Assembly (NCBI GenBank): GCA_020444275.1
Contig: JAHLLG010000003.1
Span: forward strand, 62,001-126,000
Direction of reading: 5' to 3'
DNA: 64,000 bases
Source of the DNA: Bacteroidota bacterium
GTDB taxonomy: Bacteria > Bacteroidota > Bacteroidia > Bacteroidales > UBA12077
The translations under genes were made by a program, and so were the position numbers. Positions 1-64,000 of this stretch are shown one piece after another. Each line of letters begins with the position of its first letter. Within the stretch, counting starts at the first letter, position 1. Below the pieces are notes generated by a model. The model worked only from the letters and a program-made list of their open reading frames with translations. It was not told the DNA's origin and did not search any database.

Positions 1-608
1 GTGGTTCGATGTTCTTTCTTAATATTGTTCTGCTTGTATTATCTATTACAGCTTATTCTTTTTATGTAATGCATGTTGGACATTCTCAATTAACTTTATA
101 TGTAATTTTCAAGATTTCGTTAGTTTGTCTTATGCCTGTAATAATTCTTAGCATACTCTATAAGAATAAATCCCTCGAAAGCATTATTGAAATTTTACAA
201 CGACAGAATAAGCTATTTTTAGCACGAATTGATAAGTTGGAAGAAAACGGAAAAGATCAACAGGTAACTATTTATTCTGATTCGAAGACCGATAAAATAG
301 CATTGAGGTTCAAAGATATTATTTGGGTTAGATCTGCAGATAATTATATTGAAATGCATTACCTTGTTAATGATGTTCCTGAAAAAAAACTCATTAGAAA
401 TACTCTTAAAAATATAGAAATACAATTGGCAGAGCGTCCGGAATTTATACGTTGCCATAGGACAAGTATTGTAAATATATCCTATTCAGAAAAAATAGTG
501 CGAAATTATAGCGGTTTCAGCTTAAAAATGAATTATTTAGATCAAAACATCCCCATTTCCCGACAGTATTTGGTTTTAATTAAAGACGCAATTGCTGCAA
601 AGGAATAG
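1..608 (+). CDS. LytTR-family DNA-binding protein with membrane N-terminus (5' truncated)
   Basis: The reading frame is open to the left edge. The first ATG is at 9, but the gene probably begins outside the window, because LytTR proteins with membrane anchors usually carry more helices before the DNA-binding part. Two hydrophobic segments are visible in the first 50 residues after the ATG, then a short charged linker. A LytTR domain fills the last ~110 residues, with the typical 'IIWVRSADNYIEMHY' beta-strand pattern and the 'FIRCHRTSIVN' motif. LytTR domains bind direct-repeat DNA sites. The membrane part may sense a signal; that is inference. No response-regulator receiver domain is visible. 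Confidence 0.85.
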   Translation, partial: GSMFFLNIVLLVLSITAYSFYVMHVGHSQLTLYVIFKISLVCLMPVIILSILYKNKSLESIIEILQRQNKLFLARIDKLEENGKDQQVTIYSDSKTDKIALRFKDIIWVRSADNYIEMHYLVNDVPEKKLIRNTLKNIEIQLAERPEFIRCHRTSIVNISYSEKIVRNYSGFSLKMNYLDQNIPISRQYLVLIKDAIAAKE

Positions 609-743
609 GATGTTGTTCGCCACGAAAAATTGACATTCACCCCAAATAAAATGAGTTCTCCACAATACATAGGCCATTTAGCCCTTTAATTTTTATTCGC
701 TTCAGTTAAGGCTTAAATTGCATCTGAATCAAAATATAGTAAG

Positions 744-1550
744 ATGATAAATGTAGTTGATAATTATTGTGAATTTCCGATAGCTCTGCGGAGACCAATG
801 TGGCGAATCTGGCATAACCTGTTAATCAGATTCGATAAGGATAGTACTGTTAATTTTATGAATTACGGTTACTCCGGGTTAAACGGAGACAAACCACTTG
901 AGCTTAAACAAAAAGATGAAGAAAACAGGTATTGTATACAATTATACGATCATGTTGTAAATAGCGTGAACTTAGAAAACAAAAAGGTAATTGAAGTAGG
1001 ATCGGGTCGTGGAGGTGGTGCCGATTATATCACACGATATTATAAACCATTAGAATATACCGGAGTTGATATTTCATCGGGTGTTATCAAGTTTTGTAAT
1101 CAGTTTTATAATGTGCCTGGTTTATATTTTAAACAGGGTAAGGCAGAAAAAATTCCTGCAGAAACAGCATCGTATGATGCTTTGGTAAACGTTGAATCGG
1201 CGCGTTGTTATAGCGATATTAAAGCTTTTTTTAATGAGGTGCATCGCGTATTAAATGCTGACGGGCATTTTCTTTTTGCCGATATGATTGAGAAGGATGA
1301 AGTAGGTCTAATTCGAAAAGATTTAAACGAATGTGGATTTAAAATAGTAACTGAGCAGGAAATTACTAAGAACGTAGCTAAGGGTCTTGAAATGGATACG
1401 AAACGCAGAGAAAAAGAGATACACAGAAAAGTACCTGGTATTTTGCAAAAATCATTTAAAAAGTTTGCCGGAACCAAAGGATCAACACGCTATGAATCAT
1501 TTAATAATGGAAAATTTGAATACTGGAGTTTTGTTCTAAAAAAGAATTAA
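744..1550 (+). CDS. class I SAM-dependent methyltransferase
   Basis: A 268-residue protein with a Rossmann-type methyltransferase core. Motif I is 'VIEVGSGRGGGADYI' near residue 80, followed by an acidic residue after strand 2 ('GVDIS') and 'FADMIEKDE' after strand 4. The N-terminal 'MWRIWHNLL' and overall layout resemble methyltransferases acting on lipid or polyketide hydroxyls, such as the phthiotriolone type, but the substrate cannot be read from sequence. A fatty-acid desaturase follows 67 bp downstream on the same strand, which suggests a role in lipid modification. Fold confidence is high, substrate confidence low. Confidence 0.85.
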   Translation: MINVVDNYCEFPIALRRPMWRIWHNLLIRFDKDSTVNFMNYGYSGLNGDKPLELKQKDEENRYCIQLYDHVVNSVNLENKKVIEVGSGRGGGADYITRYYKPLEYTGVDISSGVIKFCNQFYNVPGLYFKQGKAEKIPAETASYDALVNVESARCYSDIKAFFNEVHRVLNADGHFLFADMIEKDEVGLIRKDLNECGFKIVTEQEITKNVAKGLEMDTKRREKEIHRKVPGILQKSFKKFAGTKGSTRYESFNNGKFEYWSFVLKKN

Positions 1551-1617
1551 TCATTAGATAATCGTGTAATGATTTAAGGCAGAATATTTTTATTGTGTCG
1601 AACGAAAAAAGAATGTT

Positions 1618-2703
1618 ATGGCAAGAGCGGGGTTAGCATATCAAACTCAGGTTAAGAGTGAATTCATGACTGATTTAAGAGATAAGGTGTCGGGCTATTT
1701 TGAAACCAATGGGATTTCTCAGTATGGAAACCTGAATTTATATTTAAAAACCATATTTATGTTCTTGCTGTATCTTTCACCTTATGTTTTAATGCTCTCG
1801 GGAGTTATTCAATCTTTTACAGCAGTTCTTTTTTGTTGGATATGCATGGGATTTGGAAAAGCTGGCATTGGAATGGCAGTAATGCACGATGCTAACCACA
1901 AATCCTATTCATCAAAAAGATGGGTGAACCATTGGATGGGAAATACACTCTATTTATTAGGAGGATCTCCAATTACCTGGCAATATCAGCATAATACACT
2001 TCATCATGGCTTTACAAATATCGATGGCTATGATGAAGATATTGATCCTGGATCAGCCTTGCGATTTTCACCTCATAAGCCATTGCTAAAAATGCATAAA
2101 TACCAGCATATTTATGCCTGGTTTTTATATGGTTTAATGACCCTGGTTTGGGTTACCAACAAAGACTTTAAGCAGTTGGTTCGATATAAGAAAGAAGGAG
2201 GTTTAAGCAGTAATTTGTCAACAGCCCGGTTATGGATAACACTTATTGTTACTAAAATGATCTATTATGTTGCTTTTTTACTGATTCCAATCCTGATGTT
2301 ACCTTTTGCATGGTACTGGATAGTAGTATTCTTTTTAGTAATGCACTTCACAAGTGGATTTATTTTAACTGTAATTTTTCAAACTGCTCATGTGGTTCCT
2401 ACTTCCAGATACCCACTACCCGATGAGAATAACACATTAGATAGTAATTGGGCAATTCATCAGCTTTCCTCCACTTCCGATTTTGCGCCACGAAACAGGA
2501 TACTCTCCTGGTTCATTGGTGGATTAAACTATCAGGTAGAACATCATCTGTTTCCTAATATCTGCCACGTGCATTACAGGAAATTGTCAAAACTGGTGAA
2601 GGATACAGCTTACAAGCATAACATTCCTTACCATGTTCAACCAACTTTCATAAAAGCACTGCAAGAACATGGCCGAATGCTAAAGAAACTTGGCAGACCT
2701 TAA
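1618..2703 (+). CDS. acyl-lipid / acyl-CoA fatty acid desaturase
   Basis: A 361-residue membrane di-iron desaturase of the PF00487 family. The three histidine boxes are H90-DAN-H94, H125-NTLHH130 and QVEHH at 306-310. Glutamine as the first residue of the third box is typical of the front-end/linoleoyl-CoA desaturase branch, but no fused cytochrome b5 domain is present. Several hydrophobic segments (about 45-80 and 215-260) fit four transmembrane helices. It would introduce a double bond into fatty acyl chains using O2, and so may adjust membrane fluidity. It ends 1 bp before a convergent cold-shock gene, which makes a cold-adaptation link attractive but unproven. Confidence 0.9.
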   Translation: MARAGLAYQTQVKSEFMTDLRDKVSGYFETNGISQYGNLNLYLKTIFMFLLYLSPYVLMLSGVIQSFTAVLFCWICMGFGKAGIGMAVMHDANHKSYSSKRWVNHWMGNTLYLLGGSPITWQYQHNTLHHGFTNIDGYDEDIDPGSALRFSPHKPLLKMHKYQHIYAWFLYGLMTLVWVTNKDFKQLVRYKKEGGLSSNLSTARLWITLIVTKMIYYVAFLLIPILMLPFAWYWIVVFFLVMHFTSGFILTVIFQTAHVVPTSRYPLPDENNTLDSNWAIHQLSSTSDFAPRNRILSWFIGGLNYQVEHHLFPNICHVHYRKLSKLVKDTAYKHNIPYHVQPTFIKALQEHGRMLKKLGRP

Positions 2704-2704
2704 A

Positions 2705-3154
2705 TTATTTAATTAGGGTAACTTTTACAGCAGTTAGTCCTTTAGGTCCTTGTTCAACTTCAAAACTTACCATGTTGTTTTCTTTAATCTCGTCTATTAA
2801 GTTGTTTGCATGAACAAATATACCTTGTTTTGTTTTGGAGTCTTTTATGAAACCGTAACCCTTGGAGTCGTTAAAAAAGGTAACTACACCTTTTCGTATA
2901 ATATCGGTTTCATCTTCTTCGCGCGATGGTACGCCTAACTCTATGTCTTCTGCTTTTATTTCTTTTTTCTTTGAAGGATCGGGAGGAGTAGAGGTAATCA
3001 TGCCATTTTCGTCAACATAGGCAATCATATCATCTAATGAGTTTTTCTTTTCGTTTTCTTTCTTATCTAATCTTTTTTGAGCTTTTGCTTTCCTCTTTTT
3101 TTCTCGTTTTTGTCTTACTTCTTTTTTATTAAAGGTTTCTTGTGATCTTCCCAT
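2705..3154 (-). CDS. cold-shock-domain protein with long charged N-terminal extension
   Basis: The 149 residues split into two parts. Residues 1-85 are very rich in Lys, Glu and Asp and look disordered (lysine-rich at 9-37, acidic at 69-83). Residues 87-149 are a cold-shock OB fold with RNP1 'KGYGFIK' (98-104) and RNP2 'IFVHA' (112-116). The family binds single-stranded nucleic acid and melts RNA structure. The extension more than doubles the usual CspA length (~65 aa). It starts 20 bp after the sigma-factor gene on the same strand and is probably the last gene of that transcript. Confidence 0.85.
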   Translation of the reverse strand: MGRSQETFNKKEVRQKREKKRKAKAQKRLDKKENEKKNSLDDMIAYVDENGMITSTPPDPSKKKEIKAEDIELGVPSREEDETDIIRKGVVTFFNDSKGYGFIKDSKTKQGIFVHANNLIDEIKENNMVSFEVEQGPKGLTAVKVTLIK

Positions 3155-3174
3155 ATATTATTTTTTTAGTTTTC

Positions 3175-4041
3175 TTAATTTTCTATTAAACTTAATTTAT
3201 CTTTTAAAATTATTTTTAACCGATATAATGCTCTTGCTTTTATTTGTCGGATACGTTCTGTGGTCATGTTAAATTCTAATGCAATGTCGTGTAAACGGAG
3301 ACTCTTTTTGCCTCCTAAACCAAACGACATGGTAATTATTTCAGCTTCTCTCTGCGAGAGTTTGCGTAAAGCACGTAAGATATTTTTTGATAATGATTCT
3401 TCCATAAGCTGGTTATCTGGCGAAGGAATAGTATTGGTTTGAATAACATCATACAAAGTCGATTCGCTCTCATTATCGTTTTTTAAAGGCATATCAAATG
3501 ATAGCTGACGTTTATTGATATCATTTGCTATTTTTATATCACTATCAGAAATATCAAGATGTTCAGATAACTCAGCTTCAGTTGGTGTACGTTCAAATTC
3601 TTGTTCGAGATATGGAGATGCCTTTGCAATTTTATTGATTGATGATATTCTATTTAAGGGCAAACGAACAATTCTTGTTTGTTCCGAAATTGCCTGAATA
3701 ATTGATTGACGAATCCACCAAACAGCATACGAAATAAACTTAAAACCACGAGTCTCGTCAAATTTCGATGCAGCCTTAACCAATCCTACATTACCTTCGT
3801 TAATTAAATCAGGAAAAGATAACCCCTGGTTTTGATATTGTTTGGCAACCGAAACAACAAACCGTAAATTAGCTAATACCAGTTTTTCTAAAGCTACCTG
3901 TTCTCCTTTTTTAATTCTTAACGTTAAATCAACCTCCTCTTCAACACTTAAAACATGATATTTACTTATTTCCTGAAAATATCTGTTAATAGAATCTTCA
4001 TTTCTATGCGTAATTTGTTTGGTTATTTTAAGCTGTCTCAT
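3175..4041 (-). CDS. primary-type sigma-70 factor (RpoD/SigA family), probably a paralogue
   Basis: The 288-residue frame starts at the ATG giving 'MRQLKITKQITHRNEDS', the usual Bacteroidota SigA beginning. A TTG-initiated extension to 4113 would add 24 hydrophobic residues unlike the family and is not used. Sigma regions 1.2, 2 ('NLRFVVSVAKQYQNQGLS', 'FKFISYAVWWIRQSI'), 3 and 4 ('TTERIRQIKARALYRLK') are all present. The body diverges from the usual housekeeping sequence, for example in region 3 and in the region 4 segment 'GLGGKKSLRLHDIALEF'. With its Csp/RRM neighbours, this suggests an extra group-2-like sigma rather than the main RpoD. That assignment is inference. Confidence 0.88.
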   Translation of the reverse strand: MRQLKITKQITHRNEDSINRYFQEISKYHVLSVEEEVDLTLRIKKGEQVALEKLVLANLRFVVSVAKQYQNQGLSFPDLINEGNVGLVKAASKFDETRGFKFISYAVWWIRQSIIQAISEQTRIVRLPLNRISSINKIAKASPYLEQEFERTPTEAELSEHLDISDSDIKIANDINKRQLSFDMPLKNDNESESTLYDVIQTNTIPSPDNQLMEESLSKNILRALRKLSQREAEIITMSFGLGGKKSLRLHDIALEFNMTTERIRQIKARALYRLKIILKDKLSLIEN

Positions 4042-4128
4042 GGTTGTTGCCTCAAATTTTAAATCGTAGAAATATATTCCGGTGTAAATTATCGGAATAA
4101 AAATTCTAAGCAATTGATTAATGGAGTA

Positions 4129-4326
4129 TTAAATAATTTTAACATCAGAAGCAAATAATCCTTTTTCGCTTTCTTTTACATCAAATTCAACGCTTTGATT
4201 TTCTTTTAGTCCTTCAAAAGAGTTTTCTAAACTACTGCGGTGAACAAAAATATCCTTATCGTCTTCTGAACTAATAAAACCAAAACCTTTGATCTTATCG
4301 TACCATTTTACTGTTCCTTTTGTCAT
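4129..4326 (-). CDS. cold-shock protein (CspA family)
   Basis: A 65-residue single-domain cold-shock protein. 'KGFGFIS' (RNP1) and 'DIFVHRS' (RNP2) are both present, and it starts 'MTKGTVKWYDKIKGFG'. It acts as an RNA chaperone or antiterminator in the cytoplasm. It begins 9 bp after the stop of the RRM gene and lies 87 bp upstream of the sigma-factor ATG, so the three are probably co-transcribed. Length and fold are normal for the family. Confidence 0.92.
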   Translation of the reverse strand: MTKGTVKWYDKIKGFGFISSEDDKDIFVHRSSLENSFEGLKENQSVEFDVKESEKGLFASDVKII

Positions 4327-4335
4327 AAAATTGGT

Positions 4336-4593
4336 TTAATTCGTATATGTCCTTTTGGGTTTGGCTTCATTAACAACAATATTTCTGTTTTCAAAAGAAG
4401 CACCATTCAAGTCGTTAATTGCTTTTTTAGCGTCTGCATCTTTTTCCATTTCAACAAAACCAAAACCTTTACTTCGACCATTAAACTTGTCTGTAATAAT
4501 TTTTGCTGAGGTAACGTTTCCAAAATCTTCGAAAATACCCTTTAAGTCATCTTCATTTACCTTGTAATCAAGGTTTCCTACATAAATGTTCAT
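4336..4593 (-). CDS. RRM-type RNA-binding protein
   Basis: An 85-residue protein that is essentially one RNA-recognition motif. RNP2 is 'IYVGNL' (residues 3-8) and RNP1 is 'KGFGFVEM' (about 43-50). A short basic tail ends it. Small stand-alone RRM proteins occur in cyanobacteria, where they are often cold-induced, and in Bacteroidota. They bind single-stranded RNA. Here it is the first gene of a likely RRM-Csp-sigma-Csp transcript, which points to a role in RNA handling under stress. Confidence 0.92.
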   Translation of the reverse strand: MNIYVGNLDYKVNEDDLKGIFEDFGNVTSAKIITDKFNGRSKGFGFVEMEKDADAKKAINDLNGASFENRNIVVNEAKPKRTYTN

Positions 4594-4911
4594 AATTGTA
4601 ATTCTTTATAGTTTATAATACTTAATAACAGTTAGATACTGCTGTTCCAATGAATTATCAATTAATTTAACTTTTAGGAAGAAGCGAAATGAGTGAACTC
4701 AAATGATCGTATATCTATGTTCTGTTATTAACAGTTAAAAAAATGGATTTAAAAAAGTGTGCAGAAAAACTAATAGGTGTAAGAAATTAGTAAGTAAAAG
4801 CTCAAATTCTCAAATCGATTATTTTGGTAAAGGTACGCTTTTATTTTCAAGGATTTATACTTTACTGTGTTTATTTCTTTCGTTCTGAAATTTGATTGCA
4901 GTGAATAAAAA
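4594..4911. other. intergenic segment upstream of the RRM gene
   Basis: No gene is seen in these ~320 nt. It would contain the promoter and leader of the RRM-Csp-sigma transcript on the minus strand. No TAnnTTTG element was found close to the RRM start, so the leader may be long, as is common for cold-shock mRNAs. A small GAGT-GA-ACTC inverted repeat near 4691 is the only local structure noticed. The terminator of the next cold-shock gene begins at 4912. Confidence 0.4.
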
Positions 4912-4936
4912 AAGCCTGTTGAAAATCAACAGGCTT
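4912..4936 (-). terminator. intrinsic terminator of the 63-residue cold-shock gene
   Basis: A perfect 11-bp stem, AAGCCTGTTGA (4912-4922) against TCAACAGGCTT (4926-4936), with a 3-nt loop. On the minus strand it is followed by a run of T. It lies 26 nt after the stop codon at 4963. Confidence 0.9.
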
Positions 4937-4962
4937 AGGTAAGCGGTACTTTAATGCAAAAA

Positions 4963-5154
4963 TTATATAACTTTTACGTTAACTGCGTTTAATCCTTTTT
5001 TACCTTCTTGTAATTCAAACTCTACGCGATCGTCTTCTCTAATTTCGTCGATAAGACCTGATACGTGTACAAAATGTTCTTTGTTTGAATCGTCTTCTTT
5101 AATGAATCCATATCCTTTTGATTCATTGAAGAATTTTACTGTTCCTGTGTTCAT
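4963..5154 (-). CDS. cold-shock protein (CspA family)
   Basis: A 63-residue cold-shock domain protein starting 'MNTGTVKFFNESKGYGFIK', with RNP1 'KGYGFIK' and RNP2 'EHFVHVS'. It has its own terminator (4912-4936) and a candidate -7 element (5185-5192), so it appears monocistronic, separate from the RRM-Csp-sigma unit. This short, acidic form is the commonest Csp type in Bacteroidota and may be the abundant general one. The function is RNA chaperoning in the cytoplasm. Confidence 0.93.
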   Translation of the reverse strand: MNTGTVKFFNESKGYGFIKEDDSNKEHFVHVSGLIDEIREDDRVEFELQEGKKGLNAVNVKVI

Positions 5155-5184
5155 TATAAAATATTTAATTAATTAATTACGATA

Positions 5185-5192
5185 CAAAGGTA
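5185..5192 (-). promoter_or_regulatory. -7 promoter element of the cold-shock gene
   Basis: TACCTTTG on the minus strand matches the Bacteroidota -7 consensus TAnnTTTG. It lies 30 nt upstream of the ATG at 5154. No clear -33 TTTG was seen. Confidence 0.5.
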
Positions 5193-5355
5193 GTATAATA
5201 AATTATTAAATAACTTTTTATTGGATTTATTTTTACTTTATTCTATGAATTTAACATAAATGAAACCTTATGATAGATATGTTCATACCTGCTGATTACT
5301 ACCAAACTGTACTCTGATAACCAAAACACAGAAAGTAACATCGTAACATAAAAAA

Positions 5356-5379
5356 CCCCACAAGCTTTTTCTTGTGAGG
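5356..5379 (-). terminator. intrinsic terminator of the ALDH7-type gene
   Basis: On the minus strand CCTCACAAG pairs with CTTGTGGGG (one G:U) across a 6-nt loop and is followed by a T run. It lies ~43 nt after the stop codon at 5422. Confidence 0.85.
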
Positions 5380-5421
5380 CCTTTTTGCTAAAATTTGAAA
5401 TAAACTAAAAGAAAAAAGATC

Positions 5422-6978
5422 TTAAAAGGCGAATTTAATACCTTGAGCCAATGGTAATTCTTTACCATAGTTTATGGTGTTCGTCTGACGTCTCATGTAT
5501 GCTTTCCACGAGTCGGAGCCCGATTCACGTCCGCCACCGGTATCTTTTTCGCCACCAAATGCGCCTCCAATTTCTGCACCTGATGTTCCGCTATTTACAT
5601 TGGCAATACCACAATCAGACCCAACTTCACTTAAGAATTGCTCGCTTTCTCGCATATTTAATGTAAACAATGCTGATGATAATCCTTGCGGAACTCCATT
5701 GTTAAGTTCAATTGCTTCATCAAATGTTTTGTATTTAATAAGATAAACTATCGGAGCAAAAGTTTCTTCTTGCACAATATGATAATGATTTTGAGCTTCA
5801 GCAATAGCAGGTACTACATAATTACCAGTCTTATACTTATCTTTTTCCAAGCCATATCCTCCGAACAAGATCTTACCACCTTCTTTTTGCACTTCTTCGA
5901 CTGCATGGGTAAATGCATATACCGAGTGTTTGTCAATAAGTGGCCCAACAAGGGTGTGAGAATCCAATGGATTTCCAATTTTACAAACAATTTGCTTATA
6001 TGCATTTACCAATCTTTCCTTTACTTCATCGTAAACTTTCTCATGTACAATAACTCGTCGAGTTGATGTACAACGTTGTCCCGCTGTTCCAACGGCTCCA
6101 AAAACAATCGACGGAATAGCCATATCTAAATCTGCAGAATCAGATACTATTACTGCGTTGTTTCCTCCCAATTCCAGGATTGTCTTACCCAATCGAGCAC
6201 CTACAATTTGTCCTACGCGTTTACCAACTGCTGTCGATCCGGTAACGGAGAATAGTGGAATTCGTTTATCTTCCAAGAAATTGTCACCCAGTACCGACGA
6301 TTTAGCAATAACTAAATTGAATACACCTTCAGGCACATCATTATCTTTCAGTACTTTTTGTATAATGTTCATGGTAGCAATGGCAGAAAGTGGAGTTTTA
6401 GAGCTGGGTTTCCAGATAACAACATCGCCGGCTATAGCTGCAAGCATGGTGTTCCATGCCCAAACTGCTACAGGGAAATTAAATGATGTAATTAAACCAA
6501 CAATTCCTACCGGATGATATTGATCATACATTCTATGGTCTCTGCGTTCCGAATGCATAGTAAAACCATTCAATAAACGCGATTGTCCAACAGCAAAATC
6601 GCATATATCAATCATTTCCTGAACTTCGCCTAATCCTTCCTGGTATATTTTACCCATTTCAAGAGTAACCAGTTTACCAAGATCTTCTTTGGCATCACGC
6701 AGTGCAAGTCCCATCTGACGAACTATTTCGCCTCTTTTTGGAGCAGGAATTTCTCTCCAAACCTTAAAAGCTTTCTGAGCTTTCGTAACAACTGCTTCGT
6801 AATCTTCAATGGTTGCATTTTGTACTTTAGCAATCTCTTTTCCGTCAATAGGCGATTCAGATGACGTGATTGCACCGTTTACATCGAACCAGTCTGTTCC
6901 GGTTGTAACACCCGGATTAACATCTTTTATTCCTAGTCTTTCTAATAATTCTTGAATATTAAATTCTGTTGTAGTCAT
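5422..6978 (-). CDS. amaB: ALDH7-type aldehyde dehydrogenase (alpha-aminoadipic semialdehyde / piperideine-6-carboxylate dehydrogenase)
   Basis: A 518-residue NAD(P)-dependent aldehyde dehydrogenase. The catalytic base lies in 'LELGGNNAV', the nucleophile Cys in 'AGQRCTSTRR', and the cofactor-loop motif is 'FSVTGSTAVGKRVG'. The C-terminal 'GGEKDTGGGRESGSD' and 'MRRQTNTINYG' are diagnostic for the antiquitin/ALDH7 branch, which oxidises 2-aminoadipate 6-semialdehyde in lysine/pipecolate catabolism. It lies 109 bp downstream of the P5C dehydrogenase gene on the same strand. The palindromic repeats at 6999-7075 separate the two, but co-transcription is likely. Exact substrate is by family analogy. 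Confidence 0.9.
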   Translation of the reverse strand: MTTTEFNIQELLERLGIKDVNPGVTTGTDWFDVNGAITSSESPIDGKEIAKVQNATIEDYEAVVTKAQKAFKVWREIPAPKRGEIVRQMGLALRDAKEDLGKLVTLEMGKIYQEGLGEVQEMIDICDFAVGQSRLLNGFTMHSERRDHRMYDQYHPVGIVGLITSFNFPVAVWAWNTMLAAIAGDVVIWKPSSKTPLSAIATMNIIQKVLKDNDVPEGVFNLVIAKSSVLGDNFLEDKRIPLFSVTGSTAVGKRVGQIVGARLGKTILELGGNNAVIVSDSADLDMAIPSIVFGAVGTAGQRCTSTRRVIVHEKVYDEVKERLVNAYKQIVCKIGNPLDSHTLVGPLIDKHSVYAFTHAVEEVQKEGGKILFGGYGLEKDKYKTGNYVVPAIAEAQNHYHIVQEETFAPIVYLIKYKTFDEAIELNNGVPQGLSSALFTLNMRESEQFLSEVGSDCGIANVNSGTSGAEIGGAFGGEKDTGGGRESGSDSWKAYMRRQTNTINYGKELPLAQGIKFAF

Positions 6979-6998
6979 GTTTTCTAATTTTCATTTTG

Positions 6999-7075
6999 TC
7001 ACACTGTCCCGATATCTATCGGGATTGTTGAAGTGTGAATTGAGTAAATTTGCATCCTTCGACTGGCTCCGGATG
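6999..7075. repeat. nested palindromic repeat between the two dehydrogenase genes
   Basis: An outer inverted repeat TCACACT (6999-7005) / AGTGTGA (7032-7038) encloses CCCGAT/ATCGGG (7008-7023). A second small palindrome, CATCC/GGATG, lies at 7053-7075 around 'ttcgactggctcc'. The sequence resembles the dispersed GTCAT...TCGAAG...ATGAC palindromes of Bacteroidota genomes, also seen here at 24820-24902. Confidence 0.6.
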
Positions 7076-7087
7076 ACTTTATTGATT

Positions 7088-8716
7088 TTAATCTTCCATA
7101 AATGGATACTTGTAACTTGTTGGCGGAACAAAGCACTCTTTTATTGTTCGTGGTGTAACCCAACGCAGAAGATTAAGTCTTGATCCTGCCTTATCGTTAG
7201 TTCCCGAACCACGTGAACCACCAAATGGTTGCTGATTAACAACTGCTCCTGTTGGTTTATCATTAATATAGAAATTACCTGCTGCATGCTCCAGCTTTTT
7301 CATCGCATATTCGATAACATATCGATCTTTTGAAAATATTGATCCGGTTAATCCATAAATAGATGTATGGTCAACAAGTTCAACGGTTTCTTTCCATTTC
7401 TTATGATCATAAACATAAATGGTTAGTATCGGACCAAACAATTCTTCTTCCATAGTAACATAGTGTGGATCCTTGGTAAGAATAATAGTTGGTTCAATAA
7501 AATAACCTTTCGATTTATCATAATTTCCACCCTGAATGATTTCTACCTCTTTATCTTCTTTAGCTCTATCGATAAATCCTGCTAACTTATCGAATGAAGC
7601 TTCATCAATCACTGCATTAAGAAAGTTTGAAAAATCTTCTACCGGACCCATTTTCATGGTTTCCATGTCGCATTTAATTTCGCATAATACTTCATCCCAT
7701 TTATTATCCGGTATATATGCTCTTGAAACAGCCGAGCATTTTTGCCCCTGATATTCGAATGCGCCGCGTGTAAGCGCAGTAGCAACCTGAGTTGGGTTAG
7801 CTGATTCGTGCATGAGCACAAAGTTTTTGCCTCCGGTTTCACCTACAATTCTTGGGTAGGTTTTATAGTTCGCAATGTTATTACCAATCTCTTTCCAGAT
7901 ATTTTGGAATACAGCAGTTGAGCCGGTAAAGTGTATACCTGCAAAATCAGGATGCGAGAAAATTACTTTTCCGGCAACGGGTCCCGAAACATAAACCAGG
8001 TTAATTACTCCATCGGGTAATCCTGCTTCCATAAAGATTTCCATGATAATTCTTGCAGCATAAATTTGTGTGTTGGAAGGTTTCCAAACAACCGTATTTC
8101 CCATCATGGCAGGTGCTGAAGGTAAATTACCTGCAATAGCTGTAAAATTGAAAGGTGTAAGTGCAAATACAAATCCTTCCAAAGCACGTTGCTCAATTCT
8201 GTTCCAACGTAATTCATCAGAATCAGGCTGTTCATTATATATCTCAGTCATATATTGAACATTGAAGCGCAGAAAATCAGATAGTTCACAAGCCGAATCA
8301 ATCTCTGCCTGGTGCACCGATTTAGATTGGCCTAACATAGTAGCAGCATTAATTCTTGCTCGATATGGGCCGGATATCATTCCGGCAGCTTTTAAAAAGA
8401 TTGATGCTCGTTGCTTCCACGACATGGCTGCCCACTTTTTGCGTGCTTTTAATGCAGCATCAATGGCATCTTTTACATGCGTTTCATCTCCACGGTGATA
8501 ATGACCTAATACATGCTGATGATCATGTGGCGGATTCAATTCTTTTTTATTATCCGTTCGAACTTCTTTTCCATCAATAATCATTGGTACATCTACAACG
8601 TTCGATCTGCACCATTCAATTGCCTTAACCAGTTTTTCTCTCTCCGGCGATCCCTTTTTGTATGTTAATACCGGCTCGTTTTTAGCCGGGGGAGCAAAAT
8701 ATAAACTCTTTTGCAT
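7088..8716 (-). CDS. pruA: L-glutamate gamma-semialdehyde (1-pyrroline-5-carboxylate) dehydrogenase
   Basis: A 542-residue stand-alone P5C dehydrogenase, the length usual for the eukaryote/Bacteroidota form not fused to proline dehydrogenase. The catalytic base is in 'VGETGGKNFV', the nucleophile Cys in 'EYQGQKCSAVSRAYIP', and the cofactor contacts in 'IHFTGSTAVF'. It oxidises glutamate-5-semialdehyde to glutamate, the second step of proline catabolism. No proline dehydrogenase is in the window. It heads a minus-strand pair with the ALDH7 gene. An inverted repeat overlaps its probable promoter at 8763-8786, which suggests repressor control. Confidence 0.94.
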   Translation of the reverse strand: MQKSLYFAPPAKNEPVLTYKKGSPEREKLVKAIEWCRSNVVDVPMIIDGKEVRTDNKKELNPPHDHQHVLGHYHRGDETHVKDAIDAALKARKKWAAMSWKQRASIFLKAAGMISGPYRARINAATMLGQSKSVHQAEIDSACELSDFLRFNVQYMTEIYNEQPDSDELRWNRIEQRALEGFVFALTPFNFTAIAGNLPSAPAMMGNTVVWKPSNTQIYAARIIMEIFMEAGLPDGVINLVYVSGPVAGKVIFSHPDFAGIHFTGSTAVFQNIWKEIGNNIANYKTYPRIVGETGGKNFVLMHESANPTQVATALTRGAFEYQGQKCSAVSRAYIPDNKWDEVLCEIKCDMETMKMGPVEDFSNFLNAVIDEASFDKLAGFIDRAKEDKEVEIIQGGNYDKSKGYFIEPTIILTKDPHYVTMEEELFGPILTIYVYDHKKWKETVELVDHTSIYGLTGSIFSKDRYVIEYAMKKLEHAAGNFYINDKPTGAVVNQQPFGGSRGSGTNDKAGSRLNLLRWVTPRTIKECFVPPTSYKYPFMED

Positions 8717-8762
8717 GTTGTAATTGATTTTTATCTGTTATACATTATGTTATTTACTTTTC

Positions 8763-8786
8763 CGATATGCAAATATATACATATCG
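8763..8786 (-). promoter_or_regulatory. promoter and overlapping inverted repeat of the pruA transcript
   Basis: A perfect 7-bp inverted repeat CGATATG (8763-8769) / CATATCG (8780-8786) with a 10-nt spacer. The spacer contains the minus-strand -7 element TATATTTG (8770-8777). A TTG about 22 nt upstream could be the -33. The layout is that of an operator over a promoter. Confidence 0.5.
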
Positions 8787-8836
8787 ACTTAAAATAAAAC
8801 AAGATTTTTGTCATGTTTAGCAATGTGCTAAAAATC

Positions 8837-8844
8837 TATTTTTG
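8837..8844 (+). promoter_or_regulatory. -7 promoter element of ppnP
   Basis: TATTTTTG fits TAnnTTTG and lies 27 nt before the ATG at 8872. A TTTA at 8815-8818, 18 nt upstream, could be the -33 element. Confidence 0.55.
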
Positions 8845-8871
8845 TAAGTAGATAACAAAAAACTATACGCT

Positions 8872-9153
8872 ATGTTTAAAACAAATGAATATTTCGAAGG
8901 TAAAGTAAAATCAATAGCATTTGAAACAGCTGAAGGTCCTGCAACAATTGGAGTTATGGCAGCAGGTGAATACGAATTTGGAACAGCAACTATCGAATAT
9001 ATGACCGTTACATCTGGAGTAATGACGGTTCAGCTTCCGGATGAAAACGAGTGGAAGGAGTACAAAGAGTTCGAGACTTTTATCGTTGAAAAAGATAAAA
9101 AATTCAAGGTAAAAGTTGCAGGCGATACTTCTTATCGCTGCTTGTATAAATAG
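8872..9153 (+). CDS. ppnP: pyrimidine/purine nucleoside phosphorylase
   Basis: A 93-residue protein of the PpnP (YaiE, UPF0345) family: '[20 protein letters not shown]' at the start and 'DTSYRCLYK' at the end. The family forms a cupin-type dimer and cleaves nucleosides with phosphate to the free base and ribose-1-phosphate. Full length, with its own promoter and a stem-loop after it. It is probably unrelated to the molybdenum genes that follow. Confidence 0.93.
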
Positions 9154-9185
9154 AAAAAATCTAAATTGCCTAAATTGCTTAAAAT

Positions 9186-9220
9186 AATTACAACGAAGTT
9201 TTTAAAGCTTCGTTGTAATT
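9186..9220 (+). terminator. stem-loop after ppnP
   Basis: A 13-bp perfect stem, AATTACAACGAAG (9186-9198) / CTTCGTTGTAATT (9208-9220), with a 9-nt loop. The following T tract is interrupted (TGTTAATTTG), so it is either a weak intrinsic terminator or an mRNA-stabilising end. Confidence 0.7.
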
Positions 9221-9232
9221 TGTTAATTTGCA

Positions 9233-9256
9233 ATCGTTATGTAGATATTTACATAT
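9233..9256 (+). promoter_or_regulatory. candidate ModE-type operator upstream of the ModE-like gene
   Basis: The left half ATCGTTATGTA (9233-9243) is mirrored by TACATA (9250-9255) across a 6-nt spacer. The half-site differs at two positions from the E. coli ModE half-site as I recall it (ATCGCTATATA), and a 6-nt spacer fits that operator. It ends 16 nt before the ATG of the gene for a ModE DNA-binding domain (9272), suggesting autoregulation. Confidence 0.55.
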
Positions 9257-9271
9257 AGAAAAATAACAGGT

Positions 9272-9649
9272 ATGGCTGGTCCCAAAGGTTCTAAATATTA
9301 CGATGTTTTTCTGAAGTTTAAGGTTTGGCTTGAGAATACCGAAGGAGAAAGTATCTTAGGAAATGGCAAATTTGAATTGATTGATTATATCGATCAGTTA
9401 GGATCGCTTAAAGCTGCTGCCGATAAGCTGGGAATTAGTTACAGAAAAGCCTGGGGTATGCTTAAGGATGCAGAAGAGAAACTAGGATTCTGCCTTACTG
9501 AAAAACACAGAGGTGGGCAACATGGAGGAAACTCGGTGTTAACAACCGAAGGCAAAGAGTTAATAGAGGCTTATAAAGAATTACTGGTTGAATTCGACGA
9601 AGCCATTTATCAAATAACAAAGAAGTTCTTTAATAAAGTGAATAAATAG
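9272..9649 (+). CDS. ModE-like winged-helix regulator lacking a molybdate-binding domain
   Basis: 125 residues matching only the N-terminal DNA-binding domain of ModE. The helix-turn-helix is 'GSLKAAADKLGISYRKAWGM' (about 50-70), and the diagnostic wing 'GGQHGGNSVLTTEG' follows. The C-terminal Mop/TOBE domains that bind molybdate in E. coli ModE are absent, so metal sensing would need a partner or another mechanism. The next gene starts directly after its stop codon (TAG-ATG), which suggests translational coupling. A ModE-box-like palindrome precedes it. It is the first gene of the molybdenum locus. Confidence 0.88.
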   Translation: MAGPKGSKYYDVFLKFKVWLENTEGESILGNGKFELIDYIDQLGSLKAAADKLGISYRKAWGMLKDAEEKLGFCLTEKHRGGQHGGNSVLTTEGKELIEAYKELLVEFDEAIYQITKKFFNKVNK

Positions 9650-10390
9650 ATGATCTATTTTATTGGGTTAGACGATACAGATAATAAGAATTCGAGGGGT
9701 ACGGGTTATAAATCCAGACAACTAGGTAAACTGATCGAGGAGAAAAAACTGGGTGAGGTGCAATCCATTTCACGACATCAGTTGTTTGTGCACGATAAAA
9801 TAGCATATACATCGCAAAATAGTTCGGCTTGCTTAATTGTTGAATCAGATCAGGAAGAACAGTTAAAAAACCTTTGCGAGCAGTATCTGATCGATGTTGC
9901 CGAAGAAGGGTCTGATGCCGGATTGTGTTTTGCACAGGACAACCAGATCGATGATTCGGTTTTGAGCTGGGGGAAAAGAGCTAAGAAAGAGGTTCTTTTA
10001 AAGGAGGATGCCTATAAAGCAGCTGAGCATGCAGGGATCTTTCTTAAAGGTTATACCGGAGAAAAGATTGGGGTTATTGGTTCATTAGCTGCGGTGGGAT
10101 TGAGAAAAGGTGGAAATGATGGCCGAAATATTTGGCTAAAAGGAGTTGAGCTTCGCGAGTTAAAAGGAGCATATGTAATTGGAAAGTTAAAAGAAATAAT
10201 TAATATTCAGTCGGTTGTAACGAAAGAGGGAGCTGATGTAAACGATTCGGATAGAATCGAAGTTGGCGAATGGTTGCGACCACCAATAAAGAATAATAAG
10301 AATACTGTAATTGTTGAACAAAGTAAATCGAATGAAGACTATGAATGGAAATGTGTCTCAAAAGAATATATCAAAAGTATTTCAGACTAA
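9650..10390 (+). CDS. TiaS-like DDTD-motif protein (function unknown in bacteria)
   Basis: A 246-residue protein starting 'MIYFIGLDDTDNKNSRGTG'. D8, D9 and D11 form the DDTD motif of the kinase-like domain of archaeal TiaS, the tRNA(Ile2) agmatidine synthetase. A second matching block, 'GVIGSLAAVGL', lies near residue 145. The OB-fold and zinc-ribbon domains that TiaS uses to hold tRNA are missing, and bacteria normally modify tRNA(Ile2) with TilS, so a tRNA role is doubtful. It is coupled to the ModE-like gene and overlaps the next membrane-protein gene. A small-molecule ATP-dependent reaction linked to molybdenum is an inference. Confidence 0.7.
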   Translation: MIYFIGLDDTDNKNSRGTGYKSRQLGKLIEEKKLGEVQSISRHQLFVHDKIAYTSQNSSACLIVESDQEEQLKNLCEQYLIDVAEEGSDAGLCFAQDNQIDDSVLSWGKRAKKEVLLKEDAYKAAEHAGIFLKGYTGEKIGVIGSLAAVGLRKGGNDGRNIWLKGVELRELKGAYVIGKLKEIINIQSVVTKEGADVNDSDRIEVGEWLRPPIKNNKNTVIVEQSKSNEDYEWKCVSKEYIKSISD

Positions 10391-10910
10391 CACCCTGTCG
10401 TTAGTATTAGAAATTTTATTTCTGTTTGTTTTAGGAATTAGCGCTATAGTATTGCGATCATACTTAAGAATTCCGTTAGGTATTCCGGGACGTCACGGAC
10501 TGGAGTTTATGGCGTTAATTATGATTGGCCGCCGTATATCTAAAATACCTTTTGCATCGGTTATTGCTATGCTGGGTGCTACCACATTTATGTTCGTTCC
10601 ATTCATTGGAATTAAAGATCCATTTTTACCGGTAATCTACATGATTATGGCTATGGTATTGGATCTGCTGTACTTTGCATTTAGAAATCCTGCAAACCGA
10701 TTGGCAATCCTTACATTAATCGGAGGATTAACATATATGGTTATTCCGTTAAGCAGAATCTTGTTGTTCTTCTCTGCAGGTATAGTTGAAAGGTCATTTC
10801 TTAAACATGGATTTGTAATTCCTGTGGCTTCGCATTTTGCATTTGGAGCAGCAGGCGCTTTATTAGGAGCAGGACTAATCTATTCCATTAAACGTATCAA
10901 GAATAAATAA
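10341..10910 (+). CDS. small polytopic membrane protein, possibly ECF-type S component
   Basis: About 190 residues with five to six hydrophobic helices. The start is uncertain: ATG at 10332 or 10341, or GTG at 10353, all inside the 3' end of the preceding gene in another frame; overlap is ~40-60 bp. The stretch 'LRIPLGIPGRHGLEFMALI' and the small size recall substrate-binding S components of energy-coupling-factor transporters, but no A or T components are in the window, so this is tentative. A 45-bp gap leads to a lipoprotein gene on the same strand. Context suggests transport of something connected with molybdenum. Confidence 0.6.
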   Translation: MNGNVSQKNISKVFQTNTLSLVLEILFLFVLGISAIVLRSYLRIPLGIPGRHGLEFMALIMIGRRISKIPFASVIAMLGATTFMFVPFIGIKDPFLPVIYMIMAMVLDLLYFAFRNPANRLAILTLIGGLTYMVIPLSRILLFFSAGIVERSFLKHGFVIPVASHFAFGAAGALLGAGLIYSIKRIKNK

Positions 10911-10955
10911 AACTTTAATGTAAATTTTTAACCCTAAATTATAATACCATACGAT

Positions 10956-11873
10956 ATGAAAAATAGAGCATATCGAATACGAAAAATAGCAATAGCGATG
11001 ATCATCTGCGCATTGCTAATTAGTTTCTTTTCAGCCTGTGAAGAGAGTGAAACGGTTAATCATACCGATCCAACAATCAACGTAGTTCAAGGTATTAATT
11101 ATATTTCTACAGAGACAACGCTGTCAGTTGGAGAGCAATATACCGTTGCTATTCATGCCGAATATAATGGCGATAATATGTTAACCAATTTTATAGCCAA
11201 GTTGAATGGAGAGCGTTATATCGATATTGGGATGTATAAAGAGGTTTACGAAGATGAAATACAACTTTCCAAAGGACTGGAAGATACCGATGAGTGGGAA
11301 TTCATTATTCGTGATATGGCAGGAAACAGTGCGAGTGCATTTTTAACTATTCATAAAGATCAGAATATTGAGTATGGTGAAATAGAGGAGTTCTTGAATG
11401 TTAAATTAGGAGCTCAAGATAACACTGAGTTTGGAAGTTTCTTCTCATTTACAGATGGGAACGATTATAATCTGGAGAGTGCATATAATAATCAGGATAT
11501 CATAGATCTGGTATATTACTACGATAACTTTGATAAGCTGGAAGAAAATATCATATCATCTCCCGGAGGTAACATCGATGATGCATTTACTGGTACATAT
11601 GGAATGTCTAACTGGTCAACTCGAAATACAATCCGGTTCAGCCGAGAGAAAATTGATATGACTACCGAAACGTTTGATGCTGCAGCTAACGATAGCATTC
11701 TTATTGCCAATACCTTTGATTATGGAAGTGGAGGACGAAAAACTAAATACCTCGAACCAGGAGATATCTATTCGTTTGTTACTTCGGATAATGTAACAGG
11801 AATGTTTAAGGTAGTTAGCACTTCAGGAACCGATAACGGATTTATCCTATTTGATATTAAAATGCAAAAATAG
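10956..11873 (+). CDS. lipoprotein of unknown function
   Basis: 305 residues. A type II signal peptide is visible: basic N-terminus, hydrophobic core 'IAMIICALLISFFS' and lipobox Cys in 'FFSAC' near residue 28. The mature part starts with an Ig-like stretch ('LSVGEQYTVAIHAEYNGD' to 'RDMAGNSASAFLTI'), followed by a domain rich in Asp, Tyr and Gly. I do not recognise the family. It ends 8 bp before the TonB receptor gene, so it is probably its surface or periplasmic partner, as in many Bacteroidota uptake systems. Confidence 0.75.
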   Translation: MKNRAYRIRKIAIAMIICALLISFFSACEESETVNHTDPTINVVQGINYISTETTLSVGEQYTVAIHAEYNGDNMLTNFIAKLNGERYIDIGMYKEVYEDEIQLSKGLEDTDEWEFIIRDMAGNSASAFLTIHKDQNIEYGEIEEFLNVKLGAQDNTEFGSFFSFTDGNDYNLESAYNNQDIIDLVYYYDNFDKLEENIISSPGGNIDDAFTGTYGMSNWSTRNTIRFSREKIDMTTETFDAAANDSILIANTFDYGSGGRKTKYLEPGDIYSFVTSDNVTGMFKVVSTSGTDNGFILFDIKMQK

Positions 11874-11881
11874 ATTTTGTT

Positions 11882-14164
11882 ATGATCAGCAAAAAAATCA
11901 TATATACAATTTTATTCATTAGTTTTTCGATCACAGCAGTTGCACAGGGAAAGTTGCAAGGTAAAGTCTACGATGCTGAAACAAACGAGAAATTGGACGG
12001 AGCCAATGTGGTGATTATGGAACTGCAGCGAGGTATTTCAACGAATAACCAGGGAGAATTCTTGTTTGAAAACATTAAGAGTGGGGAGTACACTTTACAT
12101 GCGTCGTTTGTTGGGTATCACGATAAAAAGATCAAGGTGACAGTTCGGGAAGGACTGAATACCATTGAAATTCCAATGGCTCCTTCATCGGTAGAAATGG
12201 AGAAGGTAATTATAACGGCGACTTTAACCGAACGAAAAATTGAGGATCTGCCCGGACAGAACGAGGTAATTGAAAAGGAAGAGGTAGAGGAGTATCCTTC
12301 ATCCAATACAGATAATATATTACAGTCGATAGCCAATGTTAATGTGAACCGTAGCTGGGGAATTTTTTCCAAAAATGCTTCAGTAACCATGCGTGGTTTG
12401 GATGCGGCGCAAGGTGTATTAATTCTATATAATGGTGTTCCACTGAACAAAACTGCCGGAGGTTCAATAAACTGGCATATGATCTCGCCCGATAGAATTG
12501 AGCGTATTGAGGTTATCAAAGGTCCAAGTTCGGCTCTTTATGGTAACAATGCCATGGGAGGTGTTATCAACATTATCACTAAAAAGACACATAAAAAAAT
12601 ATCTGGTGATGTGAGAGCTTTTGGTGGTAGTTACTCCACTCTTGGAGGTAAATTTGATCTGGAAGGAAACCAGGAAATCAATGGAAAGAATTTATATTGG
12701 GCAGTAAATGGGTTTTATCGTCAGGGCGATGGATATATTATTGAACCGAAAGATTCAAGAGATTCAACCGATACCGAAGTTTATTTAAATGAATACAGAA
12801 TTGGAGCTACTGTTGGTTATGAGTTTAACGATAAAAATAAAATAGAAATAGAGTACAGTTACTATAATGATAAACGGGGCGATGGTCGACAGGTGTATTT
12901 TGACGATGGAGGTTATGTAAAGTATAATACACAATTTGTCCGCGCTAAGTATAATGGTGAGTTAGGTGAATTTAAAATAGAAGCTGATGCCTATTTGCAA
13001 AATGAGGATTTTTATCAGTTCAGTGAAAATATTAATAGTGACGGCAACTATAAAATGTCGAAAAAGAACCAAATTTCAAGGGATTACGGATTGTGGATGA
13101 ACGCAACACGTAATTTTAACGATAAAAACTGGTTAACATTTGGTATCGATATCAAACAGGGATTTATGGATGCTTCCGATATCTATTTAACATCAACTGA
13201 TACATTAATGCGTGATGGTCGTGTTCAATCTTACGCTGCATTTTTACAAGATGAGCATCGTTTATTTAACGATAAGTTAAAAATTATTGCCGGCTTACGA
13301 TTCGATTATGCAAGATTTTATGATGGTTCAATTCATGTAGGTGAACCAACAGCAAATACAGGATTTGAAGAGTCGTACGACGAAACTTACGGAAGTTCAG
13401 ATTGGATTTCATTAAGTCCTAAGTTAGCTGTGCAGTATGAGATTTCTCCAGCTATTAAATCCTATGCTTCGGCATCTTCAGGATTTATGCCTCCAAAGTT
13501 AGACGATATGATCTCATCGCGTAAAATTAGCAAAGGATTTAAGCAAGCTAATCCTGAATTGCAACCGCAAACTCTTTATAATTATGAGGTGGGATTTAAC
13601 ACAAAACCATTTAAAAAGGCACAAGCTAAAGCAGCAGCATATTATTCTGTAGGTAAAGATTTTCAATACTTTGTAGCAACTGGTGATATTGTTGATGGTA
13701 AAACTGAATTAATGCGCGAGAATATTGCCGAAATTGAAATTATGGGGGCTGAATTCTTTTTCCAGTATAACTTTACAAGGGATTTAACATTTAAAGCCAA
13801 CTATGCATACAATACATCAACCATAAAAAAGTTTGATGTTGAGGATTATACAGGCGATGATATTACAGGTAAACAGTTGGTTGAGATTCCATGGCATCAG
13901 GCCTTTGCCGGGTTGTTCTGGAAAAATAAGATTGTCAATGCAACGTTGGTTGCGAATTATATTGGTGAGGAATATGCCGACGATCAGAATATCCTGATTA
14001 TTGATGATTATCTAACTGTAGACGTACGCTTATCGAGAATGATCAATAAGAATTTGTTTTTTGCACTCGATATCCAAAATATCTTTGATAAAGTATATAT
14101 TGATAAAAAACAGCGACTTTCACCCGGTAGATTTATATTGGTTGAATTAGCATATCAGTTTTAG
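11882..14164 (+). CDS. TonB-dependent outer-membrane receptor
   Basis: 760 residues. A signal peptide (residues 1-21, ending 'AVAQ') is followed by a carboxypeptidase-regulatory-like domain (about 23-110), then the plug ('VRGL'-type 'MRGLDAAQGVLILYNGVPL' and 'IERIEVIKGPSSALYGNNA'). A 22-strand-type barrel ends in 'RFILVELAYQF' with terminal Phe. TonB receptors import scarce ligands such as siderophores, cobalamin or metals. It is smaller than SusC types and has no SusD partner. Its position between a ModE-led gene set and Moco genes makes a molybdenum- or tungsten-related ligand plausible, not proven. Confidence 0.92.
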   Translation: MISKKIIYTILFISFSITAVAQGKLQGKVYDAETNEKLDGANVVIMELQRGISTNNQGEFLFENIKSGEYTLHASFVGYHDKKIKVTVREGLNTIEIPMAPSSVEMEKVIITATLTERKIEDLPGQNEVIEKEEVEEYPSSNTDNILQSIANVNVNRSWGIFSKNASVTMRGLDAAQGVLILYNGVPLNKTAGGSINWHMISPDRIERIEVIKGPSSALYGNNAMGGVINIITKKTHKKISGDVRAFGGSYSTLGGKFDLEGNQEINGKNLYWAVNGFYRQGDGYIIEPKDSRDSTDTEVYLNEYRIGATVGYEFNDKNKIEIEYSYYNDKRGDGRQVYFDDGGYVKYNTQFVRAKYNGELGEFKIEADAYLQNEDFYQFSENINSDGNYKMSKKNQISRDYGLWMNATRNFNDKNWLTFGIDIKQGFMDASDIYLTSTDTLMRDGRVQSYAAFLQDEHRLFNDKLKIIAGLRFDYARFYDGSIHVGEPTANTGFEESYDETYGSSDWISLSPKLAVQYEISPAIKSYASASSGFMPPKLDDMISSRKISKGFKQANPELQPQTLYNYEVGFNTKPFKKAQAKAAAYYSVGKDFQYFVATGDIVDGKTELMRENIAEIEIMGAEFFFQYNFTRDLTFKANYAYNTSTIKKFDVEDYTGDDITGKQLVEIPWHQAFAGLFWKNKIVNATLVANYIGEEYADDQNILIIDDYLTVDVRLSRMINKNLFFALDIQNIFDKVYIDKKQRLSPGRFILVELAYQF

Positions 14165-14194
14165 ATGATTGTTGGTTAGGGTTGATTAAAATTT

Positions 14195-14227
14195 CCGGGG
14201 CCGGTATTAAACTGTCTCCGGTTTTTT
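14195..14227 (+). terminator. probable terminator after the TonB receptor gene
   Basis: CCGGGG (14195-14200) can pair with CTCCGG (14216-14221, one G:U), followed by TTTTTT. It separates the receptor operon from the HD-protein gene. Confidence 0.6.
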
Positions 14228-14279
14228 ATGTTGAATTAATAGAGTAATTTTTGTAAAATTAAAAGAACGGAATATTAAA

Positions 14280-15077
14280 ATGGTTACAAACGATTTAGTT
14301 GAAAAATATAAAAACTGGTTTACTCATTATACACAAAAGATAATTGATAAGTATCCCGATTTGTCAGAAAACATAGAGATTAAAGTTGATCACTGCTGGA
14401 AAGTAAGTGCAGAAATTGTTGGACTGGCTCGCAACTTAAGGTTGCCTGAAAGCGATGTTTTATTAGCTGAAATTATTGGTTTATTCCACGATGTTGGTCG
14501 ATTCAGACAATATGTGAGATATCAGACTTTTTCTGATTCAAAATCGCAGAATCATGCCGAACTTGCACTGGATGTACTACAAGAGTATGAAGTATTGAAT
14601 GATCTTTCTGACGAAGAACAAGAAATAATTCAGAAGGCAATATTGAATCATAGCCGGGCAGAAATCATACCCGATGAAAATGAAAAGGTTAATTTCTGTT
14701 CCAAGTTAATACGCGATGCAGATAAACTGGATATCTGGCGATTAATTACAGAGTATTATATGGTGAAAGAACAGAAAGAAAATATGACTTTACAGCTTGA
14801 ATTGCCAGATGAGGATGAAGTCACCGATGAGGTTCTGGAAGCCATATTAAATAAACAAGTGGTACTTAAAGAATCGATGAAAACATTAAATGATTTTAAG
14901 TTACTGCAGATAGCCTGGTTATTTGATTTGAACTTTTCTTACTCTATTCAGCGTGTTTATAAGAAAAGGTATTTGAACAAAATATTTGATTCATTGCCAC
15001 ACAATGATAAAATCAAACAGGTTCAGGAAATTGTGAAATCTTATTTTAAAGAACATATTGAAACATTTATATATTGA
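14280..15077 (+). CDS. HD-domain hydrolase family protein
   Basis: 265 residues with an HD-type metal-dependent phosphohydrolase core. The first His is in 'KVDHCWKVSAEI', the HD pair in 'GLFHDVGRFRQ', further His in 'SQNHAELALDVL' and 'LNHSRAEI', and the distant Asp in 'RDADKLDIW'. The C-terminal ~100 residues are helical and unrecognised. It probably hydrolyses a phosphorylated nucleotide or small molecule; the substrate is unknown. It lies between the TonB receptor and moeA on the same strand. A second, smaller HD protein (21435-21989) sits at the other end of the molybdenum genes. Confidence 0.82.
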   Translation: MVTNDLVEKYKNWFTHYTQKIIDKYPDLSENIEIKVDHCWKVSAEIVGLARNLRLPESDVLLAEIIGLFHDVGRFRQYVRYQTFSDSKSQNHAELALDVLQEYEVLNDLSDEEQEIIQKAILNHSRAEIIPDENEKVNFCSKLIRDADKLDIWRLITEYYMVKEQKENMTLQLELPDEDEVTDEVLEAILNKQVVLKESMKTLNDFKLLQIAWLFDLNFSYSIQRVYKKRYLNKIFDSLPHNDKIKQVQEIVKSYFKEHIETFIY

Positions 15078-15102
15078 TATCTGTTTTTCGAAACAGAAGT
15101 GT

Positions 15103-15110
15103 TATTTTTG
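15103..15110 (+). promoter_or_regulatory. -7 promoter element of moeA
   Basis: TATTTTTG fits TAnnTTTG, 15 nt before the moeA ATG. Upstream, CTGTTT-TTCG-AAACAG (15081-15096) is a small UUCG-loop hairpin that could end the HD-gene transcript. Confidence 0.5.
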
Positions 15111-15125
15111 CTCAAAATTGGAATT

Positions 15126-16295
15126 ATGATTACGATAGAACAAGCATATAAAATTGTTTTACAAGATGTTAAATCATTAGAAACAGAGAAAGTTTCATTT
15201 ACCGACTCATTAGGGCGTATTTTAGCTGAAGATGTAAAATCGGATATAGAAATGCCTCCATTCGATAAATCTGCAATGGACGGTTATGCTTGCCGTAAGG
15301 AAGATCTGGGGAATCCATTGGAGATTATAGAAGTTATTCCTGCAGGAAAAACTCCTGAAAAAATAATAGGGAAAAATCAGTGTGCAAACATTATGACCGG
15401 AGCACCAATCCCCGAGGGAGCTGATACAGTTGTACAAGTTGAACTTACCGAGGTGGCTGGAAATTCTGTTAAAGTTTTGGAGGCGCCTAAAAAATCGAAT
15501 ATAAGTTACCGGGCAGAAGATGTTGAGGTTGGCACAAAAGTTCTAAGCAAAGGAATAAAAATTGAAGCCCAGCATATTGCAGTATTTGCAGCGGTAGGAT
15601 ATACCGATGTTTTGGTTTATCGAAAACCTAAAATAGGTATTATTTCTACGGGAGATGAATTAGTTGAGCCGCAAAACAAACCTGCACTTTCACAAATCAG
15701 AAATAGTAATGGTTATCAGCTTATAGCACAGGTTAAGGCTTGTGGTGCTATTGCAAATTATATTGGAATTGCAGACGACACTCCGGAAGATACTTTTGAT
15801 AAAGTAAGTAAAGCATTAAATGAAAATGATATTGTTCTGCTAACCGGAGGGGTTTCTATGGGATCTTTTGATTTCGTTCCACAAGTTTTGGAGCAAGCTG
15901 GTGTAAAAATTGAATTTGATGCGATAGCGGTAAAACCGGGTAAACCTACAACCTTCGGAAAAGCAGATGATAAATATTGTTTTGGTCTGCCAGGAAATCC
16001 GGTATCATCATTTATGCAGTTCGATCTATTGGTTAAGCCACTTATTTATCATTTAATGGGGCAGGAGTATGAACCACTGGATATTAGAATGCCAATGGGC
16101 GTTGAATATAAGAGAAGAAATGCCGATCGAAGAGCTTACTTTCCAGTGATTATTCGGGATGGGGAAATTTTTCCTGTCGATTATCATGGTTCAGCTCATA
16201 TACATGCATTATCTTCGGCGCATGGAATTGCTTCCATAGAGATTGGAAAAGGAGAGATTAAGAAAGGAGAAATGATTCATGTTCGACAGATTTAA
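15126..16295 (+). CDS. moeA: molybdopterin molybdotransferase
   Basis: 389 residues from ATG 15126. An earlier TTG frame start at 15099 would add nine residues and lies over the -7 element, so it is not used. Family motifs are 'PPFDKSAMDGYACR', 'GIISTGDELVEP', 'LLTGGVSMGSFD' and 'GLPGNPVSSFMQF'. MoeA inserts molybdenum into adenylylated molybdopterin, giving Moco in the cytoplasm. The stop overlaps the moaA start by 17 bp, so the two are translationally coupled. Confidence 0.96.
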   Translation: MITIEQAYKIVLQDVKSLETEKVSFTDSLGRILAEDVKSDIEMPPFDKSAMDGYACRKEDLGNPLEIIEVIPAGKTPEKIIGKNQCANIMTGAPIPEGADTVVQVELTEVAGNSVKVLEAPKKSNISYRAEDVEVGTKVLSKGIKIEAQHIAVFAAVGYTDVLVYRKPKIGIISTGDELVEPQNKPALSQIRNSNGYQLIAQVKACGAIANYIGIADDTPEDTFDKVSKALNENDIVLLTGGVSMGSFDFVPQVLEQAGVKIEFDAIAVKPGKPTTFGKADDKYCFGLPGNPVSSFMQFDLLVKPLIYHLMGQEYEPLDIRMPMGVEYKRRNADRRAYFPVIIRDGEIFPVDYHGSAHIHALSSAHGIASIEIGKGEIKKGEMIHVRQI

Positions 16296-17079
16296 TCGTA
16301 AAATAAATTATCTGCGAATTTCGGTTACCGACCGATGTAATTTGCGTTGTGTATATTGTATGCCTGAGGAAGGAGTTCAATTACTTTCGCACCAGGATAT
16401 CTTAACCTTTGATGAGATTGTAGAAGTTGCAAAAGCAGCAGTTCGCAAAGGTGTTGATAAAATCAGAATTACAGGAGGTGAGCCACTGGTTCGCAAAGGA
16501 ATTGTGGATTTAGTGGAAATGATTGGTAAAATTGATGGAATAAAGGACTATTCCATGACAACCAATGCCATTTTGCTGGATAAATATGCTGAGGATTTGG
16601 CTAAAGCCGGATTACAACGAGTAAATATTAGCCTGGATACTTTAGATCCGGATGCTTTCAGAAAAATTACCAGAGGTGGTGACATACAAAAGGTTTTTGA
16701 TGGTATTGAAGCAGCTAAAAAGGCCGGCTTAGGTCCGATTAAAATAAACTGTGTGATAAAAGAAACTAATCAGGAGCCAAATGCTGTTGAGGTAGCAAAG
16801 TACTGTGAAGAAAACAATTTGGAAGTGCGCTTTATTAAAGAGATGGATTTGGAAACCGGTAGTTTTTCAATTGTTCAGGGAGGTTCAGGAGGGAACTGTG
16901 CTAAATGTAACAGAATTCGTTTAACAGCAAATGGAAATATCAAGCCATGTTTGTTTAGCGATATTTCTTATAATGTTCGTGAACTAGGATACGAGAGAGC
17001 AATAGATTTGGCTATAGGAAACAAACCGCAATCAGGACACACAAATATTACAGGAAAGTTTTACAATATCGGAGGGTAG
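16279..17079 (+). CDS. moaA: GTP 3',8-cyclase, short form
   Basis: 266 residues. This is a radical-SAM enzyme making 3',8-cyclo-H2GTP, the first Moco step. The N-terminal cluster motif is C20-x3-C24-x2-C27. The second cluster is C207-x2-C210-x13-C224 with 'CNRIRLT'. The C-terminal Gly-Gly ('YNIGG') is kept. It is about 60 residues shorter than the usual ~325-330. The missing part falls between 'EVRFIKEMD' and the second cluster, where ordinary MoaA carries ~50 more residues. The frame is intact, so this looks like an inherited compact form rather than a broken gene. Confidence 0.9.
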   Translation: MFDRFNRKINYLRISVTDRCNLRCVYCMPEEGVQLLSHQDILTFDEIVEVAKAAVRKGVDKIRITGGEPLVRKGIVDLVEMIGKIDGIKDYSMTTNAILLDKYAEDLAKAGLQRVNISLDTLDPDAFRKITRGGDIQKVFDGIEAAKKAGLGPIKINCVIKETNQEPNAVEVAKYCEENNLEVRFIKEMDLETGSFSIVQGGSGGNCAKCNRIRLTANGNIKPCLFSDISYNVRELGYERAIDLAIGNKPQSGHTNITGKFYNIGG

Positions 17080-17144
17080 AATTTCAAATACCAGATTTCA
17101 CATTCCAGATTGTATAACATTTTTTGCAATTTGAATATATTAAC

Positions 17145-17196
17145 CTGAAATTTGAAATATTAAATCTGAAATTATTTGTAATTTGTAATCTGAAAT
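17145..17196. repeat. degenerate CTGAAAT repeats between moaA and moaC
   Basis: CTGAAAT occurs at 17145, 17166 and 17190 (21 and 24 nt apart) inside an AT-rich tract made of AATTTG/AAATCTG words. It forms the 125-nt gap before the moaC ATG. Confidence 0.45.
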
Positions 17197-17204
17197 CTGT
17201 AATT

Positions 17205-17657
17205 ATGAATAAACTTAGTCATGTAGACGAAAAAGGAAAGGCCAACATGGTTGATGTTGGAGCCAAAGATGATCAAAAGCGTATTGCTAAAGCTACTGGT
17301 CATATTACCTTAAAACCTGAAACCATTCAGTTGATTCAAGAGAACGCAATGAAAAAGGGAGACGTTCTTACCATTTCAGAAGTTGCAGGAATTCAGGGAG
17401 GAAAGAAAACAAGTGATTTAATTCCTTTATGTCATCCGCTTCAAATCACTAAGCTTGATGTTAAAGCCACAATCGATAAAACCGGAGTCAGAGTAAACTC
17501 GGAAGCGCGTTGTGTTGGAAAAACGGGAATTGAAATGGAAGCTTTAACAGCTGTATCTGTGGCGCTTCTTACAGTTTACGATATGTGCAAAGCTGTTGAT
17601 AAAGAGATGAATATCGACGAGGTGAGGTTGGTTGAAAAAACTAAAACAGATTTGTAA
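17205..17657 (+). CDS. moaC: cyclic pyranopterin monophosphate synthase
   Basis: 150 residues from ATG 17205. The frame opens further upstream but that part is encoded by the low-complexity repeat and unlike the family. Motifs: 'LSHVDEKGKANMVDVGAK', 'SDLIPLCHPLQIT' and 'TGIEMEALTAVSVALLT', with the catalytic Lys and Asp region 'TVYDMCKAVDK'. It converts cyclo-H2GTP to cyclic pyranopterin phosphate after MoaA. MoaD and MoaE, needed for the next step, are not in this window. A terminator follows at 17700. Confidence 0.96.
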   Translation: MNKLSHVDEKGKANMVDVGAKDDQKRIAKATGHITLKPETIQLIQENAMKKGDVLTISEVAGIQGGKKTSDLIPLCHPLQITKLDVKATIDKTGVRVNSEARCVGKTGIEMEALTAVSVALLTVYDMCKAVDKEMNIDEVRLVEKTKTDL

Positions 17658-17699
17658 TGAATAGTTATAAGTAAATGGGCGTGAAAAAATAATTTGAAT

Positions 17700-17728
17700 A
17701 AGTTTCCTGTTTAGGAAACTTTTTTTTT
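17700..17728 (+). terminator. terminator of moaC; palindrome also at the toxin-antitoxin promoter
   Basis: AAGTTTCC (17700-17707) and GGAAACTT (17714-17721) form a perfect 8-bp stem with a 6-nt loop, followed by T8. The same palindrome lies just upstream of the -7 element of the toxin gene and could also be an antitoxin operator. Confidence 0.8.
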
Positions 17729-17735
17729 ATTTTTG
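17728..17735 (+). promoter_or_regulatory. -7 promoter element of the toxin-antitoxin pair
   Basis: TATTTTTG (TAnnTTTG), 15 nt before the GTG start at 17751, so the transcript would have almost no leader. Confidence 0.5.
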
Positions 17736-17750
17736 TAAGTATCAATTAAA

Positions 17751-18095
17751 GTGAATGTGAGAAAGTTTGAAATAGTAATTCTTGAAACAGTAAGACAGTT
17801 TTTGAAAAAGCTTGATAAGAAGGCAAGCAAGAAGATAGTTTTCAACATGAAAAAGGTTCAGGTAACTGTTGACCCTGAATTATTCAAGAAATTGACGGAT
17901 GAAATCTGGGAATTTAGAACAAAGTATAACAAGAATTACTATAGACTCTTAGCTTTTTGGGATAAGACAGACAATAAAGAAACTTTAGTTGTTTGCGCTC
18001 ATGGATTCATTAAGAAAACCAAGAAAATTCCCAAATCGGATTTTGAAAAAGCTAAATTGATAATGAAAAAGTACTTTGAAAATGGGAAAAAATAA
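17751..18095 (+). CDS. RelE/HigB-superfamily toxin (Gp49-like)
   Basis: 114 residues, very rich in Lys, with a GTG start (17751, or the in-frame GTG at 17757). The C-terminal half has the PF05973 pattern 'IWEFRTKYNKNYYRLLAFW' and 'VVCAHGFIKKTKKIPKSD', as in HigB-type mRNA interferases. These cleave mRNA at the ribosome. It overlaps the antitoxin gene by 14 bp, and toxin-first order is typical of HigBA. It interrupts the molybdenum locus. Confidence 0.85.
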   Translation: MNVRKFEIVILETVRQFLKKLDKKASKKIVFNMKKVQVTVDPELFKKLTDEIWEFRTKYNKNYYRLLAFWDKTDNKETLVVCAHGFIKKTKKIPKSDFEKAKLIMKKYFENGKK

Positions 18096-18426
18096 AGAAA
18101 TTAGAAAAGAAGATTTAAAGCAATATTCATTAGACCAAATCACTGATGAAATTGTTGGAAAAGAAGGAACAGAAGAACGAGAGCAGTTTGAATTCGAATT
18201 GCAAATTGACTTGCTTGGAGATATTGTTAAGCAAACAAGAAAGGAAAGGCATTTGACACAGGCTCAATTAGGAGAATTGATTGGTGTTAAAAAAGCTCAA
18301 ATTTCAAAAATTGAGAATAACATAAAAGATGTTAGGTTCTCAACCATTATGAAAGTTTTTAAAGCACTGAAAGCAAAAATTAAGTTGTCAGTTCAATTAG
18401 ACAACTCTGATTTTAATATTGCTTAA
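18082..18426 (+). CDS. HigA/XRE-family antitoxin
   Basis: 114 residues from ATG 18082 (a TTG two codons earlier is possible). An N-terminal acidic ~45-residue arm is followed by a helix-turn-helix of the XRE type: 'LTQAQLGELIGVKKAQISKI' and 'NIKDVRFSTIMKVFKAL'. It should bind and neutralise the upstream toxin and repress the operon, probably at the palindrome 17700-17721. The overlapping start keeps antitoxin translation coupled to that of the toxin. Confidence 0.87.
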   Translation: MGKNKEIRKEDLKQYSLDQITDEIVGKEGTEEREQFEFELQIDLLGDIVKQTRKERHLTQAQLGELIGVKKAQISKIENNIKDVRFSTIMKVFKALKAKIKLSVQLDNSDFNIA

Positions 18427-18471
18427 ACTTCACGCCTTTCCACTTATAGCATGGCTGCAGAAAAGATGCGG

Positions 18472-18538
18472 GCCGCAGTGGTATTTTGACATTTTTTGTT
18501 CTCTTTAATTTTAGTAATGTGTGACCATGAACTGCGGC
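18472..18538. repeat. GC-rich imperfect palindrome of unknown type
   Basis: GCCGCAG (18472-18478) pairs with CTGCGGC (18532-18538). Inside, GGT/ACC (18480-18482, 18524-18526) and ACAT/ATGT (18489-18492, 18517-18520) extend the hairpin around an AT-rich loop. The flanks (18451-18545) are much richer in G+C than the surroundings. It lies 45 nt after the antitoxin stop and could be the trace of a mobile cassette or a structured RNA end. No family can be named. Confidence 0.45.
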
Positions 18539-18704
18539 AGCAACCCCTCACTATTTCTAAGTCCAGACCGTTTTTAATTGTAAGAAAACATAAGCTACCT
18601 GTTAGATGGTTTTCTTATTTTTAAAAAAGTTGAAATAAAATGTAACATACTTTGAGCTTGTCATACTAAATAGTAAATGCTTTTTTAAACTTAAAACGCG
18701 AAAA

Positions 18705-18929
18705 ATGATTATCAAATATTTGTTAAAATCAGAAGACAAAAACTGTGTGAATTACCAAAAGATAAGATACATTGTATTGTCGGTGGGTATGATAACATTA
18801 TGTTTAGGGCTGTTACTTCCAAGGTTTTTTACAAATAATAGTATTGATTTTATTTCAGGTTTTTTTATAGGGATTTCAATTGTAGCAAACACCATGAGTA
18901 TTGTGTTAATTAGAAAGATCAAGAAATAA
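18705..18929 (+). CDS. small two-helix membrane protein
   Basis: 74 residues with a basic N-terminus and two clear hydrophobic helices ('YIVLSVGMITLCLGLLLP' and 'FISGFFIGISIVANTMSIVL') around a short polar loop, ending in 'RKIKK'. I recognise no family. It lies between the GC-rich palindrome and a convergent OB-like protein gene 9 bp away. The clean two-helix pattern supports coding, but nothing indicates function. Confidence 0.5.
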   Translation: MIIKYLLKSEDKNCVNYQKIRYIVLSVGMITLCLGLLLPRFFTNNSIDFISGFFIGISIVANTMSIVLIRKIKK

Positions 18930-18938
18930 TCTTAAAAA

Positions 18939-19862
18939 CTATTTCACCAAACTCAATATGGCTTTTCCTTTTCTTATTCCTTCTACTTTGCAAGATATTT
19001 TATCGGAGAAATCTTTTTTTAAATAATTTAGATCGGAGCGTACCTTGGTTTCTACTCCGTAAATATCTGCAACAAGAATAACATACTCTTTATTTCCCAA
19101 TGGATCTTTTTCTTCAATAGTTCTTAAATACTTGAAGAGGTAGGTTTTTCCGATTTTGTAATGCGAATGTACAGGTTCAATTTTTAAATGCGCATCAGTA
19201 TGATATTTAGTTACAGTGCATTCAACTTTCTGACCGATCTTAAACTCATAATGAGCATACATATCTTTTTTTAAGGAATATGAGTTGTCAAAATCATCTT
19301 TCAGAATATAGTGTTCAATATCATTCAGTTTTTTGATTTCTGTAACTTGAAAACAATATTTTTTACCAATTTGAAGTTTAGATGTACTTTTTGTATTGTC
19401 AGGAATAGCTAAAAAAAGTTCACCTTTCTTTATTCTTAATACTTTACACTGTATATTTTTTGTCCCTTCTTCAATTTTAAATCCTTCGGGTAAGGAGCAG
19501 CTTTGTTCTAGTCCAAATTGATCTTTTACAACAGCCGCTTGCTCTTTTTCTCCAACAGAATTGACCTGTTCAACAACTCGTAAAAAATCAAAATCATATA
19601 GTTCACCTTCTTTGTAAAAAGGATTTTCCGGTTCCAGAAAAATCTTTCCGCTACAGTTGATCTTATCAATCTTACAATTTATGGATTGATCAACCTGCAG
19701 ATGGTAATGTTTATAATGAATTGCTTTTAAAAGGTGTTTGCCTCCGAACGGGTTTTTAAGAATAAAGTAAGATTCTTCGGTTCCGGGTATTTCAGTAAAT
19801 CCGGTAATTGTAAACCGATGAACTTCTCCTTCAGTGAACTTATATTGATTTTGCTTATCCAT
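18939..19862 (-). CDS. duplicated four-module OB/S1-like protein of unknown function
   Basis: 307 residues from ATG 19862; an in-frame TTG three codons earlier (19871) is less likely. The protein is an internal duplication. Residues ~11-156 (modules A and B) repeat at ~165-307 (A' and B'). For example, 'FLEPENPFYKEGELYDFDFL' corresponds to 'KIEPVHSHYKIGKTYLFKYL'. Each module has the alternating hydrophobic pattern 'GxxYxFxV ... ILKD ... IGQKVECTV', reminiscent of S1/OB beta-barrels. No signal peptide or helix is seen. Nucleic-acid binding is possible but unproven. It interrupts the Moco genes on the opposite strand. Confidence 0.7.
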   Translation of the reverse strand: MDKQNQYKFTEGEVHRFTITGFTEIPGTEESYFILKNPFGGKHLLKAIHYKHYHLQVDQSINCKIDKINCSGKIFLEPENPFYKEGELYDFDFLRVVEQVNSVGEKEQAAVVKDQFGLEQSCSLPEGFKIEEGTKNIQCKVLRIKKGELFLAIPDNTKSTSKLQIGKKYCFQVTEIKKLNDIEHYILKDDFDNSYSLKKDMYAHYEFKIGQKVECTVTKYHTDAHLKIEPVHSHYKIGKTYLFKYLRTIEEKDPLGNKEYVILVADIYGVETKVRSDLNYLKKDFSDKISCKVEGIRKGKAILSLVK

Positions 19863-19991
19863 TCCCTGCAAAAATAAGGTTTTTACAATTCTAAACTGAC
19901 GTATTTAAGAATATTATATCTTTCAATATTTATGAATAATGGTATAGGCCAAACATATTAAAAATTCTAATGATTACATTTTATATTTTAT

Positions 19992-19999
19992 TACTTTTG
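19992..19999 (+). promoter_or_regulatory. -7 promoter element of the MOSC gene
   Basis: TACTTTTG fits TAnnTTTG, 21 nt before the ATG at 20021. The following TTTTGCTCAA is shared with the moeA promoter (15107 onward). Confidence 0.5.
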
Positions 20000-20020
20000 C
20001 TCAATTAAAAACATGCAAAG

Positions 20021-20467
20021 ATGAGTGAGATAAAGGTTGTATCAGTAAATATTTCGGAAGAAAAAGGTGTTATAAAAAAGCCTGTTGAGAAAATTATTTT
20101 AAACGAAAAAGGTGTTGTGAACGATGCGCATGCAGGCGATTGGCACAGACAAGTAAGTTTGTTGGCAAAAGAAAGTATTAAAAAGTTTGAGGAAGTATTG
20201 GGTAGAGAACTTGAATATGGTGAGTTTGCTGAAAATATTACGACCGAAGGTATTACACTTTATGAGATGAAACCGGGTGATAAGATTTATATAGGAGAAA
20301 CTGAGTTGGAGGTTACTCAGATTGGTAAAAAATGTCATGGTGATGGTTGTGCTATTTTTAGTCAGGTTGGGAAATGTGTAATGCCTAAAGAAGGTATTTT
20401 TGCTAAGGTTTTAAGAACAGGTGAAGTTAAACCAGGCGATTCAATTAAGTATAAACCTCAAGAATAA
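20021..20467 (+). CDS. MOSC-domain protein with conserved cysteines
   Basis: 148 residues forming one MOSC domain: 'KGVVNDAHAGDWHRQVSLL', 'GEFAENITTEG' and the Cys-bearing 'GKKCHGDGCAIFSQVGKCVM'. MOSC domains bind Moco or related sulfur carriers and occur in Moco sulfurases and in YiiM-type proteins. The three cysteines around residues 107-126 make sulfur or metal transfer plausible. A paralogous MOSC domain fused to MogA starts 6 bp downstream and lacks these cysteines. Confidence 0.9.
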   Translation: MSEIKVVSVNISEEKGVIKKPVEKIILNEKGVVNDAHAGDWHRQVSLLAKESIKKFEEVLGRELEYGEFAENITTEGITLYEMKPGDKIYIGETELEVTQIGKKCHGDGCAIFSQVGKCVMPKEGIFAKVLRTGEVKPGDSIKYKPQE

Positions 20468-20473
20468 ATTGTT

Positions 20474-21391
20474 ATGATTACAGGAAAAGTTCTATCCGTA
20501 TCGTTATCTGCAGAACGGGGTCCAAAGAAACCCGTTGCAGAGATTAAGCTGGATCAAAAAGGTGTAATGGGCGATGTACATGCAGGTACCCAAAGACCTG
20601 TAAGTATAATAGATAGCTCACATATTACACGTTTTAAGAACATAACAGAAGCGCGTGACACTCGATTTGGCGAGTTTGCTGAAAATATCACAACAGAAGG
20701 TTTACAGGATATAGAATTCAAAATATTTGATCTAATAAAAATTGGAGAAGTTTTATTGGAAGTAACACAAGTTGGGAAACCTTTTCATGATCAGTTTCGT
20801 GAATTGGGCAATTATGTGATGCCAAGAGTCGGTATCTTTTGCAGAGTAAAACAAGGGGGTACAATAAAAGCTGAGGATAATATTGAAGTTATTCAAAAGG
20901 AGTATAAATCGATTGTTATTACACTAAGCGACAGGGCAAGCAGAGGAGAATATGAAGATAAGAGCGGACCTAGGATTATTGAGTTGTTAGAATCATACCT
21001 CAAAAAAATAAAAGTAAGATATAGCATCGACCATAAAATTATCCCGGACGATAAAACTGAACTTAAGAAGCTACTGGAAATATCTAAAAAGGATCAGTAT
21101 GATATTGTAATTACCACCGGTGGAACTGGCATTGGACCAAGAGATATTACTGTGGAAACTGTTCAGCAAATGCTCGATAAAGAGATCCCGGGCATCATGG
21201 AAATGATTCGCTTAAAATACGGACAGGAAAAACCTAACGCCTTATTGAGTAGGGGAGTTGCCGGAGTAATGCAAAATAGTTTAGTGTATACGTTACCAGG
21301 CAGCGTAAAGGCAGTTCAGGAATATATGGCAGAAATTGTAAAAACATTACAACATTTAATCTATATGTTGCACGGAATTGATATACATTAA
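20474..21391 (+). CDS. MOSC-MogA/MoaB fusion protein (molybdopterin adenylyltransferase)
   Basis: 305 residues in two domains. Residues 1-~140 are a MOSC domain, similar to the preceding gene ('GEFAENITTEG', 'VTQVGK') but with 'PFHDQFRELGNYVMPRVG' where that one has its cysteines. Residues ~145-305 are a MogA/MoaB domain with 'ITLSDRASRGEYEDKSGP', 'VITTGGTGIGPRDIT' and 'YTLPGSVKAVQEYM'. MogA adenylylates molybdopterin for MoeA. The fusion suggests physical hand-over between a Moco-binding domain and the adenylyltransferase. Whether the Cys-less MOSC is only a binding domain is inference. Confidence 0.9.
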   Translation: MITGKVLSVSLSAERGPKKPVAEIKLDQKGVMGDVHAGTQRPVSIIDSSHITRFKNITEARDTRFGEFAENITTEGLQDIEFKIFDLIKIGEVLLEVTQVGKPFHDQFRELGNYVMPRVGIFCRVKQGGTIKAEDNIEVIQKEYKSIVITLSDRASRGEYEDKSGPRIIELLESYLKKIKVRYSIDHKIIPDDKTELKKLLEISKKDQYDIVITTGGTGIGPRDITVETVQQMLDKEIPGIMEMIRLKYGQEKPNALLSRGVAGVMQNSLVYTLPGSVKAVQEYMAEIVKTLQHLIYMLHGIDIH

Positions 21392-21434
21392 TTATATTTG
21401 AAACACCTAAACCAACCTAAAACTCACAAAAAGT

Positions 21435-21989
21435 ATGAACAGAAACGAAGCTGAAAGCTTGTTAAAAAGATATGTCCGCAACGATAAAATGCTTTATCAT
21501 TGCTATGCTTCAGAAGCAGTAATGAGAGCTTTGGCCAAACGTTTAGATCGAGATGAAGAGAAGTGGGGGATTGCAGGTCTGTTGCACGATATTGATACCG
21601 AGATTACGAATGCCGATCCCAAAAAACATGCGCTGGTTGCTGAAGAATTGTTAAGAGATGAAGGTATAGAGGAGGATATTCTTGATGCTATTAAAATGCA
21701 TAATGAGGAGGCCACCGGGTTAGAACGAACAACCGAATTTCAACATGCGCTTGCAGCAAGTGAAACTATTACTGGGTTAATATACGCTACAGCATTGGTC
21801 TATCCCGATAAAAAGATTAAAGATGTGAAAGTAAAATCGGTTACTAAAAGAATGAAACAAAGTGCTTTCGCCGCATCGGTTAGTCGTGATAATATTAAAG
21901 AATGCGAAAAAATAGGAATTCCGCTAAACGAGTTTGTTGAAATTGCTCTAAATGCCATGAAAGAGATTTCTGCAAAAATCGGATTGTAA
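21435..21989 (+). CDS. HD-domain (HDIG-type) phosphohydrolase family protein
   Basis: 184 residues. HD motif residues: 'LYHCYASEAVMRALAK' (first His), 'GLLHDIDTE' (HD), 'KKHALVAEELL' and 'IKMHNEEATG'. This compact form is common in bacteria and often listed as a predicted hydrolase. Substrate unknown. It lies 43 bp after the MOSC-MogA gene, so probably in the same transcript. Confidence 0.85.
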   Translation: MNRNEAESLLKRYVRNDKMLYHCYASEAVMRALAKRLDRDEEKWGIAGLLHDIDTEITNADPKKHALVAEELLRDEGIEEDILDAIKMHNEEATGLERTTEFQHALAASETITGLIYATALVYPDKKIKDVKVKSVTKRMKQSAFAASVSRDNIKECEKIGIPLNEFVEIALNAMKEISAKIGL

Positions 21990-22323
21990 AAAACCAGATT
22001 ATAAAGTATTCATTATCTGTATTTTTTTTACTTTACTTTAGTCTAATAGTGAGCTGTTTTGGACTAAATATCTACAAGTCAATTATTTGTACTCAAAAAA
22101 ACACATTTTTTATTTGAAACTCTTCTAAATAATCAATTTAATTATTGTTTAGTTTTCTGGTAGTTAGTTGTTTAACTTGGAAGATCGGTGCAAAATATGG
22201 CTAACCGCTGGTTAATGGATATTTTTCATATATTTGACTGGAAAACGAATTTTGTTTTTGTCCATCTTACTAAATTACTATAAAGAATTAGATTGTTAGC
22301 GTTTTATAACTAAAAAATGAGTT
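21990..22323. other. 334-nt intergenic region before mobA
   Basis: No open frame of note and no transfer RNA. It was searched by eye for a Moco-riboswitch-like structure and none was convincing. A short AACC-GCT-GGTT hairpin near 22204 is the only stem noticed. It presumably holds the mobA promoter; no TAnnTTTG sits close to the start. Confidence 0.35.
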
Positions 22324-22950
22324 ATGGAAACATTTAAGGAGCAAAACAAAGTGTCTGCTGTTATATTGGCAGGTGGAGCAAACAAAAGGTTTAATGGTAA
22401 AACAAAAGCGAATATCCAGATTAGTGGTATTCGAATTATCACTCGAACAATTAAGGTTTTACACGAATTGTTCGACGATATTATTATTGTGACCAATACG
22501 CCCGATGAATTTAAAGGATTCAGCCATTATACAATTGTTCCCGACGAGATTAAAAATGTTGGACCATTAGGTGGAATTCATGCGGCAATGAAAGTTGCAA
22601 AAAATGATGCTGTTTTTGTTTTTGCCAGCGATATGCCATGTATATCAACAAATTTAATTAAGTATCATATCGAGTTCTACCACAAACGAAAATGTGATGC
22701 AGCTATACCCAGAATAAAAGATTTTAAAGAACCTTTACACGCTATATATAATGCGAGGATTCTTAAAAAATTAGATGAGTTTTTAAGTGGTGCTGATAAA
22801 TACTCTATAGAGAATTTTATTAAAGATTTAAATGTACGCTACAACAACCTGGAGGATACAGAGGAAAACCGTAAAGCCTTTGTGAACATAAATACTCCGG
22901 AGGATCTGTGCACCTGCATGGAACAATATTACGAGTTAAATCACGCATAA
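22324..22950 (+). CDS. mobA: molybdenum cofactor guanylyltransferase
   Basis: 208 residues of the nucleotidyltransferase fold: 'VILAGGANKRFNGKTKA' at the N-terminus (GTP binding), 'VGPLGGIHAAM', and the metal-binding Asp in 'VFASDMPCIS'. It links GMP to Mo-molybdopterin to give the bis-MGD form used by DMSO-reductase-family enzymes. Start at ATG 22324. It is the last gene of the molybdenum locus and is followed by a bidirectional terminator. No molybdoenzyme gene is in the window. Confidence 0.92.
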   Translation: METFKEQNKVSAVILAGGANKRFNGKTKANIQISGIRIITRTIKVLHELFDDIIIVTNTPDEFKGFSHYTIVPDEIKNVGPLGGIHAAMKVAKNDAVFVFASDMPCISTNLIKYHIEFYHKRKCDAAIPRIKDFKEPLHAIYNARILKKLDEFLSGADKYSIENFIKDLNVRYNNLEDTEENRKAFVNINTPEDLCTCMEQYYELNHA

Positions 22951-22953
22951 ATA

Positions 22954-22982
22954 AAAAAGGAGGCTTAAAAAACCTCCTTTTT
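22954..22982. terminator. bidirectional terminator between mobA and dps
   Basis: AAAAAGGAGG (22954-22963) / CCTCCTTTTT (22973-22982) with a 9-nt loop. A/T tracts on both sides serve the convergent genes. Confidence 0.88.
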
Positions 22983-23002
22983 CTTTTGATGATTGATTAA
23001 TT

Positions 23003-23458
23003 TTAATTCATCGATGATTTTAACATCCAAATGCTCTTCTCAAGCGATGAAATAATGTCGCTAACTAATGCTACAGTGCCTTCATCTCCCGATTCAGATG
23101 CAATATCAATAACCTCATAAGCAACCTTGTGCAGCTCTTGCTGATTGTCTAAAACAACTTCTAAACTTTTGCTGGCATCAGTTATATTCTTTACGGCATC
23201 AATCGATGAGTTTTGAATAAAATCTTCATACGTATGCAATGGTGTTTCTTCTAACATTAAAATACGCTCTGCTATTTCATCAATAACTTCTGCCGATTCG
23301 TTGTACAGCTCTTCATACTTTTCGTGTAGCATAAAGAAAAGTTTACCTTTAATATTCCAGTGTAATGCTCTCAAATTTTGATAGTACATTTCGTAATTTG
23401 CCAGTAAACTGTTTAGTTTTTTTACTATTTCTGATTTGTTTTCAATTGTACGCTTCAT
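23003..23458 (-). CDS. dps: Dps-family DNA-binding ferritin-like protein
   Basis: 151 residues, a four-helix ferritin-like subunit. The inter-subunit ferroxidase ligands are visible: 'ALHWNIKGKLFFMLHEKYEE' (two His) and 'VIDEIAERI' (Asp, Glu). Dps forms a 12-mer that oxidises Fe(II) with peroxide, stores iron and protects DNA. It is divergent from an OxyR gene across a 102-bp gap, so peroxide control by that regulator is likely. Confidence 0.94.
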   Translation of the reverse strand: MKRTIENKSEIVKKLNSLLANYEMYYQNLRALHWNIKGKLFFMLHEKYEELYNESAEVIDEIAERILMLEETPLHTYEDFIQNSSIDAVKNITDASKSLEVVLDNQQELHKVAYEVIDIASESGDEGTVALVSDIISSLEKSIWMLKSSMN

Positions 23459-23500
23459 AATATTTATTTTTTTGTGTTTTACTTTGATTAATTTCTATTA

Positions 23501-23508
23501 CAAATGTA
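23501..23508 (-). promoter_or_regulatory. -7 promoter element of dps
   Basis: TACATTTG on the minus strand (TAnnTTTG), 42 nt before the ATG, in the oxyR-dps divergent region. Confidence 0.5.
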
Positions 23509-23560
23509 CTATTGTTATTATTTATAAAAATTATATATTTATAAGAAAAACTTATAGAAA

Positions 23561-24511
23561 ATGACCATTAGTCAGTTTAAATATGTAATAACGATAGCAA
23601 AGTATCGAAGTTTCTCAAAAGCGTCTGAGATGCTTGGTATTACTCAACCAGCACTGACATTACAGGTGCAAAAACTCGAAGAAGAAATCGGTTTTTCGAT
23701 CTTCAATCGTACTACAAAACCGTTATCTGTAACGGGCCAAGGTGAAATAATCGTTGAAAAAGCCACTCTGATTTTGAGTCAGGTTGATCAGCTTTACGAT
23801 ATTGCTGGTGAACTGGAAGGTGAAATAAATGGAGTGCTGCAACTTGGTATTATTCCAACTATAGCTCCATATATTACACCCCTGTTTATTGATGATTTAA
23901 TTAAGAATTATCCTAAACTTACACTGAGTATAAAAGAGCTAATAACCGAGGATATTATTACATCGATAAAAAATGGATCTATTGATGCGGGAATAATTGC
24001 CACACCCGTGCAGGCAAAAGGCGTTGAGTTTAAAAAGTTGTTTTATGAAAAGTTCTATCTTTTTGTTTCAGAAAAGAATAGTTTATATCAAAAAGATGCA
24101 ATTAGAATTGATGAACTCGAGTTAAATAATCTGTGGTATTTGAATGAAGGCAACTGTTTTCAAAATCAGGTAAATGCATTGTGTAAAATATCCAGTAAAA
24201 TTATTGAAAAGCAAAATTTAAAATATCATAGTAACTCCATAGAATCATTACGGTATATTGTTGAGCAACGTGGCGGAATGACCTTTATACCTGAGTTAGC
24301 AACCTTAACTGTTACTCCTGATCAAGAAGATATGATTAAAAGTATCGATGGATTGCAACCGGTTAGAGAGATCAGTTTGGTTACCGCAAAATTTGTTGCT
24401 AAACAAAAATTAATAGATGCTTTTTTGGAGGTACTTATGCAAAATATTCCGTCTAAAATGATCTCGTTGCAAAGTAACATGATCTTGGACACCGAAATAA
24501 TTACTGATTGA
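23561..24511 (+). CDS. oxyR: hydrogen-peroxide-sensing LysR-type regulator
   Basis: 316 residues. The N-terminal LysR helix-turn-helix is '[20 protein letters not shown]' (16-35), followed by a periplasmic-binding-type sensor domain. In the sensor, '[14 protein letters not shown]' places cysteines at 199 and 208, exactly the spacing and numbering of the redox pair in E. coli OxyR. This supports disulfide-based peroxide sensing. It is divergent from dps, its probable target. Its last 11 bp overlap the convergent yidD gene. Confidence 0.93.
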
Positions 24512-24794
24512 TATCTTCTTTAGCAGCACGTTTTGCCGCCTTGTATTTTTTGATCATAATTTTAGGTACCGGATCGTATCCATGTGTTCCCCAGGGATGA
24601 CACCTGGAAATTCTTTTAATTCCCAGCCAGCTACCTCTAATTGGACCGTGAATTTTTACAGCTTGTATGTAATATTCAGAGCAGGTTGGTGTATGACGGC
24701 ACGAAGCAGGTGTAAATGGAGATATCCCGTACTTATATATATATACAGGTATCAAAAATATATAACCCAATATTTTTTTAATGGTTTTAAGCAT
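24501..24794 (-). CDS. yidD: membrane protein insertion efficiency factor
   Basis: 97 residues from ATG 24794 ('[19 protein letters not shown]'). The longer upstream frame runs through palindromic repeats and is not credible. Conserved features: '[11 protein letters not shown]', '[10 protein letters not shown]', '[15 protein letters not shown]' and 'DPVP'. YidD helps YidC insert inner-membrane proteins. It is usually beside rpmH/rnpA, but here it is separate, convergent with and overlapping oxyR by 11 bp. The tail is Lys/Ala-rich. Confidence 0.93.
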
Positions 24795-24819
24795 TTTGCA
24801 AAGGTATATATTAAAAAAG

Positions 24820-24902
24820 AAAGTTGTCATACTGAGTTTATCGAAGTATAGACAACTTTCGTAATAATTTAATGTCATACTGGATTCGTCAAAGTATGAC
24901 AT
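24820..24902. repeat. pair of palindromic dispersed repeats (GTCATACT...AGTATGAC type)
   Basis: Two adjacent hairpins. Copy A: AAAGTTGTC (24820-24828) / GACAACTTT (24851-24859), with an inner ATACT...AGTAT. Copy B: AATGTCATACT (24871-24881) / AGTATGACATT (24892-24902). Both share the centre 'ga(g)tt..tcg(a)aagtat'. They lie between nrfA and yidD and may act as mRNA ends. Confidence 0.75.
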
Positions 24903-24921
24903 TCGTTTTAAGATATAATAA

Positions 24922-26424
24922 TTATAAGTTTTTTGTTTTATATGTTTTTTCTCTCTCAGCGGCCTTTGTATCCCATTCAGGTACAACTTCTTCCATAAAT
25001 TTTTCTTTTTCGGAATTGAGTTTTTCTACATCTAATCCAATAAATTCTTGTGCTTTTTCTTTGGTTACTATATTGGGATAAGGAACCTCTTCATTAAATC
25101 CAAGTGATGCCAGTACTCTGGCAAGTTTTATTCTTGCATCGTGGGCCGCATCCAGCCCGGTTGATAATACACGAGCAGATTCTATTGGACTGTGGAAGGA
25201 AGCACCGTGACTGGCTGCTATATAATCCCAACGCCACTGGGCGTGTCTTATGTCCATTAAAATATCTTCCATTTGATTTTCTGTGGCACCCAGTTCCCAA
25301 GCTTTTCCTGCTTCGACATGAGCTCTTACAATTTCTTTTTCAAGCTCATCTCTCGTTTCTTTGATTTTATCTTGTCGCTCATATACGTTTGCTAATAATT
25401 CAGAAGTCTCTTCACGATGACAAACCTGACAGGTATTAGCGATATTATTTAAAGGACTCTGGATTTTGTGATCAGTAAATTTTTGTCCGCCTTCATTAAT
25501 GTATGGCATGTGACAATCAGCACAGGCTAATCCTCGTTGTGCATGTATCCCGGTTTGGAAAATCTCAAAATCGGGATGTTGTGCTTTTAACATAGGAGCT
25601 TTACTAATCGAATGTGTCCAGTCTTTAAAATCATACGAATCATAATATGCTTCCATCTCCTCAACTGAAGTGCCCTCTTCCCAGGGGAACGTAAGATAAT
25701 TACCTTCTCCTTTAAAGTAGTATTCTACATGACACTGTGCACAAACCAGTTTGCGCATATCCTGATGACTCACCGTATTAATATCCATATTCATGCTTTG
25801 GTAACCTTCAACAAGTGCTGGGCGAGAAATACGTAGGTTCATATTTTGTGCATCATGGCAGTCGGCACAACCAATATTATTAACAATTTGGTGTCCCTCT
25901 TCTTCCCATGAACCTTTATAAAATTCGGCTACTCCGACTTCTTGCATTCTTCTTGGAACATCGGGGCTCTTGCAGGTCCAGCAGGTGTTTGGCATTGGAC
26001 TTGTTTTTCCATCAACAGGGGCACCTGTTCTGAGAATTTTTCTTATATCATCGATAGCATGTTCATGCCCTTTACCTTGATTATACTCTTTAGAAAAACC
26101 ATATCCGGCCCATAAAACAACTAAACGAGGATCCTCTTCAAGCATATCACGGGGGGCACTTCCATTGTATTTGCTTTTAAACGATGTGTCTTTTGTTTGC
26201 AAAAACCTGTTGTACTGTCGTGGAAAATTTTCACCCCACACTTCGTTGCGAGGTTCCCACTGCGAATGTTCAACTGTTGGTGTATAAGCAAATACAGCTT
26301 CAGCTCTTCGTTCTATAATTGAAGACGCTAATAAACCTAAAAAGAAAACAATAATTATCGTTGCTATAAATAATACCCATCCTTTCCAGGGTTTTTCTTT
26401 AATTTGATCGGTTATTGGTTTCAT
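24922..26424 (-). CDS. nrfA: ammonia-forming cytochrome c nitrite reductase, catalytic subunit
   Basis: 500 residues. An N-terminal signal-anchor helix (about 16-34) is followed by a pentaheme domain. The active-site heme motif is CWTCK (148-152), with lysine as ligand. The other hemes are CADCH (186-190), CAQCH (228-232), CADCH (301-305) and CQVCH (332-336). It reduces nitrite to ammonium with six electrons on the periplasmic side. The order nrfH-nrfA with a 19-bp gap matches the NrfHA type, in which NrfH feeds electrons from menaquinol. Confidence 0.97.
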
Positions 26425-26443
26425 AAGTTATTTTGTTATTGTT

Positions 26444-27025
26444 TTATTCATTTGTTAGTTCTTTTATCCATGATGGTACAGGACTTTCGGGCAGCGGAGC
26501 TCTGGCATTGGGCACAATGGATAAGCTGTTAACCCTTCCATGAGGTGTTTCCCGATGGCATTCCCAACATAGCCTGTTCTCACGATCTGAGTGATAATTG
26601 GTATTGCGAATTTGTTGCTGAGCGGTTAATAAAAGCTGCTCATGGCAACGTATACAGTTTTGCTGCACAACTCCAATACCGGCTTCTTTAATATGAATTA
26701 CCTGAGGTTCTGCTCTTAATGTAAATATTGTAGCATGTCGTAATCCATCTTTTGCCTTAAAATAGTAGTGTGAAAACAAATTATTATGAGGTACATGACA
26801 GTCATTGCAACTGGCAATTTCTCTGTGCGAACTATGATTCCATGTCGCAAACTGTGGTACCATGATGTGACAATTAATACATGTTTGAGGATCATCAGAA
26901 AGGTAAGAAGCAGCTTTTGATATATAAACAGAATAAGCTGACAAACCTATGAAAATAGCTAATGCAACTGTAACAGGTAGTTTCCAACGATCGGGGGGTG
27001 TAAACTTATCAATAAATTTAAACAT
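26444..27025 (-). CDS. nrfH: cytochrome c nitrite reductase, membrane tetraheme subunit
   Basis: 193 residues of the NapC/NrfH family. One transmembrane helix (about 17-35) anchors four heme sites: CINCH (49-53), CNDCH (73-77), CIRCH (124-128) and CWECH (153-157). The first reads CINCHIM, the CxxCHxM motif in which Met is the unusual heme-1 ligand of NrfH. It oxidises menaquinol and passes electrons to NrfA. It is the first gene of the nrfHA pair, with an inverted repeat 2 nt upstream of its ATG. Confidence 0.95.
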   Translation of the reverse strand: MFKFIDKFTPPDRWKLPVTVALAIFIGLSAYSVYISKAASYLSDDPQTCINCHIMVPQFATWNHSSHREIASCNDCHVPHNNLFSHYYFKAKDGLRHATIFTLRAEPQVIHIKEAGIGVVQQNCIRCHEQLLLTAQQQIRNTNYHSDRENRLCWECHRETPHGRVNSLSIVPNARAPLPESPVPSWIKELTNE

Positions 27026-27026
27026 A

Positions 27027-27056
27027 ACCTTGGTTTGCTGGTGTTTAAACCAAAGT
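27027..27056 (-). promoter_or_regulatory. inverted repeat directly upstream of nrfH
   Basis: ACCTTGGTTT (27027-27036) and AAACCAAAGT (27047-27056) match in 9 of 10 pairs across 10 nt. The repeat ends 2 nt from the start codon. It could be an operator or a hairpin that hides the start. Confidence 0.45.
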
Positions 27057-27138
27057 TACAAAATATATGGAAAAAAGGTAATTAAATGCTTTATTTCTTT
27101 TATTATTTAATTTTAATCTAAATTTTAATAAGTGGTTG

Positions 27139-27375
27139 TTAGTTAATTTTTCTGACTTTCTGGAAGGATGTAGCAGCGTCTATCATCTTGGCATAACTTA
27201 CTTTTTGCTTGGTTTTTATGGATTCATATTCGTATCCATTTTCTCCTTCAAGTAACATGCTTTCGCCCATTTCGTAACGCATACAATCTACTTTATCACC
27301 AACTTGTAAAGGATTTCCGTCAATATCCTGAAGTTGTCTTTTCTTCTTTTTTTTCTTAAAAATATTAAGTGCCAT
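27139..27375 (-). CDS. small basic protein of unknown function
   Basis: 78 residues starting 'MALNIFKKKKKKRQLQ', then 'NPLQVGDKVDCMRYEMGES' and a Lys-rich end. The central 'VGDKV' strand and turns look like a small SH3/KOW-like barrel, but I do not recognise the family. It lies between nrfH and the E1 dehydrogenase, on the same strand as both and separated from the latter by a terminator. It may be co-transcribed with nrfHA (113-bp gap). Confidence 0.6.
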   Translation of the reverse strand: MALNIFKKKKKKRQLQDIDGNPLQVGDKVDCMRYEMGESMLLEGENGYEYESIKTKQKVSYAKMIDAATSFQKVRKIN

Positions 27376-27406
27376 AATGTTATTCTTTGCCTAAAGATAT
27401 AAAAAA

Positions 27407-27431
27407 AGCTGCAATGAATCACATTGCAGCT
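27407..27431 (-). terminator. terminator of the E1 dehydrogenase gene
   Basis: AGCTGCAATG (27407-27416) / CATTGCAGCT (27422-27431), a perfect 10-bp stem with a 5-nt loop. A T7 run follows on the minus strand. Confidence 0.92.
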
Positions 27432-27459
27432 ATCTCTATCGCTCTTAATATATGTCCAA

Positions 27460-29901
27460 TTAGTATAGTTCCGGATATTTCTTTGGATCTGCTTCGTTCA
27501 TCATAGCATAAATTGCTTCGAAAACATCTTCAGCATTAGGATTTGAGAAGTAGTCTCCATCCGATGTATACGCTGGTCTGTGATCTTTTGCAGTTACTGT
27601 TCTTGGATCCGAATCCAGATGGTAATAACCACTTTGATCCTCCAGAACTTTCTGCATCATATAGGATGTAGCTCCACCCGGAACATCTTCATCGAAAAAT
27701 ACGACTCTGTTTGTTTTCTTAATCGATTCTGCTATGATATGTTTTTTGTCGAATGGTAAAAGTGTCTGAACATCGATAAGCTCAACTGAAATATCGAACT
27801 CTTTAAGTTGTTCAACAGCATCTTGTGCAATCCGCACACATGAACCATAAGTAACCAGGGTTATATCTTTACCTTCCTGAAGTATTTCAGGTACGCCTAA
27901 TGGTATTTTATATTCTCCGATGTTTTCAGGACGCTTTTCACGTAACCTGTATCCATTCAATGGTTCAATAACCAATGCAGGATCTTCACCTTCCATTAAA
28001 GTATTATAAAACCCGGCTGCTTGTGTCATGTTGCGTGGCACACAAATATAAATTCCACGAATTGAGTTTATCACCATACTTAGAGGTGATCCAGAGTGCC
28101 AGATTCCTTCCAGTCGATGACCACGAGTACTAATAATAAGAGGAGCAACTTGACCACCGGCTGTTCTGTAGTGAGTTGTTGCTAAATCATCACTCATGCC
28201 TTGCAGTGCATACAACAGATAATCGAAATATTGTATTTCGGCTACCGGGCGTAAGCCACGTAATGCAAGTCCAATACCTTGACCAAGAATGGTTTGTTCG
28301 CGAATTCCGGTATCAGTAACTCGCAGTTCTCCATATTTTTCCTGCAATCCTTCGTACGATTGGTTAACACCTCCAATACTTCCGGCATCTTCACCAAAAG
28401 TTACTAGTTTTGGATATTTATTAAACAGGTAATCCCAGTTGTCGCGAAGTATTTCACGGCCGGCAACTTCTTTAGAATCCGGTTTGAAAATAGGTTTAAC
28501 CTCTTTTACATTTAATGCAGAATGCTCTGTTTCGTTATGAAGTTTTGTGTTATATCTTTCGTAGTTATCTTCGTAGTTTCTATCGAGCCAGTTGGTTAAA
28601 TCTTTTTGTAATTTCTCACGAATATTACAATCGGTACAAACATGTCGCAGGATTTTCTTGGCTGTACTAAAATTATCTTTACGAATAGGATCAACGATTT
28701 TTTTAAGGTCGTTGGTAAATGTTCCTACCTTATCGTAACCTTCCCGTTTACATTGACATGATCTGTTGTCGATTAGATCAACCAGCTTATCGCGTTCTGC
28801 TTTTACCGGTGCTTTAAACTTTTTCCAGGCATCTTTTTTAGCTTGTTTTGCTTCATCTATAGCCTCTTTTTCAATTGCATCCAATTCTTTGTTAGTAGCA
28901 ATTTTTTCTTTAAGGATCCACTCACGCATTTTTTTCAATCCATCAAATTCTTCTTCCCACTTTAGGCGTTCTTCTGATTTATATCTTTCATGCGATCCTG
29001 ATGTTGAGTGTCCTTGTGGTTGTGTTATTTCTTCAATATGAAACACTACCGGAACATGCTCTTTACGAGCAATGTCGACACCTTCCTTAAAGGTTTTTAG
29101 TAAATGTGGATAATCCCATCCTTTGCTTTTTAGAATTACAATACCTGGCTTATCTTTGGTGCGCTCAAATCCTTTTAGTACCTCGGATATACTTCCTTTT
29201 GTGGTTTGGTATTTTTTAGGAACAGAAATTCCGTAACCATCATCCCAAACAGCTATAACAGCAGGAGCCTGCAAGACACCAACTGCATTAATTGATTCCC
29301 AAAATTGGCCCTCGGAGGTACTTGCATCTCCAATGGTTCCAAAAGCTACTTCGTTCCCTTTATCTGATAATTCTTTAAATTGATGTAATTGCTTAATATT
29401 TCGATATAACTTAGATGCATAGCCTAATCCTACCCAACGTGCCATTTGTCCAGCAGTAGGTGAAATGTCGGCCGATGAATTTTTTTGTTTCATTAAATCT
29501 TTCCAGGTACCATCATCATTCAAGCTTCGTGTCGAAAAGTGATTATTAAATGACCGGCCTCCATTTCCCGGATTTAACTTTACATCTGTTTCTCCATAAA
29601 GCTGAGCAAAAAATTCCTCGGCAGTGAACAATCCTGCAGCCATCATAAAAGTTTGATCACGATAATATCCCGATCTCCAGTCGCCATTTTTGAATTGTTT
29701 GGCCATTGCAATCTGTGCAATTTCTTTACCATCACCAAATATTCCAAATTTTGCCTTTCCGGTTAATACTTCTTTTCTACCCATTAAGCTTATCTGGCGG
29801 CTTACATTGGCAATTTTATAATCATTTAAAACTTCTTTTTTATCGAAGTTGCTTTCTGTTTTACTTTTCTTAGTCGTTTTTTCTGCTGTTTTTGTACTCA
29901 T
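27460..29901 (-). CDS. fused 2-oxoacid dehydrogenase E1 component (alpha+beta)
   Basis: 813 residues. Residues ~25-370 are E1-alpha with thiamine-diphosphate-binding 'GTIGDASTSEGQFWESINAV' (189-208). Residues ~475-813 are E1-beta/transketolase-like, with 'TFGEDAGSIGGVNQSYEGL' and 'VTYGSCVRIAQDAVEQL'. Fused E1 enzymes of this kind in Bacteroidota act on branched-chain 2-oxoacids or pyruvate, with E2 and lipoamide dehydrogenase. Between the halves is a ~100-residue charged linker with cysteines at 382, 384, 422 and 425 (SCQC and VCTDC), a possible metal site. The lipoamide dehydrogenase gene is 29 kb away; E2 is not in the window. Confidence 0.9.
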   Translation of the reverse strand: MSTKTAEKTTKKSKTESNFDKKEVLNDYKIANVSRQISLMGRKEVLTGKAKFGIFGDGKEIAQIAMAKQFKNGDWRSGYYRDQTFMMAAGLFTAEEFFAQLYGETDVKLNPGNGGRSFNNHFSTRSLNDDGTWKDLMKQKNSSADISPTAGQMARWVGLGYASKLYRNIKQLHQFKELSDKGNEVAFGTIGDASTSEGQFWESINAVGVLQAPAVIAVWDDGYGISVPKKYQTTKGSISEVLKGFERTKDKPGIVILKSKGWDYPHLLKTFKEGVDIARKEHVPVVFHIEEITQPQGHSTSGSHERYKSEERLKWEEEFDGLKKMREWILKEKIATNKELDAIEKEAIDEAKQAKKDAWKKFKAPVKAERDKLVDLIDNRSCQCKREGYDKVGTFTNDLKKIVDPIRKDNFSTAKKILRHVCTDCNIREKLQKDLTNWLDRNYEDNYERYNTKLHNETEHSALNVKEVKPIFKPDSKEVAGREILRDNWDYLFNKYPKLVTFGEDAGSIGGVNQSYEGLQEKYGELRVTDTGIREQTILGQGIGLALRGLRPVAEIQYFDYLLYALQGMSDDLATTHYRTAGGQVAPLIISTRGHRLEGIWHSGSPLSMVINSIRGIYICVPRNMTQAAGFYNTLMEGEDPALVIEPLNGYRLREKRPENIGEYKIPLGVPEILQEGKDITLVTYGSCVRIAQDAVEQLKEFDISVELIDVQTLLPFDKKHIIAESIKKTNRVVFFDEDVPGGATSYMMQKVLEDQSGYYHLDSDPRTVTAKDHRPAYTSDGDYFSNPNAEDVFEAIYAMMNEADPKKYPELY

Positions 29902-30008
29902 AGCTATTTTCGTTTGTCGTCAACTGTCTATTTTATTGAAAACTATTAATTTACTAAAATTATTGATGAATGTAAAGATTCTGATCGTTTAATGTAGAAT
30001 TAAATATC

Positions 30009-30016
30009 TATCTTTG
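30009..30016 (+). promoter_or_regulatory. -7 promoter element of the small membrane-protein gene
   Basis: TATCTTTG (TAnnTTTG), 32 nt before the ATG at 30049. A TTTA at 29988-29991, 17 nt upstream, could be the -33. Confidence 0.5.
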
Positions 30017-30048
30017 TATTCGAATCTTATAACAACAAATTATCAGTA

Positions 30049-30279
30049 ATGTTTATAGAATTACTTCTTTTAGTATTAGGTTTATTAGCCTTAGCATTTA
30101 TGGCTATAGGATTTAATATATTTTTCAGAAAAAAGAAATTTCCGAATACTTCGGTTGGTGGAAACAAGGAAATGCGCAAACTGGGGTTGTCGTGTGCAAA
30201 ACATGAAGAAATAAAGTGCAGAAGGCAAATAGACAGAACCACAGGACAGGTTAGCTGTCAGGGCTGTGGTCACTCCTAG
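30049..30279 (+). CDS. membrane-anchored small cysteine-motif protein
   Basis: 76 residues. One N-terminal transmembrane helix ('LLLLVLGLLALAFMAIGFNIFF') is followed by a basic stretch and a Cys-containing tail: 'LSCAKHEEIKCRRQ' and 'VSCQGCGHS'. Four cysteines in C-x8-C...C-x2-C spacing could bind zinc. Similar small proteins are common in Bacteroidota genomes but have no assigned function that I know. It has its own -7 element, and osmC follows with another. Confidence 0.65.
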   Translation: MFIELLLLVLGLLALAFMAIGFNIFFRKKKFPNTSVGGNKEMRKLGLSCAKHEEIKCRRQIDRTTGQVSCQGCGHS

Positions 30280-30332
30280 TGATATTAATAATTCTTCACA
30301 TTATTACATCAATTATCTAAACTTAATTTATC

Positions 30333-30340
30333 TATATTTG
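30333..30340 (+). promoter_or_regulatory. -7 promoter element of the OsmC-family gene
   Basis: TATATTTG (TAnnTTTG), 27 nt before the ATG at 30368. Confidence 0.5.
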
Positions 30341-30367
30341 TTATACTCATTAATAAATTGATGAAGT

Positions 30368-30784
30368 ATGGAAGCTATTGAGACAATAAGAACAACGTAT
30401 ACAGGACAACTAAGAACAGAAGCAACGCATGTTCGATCTGGTAACAAGCTAATTACCGATGCACCCGTTGATAATCATGGTAAAGGCGAAACATTTTCAC
30501 CTACAGATCTGTTGGCAACATCATTAGCCAGTTGTATTTTTACTATTATGGGAATAAAAGCCGAAGCTGCAGGATTTAGTATTGATGGAGCTACGGCTAA
30601 AACCTGGAAAATTATGTCGGAAAATCCGCGTAGAGTAGCTGAGGTAAAAATCGAATATGATTTTACCATGCTCGATTTAACGGATAAGCAAAAGAAGATT
30701 TTACAAGCTTTGGTAAAAGTTTCACCTGTTCCGTTGAGCTTGCACGATGAAACAAAACAAAACATTTCAATCAAGTTTAAATAG
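30368..30784 (+). CDS. OsmC/Ohr-family protein
   Basis: 138 residues of the OsmC fold. 'FSPTDLLATSLASCIFTIMG' carries the conserved first Cys (C56). The usual second Cys, in a 'CPV' motif, is Ser here ('VSPVPLSLHD'). OsmC proteins reduce organic hydroperoxides through the Cys pair, so this member may lack classical peroxidase activity or use another thiol. It is cytoplasmic. No partner gene is evident. Confidence 0.88.
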   Translation: MEAIETIRTTYTGQLRTEATHVRSGNKLITDAPVDNHGKGETFSPTDLLATSLASCIFTIMGIKAEAAGFSIDGATAKTWKIMSENPRRVAEVKIEYDFTMLDLTDKQKKILQALVKVSPVPLSLHDETKQNISIKFK

Positions 30785-31031
30785 GGCAAAGGTCTTTGGA
30801 GTTAACTTTTCCACAATGCTATTCTTTTTATATAGGAAAGATTATTACCTGTTGAAAACTATTTAAGATTTTGATAAATAGTTTATTACATATAACTTTT
30901 AGAATCTAAATCCGTAGTACGTTATAGATTAATTGGAATGAAACTGGTTAATAATCCTCTTCTGTGTTTTGATAAAAGTTGAATTTTGTGTTATTTTGGC
31001 GCTTGATAAAGAACAAAAGTTCTGAAAATAA

Positions 31032-32471
31032 ATGGAATACAGATACTTAAAAATATTCTCGTTTTTCTCGATTCTTTTTATTGCGGTTGTAGTTACTGCT
31101 GCGATACGCTTGGATTTATTTGGCGCAGCAATTCATAATAAGGAGATTGTTTCCACATCTGCAAAGAAAGAAATAGAACAGATCTTTTATCAGGAGAAAG
31201 CAAATAAGATAGATTCTATTCTGCAACATAAAGCCAAAAAGTATTATTTCAATGGTAACGTGTTGGTGGCATACAAAGGTAATTGCATTTATAATGAATC
31301 GTTTGGGTATGCCGATATGTTAAGAAGAAAAAAGCTTGAAAAAGATGATATTTTTCAACTGGCATCGGTAAGTAAGCAATTTACAGCAATGGCTGTTATG
31401 ATTTTGAAAGAGCGTGATCTGTTAAGTTATGATGATTCAGTTACCAAGTATATTCCTGAATTTCCATATCCGCGAATTACGCTCAGAATGTTGTTAAATC
31501 ATACTTCAGGATTACCAAATTATTATTGGTTGGATGAGCATTGCTGGAAGGGTAAAGATGCCCCGGATAACGAGGATATAATCAAAATGCTGGCTGAAAA
31601 AAAGTTGAATTTATATTTTAGGCCTGGATCTCGGTGGGACTATTCTAATACCGGGTATATTATTTTAGCTTCGATAGTTGAGCGCATTACCAAAGAACCT
31701 TTTGCAGATTTTATGCAAGAGAATGTTTTTGATCCGCTGGATATGAATCGTACGTTCGTTTATAGTAGCACAGCAAGCAACAGTAAAAAAGACCGGCTGA
31801 TTGGTTATTATTACCGGGGCAGACGATATCGTATGATTCCGGAAACGGTTAACGATGGTGCTGTGGGTGACAAAGGAGTGTATTCAACAACCGAAGATTT
31901 ATTCAAATGGGATCAGGCGTTATATGATAATAAACTCGTTTCGGAAGAAACAATGAACGAGGCTATTTCTACTTTTAAGCTTCGTGATAAATACGAAATA
32001 CCATATGGTTTTGGGTTCAGAATACGTAAACGAAACGACAAAAAGATTGCATATCATCATGGTAAATGGAATGGTTTTAGAACCAGTTTGTTAAGATACG
32101 TGGAAGATACCAATACGGTTATTGTTCTTAATCATACCTCATCGTCGTTGAACTACTCAATCATCAGGGAAATACAGCAGGTATTAGACGATTCGACAAG
32201 TACTGATTTAACACATGAGGTGGTGGCAACAATTCTTGATGATGGCATTGAAAGTGCTGTAGAGTGCTATTTTAATCGCAATTTAGCAGGAAAAATAGTA
32301 TTAGACACATTGAAAATTGCAGAAGCAAGTAAATTATTATATGATACGAATTACCCTTCTACAGCTCAGGAGTTGATGCTATTTAAAGATATGTATGTAA
32401 AAGGAGAGTTAGATACTAACTTTCTAACAGATAAAAAGTTTCTGGAATCGTTATCGGTTAAATCGTATTAA
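31032..32471 (+). CDS. beta-lactamase-family serine hydrolase
   Basis: 479 residues. An N-terminal signal-anchor helix (about 8-28) is followed by a class C beta-lactamase-like/PBP domain. The nucleophile motif SxxK is S112-V-S-K115 in 'LASVSKQFTAM', the YxN motif is in 'WDYSNTGYI', and 'HHGKWNGFR' takes the place of KTG. Periplasmic esterase, D-aminopeptidase or transpeptidase-like activity is possible; an antibiotic-resistance role is not implied. A ~100-residue C-terminal extension is unrecognised. It is convergent with the Crp-family gene (1 bp apart). Confidence 0.88.
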   Translation: MEYRYLKIFSFFSILFIAVVVTAAIRLDLFGAAIHNKEIVSTSAKKEIEQIFYQEKANKIDSILQHKAKKYYFNGNVLVAYKGNCIYNESFGYADMLRRKKLEKDDIFQLASVSKQFTAMAVMILKERDLLSYDDSVTKYIPEFPYPRITLRMLLNHTSGLPNYYWLDEHCWKGKDAPDNEDIIKMLAEKKLNLYFRPGSRWDYSNTGYIILASIVERITKEPFADFMQENVFDPLDMNRTFVYSSTASNSKKDRLIGYYYRGRRYRMIPETVNDGAVGDKGVYSTTEDLFKWDQALYDNKLVSEETMNEAISTFKLRDKYEIPYGFGFRIRKRNDKKIAYHHGKWNGFRTSLLRYVEDTNTVIVLNHTSSSLNYSIIREIQQVLDDSTSTDLTHEVVATILDDGIESAVECYFNRNLAGKIVLDTLKIAEASKLLYDTNYPSTAQELMLFKDMYVKGELDTNFLTDKKFLESLSVKSY

Positions 32472-32472
32472 A

Positions 32473-33165
32473 TTAACCTAATTCGCTAATTCTTTCCAGT
32501 CCTTTAAAATCCAGAATTTTAATTTTTCTTCCATCTAACGAAATAATCTTTTCGCTTGCAAATGTTGATAGCGTTCGAATGGCATTTGATGTTGTCATGT
32601 TCGAAAGGTTAGCTATATCTTCTCTTGAAAGGTAAACTTTTATGGTTGATTCATCGGCTTCAAGTCCATATGTATCTTTTAAGAAAAGAAGTGATTCTGC
32701 CAATCGGCCACGAATATGTTTTTGAGTAAGAGTAACTGTTCTGTTATTTGAGAAACCTAGTTCAGATGCTAACGAGCGAATAATGCTTAATGAAAGTTCG
32801 TAGTTTGTTTTTAAAATAGAGAAGAGGGTTTCTTTTTCAATGGTACAAATCACGCTGTCTTCAATTGCTTCTGCAGATGCAAGGTAGTTTTGTTCGGCAA
32901 AAAGCGCTCTATAACCAATAAAACCAACAGGTTTAGCCATACGTACAATTTGTTCTCTTCCGCCTACACCTTCTTTAAAGATCTTCACTTTACCTTTCGA
33001 AAGACAAATTAAACCGTTGGGTTTATCACCTTCTTTGTAAATAATATCGTTTTTTTTGTAGTAAGTACATGTGCTGTTTTTCTTCAGAAGTTCTTTTTCT
33101 TCCTGGTTAAGAACACTGAAAACAGACATTTGGTTATCAATTATATTATGACATTCAACGTTCAT
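32473..33165 (-). CDS. Crp/Fnr-family transcriptional regulator
   Basis: 230 residues. The cyclic-nucleotide-binding fold occupies ~10-130 ('GDKPNGLICLSKGKVKIF'), followed by a Crp-type winged helix ('LSREDIANLSNMTTSNAIRT'). The Cys pattern of oxygen-sensing Fnr is not present, although scattered cysteines occur. In Bacteroidota such regulators often respond to redox or nitrosative stress; the ligand is unknown here. It is monocistronic, with a -7 element at 33201-33208. Confidence 0.9.
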   Translation of the reverse strand: MNVECHNIIDNQMSVFSVLNQEEKELLKKNSTCTYYKKNDIIYKEGDKPNGLICLSKGKVKIFKEGVGGREQIVRMAKPVGFIGYRALFAEQNYLASAEAIEDSVICTIEKETLFSILKTNYELSLSIIRSLASELGFSNNRTVTLTQKHIRGRLAESLLFLKDTYGLEADESTIKVYLSREDIANLSNMTTSNAIRTLSTFASEKIISLDGRKIKILDFKGLERISELG

Positions 33166-33200
33166 CGATGTGGTTTTTGTAAAATATGTTAAAAAACATA

Positions 33201-33208
33201 CAAATTTA
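33201..33208 (-). promoter_or_regulatory. promoter of the Crp-family gene
   Basis: TAAATTTG on the minus strand (TAnnTTTG), 35 nt before the ATG. A TTTG (33225-33228) lies 16 nt upstream as a possible -33. Confidence 0.55.
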
Positions 33209-33278
33209 AACTTTTAGCCTAAAACAAAAAATATTTTCTTCAAAATTGGATTTAATTTTCAATTATATGATAAAACAA

Positions 33279-33304
33279 AAGGAAGGTTTATTAAGACCTT
33301 CCTT
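33279..33304 (-). terminator. terminator of nadE
   Basis: AAGGAAGGT (33279-33287) / ACCTTCCTT (33296-33304), a perfect 9-bp stem with an 8-nt loop and a T-rich tail on the minus strand, 7 nt after the nadE stop. Confidence 0.9.
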
Positions 33305-33310
33305 CCGGTT

Positions 33311-34969
33311 TTAGTTATATTTAGCTACCAAAGGCATTCTTCTTCCGGCTCCGAATGCTTTTGATGATATTCGTAAAACCGGTGGAGCCTGATATCTTTT
33401 ATATTCATTAGTATCTGCCAGTTTAATGATTCGTTCAACTGTTTCTCGCTCAAAACCTTCATCAACGATTTCATCCAGCGGTTTTTGTAATTCGATATAT
33501 TCGAATAAGATTTTATCTAATACATCATAGTCAGGCAATGAATCAGAGTCTTTTTGATCTGGACGTAGCTCTGCCGACGGAGGTTTAACTATTGTATTTT
33601 CAGGTATTATTTCTGATTTTCTGTTGATATATCGGGCCAATTTATACACATCGGCTTTATATACATCTCCTAAAACAGAAAGTCCACCATTCATGTCGCC
33701 ATATAAAGTACTATAGCCAACTGCTGCTTCACTTTTGTTTGAAGTGTTTAGCAGGATATTTCCAAACTTATTCGATAGTGCCATGAGTAATGTTCCTCTT
33801 GCGCGTGCCTGAATATTTTCTTCGGTAATATCTTCTGATAATCCTTCAAATATAGGGCTTAAAGACTCATTAAAGCTGTCGACAACATTCTGTATGTTAA
33901 CAATATCATACTCAACTCCAAGGTTTTTAGCTAACTTTTCTGCATCAGTAACAGAGTGTTGCGATGAATATTTTGAGGGTAAAAGTAGCACTCGTAAGTT
34001 TTTAGCCCCTAATGCCCGTTCGGCAATAACTAACGATACTGCAGAATCTATTCCACCAGATAAACCCAAAGTAGCTGTTTTAAATTTCATCTTTTTGAAA
34101 TAGTCCCGAATACCTAGTACCAAAGCATCATGAATCTTTGCAATTACATTTGGCTCTTCATCAATCGTCTTTTTGTGTTTGGCCGAAACAAAATCTTCCA
34201 GCTCAAAAATTTTATAGTCTTCCTCAAAGAGTTTTAATTCATCGGCAATCGTTCCATCGGGATTTACGACAAGCGAACCGCCATCAAAAATAAGTTCTGT
34301 TTGCGCGCCAACCTGATTTACATTAAATAAAGGTAGGTTATACTTTTTTGCATTTCGAATAAACACATTTTTGCGTCCCCAGATTTTGGTATATGAAAAT
34401 GGCGATGCTGCAATGTTTACAATAAAATCAGGTTTCTGTTTAACCAACTGATCCATAGGTGTTACATTGTACAGCTGATTCTTGGCAAATGTGTTTTCTA
34501 CAGGCTGAAAATCCCATAAGTCTTCGCAGATAGTTATGGCTATTTTCTTATCCTTGTATTCAACAACACTAAACTTATCGTTTGGCTCAAAATAGCGGTA
34601 TTCATCAAAAATATCGTAGGTTGGGAGTAATGTTTTATTCTGAATGTGCTGTATCTCTCCATCGACAATAAAAATTGCCGAGTTAAAAAGCCTTTTCCCT
34701 TTTTGATGATAATTTAACGTTGGAGAACCAATAATAACTCCAATATTTTTGCTGCTTGCTACAATATCTTCAACTGCTGTATCGCATTGCTCAATAAACG
34801 ATTTTTTCTCCAGCAGGTCTTGTGGCGGATAACCACAAACCGACAATTCAGAGAAAATAATCAAATCAACCTGATCAATTTTGGCCTGTTCAATCAGATC
34901 AATAATTTTTGCTGTATTGTTCTTGAAGTTACCAATGTGGTAGTTTAGTTGTGCCAGAGCAATTTTCAT
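33311..34969 (-). CDS. nadE: glutamine-dependent NAD+ synthetase
   Basis: 552 residues. The N-terminal carbon-nitrogen hydrolase domain (about 1-260) has the Glu ('FSELSVCGYPPQDLLEK'), Lys and Cys ('ITICEDLWDF') triad and supplies ammonia from glutamine. The C-terminal NAD synthetase domain has the P-loop 'GLSGGIDSAVS' and 'NTSNKSEAAVGY'. It converts deamido-NAD to NAD. A beta-barrel gene lies just upstream (20-bp gap), and gldB is divergent beyond it. nadE near gldB also occurs in gliding Flavobacteria. Confidence 0.96.
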   Translation of the reverse strand: MKIALAQLNYHIGNFKNNTAKIIDLIEQAKIDQVDLIIFSELSVCGYPPQDLLEKKSFIEQCDTAVEDIVASSKNIGVIIGSPTLNYHQKGKRLFNSAIFIVDGEIQHIQNKTLLPTYDIFDEYRYFEPNDKFSVVEYKDKKIAITICEDLWDFQPVENTFAKNQLYNVTPMDQLVKQKPDFIVNIAASPFSYTKIWGRKNVFIRNAKKYNLPLFNVNQVGAQTELIFDGGSLVVNPDGTIADELKLFEEDYKIFELEDFVSAKHKKTIDEEPNVIAKIHDALVLGIRDYFKKMKFKTATLGLSGGIDSAVSLVIAERALGAKNLRVLLLPSKYSSQHSVTDAEKLAKNLGVEYDIVNIQNVVDSFNESLSPIFEGLSEDITEENIQARARGTLLMALSNKFGNILLNTSNKSEAAVGYSTLYGDMNGGLSVLGDVYKADVYKLARYINRKSEIIPENTIVKPPSAELRPDQKDSDSLPDYDVLDKILFEYIELQKPLDEIVDEGFERETVERIIKLADTNEYKRYQAPPVLRISSKAFGAGRRMPLVAKYN

Positions 34970-34989
34970 TCAATATTTTTTTTGAATTA

Positions 34990-35649
34990 TTAAAACAGAA
35001 TTCCTAGTCTAATAGCGATATTACTTAAAGTAACCTTGCTGTCTTCTCCATCGGTAATATCAACAAATCCGTTGGTGTATGTTAATCCCACAACAATAGC
35101 TGCGTTGCCTCCAATGGAATATTCGGCTCCCGCTCCAATGTAATAGCCCAAATTAAATAAGCGAATCTCATCACTTATATTTTCATTTTGTAAATCAACA
35201 TCATCAACTTCGGCGGTTGCTTTTATATTTATTCCACTATTTAATCCCAAATGAGTAAAAAAGGTCCAATAACCGATTTCATTGGTTTTTAATTTTAAGC
35301 CTAACGGAACATTTATATATTGTAGTTTATATTCTACGGTGCTGCCAATTAATAGATCTTGATCTCCTCCATTTGTTTTTAATGATTTATCCATGTTAAA
35401 TGTAAGATTTCCGCCCACGTTATTAATAGAAACTCCGGTCATGATCGCATAATTGTCTGCAAAAAACTTATCTACATTTAAACCGATATTGACACCCATT
35501 TTTGATCCGTCATTCTCGATAGAAGTGTAATCCGAATTCATCCAGGTAAACTTAGGATCAACAAATACCGTGAATCGCAAGTTGCTGTGTTGAGCAAAAA
35601 TCTGTATGGTCGACAGAAGTAATATTGAAATGAATAAATACTTTTTCAT
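34990..35649 (-). CDS. outer-membrane beta-barrel protein
   Basis: 219 residues with a signal peptide ('YLFISILLLSTIQIFA', cleavage after 'FAQ') and alternating amphipathic strands: 'GVNIGLNVDKFFADNYAIMTG', then 'PLGLKLKTNEIGYWTFF' and 'GAGAEYSIGGNAAIVVGLTY', ending 'IRLGILF' with terminal Phe. It fits the small 8-strand OMP_b-brl family. Function unknown; perhaps structural or a small porin-like barrel. It is probably co-transcribed with nadE. A GTTGCATGCAAC palindrome lies upstream at 35675-35686. Confidence 0.85.
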   Translation of the reverse strand: MKKYLFISILLLSTIQIFAQHSNLRFTVFVDPKFTWMNSDYTSIENDGSKMGVNIGLNVDKFFADNYAIMTGVSINNVGGNLTFNMDKSLKTNGGDQDLLIGSTVEYKLQYINVPLGLKLKTNEIGYWTFFTHLGLNSGINIKATAEVDDVDLQNENISDEIRLFNLGYYIGAGAEYSIGGNAAIVVGLTYTNGFVDITDGEDSKVTLSNIAIRLGILF

Positions 35650-35877
35650 ACGAATAGTTTTTATTTGTTTTTAGGTTGCATGCAACTGAATAAAAAAATA
35701 TCATTAAAATTAATCATAAATGATGATTTTTTTAATTCTTGTTTCATACTTTTAGGCTTTATTTTTAGTTAATACAAAAATAGACAAAAATCATTCTATT
35801 TAAAGTGATTTTTGAGGTTTGTGATCAAAAATCGGACCTTTTTGTTTTATTCTTAAGAAATTAAAAAATAATAGGAA

Positions 35878-36888
35878 ATGATTAAAAAGTTAGCACCAGT
35901 ATTAGTTCTTACTTTAGCCTTGCTGAATTCATGTTCTAACAAAAATAGATTTGATATTGATGTATCGGATGTAAGTATTGATTTAGAGGTTAAACGATTA
36001 GATCAAGACCTTTTTGAAATCGATCCTGCTAGTTTAACGGAAGAAATACCTGAACTGATTGATAACTACGGAGAATTTTTTGAATTATACAGTTACAGAG
36101 TAATACGATTGGGAAATCCTTATGCAAAAGGATTTGGAGACTCGCTTGTAAACTTTGTTACCAATTATCATATTAATCTTATCTCCGAAAAAGTAAAAGA
36201 GGTATTCCCCGATTTTGAATCATATGAACAGGAGTTAATTAGTTCATTTACGCGTTATAAATACTACTTTCCCGAAAGAGATATTCCAACTGTTTACACC
36301 TATATTGGAGGATTTAATCAATCAATTGTTGTGGCTGATAGTATCCTCGGAATTGGGCTTGATAAGTATTTGGGAGAGGACTGTGAATTTTACGATCGCC
36401 TGGGTATTGCCAACTATATGCAACAAAGCATGAATCCGGAGAATGTTCCGGTTGATGCTTTACGAGCCTGGATATTAACAGAATTTGTATACAACGATAA
36501 AGTGGATAATTTGGTAAACAACATGGTTTATCAGGGAAAGATTCAATACCTTTTGGATGCCTTAATGCCTGAGCTTCAAGATTCGCTTAAAATGGGATTT
36601 ACAGCAGAACAAACCCGATGGTGTATACAGAATGAAAAACAGATGTGGAACTATTTAATTGAAAATAAGTTACTTTTTTCAACAGACTACATGACCATTA
36701 ACAAACATATTAATCCAGCTCCGTTTACATCAGGATATCCGCAAGATTCCCCGGGTAGAGCCTCTGTTTGGTTAGGGTGGCAAATCGTTAAAGCCTATAT
36801 GGACAGAAAACCGGAAGTTTCAGTTAAGGATTTAATGCTAGATGATGACTATCAGAAGATCCTGTCTGAGTCGAGATATGAGCCTTAG
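35878..36888 (+). CDS. gldB: gliding-motility lipoprotein GldB
   Basis: 336 residues. A lipoprotein signal peptide ('LVLTLALLNSC', Cys near 19) is followed by the GldB domain: 'EVKRLDQDLFEIDP', 'YTYIGGFNQSIVVADSILGIG', 'MWNYLIENKLLFSTDY' and 'PGRASVWLGWQIVKAYM'. GldB is needed for gliding and type 9 secretion in Flavobacterium, but homologues also occur in non-gliding Bacteroidota. It is anchored to a membrane facing the periplasm. No other gld gene is in the window, so motility cannot be concluded. Confidence 0.92.
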   Translation: MIKKLAPVLVLTLALLNSCSNKNRFDIDVSDVSIDLEVKRLDQDLFEIDPASLTEEIPELIDNYGEFFELYSYRVIRLGNPYAKGFGDSLVNFVTNYHINLISEKVKEVFPDFESYEQELISSFTRYKYYFPERDIPTVYTYIGGFNQSIVVADSILGIGLDKYLGEDCEFYDRLGIANYMQQSMNPENVPVDALRAWILTEFVYNDKVDNLVNNMVYQGKIQYLLDALMPELQDSLKMGFTAEQTRWCIQNEKQMWNYLIENKLLFSTDYMTINKHINPAPFTSGYPQDSPGRASVWLGWQIVKAYMDRKPEVSVKDLMLDDDYQKILSESRYEP

Positions 36889-37100
36889 TTTGCCTCTCTA
36901 AGCTACCTTCAAATGAATGTTTGTGTTAGCATAATTTATTTTGTTTAACTTTTAACTGGTTTAATCATAGGAATATAAAACAAACAGTGAACAAATTTTT
37001 TTGTTAAGCGTTTCACTAGTAAAAATTAACAAATCAATTCATTTATTTATATGGATTTTTTAATTTTAGTGAAATCAACCTTACAATAATTTAAAAATAT

Positions 37101-38777
37101 ATGACTATGAAATCAGACATTGAAATTGCTCAAAGTTCTAAAATTCGCCCTATTGTTGATATTGCAAAACAACTTCATATCCAAGAAGATGATTTGGAAT
37201 TATACGGAAAGTATAAAGCCAAATTGCCCCTTAAGTTAATTGATGAAGAAAAAGTTAAACAAGGTAAGCTAATCCTGGTAACAGCAATTACCCCAACTCC
37301 GGCCGGAGAAGGAAAAACAACAACATCTATTGGGTTAACACAAGCGTTAAACAAAATAGGTAAAAAAACCACTGTCGTATTACGCGAACCATCGTTAGGA
37401 CCTGTATTTGGTATTAAAGGTGGAGCTGCTGGAGGAGGATACTCACAGGTAATTCCAATGGAAGATATCAATTTACACTTTACAGGCGATTTATCGGCTG
37501 TTGAGAAGGCGCACAATCTGTTAGCTGCCATGATTGATAATAATATTCAGGCAAAAGATGGAAATCTGGGGCTAGATCCTCGTACCATTGAGTGGAAACG
37601 TGTTATGGATATGAACGAACGGGCATTACGAGATATTGTAATTGGTTTGGGAGGTCCGAAACAGGGAGTGCCTCGCGAATCAGGGTTTCATATTACAGCA
37701 GCTTCAGAGGTAATGGCAACATTATGTACAGCAAGAGATTTAAATGATTTAAAGAAAAGGTTAGGAAACATTTTTATTGGATATACCTATGAAGGTAAAG
37801 CCATATTCGCCCGCGATTTGAAAGCAGAAGGAGCAATGACAGTTTTATTGAAAGATGCGATCAAACCGAATTTGGTTCAAACACTTGAAGGTAATCCTGC
37901 TATTATTCATGGTGGTCCGTTTGCTAATATTGCACAGGGAACCAATACCATTATTGCTACAAAAATGGGATTATCATTAAGTGATTATGTTGTTACCGAA
38001 GCTGGTTTTGCAAGTGATCTGGGTGCAGAGAAATTTTTTAATATTAAATCACAATATGGCGATTTAATGCCGAATGCCGTTGTTATTGTAGCTACCATAA
38101 GAGCATTAAAATATCATGGTGGTGCAAAACTGGCCGATTTGGGTAATGAAGATCTTTCTGCGCTCGAAAAGGGATTTGAGAATTTAGATAAGCACATTGA
38201 AAATATGCAGTATTATAACTTCAGGCCTGTTGTTGCGATCAATAAGTTTGCAACAGATACAGAAGCTGAAATAGAACTGTTAAAAAAATACTTAGAGAAT
38301 AAAGGTATAACTGTAGCCATAAACGATGCCTGGGCAAAAGGTGGAGATGGTGCTATCGAATTAGCGGAGAAAGTTGTTGAATCGGTATCGGAATGCCCAA
38401 CTTGCTTTAGACCTTTATACGAACTGGACTGGAGTTTTGAAAAGAAAATAGAGGCCATTGCAACAAAAATGTATGGTGCAAAGAATGTTGAATATACTGT
38501 GAAAGCGAAGAATCAGTTGCAGAAAATTAATGATCTCGGTCTTTCAAATTTGGCTGTTTGTATAGCTAAAACACAGAAATCATTATCAGACGATGCACAC
38601 AAAAAGGGACGGCCAAGAGATTTTACAGTTAAAATCAGAGAAGTTGAATTGTCATCGGGAGCCGGGTTTATTGTCCCTATTGCAGGTACTATTATGAGAA
38701 TGCCCGGATTACCAGGTAAACCGTCGGCTGAGAAAATCGATATTGATGAAAATGGAAATATTACAGGTTTGTTCTAA
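37101..38777 (+). CDS. fhs: formate-tetrahydrofolate ligase
   Basis: 558 residues (start ATG 37101, or the in-frame ATG at 37107). Motifs: 'ITPTPAGEGKTTTSIGLTQA' (ATP-binding P-loop), 'REPSLGPVFGIKGGAAGGGY' and 'PFANIAQGTNTI'. It condenses formate with tetrahydrofolate using ATP, giving 10-formyl-THF for purines, fMet-tRNA and one-carbon metabolism. It appears monocistronic, with a terminator at 38804. Confidence 0.97.
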   Translation: MTMKSDIEIAQSSKIRPIVDIAKQLHIQEDDLELYGKYKAKLPLKLIDEEKVKQGKLILVTAITPTPAGEGKTTTSIGLTQALNKIGKKTTVVLREPSLGPVFGIKGGAAGGGYSQVIPMEDINLHFTGDLSAVEKAHNLLAAMIDNNIQAKDGNLGLDPRTIEWKRVMDMNERALRDIVIGLGGPKQGVPRESGFHITAASEVMATLCTARDLNDLKKRLGNIFIGYTYEGKAIFARDLKAEGAMTVLLKDAIKPNLVQTLEGNPAIIHGGPFANIAQGTNTIIATKMGLSLSDYVVTEAGFASDLGAEKFFNIKSQYGDLMPNAVVIVATIRALKYHGGAKLADLGNEDLSALEKGFENLDKHIENMQYYNFRPVVAINKFATDTEAEIELLKKYLENKGITVAINDAWAKGGDGAIELAEKVVESVSECPTCFRPLYELDWSFEKKIEAIATKMYGAKNVEYTVKAKNQLQKINDLGLSNLAVCIAKTQKSLSDDAHKKGRPRDFTVKIREVELSSGAGFIVPIAGTIMRMPGLPGKPSAEKIDIDENGNITGLF

Positions 38778-38803
38778 GGTTAGATAATTAGCTTTATTTT
38801 ATT

Positions 38804-38831
38804 AAGTCCATGCTTTAAATAGTATGGACTT
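38804..38831 (+). terminator. terminator of fhs
   Basis: AAGTCCAT (38804-38811) / ATGGACTT (38824-38831) with a 12-nt AT loop, followed by TTGTTTTTT. Confidence 0.85.
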
Positions 38832-38848
38832 TTGTTTTTTATTATTTA

Positions 38849-38856
38849 TATCTTTG
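38849..38856 (+). promoter_or_regulatory. -7 promoter element of the mscL operon
   Basis: TATCTTTG (TAnnTTTG), 23 nt before the mscL ATG. A TTTG at 38831-38834 is only 14 nt upstream. Confidence 0.5.
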
Positions 38857-38879
38857 TTATAACTAAAGATGTTATTCTT

Positions 38880-39311
38880 ATGAAAGTTTTCAAAGAATTT
38901 AAAGAGTTTGCTGTCAAAGGTAATATGATTGATATGGCAATCGGTGTTATTATTGGAACAGCTTTTGGAAGAATAATTACGTCGCTGGTTGAAGATATCA
39001 TCATGCCGCCATTTGGTTACATTTTAGGAAAATTTAATTTTGCTACACTCAATATTGTGCTAAAAGAAGCCGAAATAAATGATTCCGGAGGAATTATAAA
39101 AGAAGCAATAACACTTAATTATGGTAATTTTATTCAGGTTTTATTAAACTTTATTATCATTGCTATTACCATATTTTTCTTTATAAAGCTGATAAATGTA
39201 ATACGAAGAAAAGCAGACGATCCTGACAATAAAACCGTATCTACACCAAAAGATATTGAATTACTCTCAGAAATTCGCGATTTATTAAAAGATCATAAAA
39301 AAAACCAATGA
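38880..39311 (+). CDS. mscL: large-conductance mechanosensitive channel
   Basis: 143 residues from ATG 38880; an in-frame start at 38832 lies inside the fhs terminator and is rejected. The N-terminal amphipathic helix 'FKEFKEFAVKGNMIDMAIGV' leads into TM1 'IIGTAFGRIITSLVEDI'. TM2 is 'FIQVLLNFIIIAITIFFFI', and the C-terminal helix is charged. A homopentamer opens under membrane tension to release solutes on hypo-osmotic shock. The stop overlaps the next start (ATGA), so it is translationally coupled to the MEMO-family lipoprotein gene. Confidence 0.96.
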   Translation: MKVFKEFKEFAVKGNMIDMAIGVIIGTAFGRIITSLVEDIIMPPFGYILGKFNFATLNIVLKEAEINDSGGIIKEAITLNYGNFIQVLLNFIIIAITIFFFIKLINVIRRKADDPDNKTVSTPKDIELLSEIRDLLKDHKKNQ

Positions 39312-40369
39312 AAAGAGTTGTACTATTATTAGTAGCTATCACTTTGATAAATTACGCTTGTAAAGTGCCAACGGAAAGTTCTCAACGTAGCGTCAGACAA
39401 GTAGTAGATTCTGTTGGATTTGCCAAATACAACTGGCAGATGGACTCTATAGTTAAACGGATGGATTTTAATCAAGGGAAAGACAATTTGTGGCGGGTGG
39501 CTATTTCTCCACACGATGATTATGCTTATGTTGGAGATTTGTATCCCAAAATATTGAATGGAGTAAAAGCTAAAACAGTAGTTCTGTTTGGGGTTGCTCA
39601 TAAAGCAAAAACATATAACCTGGAAGATCAGTTAATCTTTGATTCTTTCGATGCATGGTCGGCACCTTATGGTGAGGTAAAGGTTTCTAAATTTAGAGAT
39701 GATTTAATCTCAAAATTACCGGTCGATTTTTCGATAGTGCATAATGAAATGCACCAGGTTGAGCATTCGCTGGAAGCACTAATTCCTTTTTTGCAATACC
39801 AAAACAGGGAGCTAGAGATTATACCTGTGTTGGTACCTTATATGTCGTTTGATAAAATGCAGGAAATTGCCATAACTTTTTCAGGTGCTCTATCAGAAAT
39901 TATGAAAAAGAGCGATTTGGTATGGGGCAAAGATATATCCATACTTATTTCGACCGATGCAGTGCATTATGGCGATGAAGACTGGGGTGGAAAAAACTAT
40001 GCTCCTTACGGAACCGACGAAAATGGTTTACTTGAAGTAAAAAACAAGGAGATTGAAATCATTAATGAGTGTTTACTTGGCGAAGTAACTCCTGAAAAGA
40101 TCAAAAAATTTGTAAGTTATACCGTACAAGAATCAGATTATAAAGAGTATAAATGGACCTGGTGCGGACGATATTCGGTTCCTTTCGGATTGCTGACTTC
40201 TTATTTTTTAAATAAATCTATCGGGAACAGTGTTCTAAAAGGAAGCTTTATTGGTTATGCTAACAGCATAGATCATCAAACATTACAAGTTAATGATTTA
40301 AACATGGGAACAACTGCTCCGGCTAATAATCATCATTTTGTAGGTTATCCTGCCGTGGGATATAAGTAG
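39308..40369 (+). CDS. exported MEMO-family (AmmeMemoRadiSam B-like) lipoprotein
   Basis: 353 residues. A lipoprotein signal peptide with lipobox 'INYAC' (Cys18) precedes a MEMO-like domain. Residues matching the metal site of human MEMO1 are present: H69 ('ISPHDDYAYVG'), H98 ('GVAHKA'), D217/H220 ('STDAVHYG') and C286 ('TWCGRYSVPFGLL'). MEMO resembles ring-cleaving iron dioxygenases and is normally cytoplasmic, so a secreted form is unusual. It overlaps mscL by 4 bp and lies 5 bp before a histidine-kinase gene, which suggests an envelope role. Confidence 0.85.
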   Translation: MKRVVLLLVAITLINYACKVPTESSQRSVRQVVDSVGFAKYNWQMDSIVKRMDFNQGKDNLWRVAISPHDDYAYVGDLYPKILNGVKAKTVVLFGVAHKAKTYNLEDQLIFDSFDAWSAPYGEVKVSKFRDDLISKLPVDFSIVHNEMHQVEHSLEALIPFLQYQNRELEIIPVLVPYMSFDKMQEIAITFSGALSEIMKKSDLVWGKDISILISTDAVHYGDEDWGGKNYAPYGTDENGLLEVKNKEIEIINECLLGEVTPEKIKKFVSYTVQESDYKEYKWTWCGRYSVPFGLLTSYFLNKSIGNSVLKGSFIGYANSIDHQTLQVNDLNMGTTAPANNHHFVGYPAVGYK

Positions 40370-40374
40370 AAGAA

Positions 40375-42186
40375 ATGATTAAAAATTCTATTGTTAAGAA
40401 ATTGGTAATCTACTTTTTACTGCTGAATATTTTTACAGTAATTGTAATTAGTGCCTATTCTTATTATCGGGCAAAAGATGCTCTGGTTAAAAGAACGTTC
40501 GATCAGTTAACATCTTTACGAATTGAGAAGAAATACCGGATAGAACGATTTTTCAACGATAGAATTCTGGATATAAACCTTGTTTCACAAACAGAGGATG
40601 TTCAAAATATTTTGTCATTATTAGGTAACAGTAAGCAAGGTAAACATATCGATGAGTTGATTTATGACGAGTACGATAAATTTTTGCATAAGCATTTTAT
40701 TTCAGGTAATTATTACAAAAGTTTCTTTGTTGTAAACAAGCAAGGTGATGTTGTTTACTTTAGCGCTTCCGATGCTGATTCTTTAAAGCAACATCGCGCA
40801 TCGGTTGGTAATTTACTCATTTCAAACTTATGGAAAGATATTTTAGAGAAACCTGAGATTTTAATCGAAGATTATAAGTTAGATACGTTTACCAACTTAC
40901 CTGCAATTTATATAGGAGCTCCGGTTTATAATGAGTTCAAAAGTCCCGAAGGAATCATAGCAATAGAAGTGGACATTGATGCTATAAACTCGATTATGTT
41001 TGAGAGTAATCCGCACAACGGACTTGGGAAATCGGGGGAATCTTACCTGGTAGGAAGCGATTATTTAATGCGAAGCACTTCGCGTTTTCAGGATAATTCT
41101 GTTTTTAAAACAGTAGTTAGCACTGCAGGTGTAGATAAGGCATTACACGGGGAAACAGGAACAGATATCATCGTTGATTATAGGGGAATTTCGGTATTAA
41201 GCTCTTACAGTAAAGTAGATATACCGGGCCTGAACTGGGCCATAATGGCAGAAATTGACGAAAAAGAGGCCATGATTCCAATTGACTCAATACGAAATAA
41301 TATTATGTATTTAAGTGTGTTAATGTCGTTGTTGCTTTTTGCGTTTGTGTACATTATCGCAAGAAGAATAAGTTTACCAATTATTAAACTAAAGACCGCA
41401 GCACAAAATATCACTGGAGGAAATTACGATGTTTTTGTTGAAGATATCGTTAGTACTGATGAAATAGGAAGCTTAATTGACGCTTTTAACGAAATGTCGT
41501 CGAAGATCAAGGAACAAACCGAAAATCTTAAGCTCGAACGTTCCATGAGGCTTAGTTCTATGATCGATGGACAAGAACTGGAACGACAACGTTTATCAAG
41601 AGAACTGCACGACGGGCTTGGGCAATCTATATTAGCTATAAAAATGCGTTTGGAGCGAATAGAGAAAGCTAATCCTGAAAAAGCAAAACAGATTATGGAA
41701 GAGGTTCAGCAGTTATTTTCTGATACAATCAACGAAGTAAGAAGTATTTCGAATAACCTGATGCCGGCTGTTTTAAATGAGTTTGGTTTAGTTGATGCGC
41801 TAACTAATTTGTGCCGGGAGGTTTCAAAAAGCACGGGCATACAGATTGGGTTTAATCATCAAAATTTAACGCAAGAACTTGACGATAAGATAAAGACCTA
41901 TTTGTACAGAATTTCTCAGGAGGCACTCAATAATATCATTAAGCATTCTGATGCCCGTAATGCAACATTAAGACTAAATTCTGATGAAAGTTATGTGTTC
42001 TTGTATATTGAAGATGATGGAAATGGGTTTAAGTATAGCGAAGATAGAAAGCTATGTGGTAACGGAATATCCAATATGAAAGAAAGAGTACTTTTGCTTC
42101 ATGGTCAGATTAAAATTGATTCCGATAAGCATAAGGGAACAAGAATAGAAATATCAATTCCATTAAAAGGTAATCAAAATGGATAA
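40375..42186 (+). CDS. membrane sensor histidine kinase (NarX/DegS type)
   Basis: 603 residues. TM1 is at ~9-29, a periplasmic Cache-type sensor at ~40-300, TM2 at ~310-330 and a HAMP domain at ~331-383. A HisKA_3 dimerisation helix follows with phospho-acceptor H412 in 'LSRELHDGLGQSILAIKMR'. The HATPase domain has 'SQEALNNIIKHS' (N box) and 'EDDGNGF' / 'GNGISNMKERV' (G boxes). It should phosphorylate the response regulator whose gene overlaps its last 8 bp. The ligand of the Cache domain is unknown; operon context suggests osmotic or envelope stress. Confidence 0.93.
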   Translation: MIKNSIVKKLVIYFLLLNIFTVIVISAYSYYRAKDALVKRTFDQLTSLRIEKKYRIERFFNDRILDINLVSQTEDVQNILSLLGNSKQGKHIDELIYDEYDKFLHKHFISGNYYKSFFVVNKQGDVVYFSASDADSLKQHRASVGNLLISNLWKDILEKPEILIEDYKLDTFTNLPAIYIGAPVYNEFKSPEGIIAIEVDIDAINSIMFESNPHNGLGKSGESYLVGSDYLMRSTSRFQDNSVFKTVVSTAGVDKALHGETGTDIIVDYRGISVLSSYSKVDIPGLNWAIMAEIDEKEAMIPIDSIRNNIMYLSVLMSLLLFAFVYIIARRISLPIIKLKTAAQNITGGNYDVFVEDIVSTDEIGSLIDAFNEMSSKIKEQTENLKLERSMRLSSMIDGQELERQRLSRELHDGLGQSILAIKMRLERIEKANPEKAKQIMEEVQQLFSDTINEVRSISNNLMPAVLNEFGLVDALTNLCREVSKSTGIQIGFNHQNLTQELDDKIKTYLYRISQEALNNIIKHSDARNATLRLNSDESYVFLYIEDDGNGFKYSEDRKLCGNGISNMKERVLLLHGQIKIDSDKHKGTRIEISIPLKGNQNG

Positions 42187-42820
42187 AATTAATATTGTAT
42201 TAGTTGATGATCACCAAATGTTCAGAGATGGGGTAAAATCTGTATTGTCTGATGAAGAAAATATCGAAATTACTGGTGAGGTAGGTTCAGGAAAAGATCT
42301 TTATGAATTATTAGAGCATATTACTCCGGATTTAATTATTACGGATATTTCTATGCCCGATATTTCAGGTATTGAAGTTGCTAAGTATGTTACCGAGAAA
42401 TACCCCGGTATAAAAATTTTAATTTTATCCATGCACTCAAACGAGGAGTTTATTACCAAAGCACTTAGTGTAGGAGCTAATGGATATCTGCCCAAAGATA
42501 CCAGTATGACAGAACTACTTAAGGCCATTAACACGATTTATAAAGGCGATAATTATTTTAATAAATCAATATCAGATACAATTCTGAATTCCTTAATGAA
42601 TAAGCCTAAAGAGGAAAACAAATCATTAACTAAAAGAGAAAAAGAGATCATAAATCTGGTTGTCGACGGATTATCCAATAAGGAGATTGCGGATAAGCTT
42701 TGTATTAGCATTCGTACAGTCGATTCACATAAAAATAATATCATGCAGAAACTGAACTTAAAGTCTTCAGTTGAACTCGTTAAGTATGCCATTAAAAATA
42801 ACTTAGCTAACTTGGATTAA
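42179..42820 (+). CDS. NarL/LuxR-family response regulator
   Basis: 213 residues. The receiver domain has the acidic pocket 'VDDHQMF', phospho-acceptor D56 ('IITDISMPDISG') and K108-type Lys in 'LPKDTSM'. The LuxR-type helix-turn-helix at ~145-205 has 'LTKREKEIINLVVDGLSNKE' and 'ISIRTVDSHKNNIMQKLNLK'. It is the partner of the preceding kinase. The next genes (porin and ammonium transporter) lie 205 bp away with a 17-nt palindrome between; control of them is possible but not shown. Confidence 0.95.
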   Translation: MDKINIVLVDDHQMFRDGVKSVLSDEENIEITGEVGSGKDLYELLEHITPDLIITDISMPDISGIEVAKYVTEKYPGIKILILSMHSNEEFITKALSVGANGYLPKDTSMTELLKAINTIYKGDNYFNKSISDTILNSLMNKPKEENKSLTKREKEIINLVVDGLSNKEIADKLCISIRTVDSHKNNIMQKLNLKSSVELVKYAIKNNLANLD

Positions 42821-42828
42821 GCGCGCAC

Positions 42829-42843
42829 TAGGTAATTTACCTA
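42829..42843. promoter_or_regulatory. 15-nt palindrome after the response-regulator gene
   Basis: TAGGTAA-T-TTACCTA, perfect 7+1+7. There is no T run, so it is not a clear terminator. A protein-binding site is possible. Confidence 0.35.
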
Positions 42844-42965
42844 ATTTAAATACAGATTTCTAGCAGATAAATTTCAGCTTTTTTACGGATTGTTTGATTG
42901 GTGTTTCAATGATAGTTTTGTTGCATGTGCTATAATACTATCCATAGTAAACGTACAACTTACCT

Positions 42966-42982
42966 TAAAGCATTATGCTTTA
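42966..42982. promoter_or_regulatory. 17-nt palindrome upstream of the porin-amt pair
   Basis: TAAAGCAT-T-ATGCTTTA, perfect 8+1+8, 43 nt before the porin ATG at 43026. Position and symmetry fit an operator for nitrogen or two-component control; the binding protein is unknown. Confidence 0.45.
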
Positions 42983-43025
42983 GATCAAATCTATTTGAAC
43001 AATTAATCATTAAACTTTAATTATT

Positions 43026-43862
43026 ATGAGTAAGAAAGCTAAACTTTTTAGTTTATTATTTGCAATTTCTTTATTTGCAGGAGGTTTGTTTGCCCAGGAA
43101 GAGCCAGCAACCGAAGAATCACCATGGAGTGTTGGTGCCGATTTTGTGAGTCGTTACATTTGGCGTGGTGTTAACTTAGGTGGTTCATCTCCTAGTATAC
43201 AGCCTTATTTAGAATATGGTTTTGGTAATTCCGACCATTCTTTTGCGATTGGTGCGTGGGGTGCGTATTCAGTTAGCGGCACTCAAACCGGACAGGAAGC
43301 TGATATCTACATATCGTATACATTAAAAGATATGTTTTCATTAACCTTTACTGATTATTTTTTTCCTGATGAAACTGCAGGAAGAAACAAGTATTTCAAC
43401 TATAACATGGATTGGGATAAAATTAATAGTGGCGAAGAAGCTCAAACCGGCCATGTGGTTGAGGCTGCTTTAAGCTTTAATGGAACCGATAATATTCCGC
43501 TTAGCGTAATGTTTGCTATGAATATTTGGGGTGCCGATTCAAGGAAATATAGCGAGGAAGGCGGCGTTATGGTTGCCGAAGATAAAATTGTAATGTCAAA
43601 ATATGTAGAGTTAGGTTACTCAACTGATGTTAATGGTGTTGCTGTAGATGTGTTTGCAGGTGCTGCGCTTGATAATCCTGAAATTGAAAAAGGAGAACCA
43701 ACAGGATTTTACGGACAGCGCGCTGCCGGTTTTATAAACCTTGGTTTTAGTCTTTCAAAAGAGATACAAATAACAGAGAATTATTCATTACCAATTTTTG
43801 GCTCATTTATTACGAATCCTGAAGCTGAAAATGTGTTTATGGTATTCGGAATATCATTCTAA
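43026..43862 (+). CDS. outer-membrane beta-barrel (TorF-like putative porin)
   Basis: 278 residues. The signal peptide is 'LFSLLFAISLFAGGLFAQ'. The mature protein starts 'WSVGADFVSRYIWRGVNLGG', a signature resembling the Gcw_chp/TorF putative porins, and ends with a Phe-terminated strand ('VFMVFGISF'). Alternating strands throughout fit a 12-16-strand barrel. It lies 39 bp before the ammonium transporter gene on the same strand, so it may let ammonium or another nitrogen source cross the outer membrane. The pairing is suggestive, not proof. Confidence 0.8.
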   Translation: MSKKAKLFSLLFAISLFAGGLFAQEEPATEESPWSVGADFVSRYIWRGVNLGGSSPSIQPYLEYGFGNSDHSFAIGAWGAYSVSGTQTGQEADIYISYTLKDMFSLTFTDYFFPDETAGRNKYFNYNMDWDKINSGEEAQTGHVVEAALSFNGTDNIPLSVMFAMNIWGADSRKYSEEGGVMVAEDKIVMSKYVELGYSTDVNGVAVDVFAGAALDNPEIEKGEPTGFYGQRAAGFINLGFSLSKEIQITENYSLPIFGSFITNPEAENVFMVFGISF

Positions 43863-43901
43863 TTCATCAAAAAAATATTTAATAACTTAAACTAAATTAT
43901 T

Positions 43902-45113
43902 ATGTTCGACAGCGGTTCAACAACATTTATGATCTTATGTACCAGTCTGGTTATGTTAATGACACCAGGACTGGCATTCTTTTACGGTGGTTTAGCAGGT
44001 AAAAGAAATATTCTTGGAATTATGGTACAAACATTTGTATCATTAGGTATTACTACAATTATGTGGGTTACTGTAGGCTATTCATTGTGTTTTAGTGGGG
44101 GCGAAGGTGGAATTATAGGAAATCTTGATCTAGCGTTCTTAAAAGGAATGGCATTTGATCAGGCTTTTGATAATGGAAAATACCCAATATATATTTTTGT
44201 AGCTTACCAAATGATGTTTGCGATTATTACACCTGCTCTTATTACTGGCGCATTTATCAATCGTGTAACATTTAAAGCATATCTGATTTTCTTAGTTGTA
44301 TGGCAATTGTTTGTGTACTATCCATTTGTTCACATGATTTGGGGTGGCGGATTACTTGCCGAATGGGGAGTATTAGACTTTGCAGGAGGTATTGTTGTTC
44401 ATGCAACGGCAGGTTTTGCTGCATTAGCATCTGTAATGTACGTAGGGAAACGACGCGATACAAACTCACCACCAAACAGTATTCCTTTAGTAGCAATTGG
44501 TACCGGATTATTATGGTTCGGTTGGTATGGTTTCAATGCTGGAAGTGAATTAGATGTTGATGCAATTTCTACGTTAGCTTTCTTAAATACCGACGTGGCT
44601 GCTTCGTTTGCTGCTATAACGTGGTTAGTTATTGAGTGGATAAAAGAAGGCCAACCAAAGTTTGTAGGTTTATTAACCGGAGCAGTTGCAGGTCTTGCAA
44701 CCATTACACCAGCTGCAGGGTTTGTTCCGTTATGGGCTGCCATGTTAATTGGTATAGCTGCAGGTGCAGTTTGTTTCTTAGCAGTACAAATGAAAAATAA
44801 GCTTGGATGGGATGATGCATTAGATGTTTGGGGAGTTCACGGTGTTGGAGGATGCCTTGGAACAATTTTATTAGGTGTTTTTGCATATTCTCATATTAAC
44901 GGACAAAGCGGACTTCTTGAAGGAAACACTTCATTCTTTGTAAAAGAAGTTGTTGCGGTTGCTATCGGAGCAATCTACGCATTCGTGTTTACTTATTTAA
45001 TGCTTGTAGTAATTAACTTAATTTCGCCTGTAAAGGCTACAGAGCAGGAAGAAGAAATCGGAATTGACCAGGCATTACATGGTGAGAAGGCATATGACGA
45101 AGGAGCTTTATAA
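43902..45113 (+). CDS. amtB: ammonium transporter
   Basis: 403 residues with ~11 transmembrane helices and no cleaved signal peptide. The pore twin histidines are at H167 ('VVHATAGFAAL') and H313 ('WGVHGVGGCLG'). 'TPGLAFFYGGLAGKRN' and 'GWYGFNAGSE' are typical of the family. It takes up ammonium at low concentration. The usual neighbour glnK (PII) is absent on both sides, so regulation must be encoded elsewhere. A strong terminator follows at 45159. Confidence 0.96.
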   Translation: MFDSGSTTFMILCTSLVMLMTPGLAFFYGGLAGKRNILGIMVQTFVSLGITTIMWVTVGYSLCFSGGEGGIIGNLDLAFLKGMAFDQAFDNGKYPIYIFVAYQMMFAIITPALITGAFINRVTFKAYLIFLVVWQLFVYYPFVHMIWGGGLLAEWGVLDFAGGIVVHATAGFAALASVMYVGKRRDTNSPPNSIPLVAIGTGLLWFGWYGFNAGSELDVDAISTLAFLNTDVAASFAAITWLVIEWIKEGQPKFVGLLTGAVAGLATITPAAGFVPLWAAMLIGIAAGAVCFLAVQMKNKLGWDDALDVWGVHGVGGCLGTILLGVFAYSHINGQSGLLEGNTSFFVKEVVAVAIGAIYAFVFTYLMLVVINLISPVKATEQEEEIGIDQALHGEKAYDEGAL

Positions 45114-45158
45114 TTTTTCACGAGAGGTTTAGCTTGATCTAAATCATCTTTTTTAGGA

Positions 45159-45180
45159 GGCTGACAAATTGTTGTCAGCC
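45159..45180 (+). terminator. terminator of amtB
   Basis: GGCTGACAA (45159-45167) / TTGTCAGCC (45172-45180), a perfect 9-bp stem with a 4-nt loop and T8. Confidence 0.95.
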
Positions 45181-45328
45181 TTTTTTTTATCTGCATTTTA
45201 ATGCTTGGAGTAATAATATTAACTGACATGGTATATTAAAAACTGCCAACTTTTCATATATAATTCGGAGCAATATTTTGGCATAAAAAATGTAATGTGA
45301 AAAAATATAAATATATAAATTAGTACAT

Positions 45329-45913
45329 ATGAAGTTAAAAGACATAAAGTCATTTTCACAGTTACAAGAAGAGCTTAATGTAAATGAAAAGAGCTTTCTT
45401 TTGCTGTACAAAAGTGGTTCTGATCAAAGTGAATGTGCACTTCATAACCTGAGCAATGTTGCAGGTAATGAACAAAGCATGAATGTATTAAGTGCTGATG
45501 TTAATGAAGTAAGAGACATTCACGATAAGTACCATATTACGTCTGTGCCAACGTTGCTGGAATTTAGTAGTAATCAAATGGTGCAGGTAATAAAAGGTTG
45601 TCATGAGTCGGGATTTTTTGACTCGTTATTTAAAAACTCCCTTTATTCAGCCAAACAAGGGAAAGAAGAACAGAAAGCTAAAAGAGTAATAGTTTATACA
45701 ACACCAACCTGTCCACATTGCACAACAGCAAAAAACTACTTGAAAGGATTAAAAATACCTTTTAGAGATGTTAATGTTGCAGCAGATCAAAAAATGGCAG
45801 AAGCCATGGTTAAGAAGAGTGGACAGCAGGGTGTTCCTCAAATAGAAATCAATGGTAAAATGATTGTGGGTTTCAATAAGCCAAAAATAGACGAATTGTT
45901 AGAAATAAAATAG
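45329..45913 (+). CDS. thioredoxin-like/glutaredoxin two-domain protein
   Basis: 194 residues. Residues ~1-105 have a thioredoxin fold (cis-Pro in 'TSVPTLLEFS') but the active site reads 'SGSDQSEC', keeping only the second Cys (C36). Residues ~118-194 are a glutaredoxin with CPHC at 128-131 ('YTTPTCPHCTTAKNYL') and 'GVPQIEINGKMIVGFN'. It probably reduces disulfides in the cytoplasm, with the degenerate thioredoxin part as a binding or regulatory domain. A GroES-like gene follows 45 bp downstream. Confidence 0.87.
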   Translation: MKLKDIKSFSQLQEELNVNEKSFLLLYKSGSDQSECALHNLSNVAGNEQSMNVLSADVNEVRDIHDKYHITSVPTLLEFSSNQMVQVIKGCHESGFFDSLFKNSLYSAKQGKEEQKAKRVIVYTTPTCPHCTTAKNYLKGLKIPFRDVNVAADQKMAEAMVKKSGQQGVPQIEINGKMIVGFNKPKIDELLEIK

Positions 45914-45923
45914 ATGTCAAACC

Positions 45924-45942
45924 TGTTTGCAAATAGCAAACA
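45924..45942 (+). repeat. small inverted repeat before the GroES-like gene
   Basis: TGTTTGC (45924-45930) / GCAAACA (45936-45942) with a 5-nt loop and no T run. It is not a CIRCE element. An RNA hairpin or operator is possible. Confidence 0.4.
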
Positions 45943-45958
45943 ATAAAAATGTTAAAAA

Positions 45959-46246
45959 ATGAAAGAGTTACAACCTTTAAACGAGCATGTTTTATTGGAT
46001 ATCTCGGATGAAAAAGAAGAGCAAAAAACAGCTTCGGGTATTATTATTCCCGAATCGGCAAAAGAAAAGAAAAAAGTTGCAAAAGTTGTTGCAGTAAGTT
46101 CCATTGAAAACTCGGCAGTGTCTGTTGGAGACAGTGTTTTGTACAAAGAATTTTCGGGAACTGAAGCCGAGATTGAAGGCAAAAAGTTTTTATTAATACC
46201 TTATGCAGATATTTTAGCCAAAGTGGTTGAAACAGAATCGATTTAA
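45959..46246 (+). CDS. GroES-like co-chaperonin
   Basis: 95 residues of the chaperonin-10 fold: 'LQPLNEHVLLDISDEKEEQK', 'ASGIIIPESAKEK' (mobile-loop region) and 'VGDSVLYKEFSGTEAEIEGK'. No groEL lies beside it and there is no CIRCE site, so this is probably a second, divergent GroES rather than the heat-shock operon copy. It lies next to a thiol-disulfide protein gene on the same strand. Confidence 0.87.
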   Translation: MKELQPLNEHVLLDISDEKEEQKTASGIIIPESAKEKKKVAKVVAVSSIENSAVSVGDSVLYKEFSGTEAEIEGKKFLLIPYADILAKVVETESI

Positions 46247-46285
46247 AAAGAGATAAACTTATTTTCTGATATTGATTGCACAAAA

Positions 46286-46307
46286 AAGGGTGAACTTATT
46301 CACCCTT
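46286..46307. terminator. bidirectional terminator between groES-like and ICMT-like genes
   Basis: AAGGGTGAA (46286-46294) / TTCACCCTT (46299-46307), a 9-bp stem with a 4-nt loop. T-rich and A-rich flanks serve the convergent genes. Confidence 0.9.
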
Positions 46308-46312
46308 ATTTT

Positions 46313-47050
46313 TTATCTTCCTTCTACATGCAGAATGCGTGTTTTCTTTTTCAATGTTCTTAATACAAGAAAAATGACAAAAGTTATGATAAGTGTATAC
46401 ATCCAAAAGTCGGTTATCATAAACTCCTTAGTAGACAAATAATTTTTAAGGATATTTAGGTATGCAAACGAAATACCAATAGCAAATAATCCATTGTATT
46501 CTCTTTTTAAAACATTCCTTGCTGAAAATTCAAGGTTAGCTTTTTTCCAACCTTTAAATTTTGGGATGAAAGGAGGAGCAGTCATAGACCATTTCTGATA
46601 TTGTTCTCCGAATTTTCCTTTTAAAAATTGCTCTTCGGCAAACATTATTCGCTCATAATATATCCAGAACAGAAGTATGGTGGTAATTGCAAACCAGATA
46701 TTATTAACATATAGAATAATACCTAACCACATCAGAAAATTTCCCAGATAGAGCGGATGACGAACGACTGAATAGATTCCATTGGTATTTAAAGTTTCTG
46801 CCACTTGCTTGTCGGTATTTCTTCCGGAAGTTCCTTTTGGTGTAAACCCAATAACAAGAACACGTACAAGTAAACCCAGCAATGATACACTCAAACAGAT
46901 AATTGAAAATGTTAATTCTGGTATTTGGAAATCTTTTCTAAAATCAATTAATAAAACAATAGTAGCTAAAGGGTATAGTATAACTGGTAAGTAACTTCGG
47001 TAACGAAAGAACCAGTTCCCTCTTTTGTCAAAATCTTCAACTAAAGACAT
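46313..47050 (-). CDS. isoprenylcysteine carboxyl methyltransferase-like membrane protein
   Basis: 245 residues from ATG 47050 ('MSLVEDFDKRGNWFFRYRSY'). The longer frame to 47125 reaches the ferredoxin terminator, so it is not used. About six transmembrane helices. The SAM-binding motif of ICMT/PEMT enzymes is present: 'GIYSVVRHPLYLGNFLMWLG', with 'EEQFLKGKFGEQYQKW' after it. Bacterial members methylate lipids or small molecules; the substrate here is unknown. Confidence 0.83.
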   Translation of the reverse strand: MSLVEDFDKRGNWFFRYRSYLPVILYPLATIVLLIDFRKDFQIPELTFSIICLSVSLLGLLVRVLVIGFTPKGTSGRNTDKQVAETLNTNGIYSVVRHPLYLGNFLMWLGIILYVNNIWFAITTILLFWIYYERIMFAEEQFLKGKFGEQYQKWSMTAPPFIPKFKGWKKANLEFSARNVLKREYNGLFAIGISFAYLNILKNYLSTKEFMITDFWMYTLIITFVIFLVLRTLKKKTRILHVEGR

Positions 47051-47127
47051 AATATTTTTTGGTTCGGTTAAAAATAAAGATGTGAATTTAACAATTATTC
47101 CAAAGAATCCTAAAAGATGAAACAAAA

Positions 47128-47151
47128 AAACCCGCTTTTGAAAGCGGGTTT
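47128..47151 (-). terminator. terminator of the ferredoxin gene
   Basis: AAACCCGCTTT (47128-47138) / AAAGCGGGTTT (47141-47151), an 11-bp stem, followed by T7 on the minus strand. Confidence 0.92.
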
Positions 47152-47171
47152 TAAGTTTTTATCAATGTAAT

Positions 47172-47339
47172 TTATTCTGGATGAATTGCCTCAACCGGAC
47201 AAACATCTGCACAAGCACCACAGTCAGTGCAAGTTTCTGGATCAATTTTATAGATATCACCTTCGCTTATTGCTTCAACTGGGCATTCGTCGATACAAGT
47301 ACCACATGCTGTGCAATCATCAGTTATTACGTAAGCCAT
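47172..47339 (-). CDS. 2[4Fe-4S] ferredoxin
   Basis: A complete 55-codon gene, ATG at 47339 and TAA at 47172. The protein carries two clostridial-type cluster motifs: 'CTACGTCIDECP' (CxxCxxCxxxCP) and 'CTDCGACADVCP'. It is a small soluble low-potential electron carrier, for example for oxidoreductases acting on 2-oxoacids. It has its own -7 element and terminator, so it is monocistronic and probably well expressed. Confidence 0.96.
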   Translation of the reverse strand: MAYVITDDCTACGTCIDECPVEAISEGDIYKIDPETCTDCGACADVCPVEAIHPE

Positions 47340-47377
47340 GATTTTTTATTTTTAGTTTATTAATGTTAATTCAAATA

Positions 47378-47385
47378 CAAAATTA
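47378..47385 (-). promoter_or_regulatory. -7 promoter element of the ferredoxin gene
   Basis: TAATTTTG on the minus strand (TAnnTTTG), 38 nt before the ATG. Confidence 0.5.
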
Positions 47386-47497
47386 TCTGCTTAATTTAAA
47401 TTGAAAAACAAAAAGGGTATTAAATATCCTTTTTTCGACAATTTAGAATCATTCCACATAAGCGTGTTTAATAGATTAAATTGGTCTTTTAACATGT

Positions 47498-48685
47498 TTA
47501 ATTCTTCAGATACTGAATTGAAACATATGCCATTAATCCCATGCCTGTTTTTAACGATCTTTCATCAATGTTAAAATTGGATGAATGTAAAGAAAAATTG
47601 TTTGAACCATTTGATGATGTTCCTAACCTGTAGAATGTTGCAGGTATAAGTTGCGAGTAATAAGCAAAATCTTCTGCTGTCATTCTGATATCTAATTCAG
47701 TAACCTGATCTTCTCCAAGAAAGCATTTAGCGAACTCAACTATTTTCTCTGTATGACTTTCACTATTTATCAGCACAGGATAACCTTTTTTTATATTAAC
47801 CTCAACAGATGCATTATACTTTTTAGTAATATCCGTTGCTATTTCTGAAATTTTCTCGTGTGCTTTTTTTCTCCAGTTTTCGTTCATGGTTCGAAAAGTT
47901 CCTTCAAGGTGCACTTCATTGGGGATTACATTCGTTGCCCCATTGGCGATTACTTTGCCAATGGACAATACCGTTGGAATATCTTGAGGTGCCAGTTGGT
48001 TTGGAATTTTTTGTAATGCAATAATTATTTCAGAAGCAGCTAAAACTGTATTAGTTATTTTATGAGGCATAGCTCCATGGCCTCCTTTACCTTTGATGGT
48101 TAGATAAAGTTCATCGGACGATGCCATGTATATTCCTTTGCGAAAACCTACTTTTCCAACCGGCAAATCGGGATAAACATGCTGACCTAAAATAAATTCA
48201 GGTTCCGGATTTTTCAATACACCTTCTTCAATCATCTGCTGGGCACCACCCGGAAGTTTTTCTTCGGCAGGTTGGAAAATAAATTTAATACTTCCTTCAA
48301 AGTGATCTTTTAATTCATTTAATATTAACAAAGCCCCAAGCAAAGATGCTGTGTGTGCATCATGACCGCAAGCATGCATTACACCATCATTAATAGATCT
48401 GTAAGGCACATCATTTTGTTCTGTTATTGGAAGCGCATCCATATCGGCACGTAATGCAATAACTTTTTTATGAGGGTTCTTTCCTTCAAGGATACATTCA
48501 ATGCCTGTTTTTGCAATTCCCGATCTATACTTAATTCCCCATTTGGTTAAAAGAGAGGTAATGTATCTGGATGTCTCAGTTTCATGAAATGACAACTCTG
48601 GATTTTGATGCAGATGTCTGCGTATGCTAACTACCTGATCAAAATATTTATCTGAAAGCTCCTTAATTCTATTTTTCAAATCCAT
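47498..48685 (-). CDS. M20-family amidohydrolase (N-acyl amino acid hydrolase/carboxypeptidase)
   Basis: 395 residues of the M20D subfamily. Metal-binding motifs are 'ALRADMDALPI', 'MHACGHDAHTASLLG' and 'FIFQPAEEKLPGGAQQMIEE'. A dimerisation lid domain lies at ~185-300. It hydrolyses N-acyl or N-aminoacyl amino acids, probably in the cytoplasm as no signal peptide is seen. Its start overlaps the stop of the TauE-like gene by 1 bp, so the two are co-translated. Confidence 0.93.
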   Translation of the reverse strand: MDLKNRIKELSDKYFDQVVSIRRHLHQNPELSFHETETSRYITSLLTKWGIKYRSGIAKTGIECILEGKNPHKKVIALRADMDALPITEQNDVPYRSINDGVMHACGHDAHTASLLGALLILNELKDHFEGSIKFIFQPAEEKLPGGAQQMIEEGVLKNPEPEFILGQHVYPDLPVGKVGFRKGIYMASSDELYLTIKGKGGHGAMPHKITNTVLAASEIIIALQKIPNQLAPQDIPTVLSIGKVIANGATNVIPNEVHLEGTFRTMNENWRKKAHEKISEIATDITKKYNASVEVNIKKGYPVLINSESHTEKIVEFAKCFLGEDQVTELDIRMTAEDFAYYSQLIPATFYRLGTSSNGSNNFSLHSSNFNIDERSLKTGMGLMAYVSIQYLKN

Positions 48686-49053
48686 TATTTGTCTAAAAAC
48701 ATTTTTACTGATATGATTAACAAGAAAACTGCAAATATTTTCTTTAGAACTTTTTCAGGTAAATGTACTGAAATTTCAGAACCTAAATAACTACCCAAAA
48801 CAAATGCTACAATTAAAATGGCAGCAAACTTAAAATTTACATATCCGTTTTTTGCATAATTGATAACACCTAGCATTCCTATTGGGAACAATAACACCGC
48901 CAAGCTTGTACCCTGCGCATGATGCTGTGTAAATCCAAGAATAAAAACCAATGCAGGGACAATGATTATTCCACCTCCCAATCCTAACGATCCACCAACA
49001 ATTCCAGCTACAAAGCCAATTACAATTAGTAAAATTATTTCGTTAATGCTCAT
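48685..49053 (-). CDS. half-size TauE/SafE-family membrane protein
   Basis: 122 residues with four hydrophobic helices, corresponding to one half of the usual 240-270-residue TauE/SafE permease: 'GFVAGIVGGSLGLGGGIIIVP' is the typical glycine-rich start. The family exports sulfite or other organic anions. Half-size members probably dimerise. It lies 11 bp after the large barrel gene and overlaps the M20 gene by 1 bp, forming a three-gene minus-strand unit. Confidence 0.85.
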   Translation of the reverse strand: MSINEIILLIVIGFVAGIVGGSLGLGGGIIIVPALVFILGFTQHHAQGTSLAVLLFPIGMLGVINYAKNGYVNFKFAAILIVAFVLGSYLGSEISVHLPEKVLKKIFAVFLLIISVKMFLDK

Positions 49054-49064
49054 AGTACTAAATT

Positions 49065-52000
49065 TTAAAAATCTAAACTTAATGAAAAATAGAAAATTCG
49101 AGGCGTTATTTCCTGATTTTCAATTCCCCATGCCCAGTCAAAACGTGCAAAATAACCAAATAGCATGGCTCTTAAACCAAATCCATATCCTGCAACAATT
49201 GGATCTCTTTCAGTATCCAATGTAACTACAATTGAACCATAATCCCTGATATCCTCATCGTAGGCATTTTCATTTGAATATGGAGATAATCCGCTCCATG
49301 CTGTACCTGCATCAAAAAATCCAACCAACTGCAGATTCGACCAAAAAGATGAATTCAGCGGATAGTTAGAAAAATATTTTACAAAAGGCCATCTTAGCTC
49401 TGTATTAATAAGGGCAAAGCTGTTTCCATTTCGTATATTCTGTGGAAAACCCCTTAAGTTTGTTGCCACTGCCTGATAAGCATAATCTTCATCTTCATTA
49501 ATTGGAATCTCGTTTAATGGGATGAATGTTGGTGTATTCTGCGAAAAATTGGTCCAATTATCCACACCACCCAAATAATAGATGAGTTTACTACGGCCAA
49601 ACGAAGTGCTGGCAGCAAATCGTGAAGCAAAAATCAGATCGCGATGTATTTTCTGATAATGCCTGAAATCGGCACCTACAACAAACAAATCGGTTTTATC
49701 TTTATTAATTTGTTTATAATACTCTGCAAAAATCTTATAGCGTGTACCATTATATAAATTAACTCCACGGCTTATGGTGTTATCAAATATATAATCGAGT
49801 TTTAAACCGCCCCAGACTTTATGAACATTAGGTTCCTGAAGACTATTTCGATCAATAGATAAATAAATTTGCTTATCGTGGCGCAGGGTTACGGTTCCTT
49901 TTATGGCATTAACCTGGCTAAAAGGTAAGGTGCGTAAGTACATGAATTTGTTGGTTTGCGTTTTGGAAACAAAATCTTCGGTGATGTTTTCAAAACTTTG
50001 GCGGTGATAAATATATTGCTCATCAATTTTTTTCTTTAAATTTTCCAGGCTTACTAAATATTCGTTACTGTTAAAATCAGCTGAGAATCGAACACCTGCT
50101 ATTATTTTATAATCCTCTAATAAATCATAGGCACCAAGTTTTAGGAGTGCGTTAAAACCGGGATTAAAATATACTGCACCACCGGTAAATGCCTGGTAAG
50201 TCGCATTTAAAAAACTGAAATCTACCTGACTAACAATATGATCGGTATAAAAGGTACGTTGATAGATTTGAATTTTTGGATGTGCTTTTTGCCTTTTTGT
50301 TGTATCTGTTTTGATGCTATCATATTTGTAATCAAAATAGGGCTTTTCGATTTCAAATACGTAATGATTAATGTCTACATTGTTATCTGCTTTAGAAAAT
50401 ATTTTGGCGGAATCGATAGTAGGTTTTGCAAAAGGATTTAATATTTGCAGACTATCCTGTTTTTTTATTTCTTTATTAATGATATTTCGATATACAGTAT
50501 TTTCAATGTTTACAGACCTGCTAACCAGATTTTGATCTAAGGTGCCATTATAAACATTATATAAACCGTTATTAAATTTAGTAAAGGTATAGTTTATATT
50601 ATTTTGGTTAACATGGTGCTCCAGTATATCATTTGAGAAATTTGTTATCGGTTTTTCCTTCAAAAAGTATCGGTAATGAATCGTTGTATCAATAAAACTT
50701 ATGGTACTATCATATTTACCCAGAAATAGATTGTTGATACCATTTTTGTTGTTCAAATAATAGTACTGTTTTTCTTCCAGCGGGAATGCAGCCTCTTCGT
50801 CCTGATATAATGTGCTTGTTAATCGGTCTAATACGTTATCTTTATTTTGATAATCGTACACAAAAAGGTCGAATTGATGACCGTAGGTTTCCAGCTCAAC
50901 CGAGATGGTATCATTCAAACGATTCGATGAGAAAACTATTTCTTTGGAACCGTTTTGGAATCTTGGGCTAAAATCATCGGCTATGTCGTTGGTAATTTGT
51001 TCGCTCGACGATGATGCAATATCAAACACGTAAATGTCTGTTTTGCTATCTTTTACTGCAGAGAAAACCATCTTTGATCCATCCGGAGAATATGAAAAAT
51101 TCAGGATTTTATCAAAATATAAAAGATTCCGCTCAGTTAAACGATCGTCATCAACAATGTATTGAATAAATGTTAAGCCGCCTTCTTTTTCAGTGATAAT
51201 AGCTAAAACCTTACCTGTGGGGTGCCATGCAAGAACCGGATAGGTATAATCGTTAATCTGTTTTATTTTATGTCCATATTTAAGAATTCTCTCTGTTTTT
51301 TCACTTTGGGCATTATAAATCCACACTTTAACCTGGCCTAATTCGTTACTAACAAACGCAATATTATTGCCATCAGGACTGGCTTTTGCCTGGCTGTAAA
51401 AAATCGATTTCTTACTTTTTTTAATGATTGGCTGGTTTAATACTGAATCGGCAGTAGCAATACTGTTTTTGGTGTAATAGTCGTTATAATAATCGAGCCA
51501 CTGGTTTGTAATCTCTTTAAACGTTACACCTAATACATCCAGAATAGCCATATTGGGTCCTTTATTGACCCTTGTCAAATATATAATGTCAGAAATAACT
51601 GTACTGCCATAATAATCGTTGATATATTTCCAGAACGAATGTCCTGCATATATGGCTTCATCTCCTGTAAGGCGATTAAATTTTCTATATCGGTTATTTA
51701 ATATTCCATCCTTCACTCTGTTTTCAATCTCAGGGCTCCACTCTTCCGATAGGTACGATGTTAATCCTTTTAAATACCATTCGGGTAAGCTTAACATACT
51801 TGAACTTGCAAAATTCTCAGTAAGACGGTTGCCATAAAGCATTTCCATGATAATTACCTCAGAAATAGCTTTTTTCATTTCTTTTAAATATTCCTGGTGA
51901 TCTCCCTGAAAATACAAAGAAACTTTATTGTTTCTAATTTTAGTTATCCCACCGGTATTGTACTCTTCCTTTCCTGTTACCAGCCCAATATTACTTTGTC

Positions 52001-52307
52001 TAAAATCGGAGTATTTGTTATAAACCAGAAAAATTAAACGTTTATTCAGCTTGTGATTTAACTCTTCTTCAAGCTTTAAAATTTCTTTATTGGCATGTTT
52101 TCCTGTAAACCGGGCTATGGCTTCTCCATCCTGATTAAAATAGGTATCAAAATTGTCGTATCGGAAAAACGACCAGTAAAAATCGTTATATTGCACTCGA
52201 TTTTTACCAAAATTCATTTGATGTCCGTTGTAAAACTGAGCATACGTATGCAACGAAATAATTAACCAAACGAGTAAAAGAGGTACTATTTTTAATTTCA
52301 AACCCAA
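49065..52307 (-). CDS. large outer-membrane protein: peptidase-MA-like domain, beta-propeller, Omp85-like barrel
   Basis: 1080 residues. Signal peptide 1-24. Residues ~75-280 resemble a peptidase_MA domain ('SLPEWYLKGLTSYLSEEW'), but where HExxH is expected the sequence is 'AISEVIIMEMLYG' (147-159), so no zinc site is evident. Residues ~300-500 hold PD40/TolB-like repeats ('ASPDGNNIAFVSNELG', 'YSPDGSKMVFSAVKD'). The C-terminal ~400 residues form a bacterial-surface-antigen/BamA-like barrel ('AGYGFGLRAML', ending 'FYFSLSLDF'). Function unknown; the architecture suggests a surface or assembly role. Confidence 0.82.
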   Translation of the reverse strand: MGLKLKIVPLLLVWLIISLHTYAQFYNGHQMNFGKNRVQYNDFYWSFFRYDNFDTYFNQDGEAIARFTGKHANKEILKLEEELNHKLNKRLIFLVYNKYSDFRQSNIGLVTGKEEYNTGGITKIRNNKVSLYFQGDHQEYLKEMKKAISEVIIMEMLYGNRLTENFASSSMLSLPEWYLKGLTSYLSEEWSPEIENRVKDGILNNRYRKFNRLTGDEAIYAGHSFWKYINDYYGSTVISDIIYLTRVNKGPNMAILDVLGVTFKEITNQWLDYYNDYYTKNSIATADSVLNQPIIKKSKKSIFYSQAKASPDGNNIAFVSNELGQVKVWIYNAQSEKTERILKYGHKIKQINDYTYPVLAWHPTGKVLAIITEKEGGLTFIQYIVDDDRLTERNLLYFDKILNFSYSPDGSKMVFSAVKDSKTDIYVFDIASSSSEQITNDIADDFSPRFQNGSKEIVFSSNRLNDTISVELETYGHQFDLFVYDYQNKDNVLDRLTSTLYQDEEAAFPLEEKQYYYLNNKNGINNLFLGKYDSTISFIDTTIHYRYFLKEKPITNFSNDILEHHVNQNNINYTFTKFNNGLYNVYNGTLDQNLVSRSVNIENTVYRNIINKEIKKQDSLQILNPFAKPTIDSAKIFSKADNNVDINHYVFEIEKPYFDYKYDSIKTDTTKRQKAHPKIQIYQRTFYTDHIVSQVDFSFLNATYQAFTGGAVYFNPGFNALLKLGAYDLLEDYKIIAGVRFSADFNSNEYLVSLENLKKKIDEQYIYHRQSFENITEDFVSKTQTNKFMYLRTLPFSQVNAIKGTVTLRHDKQIYLSIDRNSLQEPNVHKVWGGLKLDYIFDNTISRGVNLYNGTRYKIFAEYYKQINKDKTDLFVVGADFRHYQKIHRDLIFASRFAASTSFGRSKLIYYLGGVDNWTNFSQNTPTFIPLNEIPINEDEDYAYQAVATNLRGFPQNIRNGNSFALINTELRWPFVKYFSNYPLNSSFWSNLQLVGFFDAGTAWSGLSPYSNENAYDEDIRDYGSIVVTLDTERDPIVAGYGFGLRAMLFGYFARFDWAWGIENQEITPRIFYFSLSLDF

Positions 52308-52414
52308 TTACACTTTTTTTGTTGTAAAAGTAGTGTTTAATTTGGGTTTAATTTAATACAATAAATCGAAAAGTTAAAGTTTGTTAATGATATTAAGAGT
52401 TTAAAAGGAATTAC

Positions 52415-52422
52415 TATTTTTG
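52415..52422 (+). promoter_or_regulatory. -7 promoter element of the DUF1573 gene
   Basis: TATTTTTG (TAnnTTTG), 48 nt before the ATG at 52471. No good -33 is seen. Confidence 0.45.
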
Positions 52423-52470
52423 TTTACATCTGTTAATTAGGGAATTATTAATTTATTAAAATATTGAGTT

Positions 52471-53604
52471 ATGAAAAAGGTAATGCTTGGATTAGTTTCG
52501 ATGCTAATTTTTGTTTCATTGGTTAATGCCCAGCAAAAAGGAGCATTTATTTCTTTTGAAAAAGAAGTACATGATTTTGGAAATATTAAAGAATCGGATG
52601 GTAAAGTGGAATATAAATTCATGTTCACTAATACCGGTGATGCTCCTCTTATAATTAACAGGGTAAGAGCGTCATGTGGGTGTACTTCGCCAACCTGGAC
52701 AGAAAAGCCAATTATGCCAGGTAAAACAGGGTATGTAAGTGCTGTTTTTGATCCAGCAAACAGACCGGGAAAATTTAATAAGAGCATTTTTGTAGAAACC
52801 AATACCCAAAAAGGACGTGATATACTTAGAATTGTTGGTGAGGTAGCTCCAAGAGAAAAAACAGTTGAAGATTATTATCCAAAAACAATTGGTGATTTAA
52901 GACTTGAAACCAATCATTTTGCATTTATTCGTGTGTATAACAATCAGGTTAAAAAAGATACTTTAAAAATATATAATGCATCCGATTCAGATATGAGAAT
53001 TGGTTTTTCTAACGTCCCTCAGTATCTCGATCTTAAAGTTGTTCCCGAAGTTATTAAGCCAGGCGAAAAGGCATATATTTTAGGAACATATGATGGAAGA
53101 AAAGTGAACGATTGGGGGTTTATCTCTTCCAGATTGAATGTTACTATTAACGGAGAATCGGGAAATAAACAATTTTTAATTGTTAGTGCAAGAGTTGAGG
53201 AAGATTTCTCAAAACTTTCTGAGAAAGAACTTGCTAATGCTCCTAAAATAGTGTTCGAAGATGAAAGTTTTAATTTTGGACAAACTAAACCTGTCGATAA
53301 AATTGAGCACGAGTTTAAATTTACAAATAAAGGTAAAAGCGATTTGGTAATACGTAAAATCAGATCTACTTGTGGATGTACAACAGTAGCTCCAGAAAAG
53401 GAAGTAATTAAGCCGGGAGAGTCAAGTTCATTTAAAGCAATCTTTAAACCTGGATCGAGAAAAGGAATGCAGTCTAAATCTATATACGTTATTTCCAACG
53501 ATCCAAAAAATTCTAACGTTAGATTATCTATACGTGGGGAGATTTTAAAAGACGAAGATCAGGCAGGTGCAAAGAAAAAGTATTCTATGGAAGCTCCGCA
53601 ATAA
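52471..53604 (+). CDS. exported DUF1573 protein with two Ig-like repeats
   Basis: 377 residues. Signal peptide 1-20 ('LVSMLIFVSLVNAQ'). Two DUF1573 repeats, at ~30-125 ('HDFGNIKESDGKVEYKFMFT', 'RASCGCTSPTW') and ~270-365 ('FNFGQTKPVDKIEHEFKFTN', 'RSTCGCTTVAP'). Each has the conserved CGC. The middle ~140 residues form a related beta-sandwich without the motif. The domain is immunoglobulin-like and common in periplasmic or surface proteins of Bacteroidota, with no settled function. Confidence 0.88.
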   Translation: MKKVMLGLVSMLIFVSLVNAQQKGAFISFEKEVHDFGNIKESDGKVEYKFMFTNTGDAPLIINRVRASCGCTSPTWTEKPIMPGKTGYVSAVFDPANRPGKFNKSIFVETNTQKGRDILRIVGEVAPREKTVEDYYPKTIGDLRLETNHFAFIRVYNNQVKKDTLKIYNASDSDMRIGFSNVPQYLDLKVVPEVIKPGEKAYILGTYDGRKVNDWGFISSRLNVTINGESGNKQFLIVSARVEEDFSKLSEKELANAPKIVFEDESFNFGQTKPVDKIEHEFKFTNKGKSDLVIRKIRSTCGCTTVAPEKEVIKPGESSSFKAIFKPGSRKGMQSKSIYVISNDPKNSNVRLSIRGEILKDEDQAGAKKKYSMEAPQ

Positions 53605-53626
53605 AATATAACACTGTATAAAAAAG

Positions 53627-53657
53627 AAATAGGAGAACAATAAAAGTTCTCCTATTT
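53627..53657 (+). terminator. terminator of the DUF1573 gene
   Basis: AAATAGGAGAAC (53627-53638) / GTTCTCCTATTT (53646-53657), a 12-bp perfect stem with a 7-nt loop, then T's. Confidence 0.93.
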
Positions 53658-53705
53658 TTTTAATTCTATTAAGATAAATCATAATTTCGCATAAAAGTTT
53701 TTAAC

Positions 53706-54833
53706 ATGGCGGAGGAAGAAAAAAAAGATAAGAATAAAGATAAGAAATTTGATTCTGCACTGAATGTTCAACAAGGTGTTGATCAACCAGAGTCAATTAA
53801 CCCAAATGTTATTCGAAAATTTCGTTTAAAGAAGAAGAATCAGTATACGGTAGATGATTATGTGAAAGGAGTAACTGAAGGAAACAGAACTATGCTTGGC
53901 CGAGTGATTACTTTGGTTGAAAGCTCACGTCCTGAGCATAACTCTATGGCAAACGAAGTTGTTGAAAAGTGCCTCCCATATGCGAAAAAATCAGTAAGAG
54001 TAGGTATAACAGGTGTGCCTGGTGTGGGCAAAAGCACATTTATTGAAGCTCTGGGAAAACACTTGACCTCAGAGGGTAGAAAAATTGCTGTTCTCGCTGT
54101 TGATCCCAGCAGCGAAATAAGCAAAGGAAGTATTTTGGGAGATAAAACCAGGATGGAAGAACTGGCCAACGATCCGAATGCATTTATTCGTCCGTCACCT
54201 TCGGCTGGTTCGTTAGGTGGAGTAGCAAAAAAAACACGCCACACCATTACATTATGCGAAGCCGCAGGTTTTGATACCATTTTAATTGAGACAGTGGGTG
54301 TGGGGCAATCAGAAACTGCCGTGCATTCCATGGTCGACTTTTTCTTACTGTTAATGTTATCTGGTGCAGGTGACGAGTTGCAAGGTATTAAACGAGGTAT
54401 TATGGAAATGGCCGATGCTATTGCTATAACAAAAGCCGATGGCGATAATATAAGCAGAGCTGATATGGCAAAGGTGGAATATCAGAATGCGCTGCACCTG
54501 TTTCCACCACCCGATAGTGGATGGATTCCAAAGGTTCTGACATGTTCATCGGTTACCAAAAACGGAATTGACAAAGTTTGGGATACAGTAATAGATTATA
54601 TTGAGTTTACACGTGAAAATGGTTTTTTCGATGGCCAAAGAAAAAAACAGGCTAAATACTGGATGTACGAGTATATCAATGAAGCATTACATAATCACTT
54701 CTTTAATCAGAAAGAGATTAAAGAAAAACTTAAACTATTTGAACAGAAAGTTGTTGAACAAAAGATGAATTCCTTTGTGGCATCCAGAATATTAATAGAA
54801 GATTATTTTAAATCAAATAAAAAAGATATTTAA
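53706..54833 (+). CDS. meaB: methylmalonyl-CoA mutase-associated GTPase
   Basis: 375 residues of the ArgK/MeaB G3E-type GTPase family: Walker A 'GITGVPGVGKSTFIEAL', 'VLAVDPSSEISKGSILGDKT', 'ETVGVGQSE' and the base-recognition 'ITKADGDN'. A Lys-rich N-terminal tail precedes it. MeaB guards and reloads the B12 cofactor of methylmalonyl-CoA mutase. The mutase genes, often adjacent, are not in this window. Confidence 0.94.
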   Translation: MAEEEKKDKNKDKKFDSALNVQQGVDQPESINPNVIRKFRLKKKNQYTVDDYVKGVTEGNRTMLGRVITLVESSRPEHNSMANEVVEKCLPYAKKSVRVGITGVPGVGKSTFIEALGKHLTSEGRKIAVLAVDPSSEISKGSILGDKTRMEELANDPNAFIRPSPSAGSLGGVAKKTRHTITLCEAAGFDTILIETVGVGQSETAVHSMVDFFLLLMLSGAGDELQGIKRGIMEMADAIAITKADGDNISRADMAKVEYQNALHLFPPPDSGWIPKVLTCSSVTKNGIDKVWDTVIDYIEFTRENGFFDGQRKKQAKYWMYEYINEALHNHFFNQKEIKEKLKLFEQKVVEQKMNSFVASRILIEDYFKSNKKDI

Positions 54834-54906
54834 ATATCTTAAATTCTAATTATGTAGAATTTTTTGTATGTTTATCAGCTAAAATCTTAAAAACAAAAAA
54901 TATATT

Positions 54907-56007
54907 ATGAAAAAATTACTTTATGGTATTGTTGCAGTAACTTTAATGTTTTCGTGTACTCAACAACCACAATATAAAATTAAAGGGAATGTTGATGGAT
55001 TAAACTCCGGATCGGCGGTTCTAAGTAAAGTTGTAGATAATGAATTAATTACTGTTGATTCGGTAGCTCTTCAGGAAGGTGCTTTTGCTTTTAAAGGAAG
55101 TGTTGAGCAACCTGAATTTTATGTAATTACATTCGCCGATACATTGGATGGAATACAGTTGTTCCTTGAAAATAAGGATATTAAAATTGCTGCGCATATT
55201 GATAGTATAGGACAGGCTAATATTCAAGGATCAGAGTTAACAACCATATTTAATGATTTTAACGAAAAGTTATTCAGTTATAACATGCAATTTAGAGCAT
55301 TGTATAATGAATATATCCAGGCTAACATGTCAGGTAACAATAAACGTGTAAAGGAAATTGAGGAGGAATACTCAGCTGTTGAAGAACAACAAATGGAGTA
55401 TATTAAATCTTTTGTTAAAGAAAATTCAGATAACGTTCTTGCCCCATACGTTACGCTGCGTTATATGGCTTACCAGTTGGAGGTAAATGAGCTGGAAGAA
55501 CTTGTTAAGGGATTTACTCCTGAGATTGTAGAAACAAAATATGCCTCTACATTGAGTGACCGTTTAGAAATCATGAAGCGAGTGGCAATTGGTCAGCCAT
55601 TTGTTGATTTTACATTAAACGACACTACTGGTAATTCTTTAGCGCTTTCAACAGTTGTAGAGCAGAATGATTATGTATTATTAGATTTCTGGGCTGCCTG
55701 GTGTAATCCTTGTCGACAAGAGAATCCACATTTGGTTGCAACATATGCAAAGTATAAAGATAAAGGATTTGAAATTTTTGGTGTTTCGTTCGATAAAACT
55801 CGTGAAGCGTGGGTTAAGGCCATAAAACAAGATGGTATTACCTGGCCACAGGTGTCTGATCTAAAATATTGGGATTCTGCTGCAGGTAAATTATACGCAG
55901 TACGTTCAATACCTCATAATGTGCTAATTGATAAGGATGGTATTATTGTAGCCAAAAATTTACGAGGCGAAGATCTTGGTAAAAAACTGGAAGAGTTAAT
56001 TCAATAG
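54907..56007 (+). CDS. TlpA-type thiol-disulfide oxidoreductase lipoprotein with DUF4369
   Basis: 366 residues. A lipoprotein signal peptide ('VAVTLMFSC', Cys17) is followed by a DUF4369 domain at ~20-120 ('YKIKGNVDGLNSGSAVLSKV'), a helical middle and a thioredoxin-fold TlpA/ResA domain at ~235-366 with CNPC at 266-269 and cis-Pro in 'RSIPHNVLI'. It probably reduces disulfides on periplasmic proteins such as apocytochromes, useful in a cell with NrfHA. Own terminator at 56033. Confidence 0.93.
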   Translation: MKKLLYGIVAVTLMFSCTQQPQYKIKGNVDGLNSGSAVLSKVVDNELITVDSVALQEGAFAFKGSVEQPEFYVITFADTLDGIQLFLENKDIKIAAHIDSIGQANIQGSELTTIFNDFNEKLFSYNMQFRALYNEYIQANMSGNNKRVKEIEEEYSAVEEQQMEYIKSFVKENSDNVLAPYVTLRYMAYQLEVNELEELVKGFTPEIVETKYASTLSDRLEIMKRVAIGQPFVDFTLNDTTGNSLALSTVVEQNDYVLLDFWAAWCNPCRQENPHLVATYAKYKDKGFEIFGVSFDKTREAWVKAIKQDGITWPQVSDLKYWDSAAGKLYAVRSIPHNVLIDKDGIIVAKNLRGEDLGKKLEELIQ

Positions 56008-56032
56008 TAAACAAGAGACTTAATAATATTTT

Positions 56033-56061
56033 AAAAGTGTAGGGTATTTCTCTACACTTTT
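56033..56061 (+). terminator. terminator of the TlpA-like gene
   Basis: AAAAGTGTAG (56033-56042) / CTACACTTTT (56052-56061), a 10-bp stem with a 9-nt loop, followed by TTATTT. Confidence 0.9.
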
Positions 56062-56136
56062 TTATTTGGCTGGATATTTTCTGGTGCTCATTTAACAAAT
56101 ATTGTATATTGAACCTGATTATTCCCTTTTTTCTCT

Positions 56137-56144
56137 TATTTTTG
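56137..56144 (+). promoter_or_regulatory. -7 promoter element of the zinc ABC transporter operon
   Basis: TATTTTTG (TAnnTTTG), 29 nt before the ATG at 56174. A Zur-like palindrome was not identifiable by eye. Confidence 0.45.
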
Positions 56145-56173
56145 TTATTTTAAATTATTCTAAATAAATCGGT

Positions 56174-57067
56174 ATGAGAAAATTTATACTAACCTTAACT
56201 GTTGCTCTAATTAGTCTGGTTTCATGCAATAATTCAGCAAAAAATATTGATAATCAACAGAAAGTTATTACAGTAAGTGTTTTACCTCAAAAATATTTTG
56301 TTGAACGCATTGTTGGCGAACAGTTTACTATTAATGTAATGATTCCACCGGGAGCGAGTCCGGTAACCTATGAGCCTTCTCCCAAACAGATGAAAGATTT
56401 GGTACATTCTGAAGTTTATATTCGAATTGGTCATATCGAATTTGAGAAATCGTGGATGAAGAAATTGCAAAGTATTAATCCTGAAATGGATATTATTGAT
56501 CAGTCGGAGGTGGCAACTTTGATTGAACCGGAGCATGAGCATGGTCACGATCATCATCACGAAGGGCATCATCATCATGGTGTTGATCCGCATATCTGGA
56601 CTTCACCAAAACAGGTAAAAAAGCAAATTGAATTTATCTATCAGTATTTTACCAAACAATATCCGGAGTATGCATCAGAATTTACCACAAATTATAATTT
56701 ATTTGTAAATCAGGTTGATTCATTAGATCAGTATGTGTCTCAAACATTAGAGCCCCATCGAAGTAAAAAGTTTTTGATATTTCATCCGGCATTAAGTTAC
56801 ATTGCGCGCGACTATGGTTTACAACAAATTTCTATCGAAATTGACGGTAAAGAACCTACTCCTTCAAATATCCAGGAGATTATAGAGGTAGCTAAATCAG
56901 AAAATATTAAGGTTGTATTTATTCAAAGGCAGTTTAGTACGCATAACGCTGAAGTTATTGCAAAGGAAATTGGTGGAAGTGTTGTACAAATAGATCCACT
57001 GGATTATAATTGGGCACAAAGCATTACAATGATTACAAACGAAATAGCAAAATCTTATTCGGAATAG
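56174..57067 (+). CDS. znuA: zinc ABC transporter substrate-binding lipoprotein
   Basis: 297 residues of the cluster A-I metal-binding proteins. Lipobox Cys in 'LISLVSC' (~19). Metal-site histidines lie in 'RIGHIEFEKSW' and 'VDPHIWTSPKQV' and near 'LIFHPALSYIARDYGL'. The His-rich loop (about 117-137, ten or more His) is the hallmark of zinc-specific members. It captures Zn(II) in the periplasm for the ZnuBC permease encoded directly downstream (stop and start adjacent). Confidence 0.93.
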   Translation: MRKFILTLTVALISLVSCNNSAKNIDNQQKVITVSVLPQKYFVERIVGEQFTINVMIPPGASPVTYEPSPKQMKDLVHSEVYIRIGHIEFEKSWMKKLQSINPEMDIIDQSEVATLIEPEHEHGHDHHHEGHHHHGVDPHIWTSPKQVKKQIEFIYQYFTKQYPEYASEFTTNYNLFVNQVDSLDQYVSQTLEPHRSKKFLIFHPALSYIARDYGLQQISIEIDGKEPTPSNIQEIIEVAKSENIKVVFIQRQFSTHNAEVIAKEIGGSVVQIDPLDYNWAQSITMITNEIAKSYSE

Positions 57068-57823
57068 ATGAGCAAAATAGTTGAAATAAAATCAATCTAT
57101 GCAGGTTACGATGATGAAGTTGTTCTGAAAGATGTATCATTGGATATTTTTGATGATGATTTTATCGGGGTAATTGGTCCGAATGGCGGAGGGAAAACCA
57201 CATTGCTTCATGTTATCTTAGGGCTAATTAAACCTTACAAAGGGACTGTAAATTTCTATGATGATCTGAGAACTGACAGAAACAATAAAATTGGTTATTT
57301 ACCACAGTTAAATAAAATCGATAAAAAGTTCCCGATCACTGTTAAGGAAGTCGTATTATCAGGTTTACTGTACGGGAATACAGTATTTGTAAAATATTCA
57401 AGATCGGATAAAAAGAGAGCTGAACAAACTCTTGAGCGGATAGGGGTTAGTTCATTACAAAATCAAGCCATTGGAGAACTCTCCGGAGGACAAATGCAAA
57501 AAGTTCTGCTTGCTCGGGCAATTGTTTCTTCGCCTCGATTATTAATTCTGGATGAACCAAACACCTTTGTCGATAATCAGTTTGAAGGTGAATTGTACGA
57601 AATATTAAAAGAACTACACAAAGAAATGGCCATTATGATTGTAACACACGATGTTGGTACCATTTCAAGTTATGTAAAAACCATTGCATGTGTCAATCAA
57701 AATTTACATTATCATAAGTCAAACATTATCTCAGAAGAACAGCTGGCACTTTATAACTGTCCGATCAAATTAATTACACACGGCGAAGTGCCGCATACTG
57801 TACTTAAATCACATAAACATTAA
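57068..57823 (+). CDS. znuC: zinc ABC transporter ATP-binding protein
   Basis: 251 residues. Walker A 'GPNGGGKTT', signature 'LSGGQMQKVLLARA', Walker B 'LLILDEPN' and switch His in 'IVTHDVG'. It starts at the base after the znuA stop codon and is followed 1 bp later by the permease gene. It powers metal import. Confidence 0.94.
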   Translation: MSKIVEIKSIYAGYDDEVVLKDVSLDIFDDDFIGVIGPNGGGKTTLLHVILGLIKPYKGTVNFYDDLRTDRNNKIGYLPQLNKIDKKFPITVKEVVLSGLLYGNTVFVKYSRSDKKRAEQTLERIGVSSLQNQAIGELSGGQMQKVLLARAIVSSPRLLILDEPNTFVDNQFEGELYEILKELHKEMAIMIVTHDVGTISSYVKTIACVNQNLHYHKSNIISEEQLALYNCPIKLITHGEVPHTVLKSHKH

Positions 57824-57824
57824 T

Positions 57825-58658
57825 ATGATTGCAGAATTATTACAATATAAATTTATTACCAACTCGCTGTTAGCAGGGATATTTGCAAGTATTAGCTGTG
57901 GTATAATCGGAACATATATTGTGACACGCCGAAAAGTTTTTTTAAGTGGTGGAATTACTCATGCCTCTTTTGGAGGCATAGGTATTGGATATTATTTTGG
58001 TTTTAATCCGGTAATTGCCGCTGCAGTTTTTGCTGTATTTTCATCCCTGGGTATTGAATTTATTTCTAAAAAAACAGATGTTCGCGAAGATTCGGTGATT
58101 GGTATTTTATGGTCGTTTGGTATGGCTGTTGGTATTATGTTTATTTTTCTAACTCCGGGTTATGCACCCAACCTAATGTCTTATTTATTTGGGAGTATTC
58201 TAACGGTTTCATCACTCGATATCTGGCTAATGTTTGGATTAACAGCTCTCATTATTTTTATATTTATTGCATTTTACCGGACCATTCTTTTTGTTTCTTA
58301 CGATCAGGAATTCGCGAAAACGCATAATATAGCTGTTGACTTTATAAACTATTTGTTAATTAGCCTGGTAGCCTTAACAATTGTATTAAATATAAAGATA
58401 GTTGGTATTATTCTGGTTATATCATTACTTACAATACCGCAGTCAATAGCAAACCTATTTACAAAGAAATTTAAAAACATTATTGCGCTTTCAATTGTTA
58501 TTGGACTTGTAGGTGCTTTTCTTGGATTAGTTATTTCGTACAAAATTAATATTCCATCAGGAGCATCCATCATTTTTTCATTAGTGATGATTTTTATTTT
58601 AGCTAAGGCTGTTCAGATAGTTAGAAGAAAAATGAGTTTGAGAAATCAGAGAATGTAA
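57825..58658 (+). CDS. znuB: zinc ABC transporter permease
   Basis: 277 residues with ~8-9 hydrophobic helices of the ABC-3 family: 'LAGIFASISCGIIGTYIVTR' at the start, then 'SGGITHASFGGIGIGYYFG' and 'IVGIILVISLLTIPQSIANL'. It is the membrane channel of the ZnuABC system. It ends with a basic tail. No zur regulator gene is adjacent. Confidence 0.94.
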   Translation: MIAELLQYKFITNSLLAGIFASISCGIIGTYIVTRRKVFLSGGITHASFGGIGIGYYFGFNPVIAAAVFAVFSSLGIEFISKKTDVREDSVIGILWSFGMAVGIMFIFLTPGYAPNLMSYLFGSILTVSSLDIWLMFGLTALIIFIFIAFYRTILFVSYDQEFAKTHNIAVDFINYLLISLVALTIVLNIKIVGIILVISLLTIPQSIANLFTKKFKNIIALSIVIGLVGAFLGLVISYKINIPSGASIIFSLVMIFILAKAVQIVRRKMSLRNQRM

Positions 58659-58732
58659 AAAATTTTAATATCAAATAAATAAATATAAATTCGCAATAAT
58701 TTAATTAAGTTAACATACAAAAAATAATAAAA

Positions 58733-60124
58733 ATGAATTACGATTTAATTGTAATAGGAAGCGGTCCGGGAGGTTATGTAGCAGCAATCAGGGCATCGCA
58801 GCTTGGAATGAAAGTTGGCGTTGTTGAAAAATCTGAGTTAGGTGGTATTTGCCTTAACTGGGGTTGTATTCCAACCAAATCTTTATTAAAAAGTGGCCAG
58901 GTATTTAATTATGTAAAGCATGCCGCAGATTATGGTATTTCAATTGATGGCGAAGCAAAAGCCGATTTTGAAAAGATGATACAACGTAGTCGTGGTGTAG
59001 CCGACGGAATGAGCAAAGGAATTCAGTTCCTGTTTAAAAAGAACAAAATTGAACATATTCAAGGGTTTGGTAAACTAAAAGATAACCAAACTATCGAAGT
59101 GACTGATACCGATGGTAAAAATCAGGATGTAAAGGCAAAACATATTATTTTGGCTACAGGTGCACGATCAAAAGAGTTGCCTAATCTTAAACAAGATGGT
59201 AAAAAGATAATTGGCTATAGAGAAGCGATGACATTGCCAAAGCAACCTGAATCGATGATTGTCGTAGGGTCAGGTGCTATTGGTAGTGAGTTTGCTAATT
59301 TTTACAATTCTATTGGAACAAAAGTAACGTTAGTGGAATTTTTACCTAACGTTGTTCCTAATGAGGACGTTGAGGTTTCAAAACAGTTGGGCCGATCGTT
59401 CAAAAAGGCCGGGATTAAGGTAATGGTAGGCTCATCGGTTGAGTCGGTAGATACCAAAAGTGATAAGTGTAAAGTAATTATCAAAACAAAAAAAGGCGAG
59501 GAAACACACGAAGCAGATATCGTATTGTCGGCGGTTGGTGTTACTCCTAATCTTGAAAATATTGGAATAGAAGAGCTCGGTATTGAGCTGGAGAAAGGAA
59601 AAGTTAAAGTAGATGATTATTACAAAACCAATATCGATGGGGTTTATGCAATTGGTGATATTGTTCATGGTCCTGCATTAGCGCATGTTGCTTCTGCCGA
59701 AGGAATTACATGTGTAGAAAAAATAGCCGGGTTAAATCCCGAACCTGTTAACTATGGCAATATTCCTGCATGTACTTATACATCTCCGGAGGTAGCTTCG
59801 GTTGGAATGACTGAAGACGCTGCAAAAGAAGCCGGATATGAAATTAAGGTTGGTAAGTTTCCTTTTACAGCATCAGGTAAAGCAAGTGCTGCCGGCGAAA
59901 AGGACGGGTTTGTTAAATTAATATTTGATGAAAAATATGGAGAATTGCTTGGTGCACATTTAATCGGTGCTAATGTTACGGAGATGATTGCAGAGCTTGT
60001 AGTTGCTAAAAAACTGGAAACTACTGGTCACGAAATCATTAAATCAGTTCATCCTCATCCGACCATGTCGGAAGCTATTATGGAAGCAGCAGCAGCTGCC
60101 TACGATGAGGTTATTCATATTTAG
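58733..60124 (+). CDS. lpdA: dihydrolipoyl dehydrogenase
   Basis: 463 residues. FAD-binding 'VIGSGPGGYVAAIRASQLG', redox disulfide 'GGICLNWGCIPTKSLL' (two Cys separated by four residues), NAD-binding 'IVVGSGAIGSEFANF' and the C-terminal His-Glu motif in 'SVHPHPTMSEAIMEA'. It reoxidises dihydrolipoamide of 2-oxoacid dehydrogenase complexes and glycine cleavage. The E1 fusion gene of this window (27460-29901) is a possible partner. Terminator at 60149. Confidence 0.96.
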   Translation: MNYDLIVIGSGPGGYVAAIRASQLGMKVGVVEKSELGGICLNWGCIPTKSLLKSGQVFNYVKHAADYGISIDGEAKADFEKMIQRSRGVADGMSKGIQFLFKKNKIEHIQGFGKLKDNQTIEVTDTDGKNQDVKAKHIILATGARSKELPNLKQDGKKIIGYREAMTLPKQPESMIVVGSGAIGSEFANFYNSIGTKVTLVEFLPNVVPNEDVEVSKQLGRSFKKAGIKVMVGSSVESVDTKSDKCKVIIKTKKGEETHEADIVLSAVGVTPNLENIGIEELGIELEKGKVKVDDYYKTNIDGVYAIGDIVHGPALAHVASAEGITCVEKIAGLNPEPVNYGNIPACTYTSPEVASVGMTEDAAKEAGYEIKVGKFPFTASGKASAAGEKDGFVKLIFDEKYGELLGAHLIGANVTEMIAELVVAKKLETTGHEIIKSVHPHPTMSEAIMEAAAAAYDEVIHI

Positions 60125-60148
60125 TAAACTATCTAATAGTATAAAAGA

Positions 60149-60175
60149 AAAGTGGATGATGATGTCATCCACTTT
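60149..60175. terminator. bidirectional terminator after lpdA
   Basis: AAAGTGGATGA (60149-60159) / TCATCCACTTT (60165-60175), an 11-bp stem with a 5-nt loop. T-rich tails on both strands suit lpdA and the small convergent frame. Confidence 0.9.
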
Positions 60176-60230
60176 TTATTTTTTAATCCATCTTTCTTTC
60201 GAAAGGCAGCGAACAAAGCTGTTAAGGCAG

Positions 60231-60389
60231 TTACCTTCTTATTTCAGTTTTCTGACTGAATAACTCTTTGCTATAATTGGTTTGAGTTAATGAAAGTAAA
60301 AAAATCAGAGTAACAATTATAAATATTATAACAACTCCGATATTTAAATCTTTTTTATGAACATGCTTTGGTTGCGAACGTAAGTTCAT
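60231..60389 (-). CDS. possible single-helix membrane microprotein
   Basis: 52 residues from ATG 60389 (an in-frame ATG nine codons earlier at 60416 is an alternative). A basic N-terminus ('QPKHVHKKDLN') precedes one hydrophobic helix ('IGVVIIFIIVTLIFLLSL') and a polar tail. It is convergent with lpdA, and the shared terminator is two-sided, which mildly supports a gene here. No family recognised. Confidence 0.4.
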   Translation of the reverse strand: MNLRSQPKHVHKKDLNIGVVIIFIIVTLIFLLSLTQTNYSKELFSQKTEIRR

Positions 60390-60671
60390 GTTCATAAGAC
60401 TTAGATTGATTCTCACAACTTAGGTTATTTAGTTGGTTATTTTTATTATAAAGATAACAAAAAAATTAATTCGTTGTATATCTGATGTTTATTAAATTTT
60501 TTTTAAGCGATTGTTTTATGAAGACGAAATTTGATATGAAAAGGTTGCGTTATGCTAAAAAAAACATTGTTTTTTTTAAATATCACGCAACCACCATGCT
60601 GAAAACTACATCTAAAATGTATAAATCGTCGAAAAAAAAGTTTAGCAAGCTTTTTGCAGTGAAATTATTCA
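60390..60671. other. intergenic region with a strong hairpin upstream of the ECF sigma gene
   Basis: Mostly AT-rich. GGTTGCGT (60543-60550) pairs perfectly with ACGCAACC (60585-60592). Between them A8 and T8 runs can pair, giving a ~50-nt rod-like hairpin. A plus-strand frame (60485-60715) runs through it but is low-complexity and Lys-rich, so it is not called. The hairpin could be a small RNA, a transcript end or an attenuator. Confidence 0.45.
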
Positions 60672-60679
60672 TAAATTTG
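60672..60679 (+). promoter_or_regulatory. -7 promoter element of the ECF sigma operon
   Basis: TAAATTTG (TAnnTTTG), 28 nt before the proposed TTG start at 60708. Confidence 0.5.
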
Positions 60680-60707
60680 TATATCAACCAAAAAATTGGG
60701 ATATCTT

Positions 60708-61259
60708 TTGAATAATTACACAGATCTAATAAAAGCTTGTGTTAAAGGAAATAGGGTAGCACAAAACAGACTGTACCATTTGTTTGCAGATAAAATGTAT
60801 GGTTTGTGTTTGCGCTATGCTGATAGTGAAGATGAAGCAAAAGATATTTTACAGGACGGTTTTATTAAGGTTTTTATTAATCTTAAACAGTTTAATAATA
60901 AAGGTTCTTTTGAAGGTTGGATTAGAAAAATTATAGTGAATACGGCATTGGAGAAATTCCGCGATAAAAGTTATCTGTTTGCTGTGAATATGGACAATGA
61001 TTATGATCAAAGCGATAAAAAGTACGATCATATTCTAAGTGAGTTAGCCGCAAACGATTTGTTAAAGTTGATTCAGGAATTATCTCCGCAGTATAGAATG
61101 GTATTTAACCTTTATGCAATTGAAGGATATTCGCATAAAGAAATTTGTAAAATGTTAAATATTAAGGAGGGGACATCTAAATCTAACTTGTCAAGAGCAC
61201 GTGAAATTTTGAAAGATAAGGTAAAAAAATATTATAACGTTAGTGTCAACTGGATATGA
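60708..61259 (+). CDS. ECF-type RNA polymerase sigma factor
   Basis: About 183 residues. No ATG is available at the expected start. TTG 60708 gives '(M)NNYTDLIKACVKGNR', the normal family beginning; TTG 60696 would add four residues. Region 2 is 'LYHLFADKMYGLCLRYADSE' with 'DEAKDILQDGFIKVF', and region 4 is 'LSPQYRMVFNLYAIEGYSHK' with 'SKSNLSRAREILK'. It overlaps the next gene by 4 bp (ATGA). The next protein begins with a cytoplasmic segment and a helix, as anti-sigma partners do. Confidence 0.92.
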   Translation: MNNYTDLIKACVKGNRVAQNRLYHLFADKMYGLCLRYADSEDEAKDILQDGFIKVFINLKQFNNKGSFEGWIRKIIVNTALEKFRDKSYLFAVNMDNDYDQSDKKYDHILSELAANDLLKLIQELSPQYRMVFNLYAIEGYSHKEICKMLNIKEGTSKSNLSRAREILKDKVKKYYNVSVNWI

Positions 61260-62665
61260 TGGGTGCGAATTTTGAAAATATGGATGGAATTTTTAGAAAG
61301 CAATTGCGAGATTACCAGCAAGCTGCTCCTGAAAGTGTTTGGAACAGTATTGAGGAATCATTAGATCAACATACAAAAGTTAAACGTATTGCTTTCTATA
61401 AGGTAGCTGCTGCTATTGCAGCTTTTGCATTGTTAGCTTCAACTTTTTTATATTTTGCAAATAATGAAAAAGAATTAGAGAATTCAACGCGAATTACCGA
61501 ACAGGCTGTTTCTGAGAAAGTAAATAAAGAGATTCCGAATGCAGATGAGGTAAAAGATAATAGCACTAAGAATGCTATTCAGGTTAATGAAGCTGATGAA
61601 CAAAGTACAAAAGAAGTAATTGCTGATGCAGATATTCCTAAGGTAGAAGCTGAGGCTGAATGGAGTAAGGGATTTTTAGTTGAAAATGACAAAACTAAAG
61701 AAATAACATCGCTAGCGAAACTGGAAGAGGTAAATGTAATACTGGTTAATTCGCAGGTGCAACAAGAAATTATTGATACCAGAAAACAAAAAATCAAAGC
61801 ACTTCTTAATACATTACCAAGTATTTACGATGATTCATATGCTTTGAATATTGTTAACGAAGAGAAAGCAAAACCGGACGCAAGTAAATGGATAATGGGA
61901 GGTGAGTTTTCTCCACTCTATTCATACAGAAATATTACAAGTACCTCTGGAGCTTATAGTGAAGATTATTATAATAGTACAGAAAAACCTGTAATGACCT
62001 ATTCAGGTGGTTTAAATTTACAGTATAAAGCGATCGATCGATTAACCATCCAGGCAGGGGTTTACTATACCACCATGGGGCAGTCTCTTGACTATATGTC
62101 TGTTTATGCCAATGCAAATTACAACATTGTTGATGATCAGTACAAAGATCGATTCGTTAACACGTACGCTATTGAAAATTCAACCGGAGATTTTGTAGTT
62201 AAATCAGAATATGTATTTGTAGATAATAAGGCAGCCAGAGTTGAAAATCTCTCATCTAGTAAAGGAGAAGCAGATCTTACAGATCCGGTATATAGTAACG
62301 TTAATGCTCAACTTGAACAAAAATATCAATATGTGGAAGTGCCGTTTTTATTGCGCTATAAGGTAATTGATAGAGTACTTGATGTTAATATATTAGGAGG
62401 TTTTGGTGCAAATTTCCTTGTGGGTAATGATGTTTTAATGAAATACGGTGGTACCACTGAAGTGATTGGTACAGTCAATGGTCTAAATCCTGTAAATTAT
62501 ACAGGAACAATTGGATTTGGAATAGAATATCCGGTGATGAAACGAATAAATATACACCTGGAACCTTCGTTTAGATATTATTTAAATGAAATGAACTCAA
62601 ATTCAACAGTAGAATCACATCCATATTCAATTGGAATATTCACTGGGATCAATTATTCATTCTAG
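61256..62665 (+). CDS. membrane protein with anti-sigma-like N-terminus and C-terminal beta-barrel-type domain
   Basis: 469 residues. Residues ~1-45 are cytoplasmic-type ('FRKQLRDYQQAAPESVWNSI'), with one transmembrane helix at ~47-67. An Asp/Glu/Lys-rich linker at ~70-200 follows. The last ~260 residues are OMP_b-brl-like strands ('MGGEFSPLYSYRNI', 'VEVPFLLRYKVIDRVLDV', 'SIGIFTGINYSF'). There is no cleavable signal peptide. It is translationally coupled to the sigma factor. The N-terminus could hold the sigma factor while the barrel-like part senses the envelope; this is inference. Confidence 0.8.
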   Translation: MMGANFENMDGIFRKQLRDYQQAAPESVWNSIEESLDQHTKVKRIAFYKVAAAIAAFALLASTFLYFANNEKELENSTRITEQAVSEKVNKEIPNADEVKDNSTKNAIQVNEADEQSTKEVIADADIPKVEAEAEWSKGFLVENDKTKEITSLAKLEEVNVILVNSQVQQEIIDTRKQKIKALLNTLPSIYDDSYALNIVNEEKAKPDASKWIMGGEFSPLYSYRNITSTSGAYSEDYYNSTEKPVMTYSGGLNLQYKAIDRLTIQAGVYYTTMGQSLDYMSVYANANYNIVDDQYKDRFVNTYAIENSTGDFVVKSEYVFVDNKAARVENLSSSKGEADLTDPVYSNVNAQLEQKYQYVEVPFLLRYKVIDRVLDVNILGGFGANFLVGNDVLMKYGGTTEVIGTVNGLNPVNYTGTIGFGIEYPVMKRINIHLEPSFRYYLNEMNSNSTVESHPYSIGIFTGINYSF

Positions 62666-62698
62666 TAATTCAAATTACTGTTATCGTAAAAAAATACC

Positions 62699-62706
62699 TA
62701 ATTTTG
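62699..62706 (+). promoter_or_regulatory. -7 promoter element of the lytic transglycosylase gene
   Basis: TAATTTTG (TAnnTTTG), 41 nt before the ATG at 62748, inside the left arm of the terminator stem. Confidence 0.4.
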
Positions 62707-62725
62707 TAACTTTTGTTACAAAATT
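62700..62725 (+). terminator. terminator of the sigma operon overlapping the next promoter
   Basis: AATTTTGTAAC (62700-62710) / GTTACAAAATT (62715-62725), an 11-bp perfect stem with a TTTT loop, then TTGTTTTTAT. Confidence 0.8.
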
Positions 62726-62747
62726 TTGTTTTTATAGTTAATATTGA

Positions 62748-63740
62748 ATGCATAAAATAGATTGTATGAGCAAAAAATATACTTCGTTAACTATTATATT
62801 GATTCTAGTTCTATCTCTTGTCTTTATAAATTTGAGAAAAGATAACAATACACCGGAAGATTATTTTCACCAGGCATTTCAAAAAAAATACTCCATATTC
62901 TCCTTGCCAATCCCTGATAGTCTGGAGTTTGCCGGAGAGAAGGTTCCTTTAGATCATTTCGATGTTCGCGAAGCTTTAGATCAGGAGTTGTTGATAAATA
63001 CCTACTGGCAATCTCAAACCTTGTTGTTTATTAAAAGAGCAAATAAATATTTTCCTGAAATAGAAAAAGTACTAAAAGATAATGGTATTCCCGATGATTT
63101 TAAGTATTTGGTATTAGCCGAAAGTGATTTAAAAAATGCAGTCTCGCCTTCTGGTGCTGTAGGTATATGGCAACTGCTAAAAGGTACAGCAAAAGATTAT
63201 GGTTTAGAGGTAAACAAAGAGGTGGATGAACGGTATCACTTTGAAAAATCTACCGAGGCAGCGTGCGAATATTTTAAAGATGCACATGATCTTTTTGGAA
63301 GTTGGACCATGGCTGCAGCATCTTATAATATGGGACGAAGAGGATTAATACGGCAGGTTAACAGACAGAAAGAGAATAATTATTACGATCTTCTGCTCAA
63401 TTCAGAAACTGCCAGATATGTTTATCGCATATTGGCAATAAAATTAATACTGGAAAACCCGAATAAATATGGTTTTCATGTACGCAGCGAAGATTTATAT
63501 CATTCCGTTCCTGTATACGAAGTAAAAGTGGATACAGCAGTTACCGACTTTGCCGATTTTGCTAAAAAGTACAATATTAATTATAAGATATTAAAATACT
63601 TCAATCCCTGGTTAAGAGACTCCTTTTTAACCAATACAAGTGGAAAAGAATACTTTATTAAAATCCCTAAAGAAGGATACAGAAGTTATTCGAAAATAGT
63701 TGACTATGTTGAGATAGACTCTACTACAGTGATTGATTAA
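62748..63740 (+). CDS. membrane-bound lytic murein transglycosylase (MltD/SLT-like)
   Basis: 330 residues (ATG 62748, or 62766). A signal-anchor helix at ~14-28 precedes an SLT domain at ~90-245. The catalytic Glu is E125 in '[19 protein letters not shown]', with '[14 protein letters not shown]' and '[12 protein letters not shown]' as the other SLT motifs. A LysM-like C-terminal segment follows ('[19 protein letters not shown]', '[10 protein letters not shown]'). It cleaves peptidoglycan glycan strands in the periplasm. uvrA begins 11 bp downstream. Confidence 0.93.
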
Positions 63741-63751
63741 AAGGTAAGGCA

Positions 63752-64000
63752 TTGGATAAGGAATTAATTCAACAAATAGACGAGAAAGTTCAGGAAACCT
63801 CAGAGGTAAAGGTTCTGGGTGCAAGAGTGCATAATCTTAAGAATATTGATGTAACTATTCCCAGAAATAAGTTAACCGTAATAACCGGACTAAGTGGAAG
63901 TGGAAAATCGTCATTGGCTTTTGATACGATTTACGCAGAAGGGCAGCGACGTTATATCGAAACGCTATCTGCCTATGCGCGACAATTTCTGGGTAATATG
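63752..64000 (+). CDS. uvrA: excinuclease ABC subunit A (3' truncated by window)
   Basis: 83 codons to the window edge, starting at TTG 63752 (no ATG fits). The sequence shows '[20 protein letters not shown]', Walker A '[20 protein letters not shown]' and '[16 protein letters not shown]', the standard UvrA N-terminus. UvrA recognises bulky DNA lesions and recruits UvrB. It is close behind the transglycosylase gene and possibly co-transcribed. Confidence 0.95.

Follow-up and report, generated by a model that had tools for sequence, protein, structure and literature searches.

The only molybdenum and tungsten uptake systems counted in prokaryotes by a 2018 survey were ModABC, WtpABC and TupABC, with the proviso that more may exist (PMC6147048). 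The literature searched contained no report of a W/Mo system linked to TonB or ECF, which does not prove absence. The S components of ECF transporters are known for vitamins and Ni/Co cations, mostly for vitamin-like organic compounds, and we know of none for an oxyanion. On the regulatory side, the ModE box of E. coli has the consensus ATCGNTATATA-N6-TATATANCGAT, and the single-domain ModE of Desulfovibrio, like the regulator described here, lacks a molybdate-binding domain (PMC545781).

The window analyzed, a 64,000-nucleotide stretch of a Bacteroidales genome, contains an island that is probably a system for the acquisition and handling of tungsten and/or molybdenum under a single-domain ModE-type regulator, including a switch between aldehyde-oxidizing enzymes. 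It resembles WtpABC, ModABC and TupABC in this presumed job and in control by Mo/W regulators, and WtpABC adjoins it in G163 and L015; it differs in having no such periplasmic binding protein or ABC permease, but an S component and a TonB receptor instead. Its five genes are intact and run in one shared direction on the forward strand (9272-14164), and checking of the families upheld the initial annotation, which had listed a ModE HTH protein, a TiaS-like DDTD protein, a membrane protein, a lipoprotein and a TonB receptor. The regulator gene (9272-9649; TIGR00637, E 8.5e-20; 14 loci) is directly abutted by the ATG of the DDTD gene (9649/9650), which encodes 246 aa resembling the TiaS kinase domain and methanogenesis marker protein 11 (9650-10390; TIGR03280, E 2.4e-11; TiaS, E 1.1e-8). 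The membrane protein of 189 aa (10341-10910) is best started at the ATG at 10341, a conserved MNG start that overlaps the end of the DDTD gene by 50 nt; a two-domain secreted lipoprotein (10956-11873) and a TonB-dependent outer-membrane receptor (11882-14164; PF00593, PF07715, PF13715) complete the set.

Moco genes follow downstream on the same strand, as had been noted from the sequence. Between the receptor gene and moeA lies a gene for an HD-domain protein (14280-15077; PF01966), a possible operon member also present in loci L006, L007 and L009; moeA, moaA and moaC (15099-17657; domain matches) keep their order in L007, L015, L019, L022 and L023, and are followed by two MOSC proteins, the second one fused to a mog domain (20021-21391; family-model matches), and by mobA. 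No Rfam riboswitch family, the Moco type included, reached its cut-off within the window. On the reverse strand upstream are genes for an L-glutamate gamma-semialdehyde dehydrogenase (P5CDH; 7088-8716; TIGR01236, 781.8 bits, cut-off 613.6), which is metal-free, and, downstream of it and possibly on a shared transcript, an NAD-type aldehyde dehydrogenase assigned as L-piperidine-6-carboxylate dehydrogenase (5422-6978; NF050084, 791.9 bits, cut-off 730).

The regulator, at 125 aa, consists of the HTH alone and scores 70.7 bits against TIGR00637 (model cut-off 98.5); because the TOBE/Mop molybdate-binding domains are absent, we call it a ModE-type single-domain regulator and not a full ModE. The sole TOBE domain in the genome is that of WtpC, and genome-wide there is no free Mop/TOBE sensor. 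A pattern search of the whole 4.2-Mb genome with the near-perfect palindrome CGATATG-N10-CATATCG returned five sites with one mismatch or none: two in the window, which are also the genome's only two without mismatch, and three others before the lipoprotein gene of a wtpABC operon and before two operons for the tungsten-type aldehyde:ferredoxin oxidoreductase (AOR). The predicted regulon reaches beyond the 9233-14164 of the initial annotation: it takes in both aldehyde dehydrogenases and, on other contigs, AOR and wtp operons. A further site with two mismatches (C7:326072) was taken as chance, since it sits within a coding gene, presumably gpsA.

The first perfect box (8763-8786) lies where the P5CDH and Ppnp genes diverge, embeds the P5CDH -7 element 47 bp before the P5CDH ATG, and is kept in L006, L007, L008, L009 and L025. 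The second (10952-10975) overlaps the start of the lipoprotein gene and is found at the same place or ~30 bp upstream in the ten loci checked. Neither of the two appeared in the initial annotation, which had instead reported a palindrome in front of the island; this proved real, with the ModE layout and two mismatches (CGTTATG-N10-CATATAG, 9235-9258), right after the promoter of the regulator gene, and recurs at the equivalent place in eight further loci with its N10 spacing retained.

A box lies on or right after the -7 element for P5CDH, the ModE-type regulator, wtpA, a lipoprotein of the wtp operon and AOR-C9, and 64-66 bp upstream of the -7 element in eight of nine promoters of the ~720-aa AOR. 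These positions relative to promoter elements suggest that the putative regulator represses the uptake genes and the two NAD-type aldehyde dehydrogenases, P5CDH being a proposed target, and activates AOR. The repressor-type box of AOR-C9 is not predicted by a simple switch in which AOR is on whenever metal is. E. coli ModE shares the box layout (CGnTAT..-N6-..ATAnCG), probably the HTH and, if we read the boxes correctly, the double role of repressor and activator; the island regulator differs in lacking a molybdate-binding domain and in a predicted regulon that takes in AOR and NAD aldehyde dehydrogenases.

The DDTD protein shares with TiaS and methanogenesis marker protein 11 the N-terminal DDTD/TCKD kinase domain, and a profile of its family matches solved TiaS over residues 1-150 (E 1e-12). 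It is without the remainder of TiaS (420 aa): at full length it scores 34 bits against the TiaS model (cut-off 600), the match ends at about residue 151, and the C-terminal domains for tRNA-Ile2 modification are absent. With the N-terminal domain alone matching, and a gene context of W/Mo and not of tRNA, tRNA modification of the TiaS type was rejected. In the literature searched, methanogenesis marker protein 11 was not mentioned by name. In Chloroflexota the gene has WtpABC and Moco genes among its neighbors, and in seven loci it adjoins homologues of the molybdenum storage protein beta subunit (E 1e-79); in L015 and L075, WtpABC replaces the S component beside it. On a haloarchaeal plasmid, and likewise in L070, DDTD adjoins a ferrisiderophore/BtuF-type binding protein; the plasmid protein weakly matches the structure of Haemophilus HI1472 (E 7e-9), which recalls the BtuCDF-type molybdate/tungstate importer MolABC (HI1470-1472), but other BtuF-type structures match better and the window has no MolABC.

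The membrane protein has six predicted helices in an S-component fold (AF2 model, pLDDT 86). The best structural match of the model is the S component in 5edl (Z 13.8 over 165 residues), followed by other S components at Z 10-11; pMMO subunit B, however, reaches Z 11.5. Because of this fold match, and because the Chloroflexota relatives sit with EcfA and EcfT and the same DDTD protein alongside (L029, L030, L031, L065, L067), we identify it, on the model, as an ECF-type S component. The fold and the EcfA-A and EcfT neighbors in Chloroflexota are what it shares with known ECF transporters (YkoE-like 5edl, CbiMNQO, NikMNQO and the vitamin S components); the W/Mo context sets it apart from their vitamin and Ni/Co cargo, as does its solitary position by a TonB receptor in Bacteroidota. 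There, no EcfA or EcfT is found next to the S component, and EcfT exceeded the cut-off in one of 24 genomes and not in the genome studied here. Lacking its motor, an S component may be a poor transporter or none.

The lipoprotein, with an Ig/PKD-like N-domain and overall DUF4466-like, was modeled with a pLDDT of 90.5 and matched 4ei0 (Foldseek E 1e-9, Z 15.3). Sequence-profile searches found no solved relatives of the S component, the lipoprotein or a 165-aa Chloroflexota protein. The receptor has plug and barrel domains (PF07715, PF00593); an identity as siderophore, haem or B12 receptor was rejected, as it scored below the cut-off of every such model (best TIGR01785, 194.7 versus 316.85; B12, 130 versus 600). 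Its closest paralogue in the genome (41% identity, E 3e-171; next match 1e-26) lies in the wtp operon on contig C7, which encodes wtpABC together with a lipoprotein/TonB pair paralogous to that of the island; grouping with siderophore or cobalamin receptors, which would have spoken against the initial annotation, was thus not found. Its statement that modABC is missing holds for the window, where the island has no set of oxyanion-binding protein, permease and ATPase, but not for the genome, whose wtpABC could be sufficient for uptake. A TonB receptor near an AOR gene of this genome (L043:11044) belongs to another subfamily and was rejected as a relative. A faint likeness to SUOX was seen in small secreted proteins encoded next to the ECF genes (cluster 14) and within the wtp operon (L042:1216-2286); PF00174 at E 0.12 is the sole support for SUOX-like molybdopterin-binding domains in the 165-aa and 357-aa proteins, and that assignment was not adopted.

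The five island families co-occur with Moco genes in other genomes, as the initial annotation had anticipated: a Mo/W gene is present within 10 kb in 26/39 loci, the DDTD-S component-lipoprotein unit is repeated in most Bacteroidota loci, and in G163 the order is DDTD, S component, lipoprotein and TonB receptor, then WtpABC and mobB. AOR is present in 22 of 24 Bacteroidota genomes with DDTD versus 2/195 relatives of the class without it (Fisher p 8e-26, kinship ignored; p 3e-4 inside the class sample alone), and such partner enzymes indicate tungsten no less than molybdenum. No ModA/WtpA or TupA-class binding protein was found in four AOR-bearing island genomes (G205, G210, G212, G214), although such absences are weak, because several of the genomes compared are incomplete metagenome assemblies. 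The molybdenum-linked uptake across both membranes originally proposed has gained in its Mo/W link; transport itself we infer.

Under scarcity of Mo/W, the regulator would leave its boxes and the island would be expressed; at the outer membrane, receptor and lipoprotein would catch a W/Mo species and pass it to the periplasm. The S component would take it across the inner membrane, by itself in Bacteroidota but together with EcfA/EcfT in Chloroflexota. In the cytoplasm the DDTD protein, through its TiaS-like ATP-using domain, might activate or trap the imported species ahead of MoeA and the pterin steps. With ample metal, the regulator would shut down the island genes and the two NAD-type aldehyde dehydrogenases and switch on the tungsten-type AOR.

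The imported species could be an oxyanion, a chelate or a pterin. If it were a pterin (molybdopterin, its dephospho form or the metal-loaded cofactor), receptor, lipoprotein and S component would serve salvage and the DDTD protein would rephosphorylate the product: vitamin-like organics are the usual cargo of S components, vitamin S components come paired with salvage kinases, the DDTD domain is kinase-like, a TonB receptor hints at bulky cargo, the island borders on Moco genes, and the small secreted proteins are faintly SUOX-like. Such salvage is nevertheless unlikely: the genomes encode Moco synthesis next to the island, the operon of an oxyanion carrier holds the paralogous lipoprotein/TonB pair, and WtpABC can stand in for the S component beside DDTD. 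Less likely again is uptake of a W/Mo chelate, with the receptor importing metallophore-bound metal and later steps freeing it; metal chelates are classic TonB-receptor cargo, Azotobacter uses catechol siderophores as carriers of Mo and DDTD has its ferrisiderophore/BtuF-type neighbors, but the surroundings of the island showed no genes for metallophore synthesis and the receptor exceeds the cut-off of no siderophore model.

Lower than either import scheme we place the idea that wtpABC imports the metal while the island senses or allocates it, the S component-like protein and DDTD forming a membrane signaling or storage-delivery unit for the regulator. The abutting regulator and DDTD genes, a regulator devoid of a metal-binding domain in a genome devoid of a free Mop/TOBE sensor or an ECF motor, and the molybdenum-storage homologues next to DDTD are consistent with it, and an S-component fold is reported for receptors too (PMC11109136). 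TonB receptor and lipoprotein are, however, part of the island unit, Chloroflexota do have the ECF motor, and wtpABC-type binding proteins are missing from some AOR genomes. That an unrelated nutrient system merely sits beside Moco genes in anaerobes is very improbable: anaerobe genes commonly cluster and MAG-heavy sampling may bias co-occurrence, but ModE boxes keep fixed positions relative to promoters, both within the island and at wtp and AOR genes, and Chloroflexota repeat the linkage with other partners.

Returning to acquisition of W/Mo by the island, we propose, tentatively and at somewhat less than even confidence, a fourth class of W/Mo importer in prokaryotes. Its route would be based on an S component, which has an ECF motor in Chloroflexota but in Bacteroidota stands alone beside a TonB receptor, and would be coupled to the DDTD protein as a new ATP-using enzyme for handling W/Mo; the ModE regulon around it would exchange NAD aldehyde dehydrogenases for tungsten AOR depending on how much metal is available. 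If true, this route would stand beside ModABC, WtpABC and TupABC as a new uptake class and would account for the metal supply of some AOR-bearing anaerobes without their binding proteins. The DDTD family, uncharacterized and kin to a conserved methanogen marker, is tied, in Chloroflexota as well as Bacteroidota, to the metabolism of W/Mo, and the positions of the boxes predict a metal-sparing switch between aldehyde-oxidizing enzymes.

The five genes of the island (9272-14164) are all intact and run in the same direction: a ModE-type HTH protein of 125 aa comes first; the TiaS-kinase-domain/methanogenesis-marker-11-like DDTD protein (246 aa) begins with an ATG immediately after its stop; a 6-helix membrane protein, whose preferred start is ATG 10341 (a conserved MNG start), overlaps the end of the DDTD gene by 50 nt; and a lipoprotein and then a TonB receptor complete the set. 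Downstream lie genes for an HD protein, MoeA, MoaA and MoaC, then for two MOSC proteins, one of them carrying a mog domain, and for MobA. The initial annotation had proposed a candidate molybdenum-linked uptake system, and the link to Mo/W is well supported and extended here, while import by the island, the species carried and the chemistry of the DDTD protein are all putative. In the literature searched, ModABC, WtpABC and TupABC are the only prokaryotic W/Mo importers counted (PMC6147048), and no TonB/ECF-type W/Mo system was found. Between the moaC and MOSC genes (17751-18426), HigB/RelE-like and XRE-type HTH genes, toxin-antitoxin-like by eye in translation, were observed, as were NrfA/NrfH-like cytochrome c nitrite reductase genes near a LysR-type regulator (24922-27025; by eye).

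Of 197 genomes drawn across the class, only the present genome and G163 encode the DDTD protein, and a scan of ~85,000 species genomes gave 26 DDTD loci, 22 in Bacteroidota (one labelled Chlorobiota) and 4 in Chloroflexota; in the Chloroflexota class of genome G220, 15 of 199 genomes have it. These loci repeatedly show the order DDTD, membrane protein, lipoprotein, TonB receptor, with a ModE gene in 14, a tungsten-type aldehyde:ferredoxin oxidoreductase (AOR) in six and moeA/moaA/moaC in many; a Mo/W gene lies within 10 kb in 26 of 39 loci, some loci ending early at contig ends. Neighbors in Chloroflexota include molybdenum-storage-beta homologues (E 1e-79), WtpABC, moa/moe genes and, by our reading of the sequence, apparent TaoR-like regulators. 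In 12 loci (as at L004:14649-15479) the gene 3' of the TonB receptor encodes a secreted protein of ~280 aa that bears a C-terminal sorting tail, a place occupied in the window by the HD protein, and on a Natribaculum haloarchaeal plasmid (L092:5768-7711) a BtuF-type metal-complex binding protein gene is divergent from the DDTD gene.

The AOR family (PF02730) is present in 22 of 24 Bacteroidota genomes with DDTD versus 2 of 195 class relatives without it (Fisher p 8e-26, or 3e-4 in an unbiased class sample, both uncorrected for kinship). Nearly all of the former encode one subfamily of ~720-760 aa, often adjoined by a ThiF-like gene, an arrangement noted beside other tungsten oxidoreductases (PMC13328260). 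A DUF364/DUF4213 "heavy-metal chelation" protein (L043:7172-7873) is divergent from the genome's own AOR, beside a ThiF-like gene.

The genome (10 contigs, 4.22 Mb), which its neighbors place in Bacteroidota, class Bacteroidia, also encodes WtpA (336 bits, cut-off 243), in an operon ordered WtpA, two island-family lipoproteins, TonB receptor, 357-aa lipoprotein, WtpB, WtpC. This receptor (41% identity) is the sole close paralogue of the window receptor in a whole-genome search (E 3e-171, next 1e-26), and offers the best single reason for a putative W/Mo role of the latter. No ModA/WtpA-class (PF13531) or TupA/PstS-class (PF12849) binding protein was found in G205, G210, G212 and G214, which have both AOR and island; as these are MAGs, the absence is suggestive only. 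The two-domain lipoprotein has the DUF4466 protein 4ei0 as its top structural match (Foldseek E 1e-9; VIA Z 15.3), a likeness of domain order, not a rigid fit, given the rmsd of 14.8, and one that points to no function.

The membrane protein is best classed as an ECF-type S component. Its AF2 model (pLDDT 86) best matches the S component 5edl (Z 13.8), followed by other S components (Z ~11) and pMMO subunit B; since the last also scores 11.5, the fold match is insufficient by itself. Its relatives at L029-L031, L065 and L067 come after DDTD, a double EcfA ATPase, EcfT (PF02361; at L029, E 5.8e-20) and an anchored protein of 165 aa; EcfT is above cut-off in just one of the 24 Bacteroidota genomes. 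At L015, WtpABC comes directly after DDTD, with the S component reduced to a short fragment, by coordinates between the two, an arrangement that may mean that one importer has taken the other's place. Small secreted proteins, faintly SUOX molybdopterin-binding-domain-like (PF00174 E 0.12, in the second only), lie by the ECF genes (L029:12843-13337) and by the wtp genes (L042:1216-2286).

The regulator lacks a TOBE domain, the sole one in the genome being in WtpC; it shares this single-domain state with a ModE reported from Desulfovibrio, whose sensing mode is not known (PMC545781), and the neighboring DDTD protein is a candidate partner in sensing. Sequence upstream of ModE genes in relatives yielded the box CGATATG-N10-CATATCG, which agrees with the E. 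coli consensus ATCGNTATATA-N6-TATATANCGAT (PMC545781). Both perfect boxes of the genome, at 8763 and 10952, fall inside the window; three one-mismatch boxes lie in front of a wtp-operon lipoprotein gene, an AOR on contig C7 and an AOR operon on C9, and two of nine two-mismatch sites are at wtpA and ModE, the reversed pattern, used as control, giving five sites with up to two mismatches. The box at 8763-8786, kept in five relatives, is 47 bp ahead of the gene for L-glutamate gamma-semialdehyde dehydrogenase (P5CDH; 7088-8716, minus strand), with an L-piperidine-6-carboxylate dehydrogenase gene downstream; both are NAD aldehyde dehydrogenases belonging to proline and lysine catabolism. Just ahead of the ModE promoter and 3' of the Ppnp gene, a strong hairpin (9186-9220; arms of 17 nt, loop of 1 nt; shuffle z -3.95 for 9154-9290) is probably a terminator.

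Taken as TAnnTTTG, the Bacteroidota -7 element lies within the box at P5CDH (8763-8786), wtpA and the C9 AOR; for several ModE genes, as for the wtp lipoprotein, it starts 12 bp ahead of the box. All of these would be repressor positions; at the window ModE gene the element is imperfect. Eight of nine promoters of the ~720-aa AOR have a box starting 64-66 bp upstream of the element, and in the ninth the distance is 54 bp, one helical turn shorter, a predicted activator position; the chance estimate for this spacing is 3e-20, shared ancestry ignored, and these upstream regions are mostly just 42-61% identical (maximum 73%). No -7 element is visible at the box over the lipoprotein start (10952), which may act as a roadblock. 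Such positions would make a metal-sparing switch, in which metal, when present, would turn AOR on and the NAD aldehyde dehydrogenases and uptake off; the repressor-type box of the C9 AOR is a misfit with this simple scheme. The box beside P5CDH suggests that the aldehyde-oxidising enzyme is chosen according to W/Mo.
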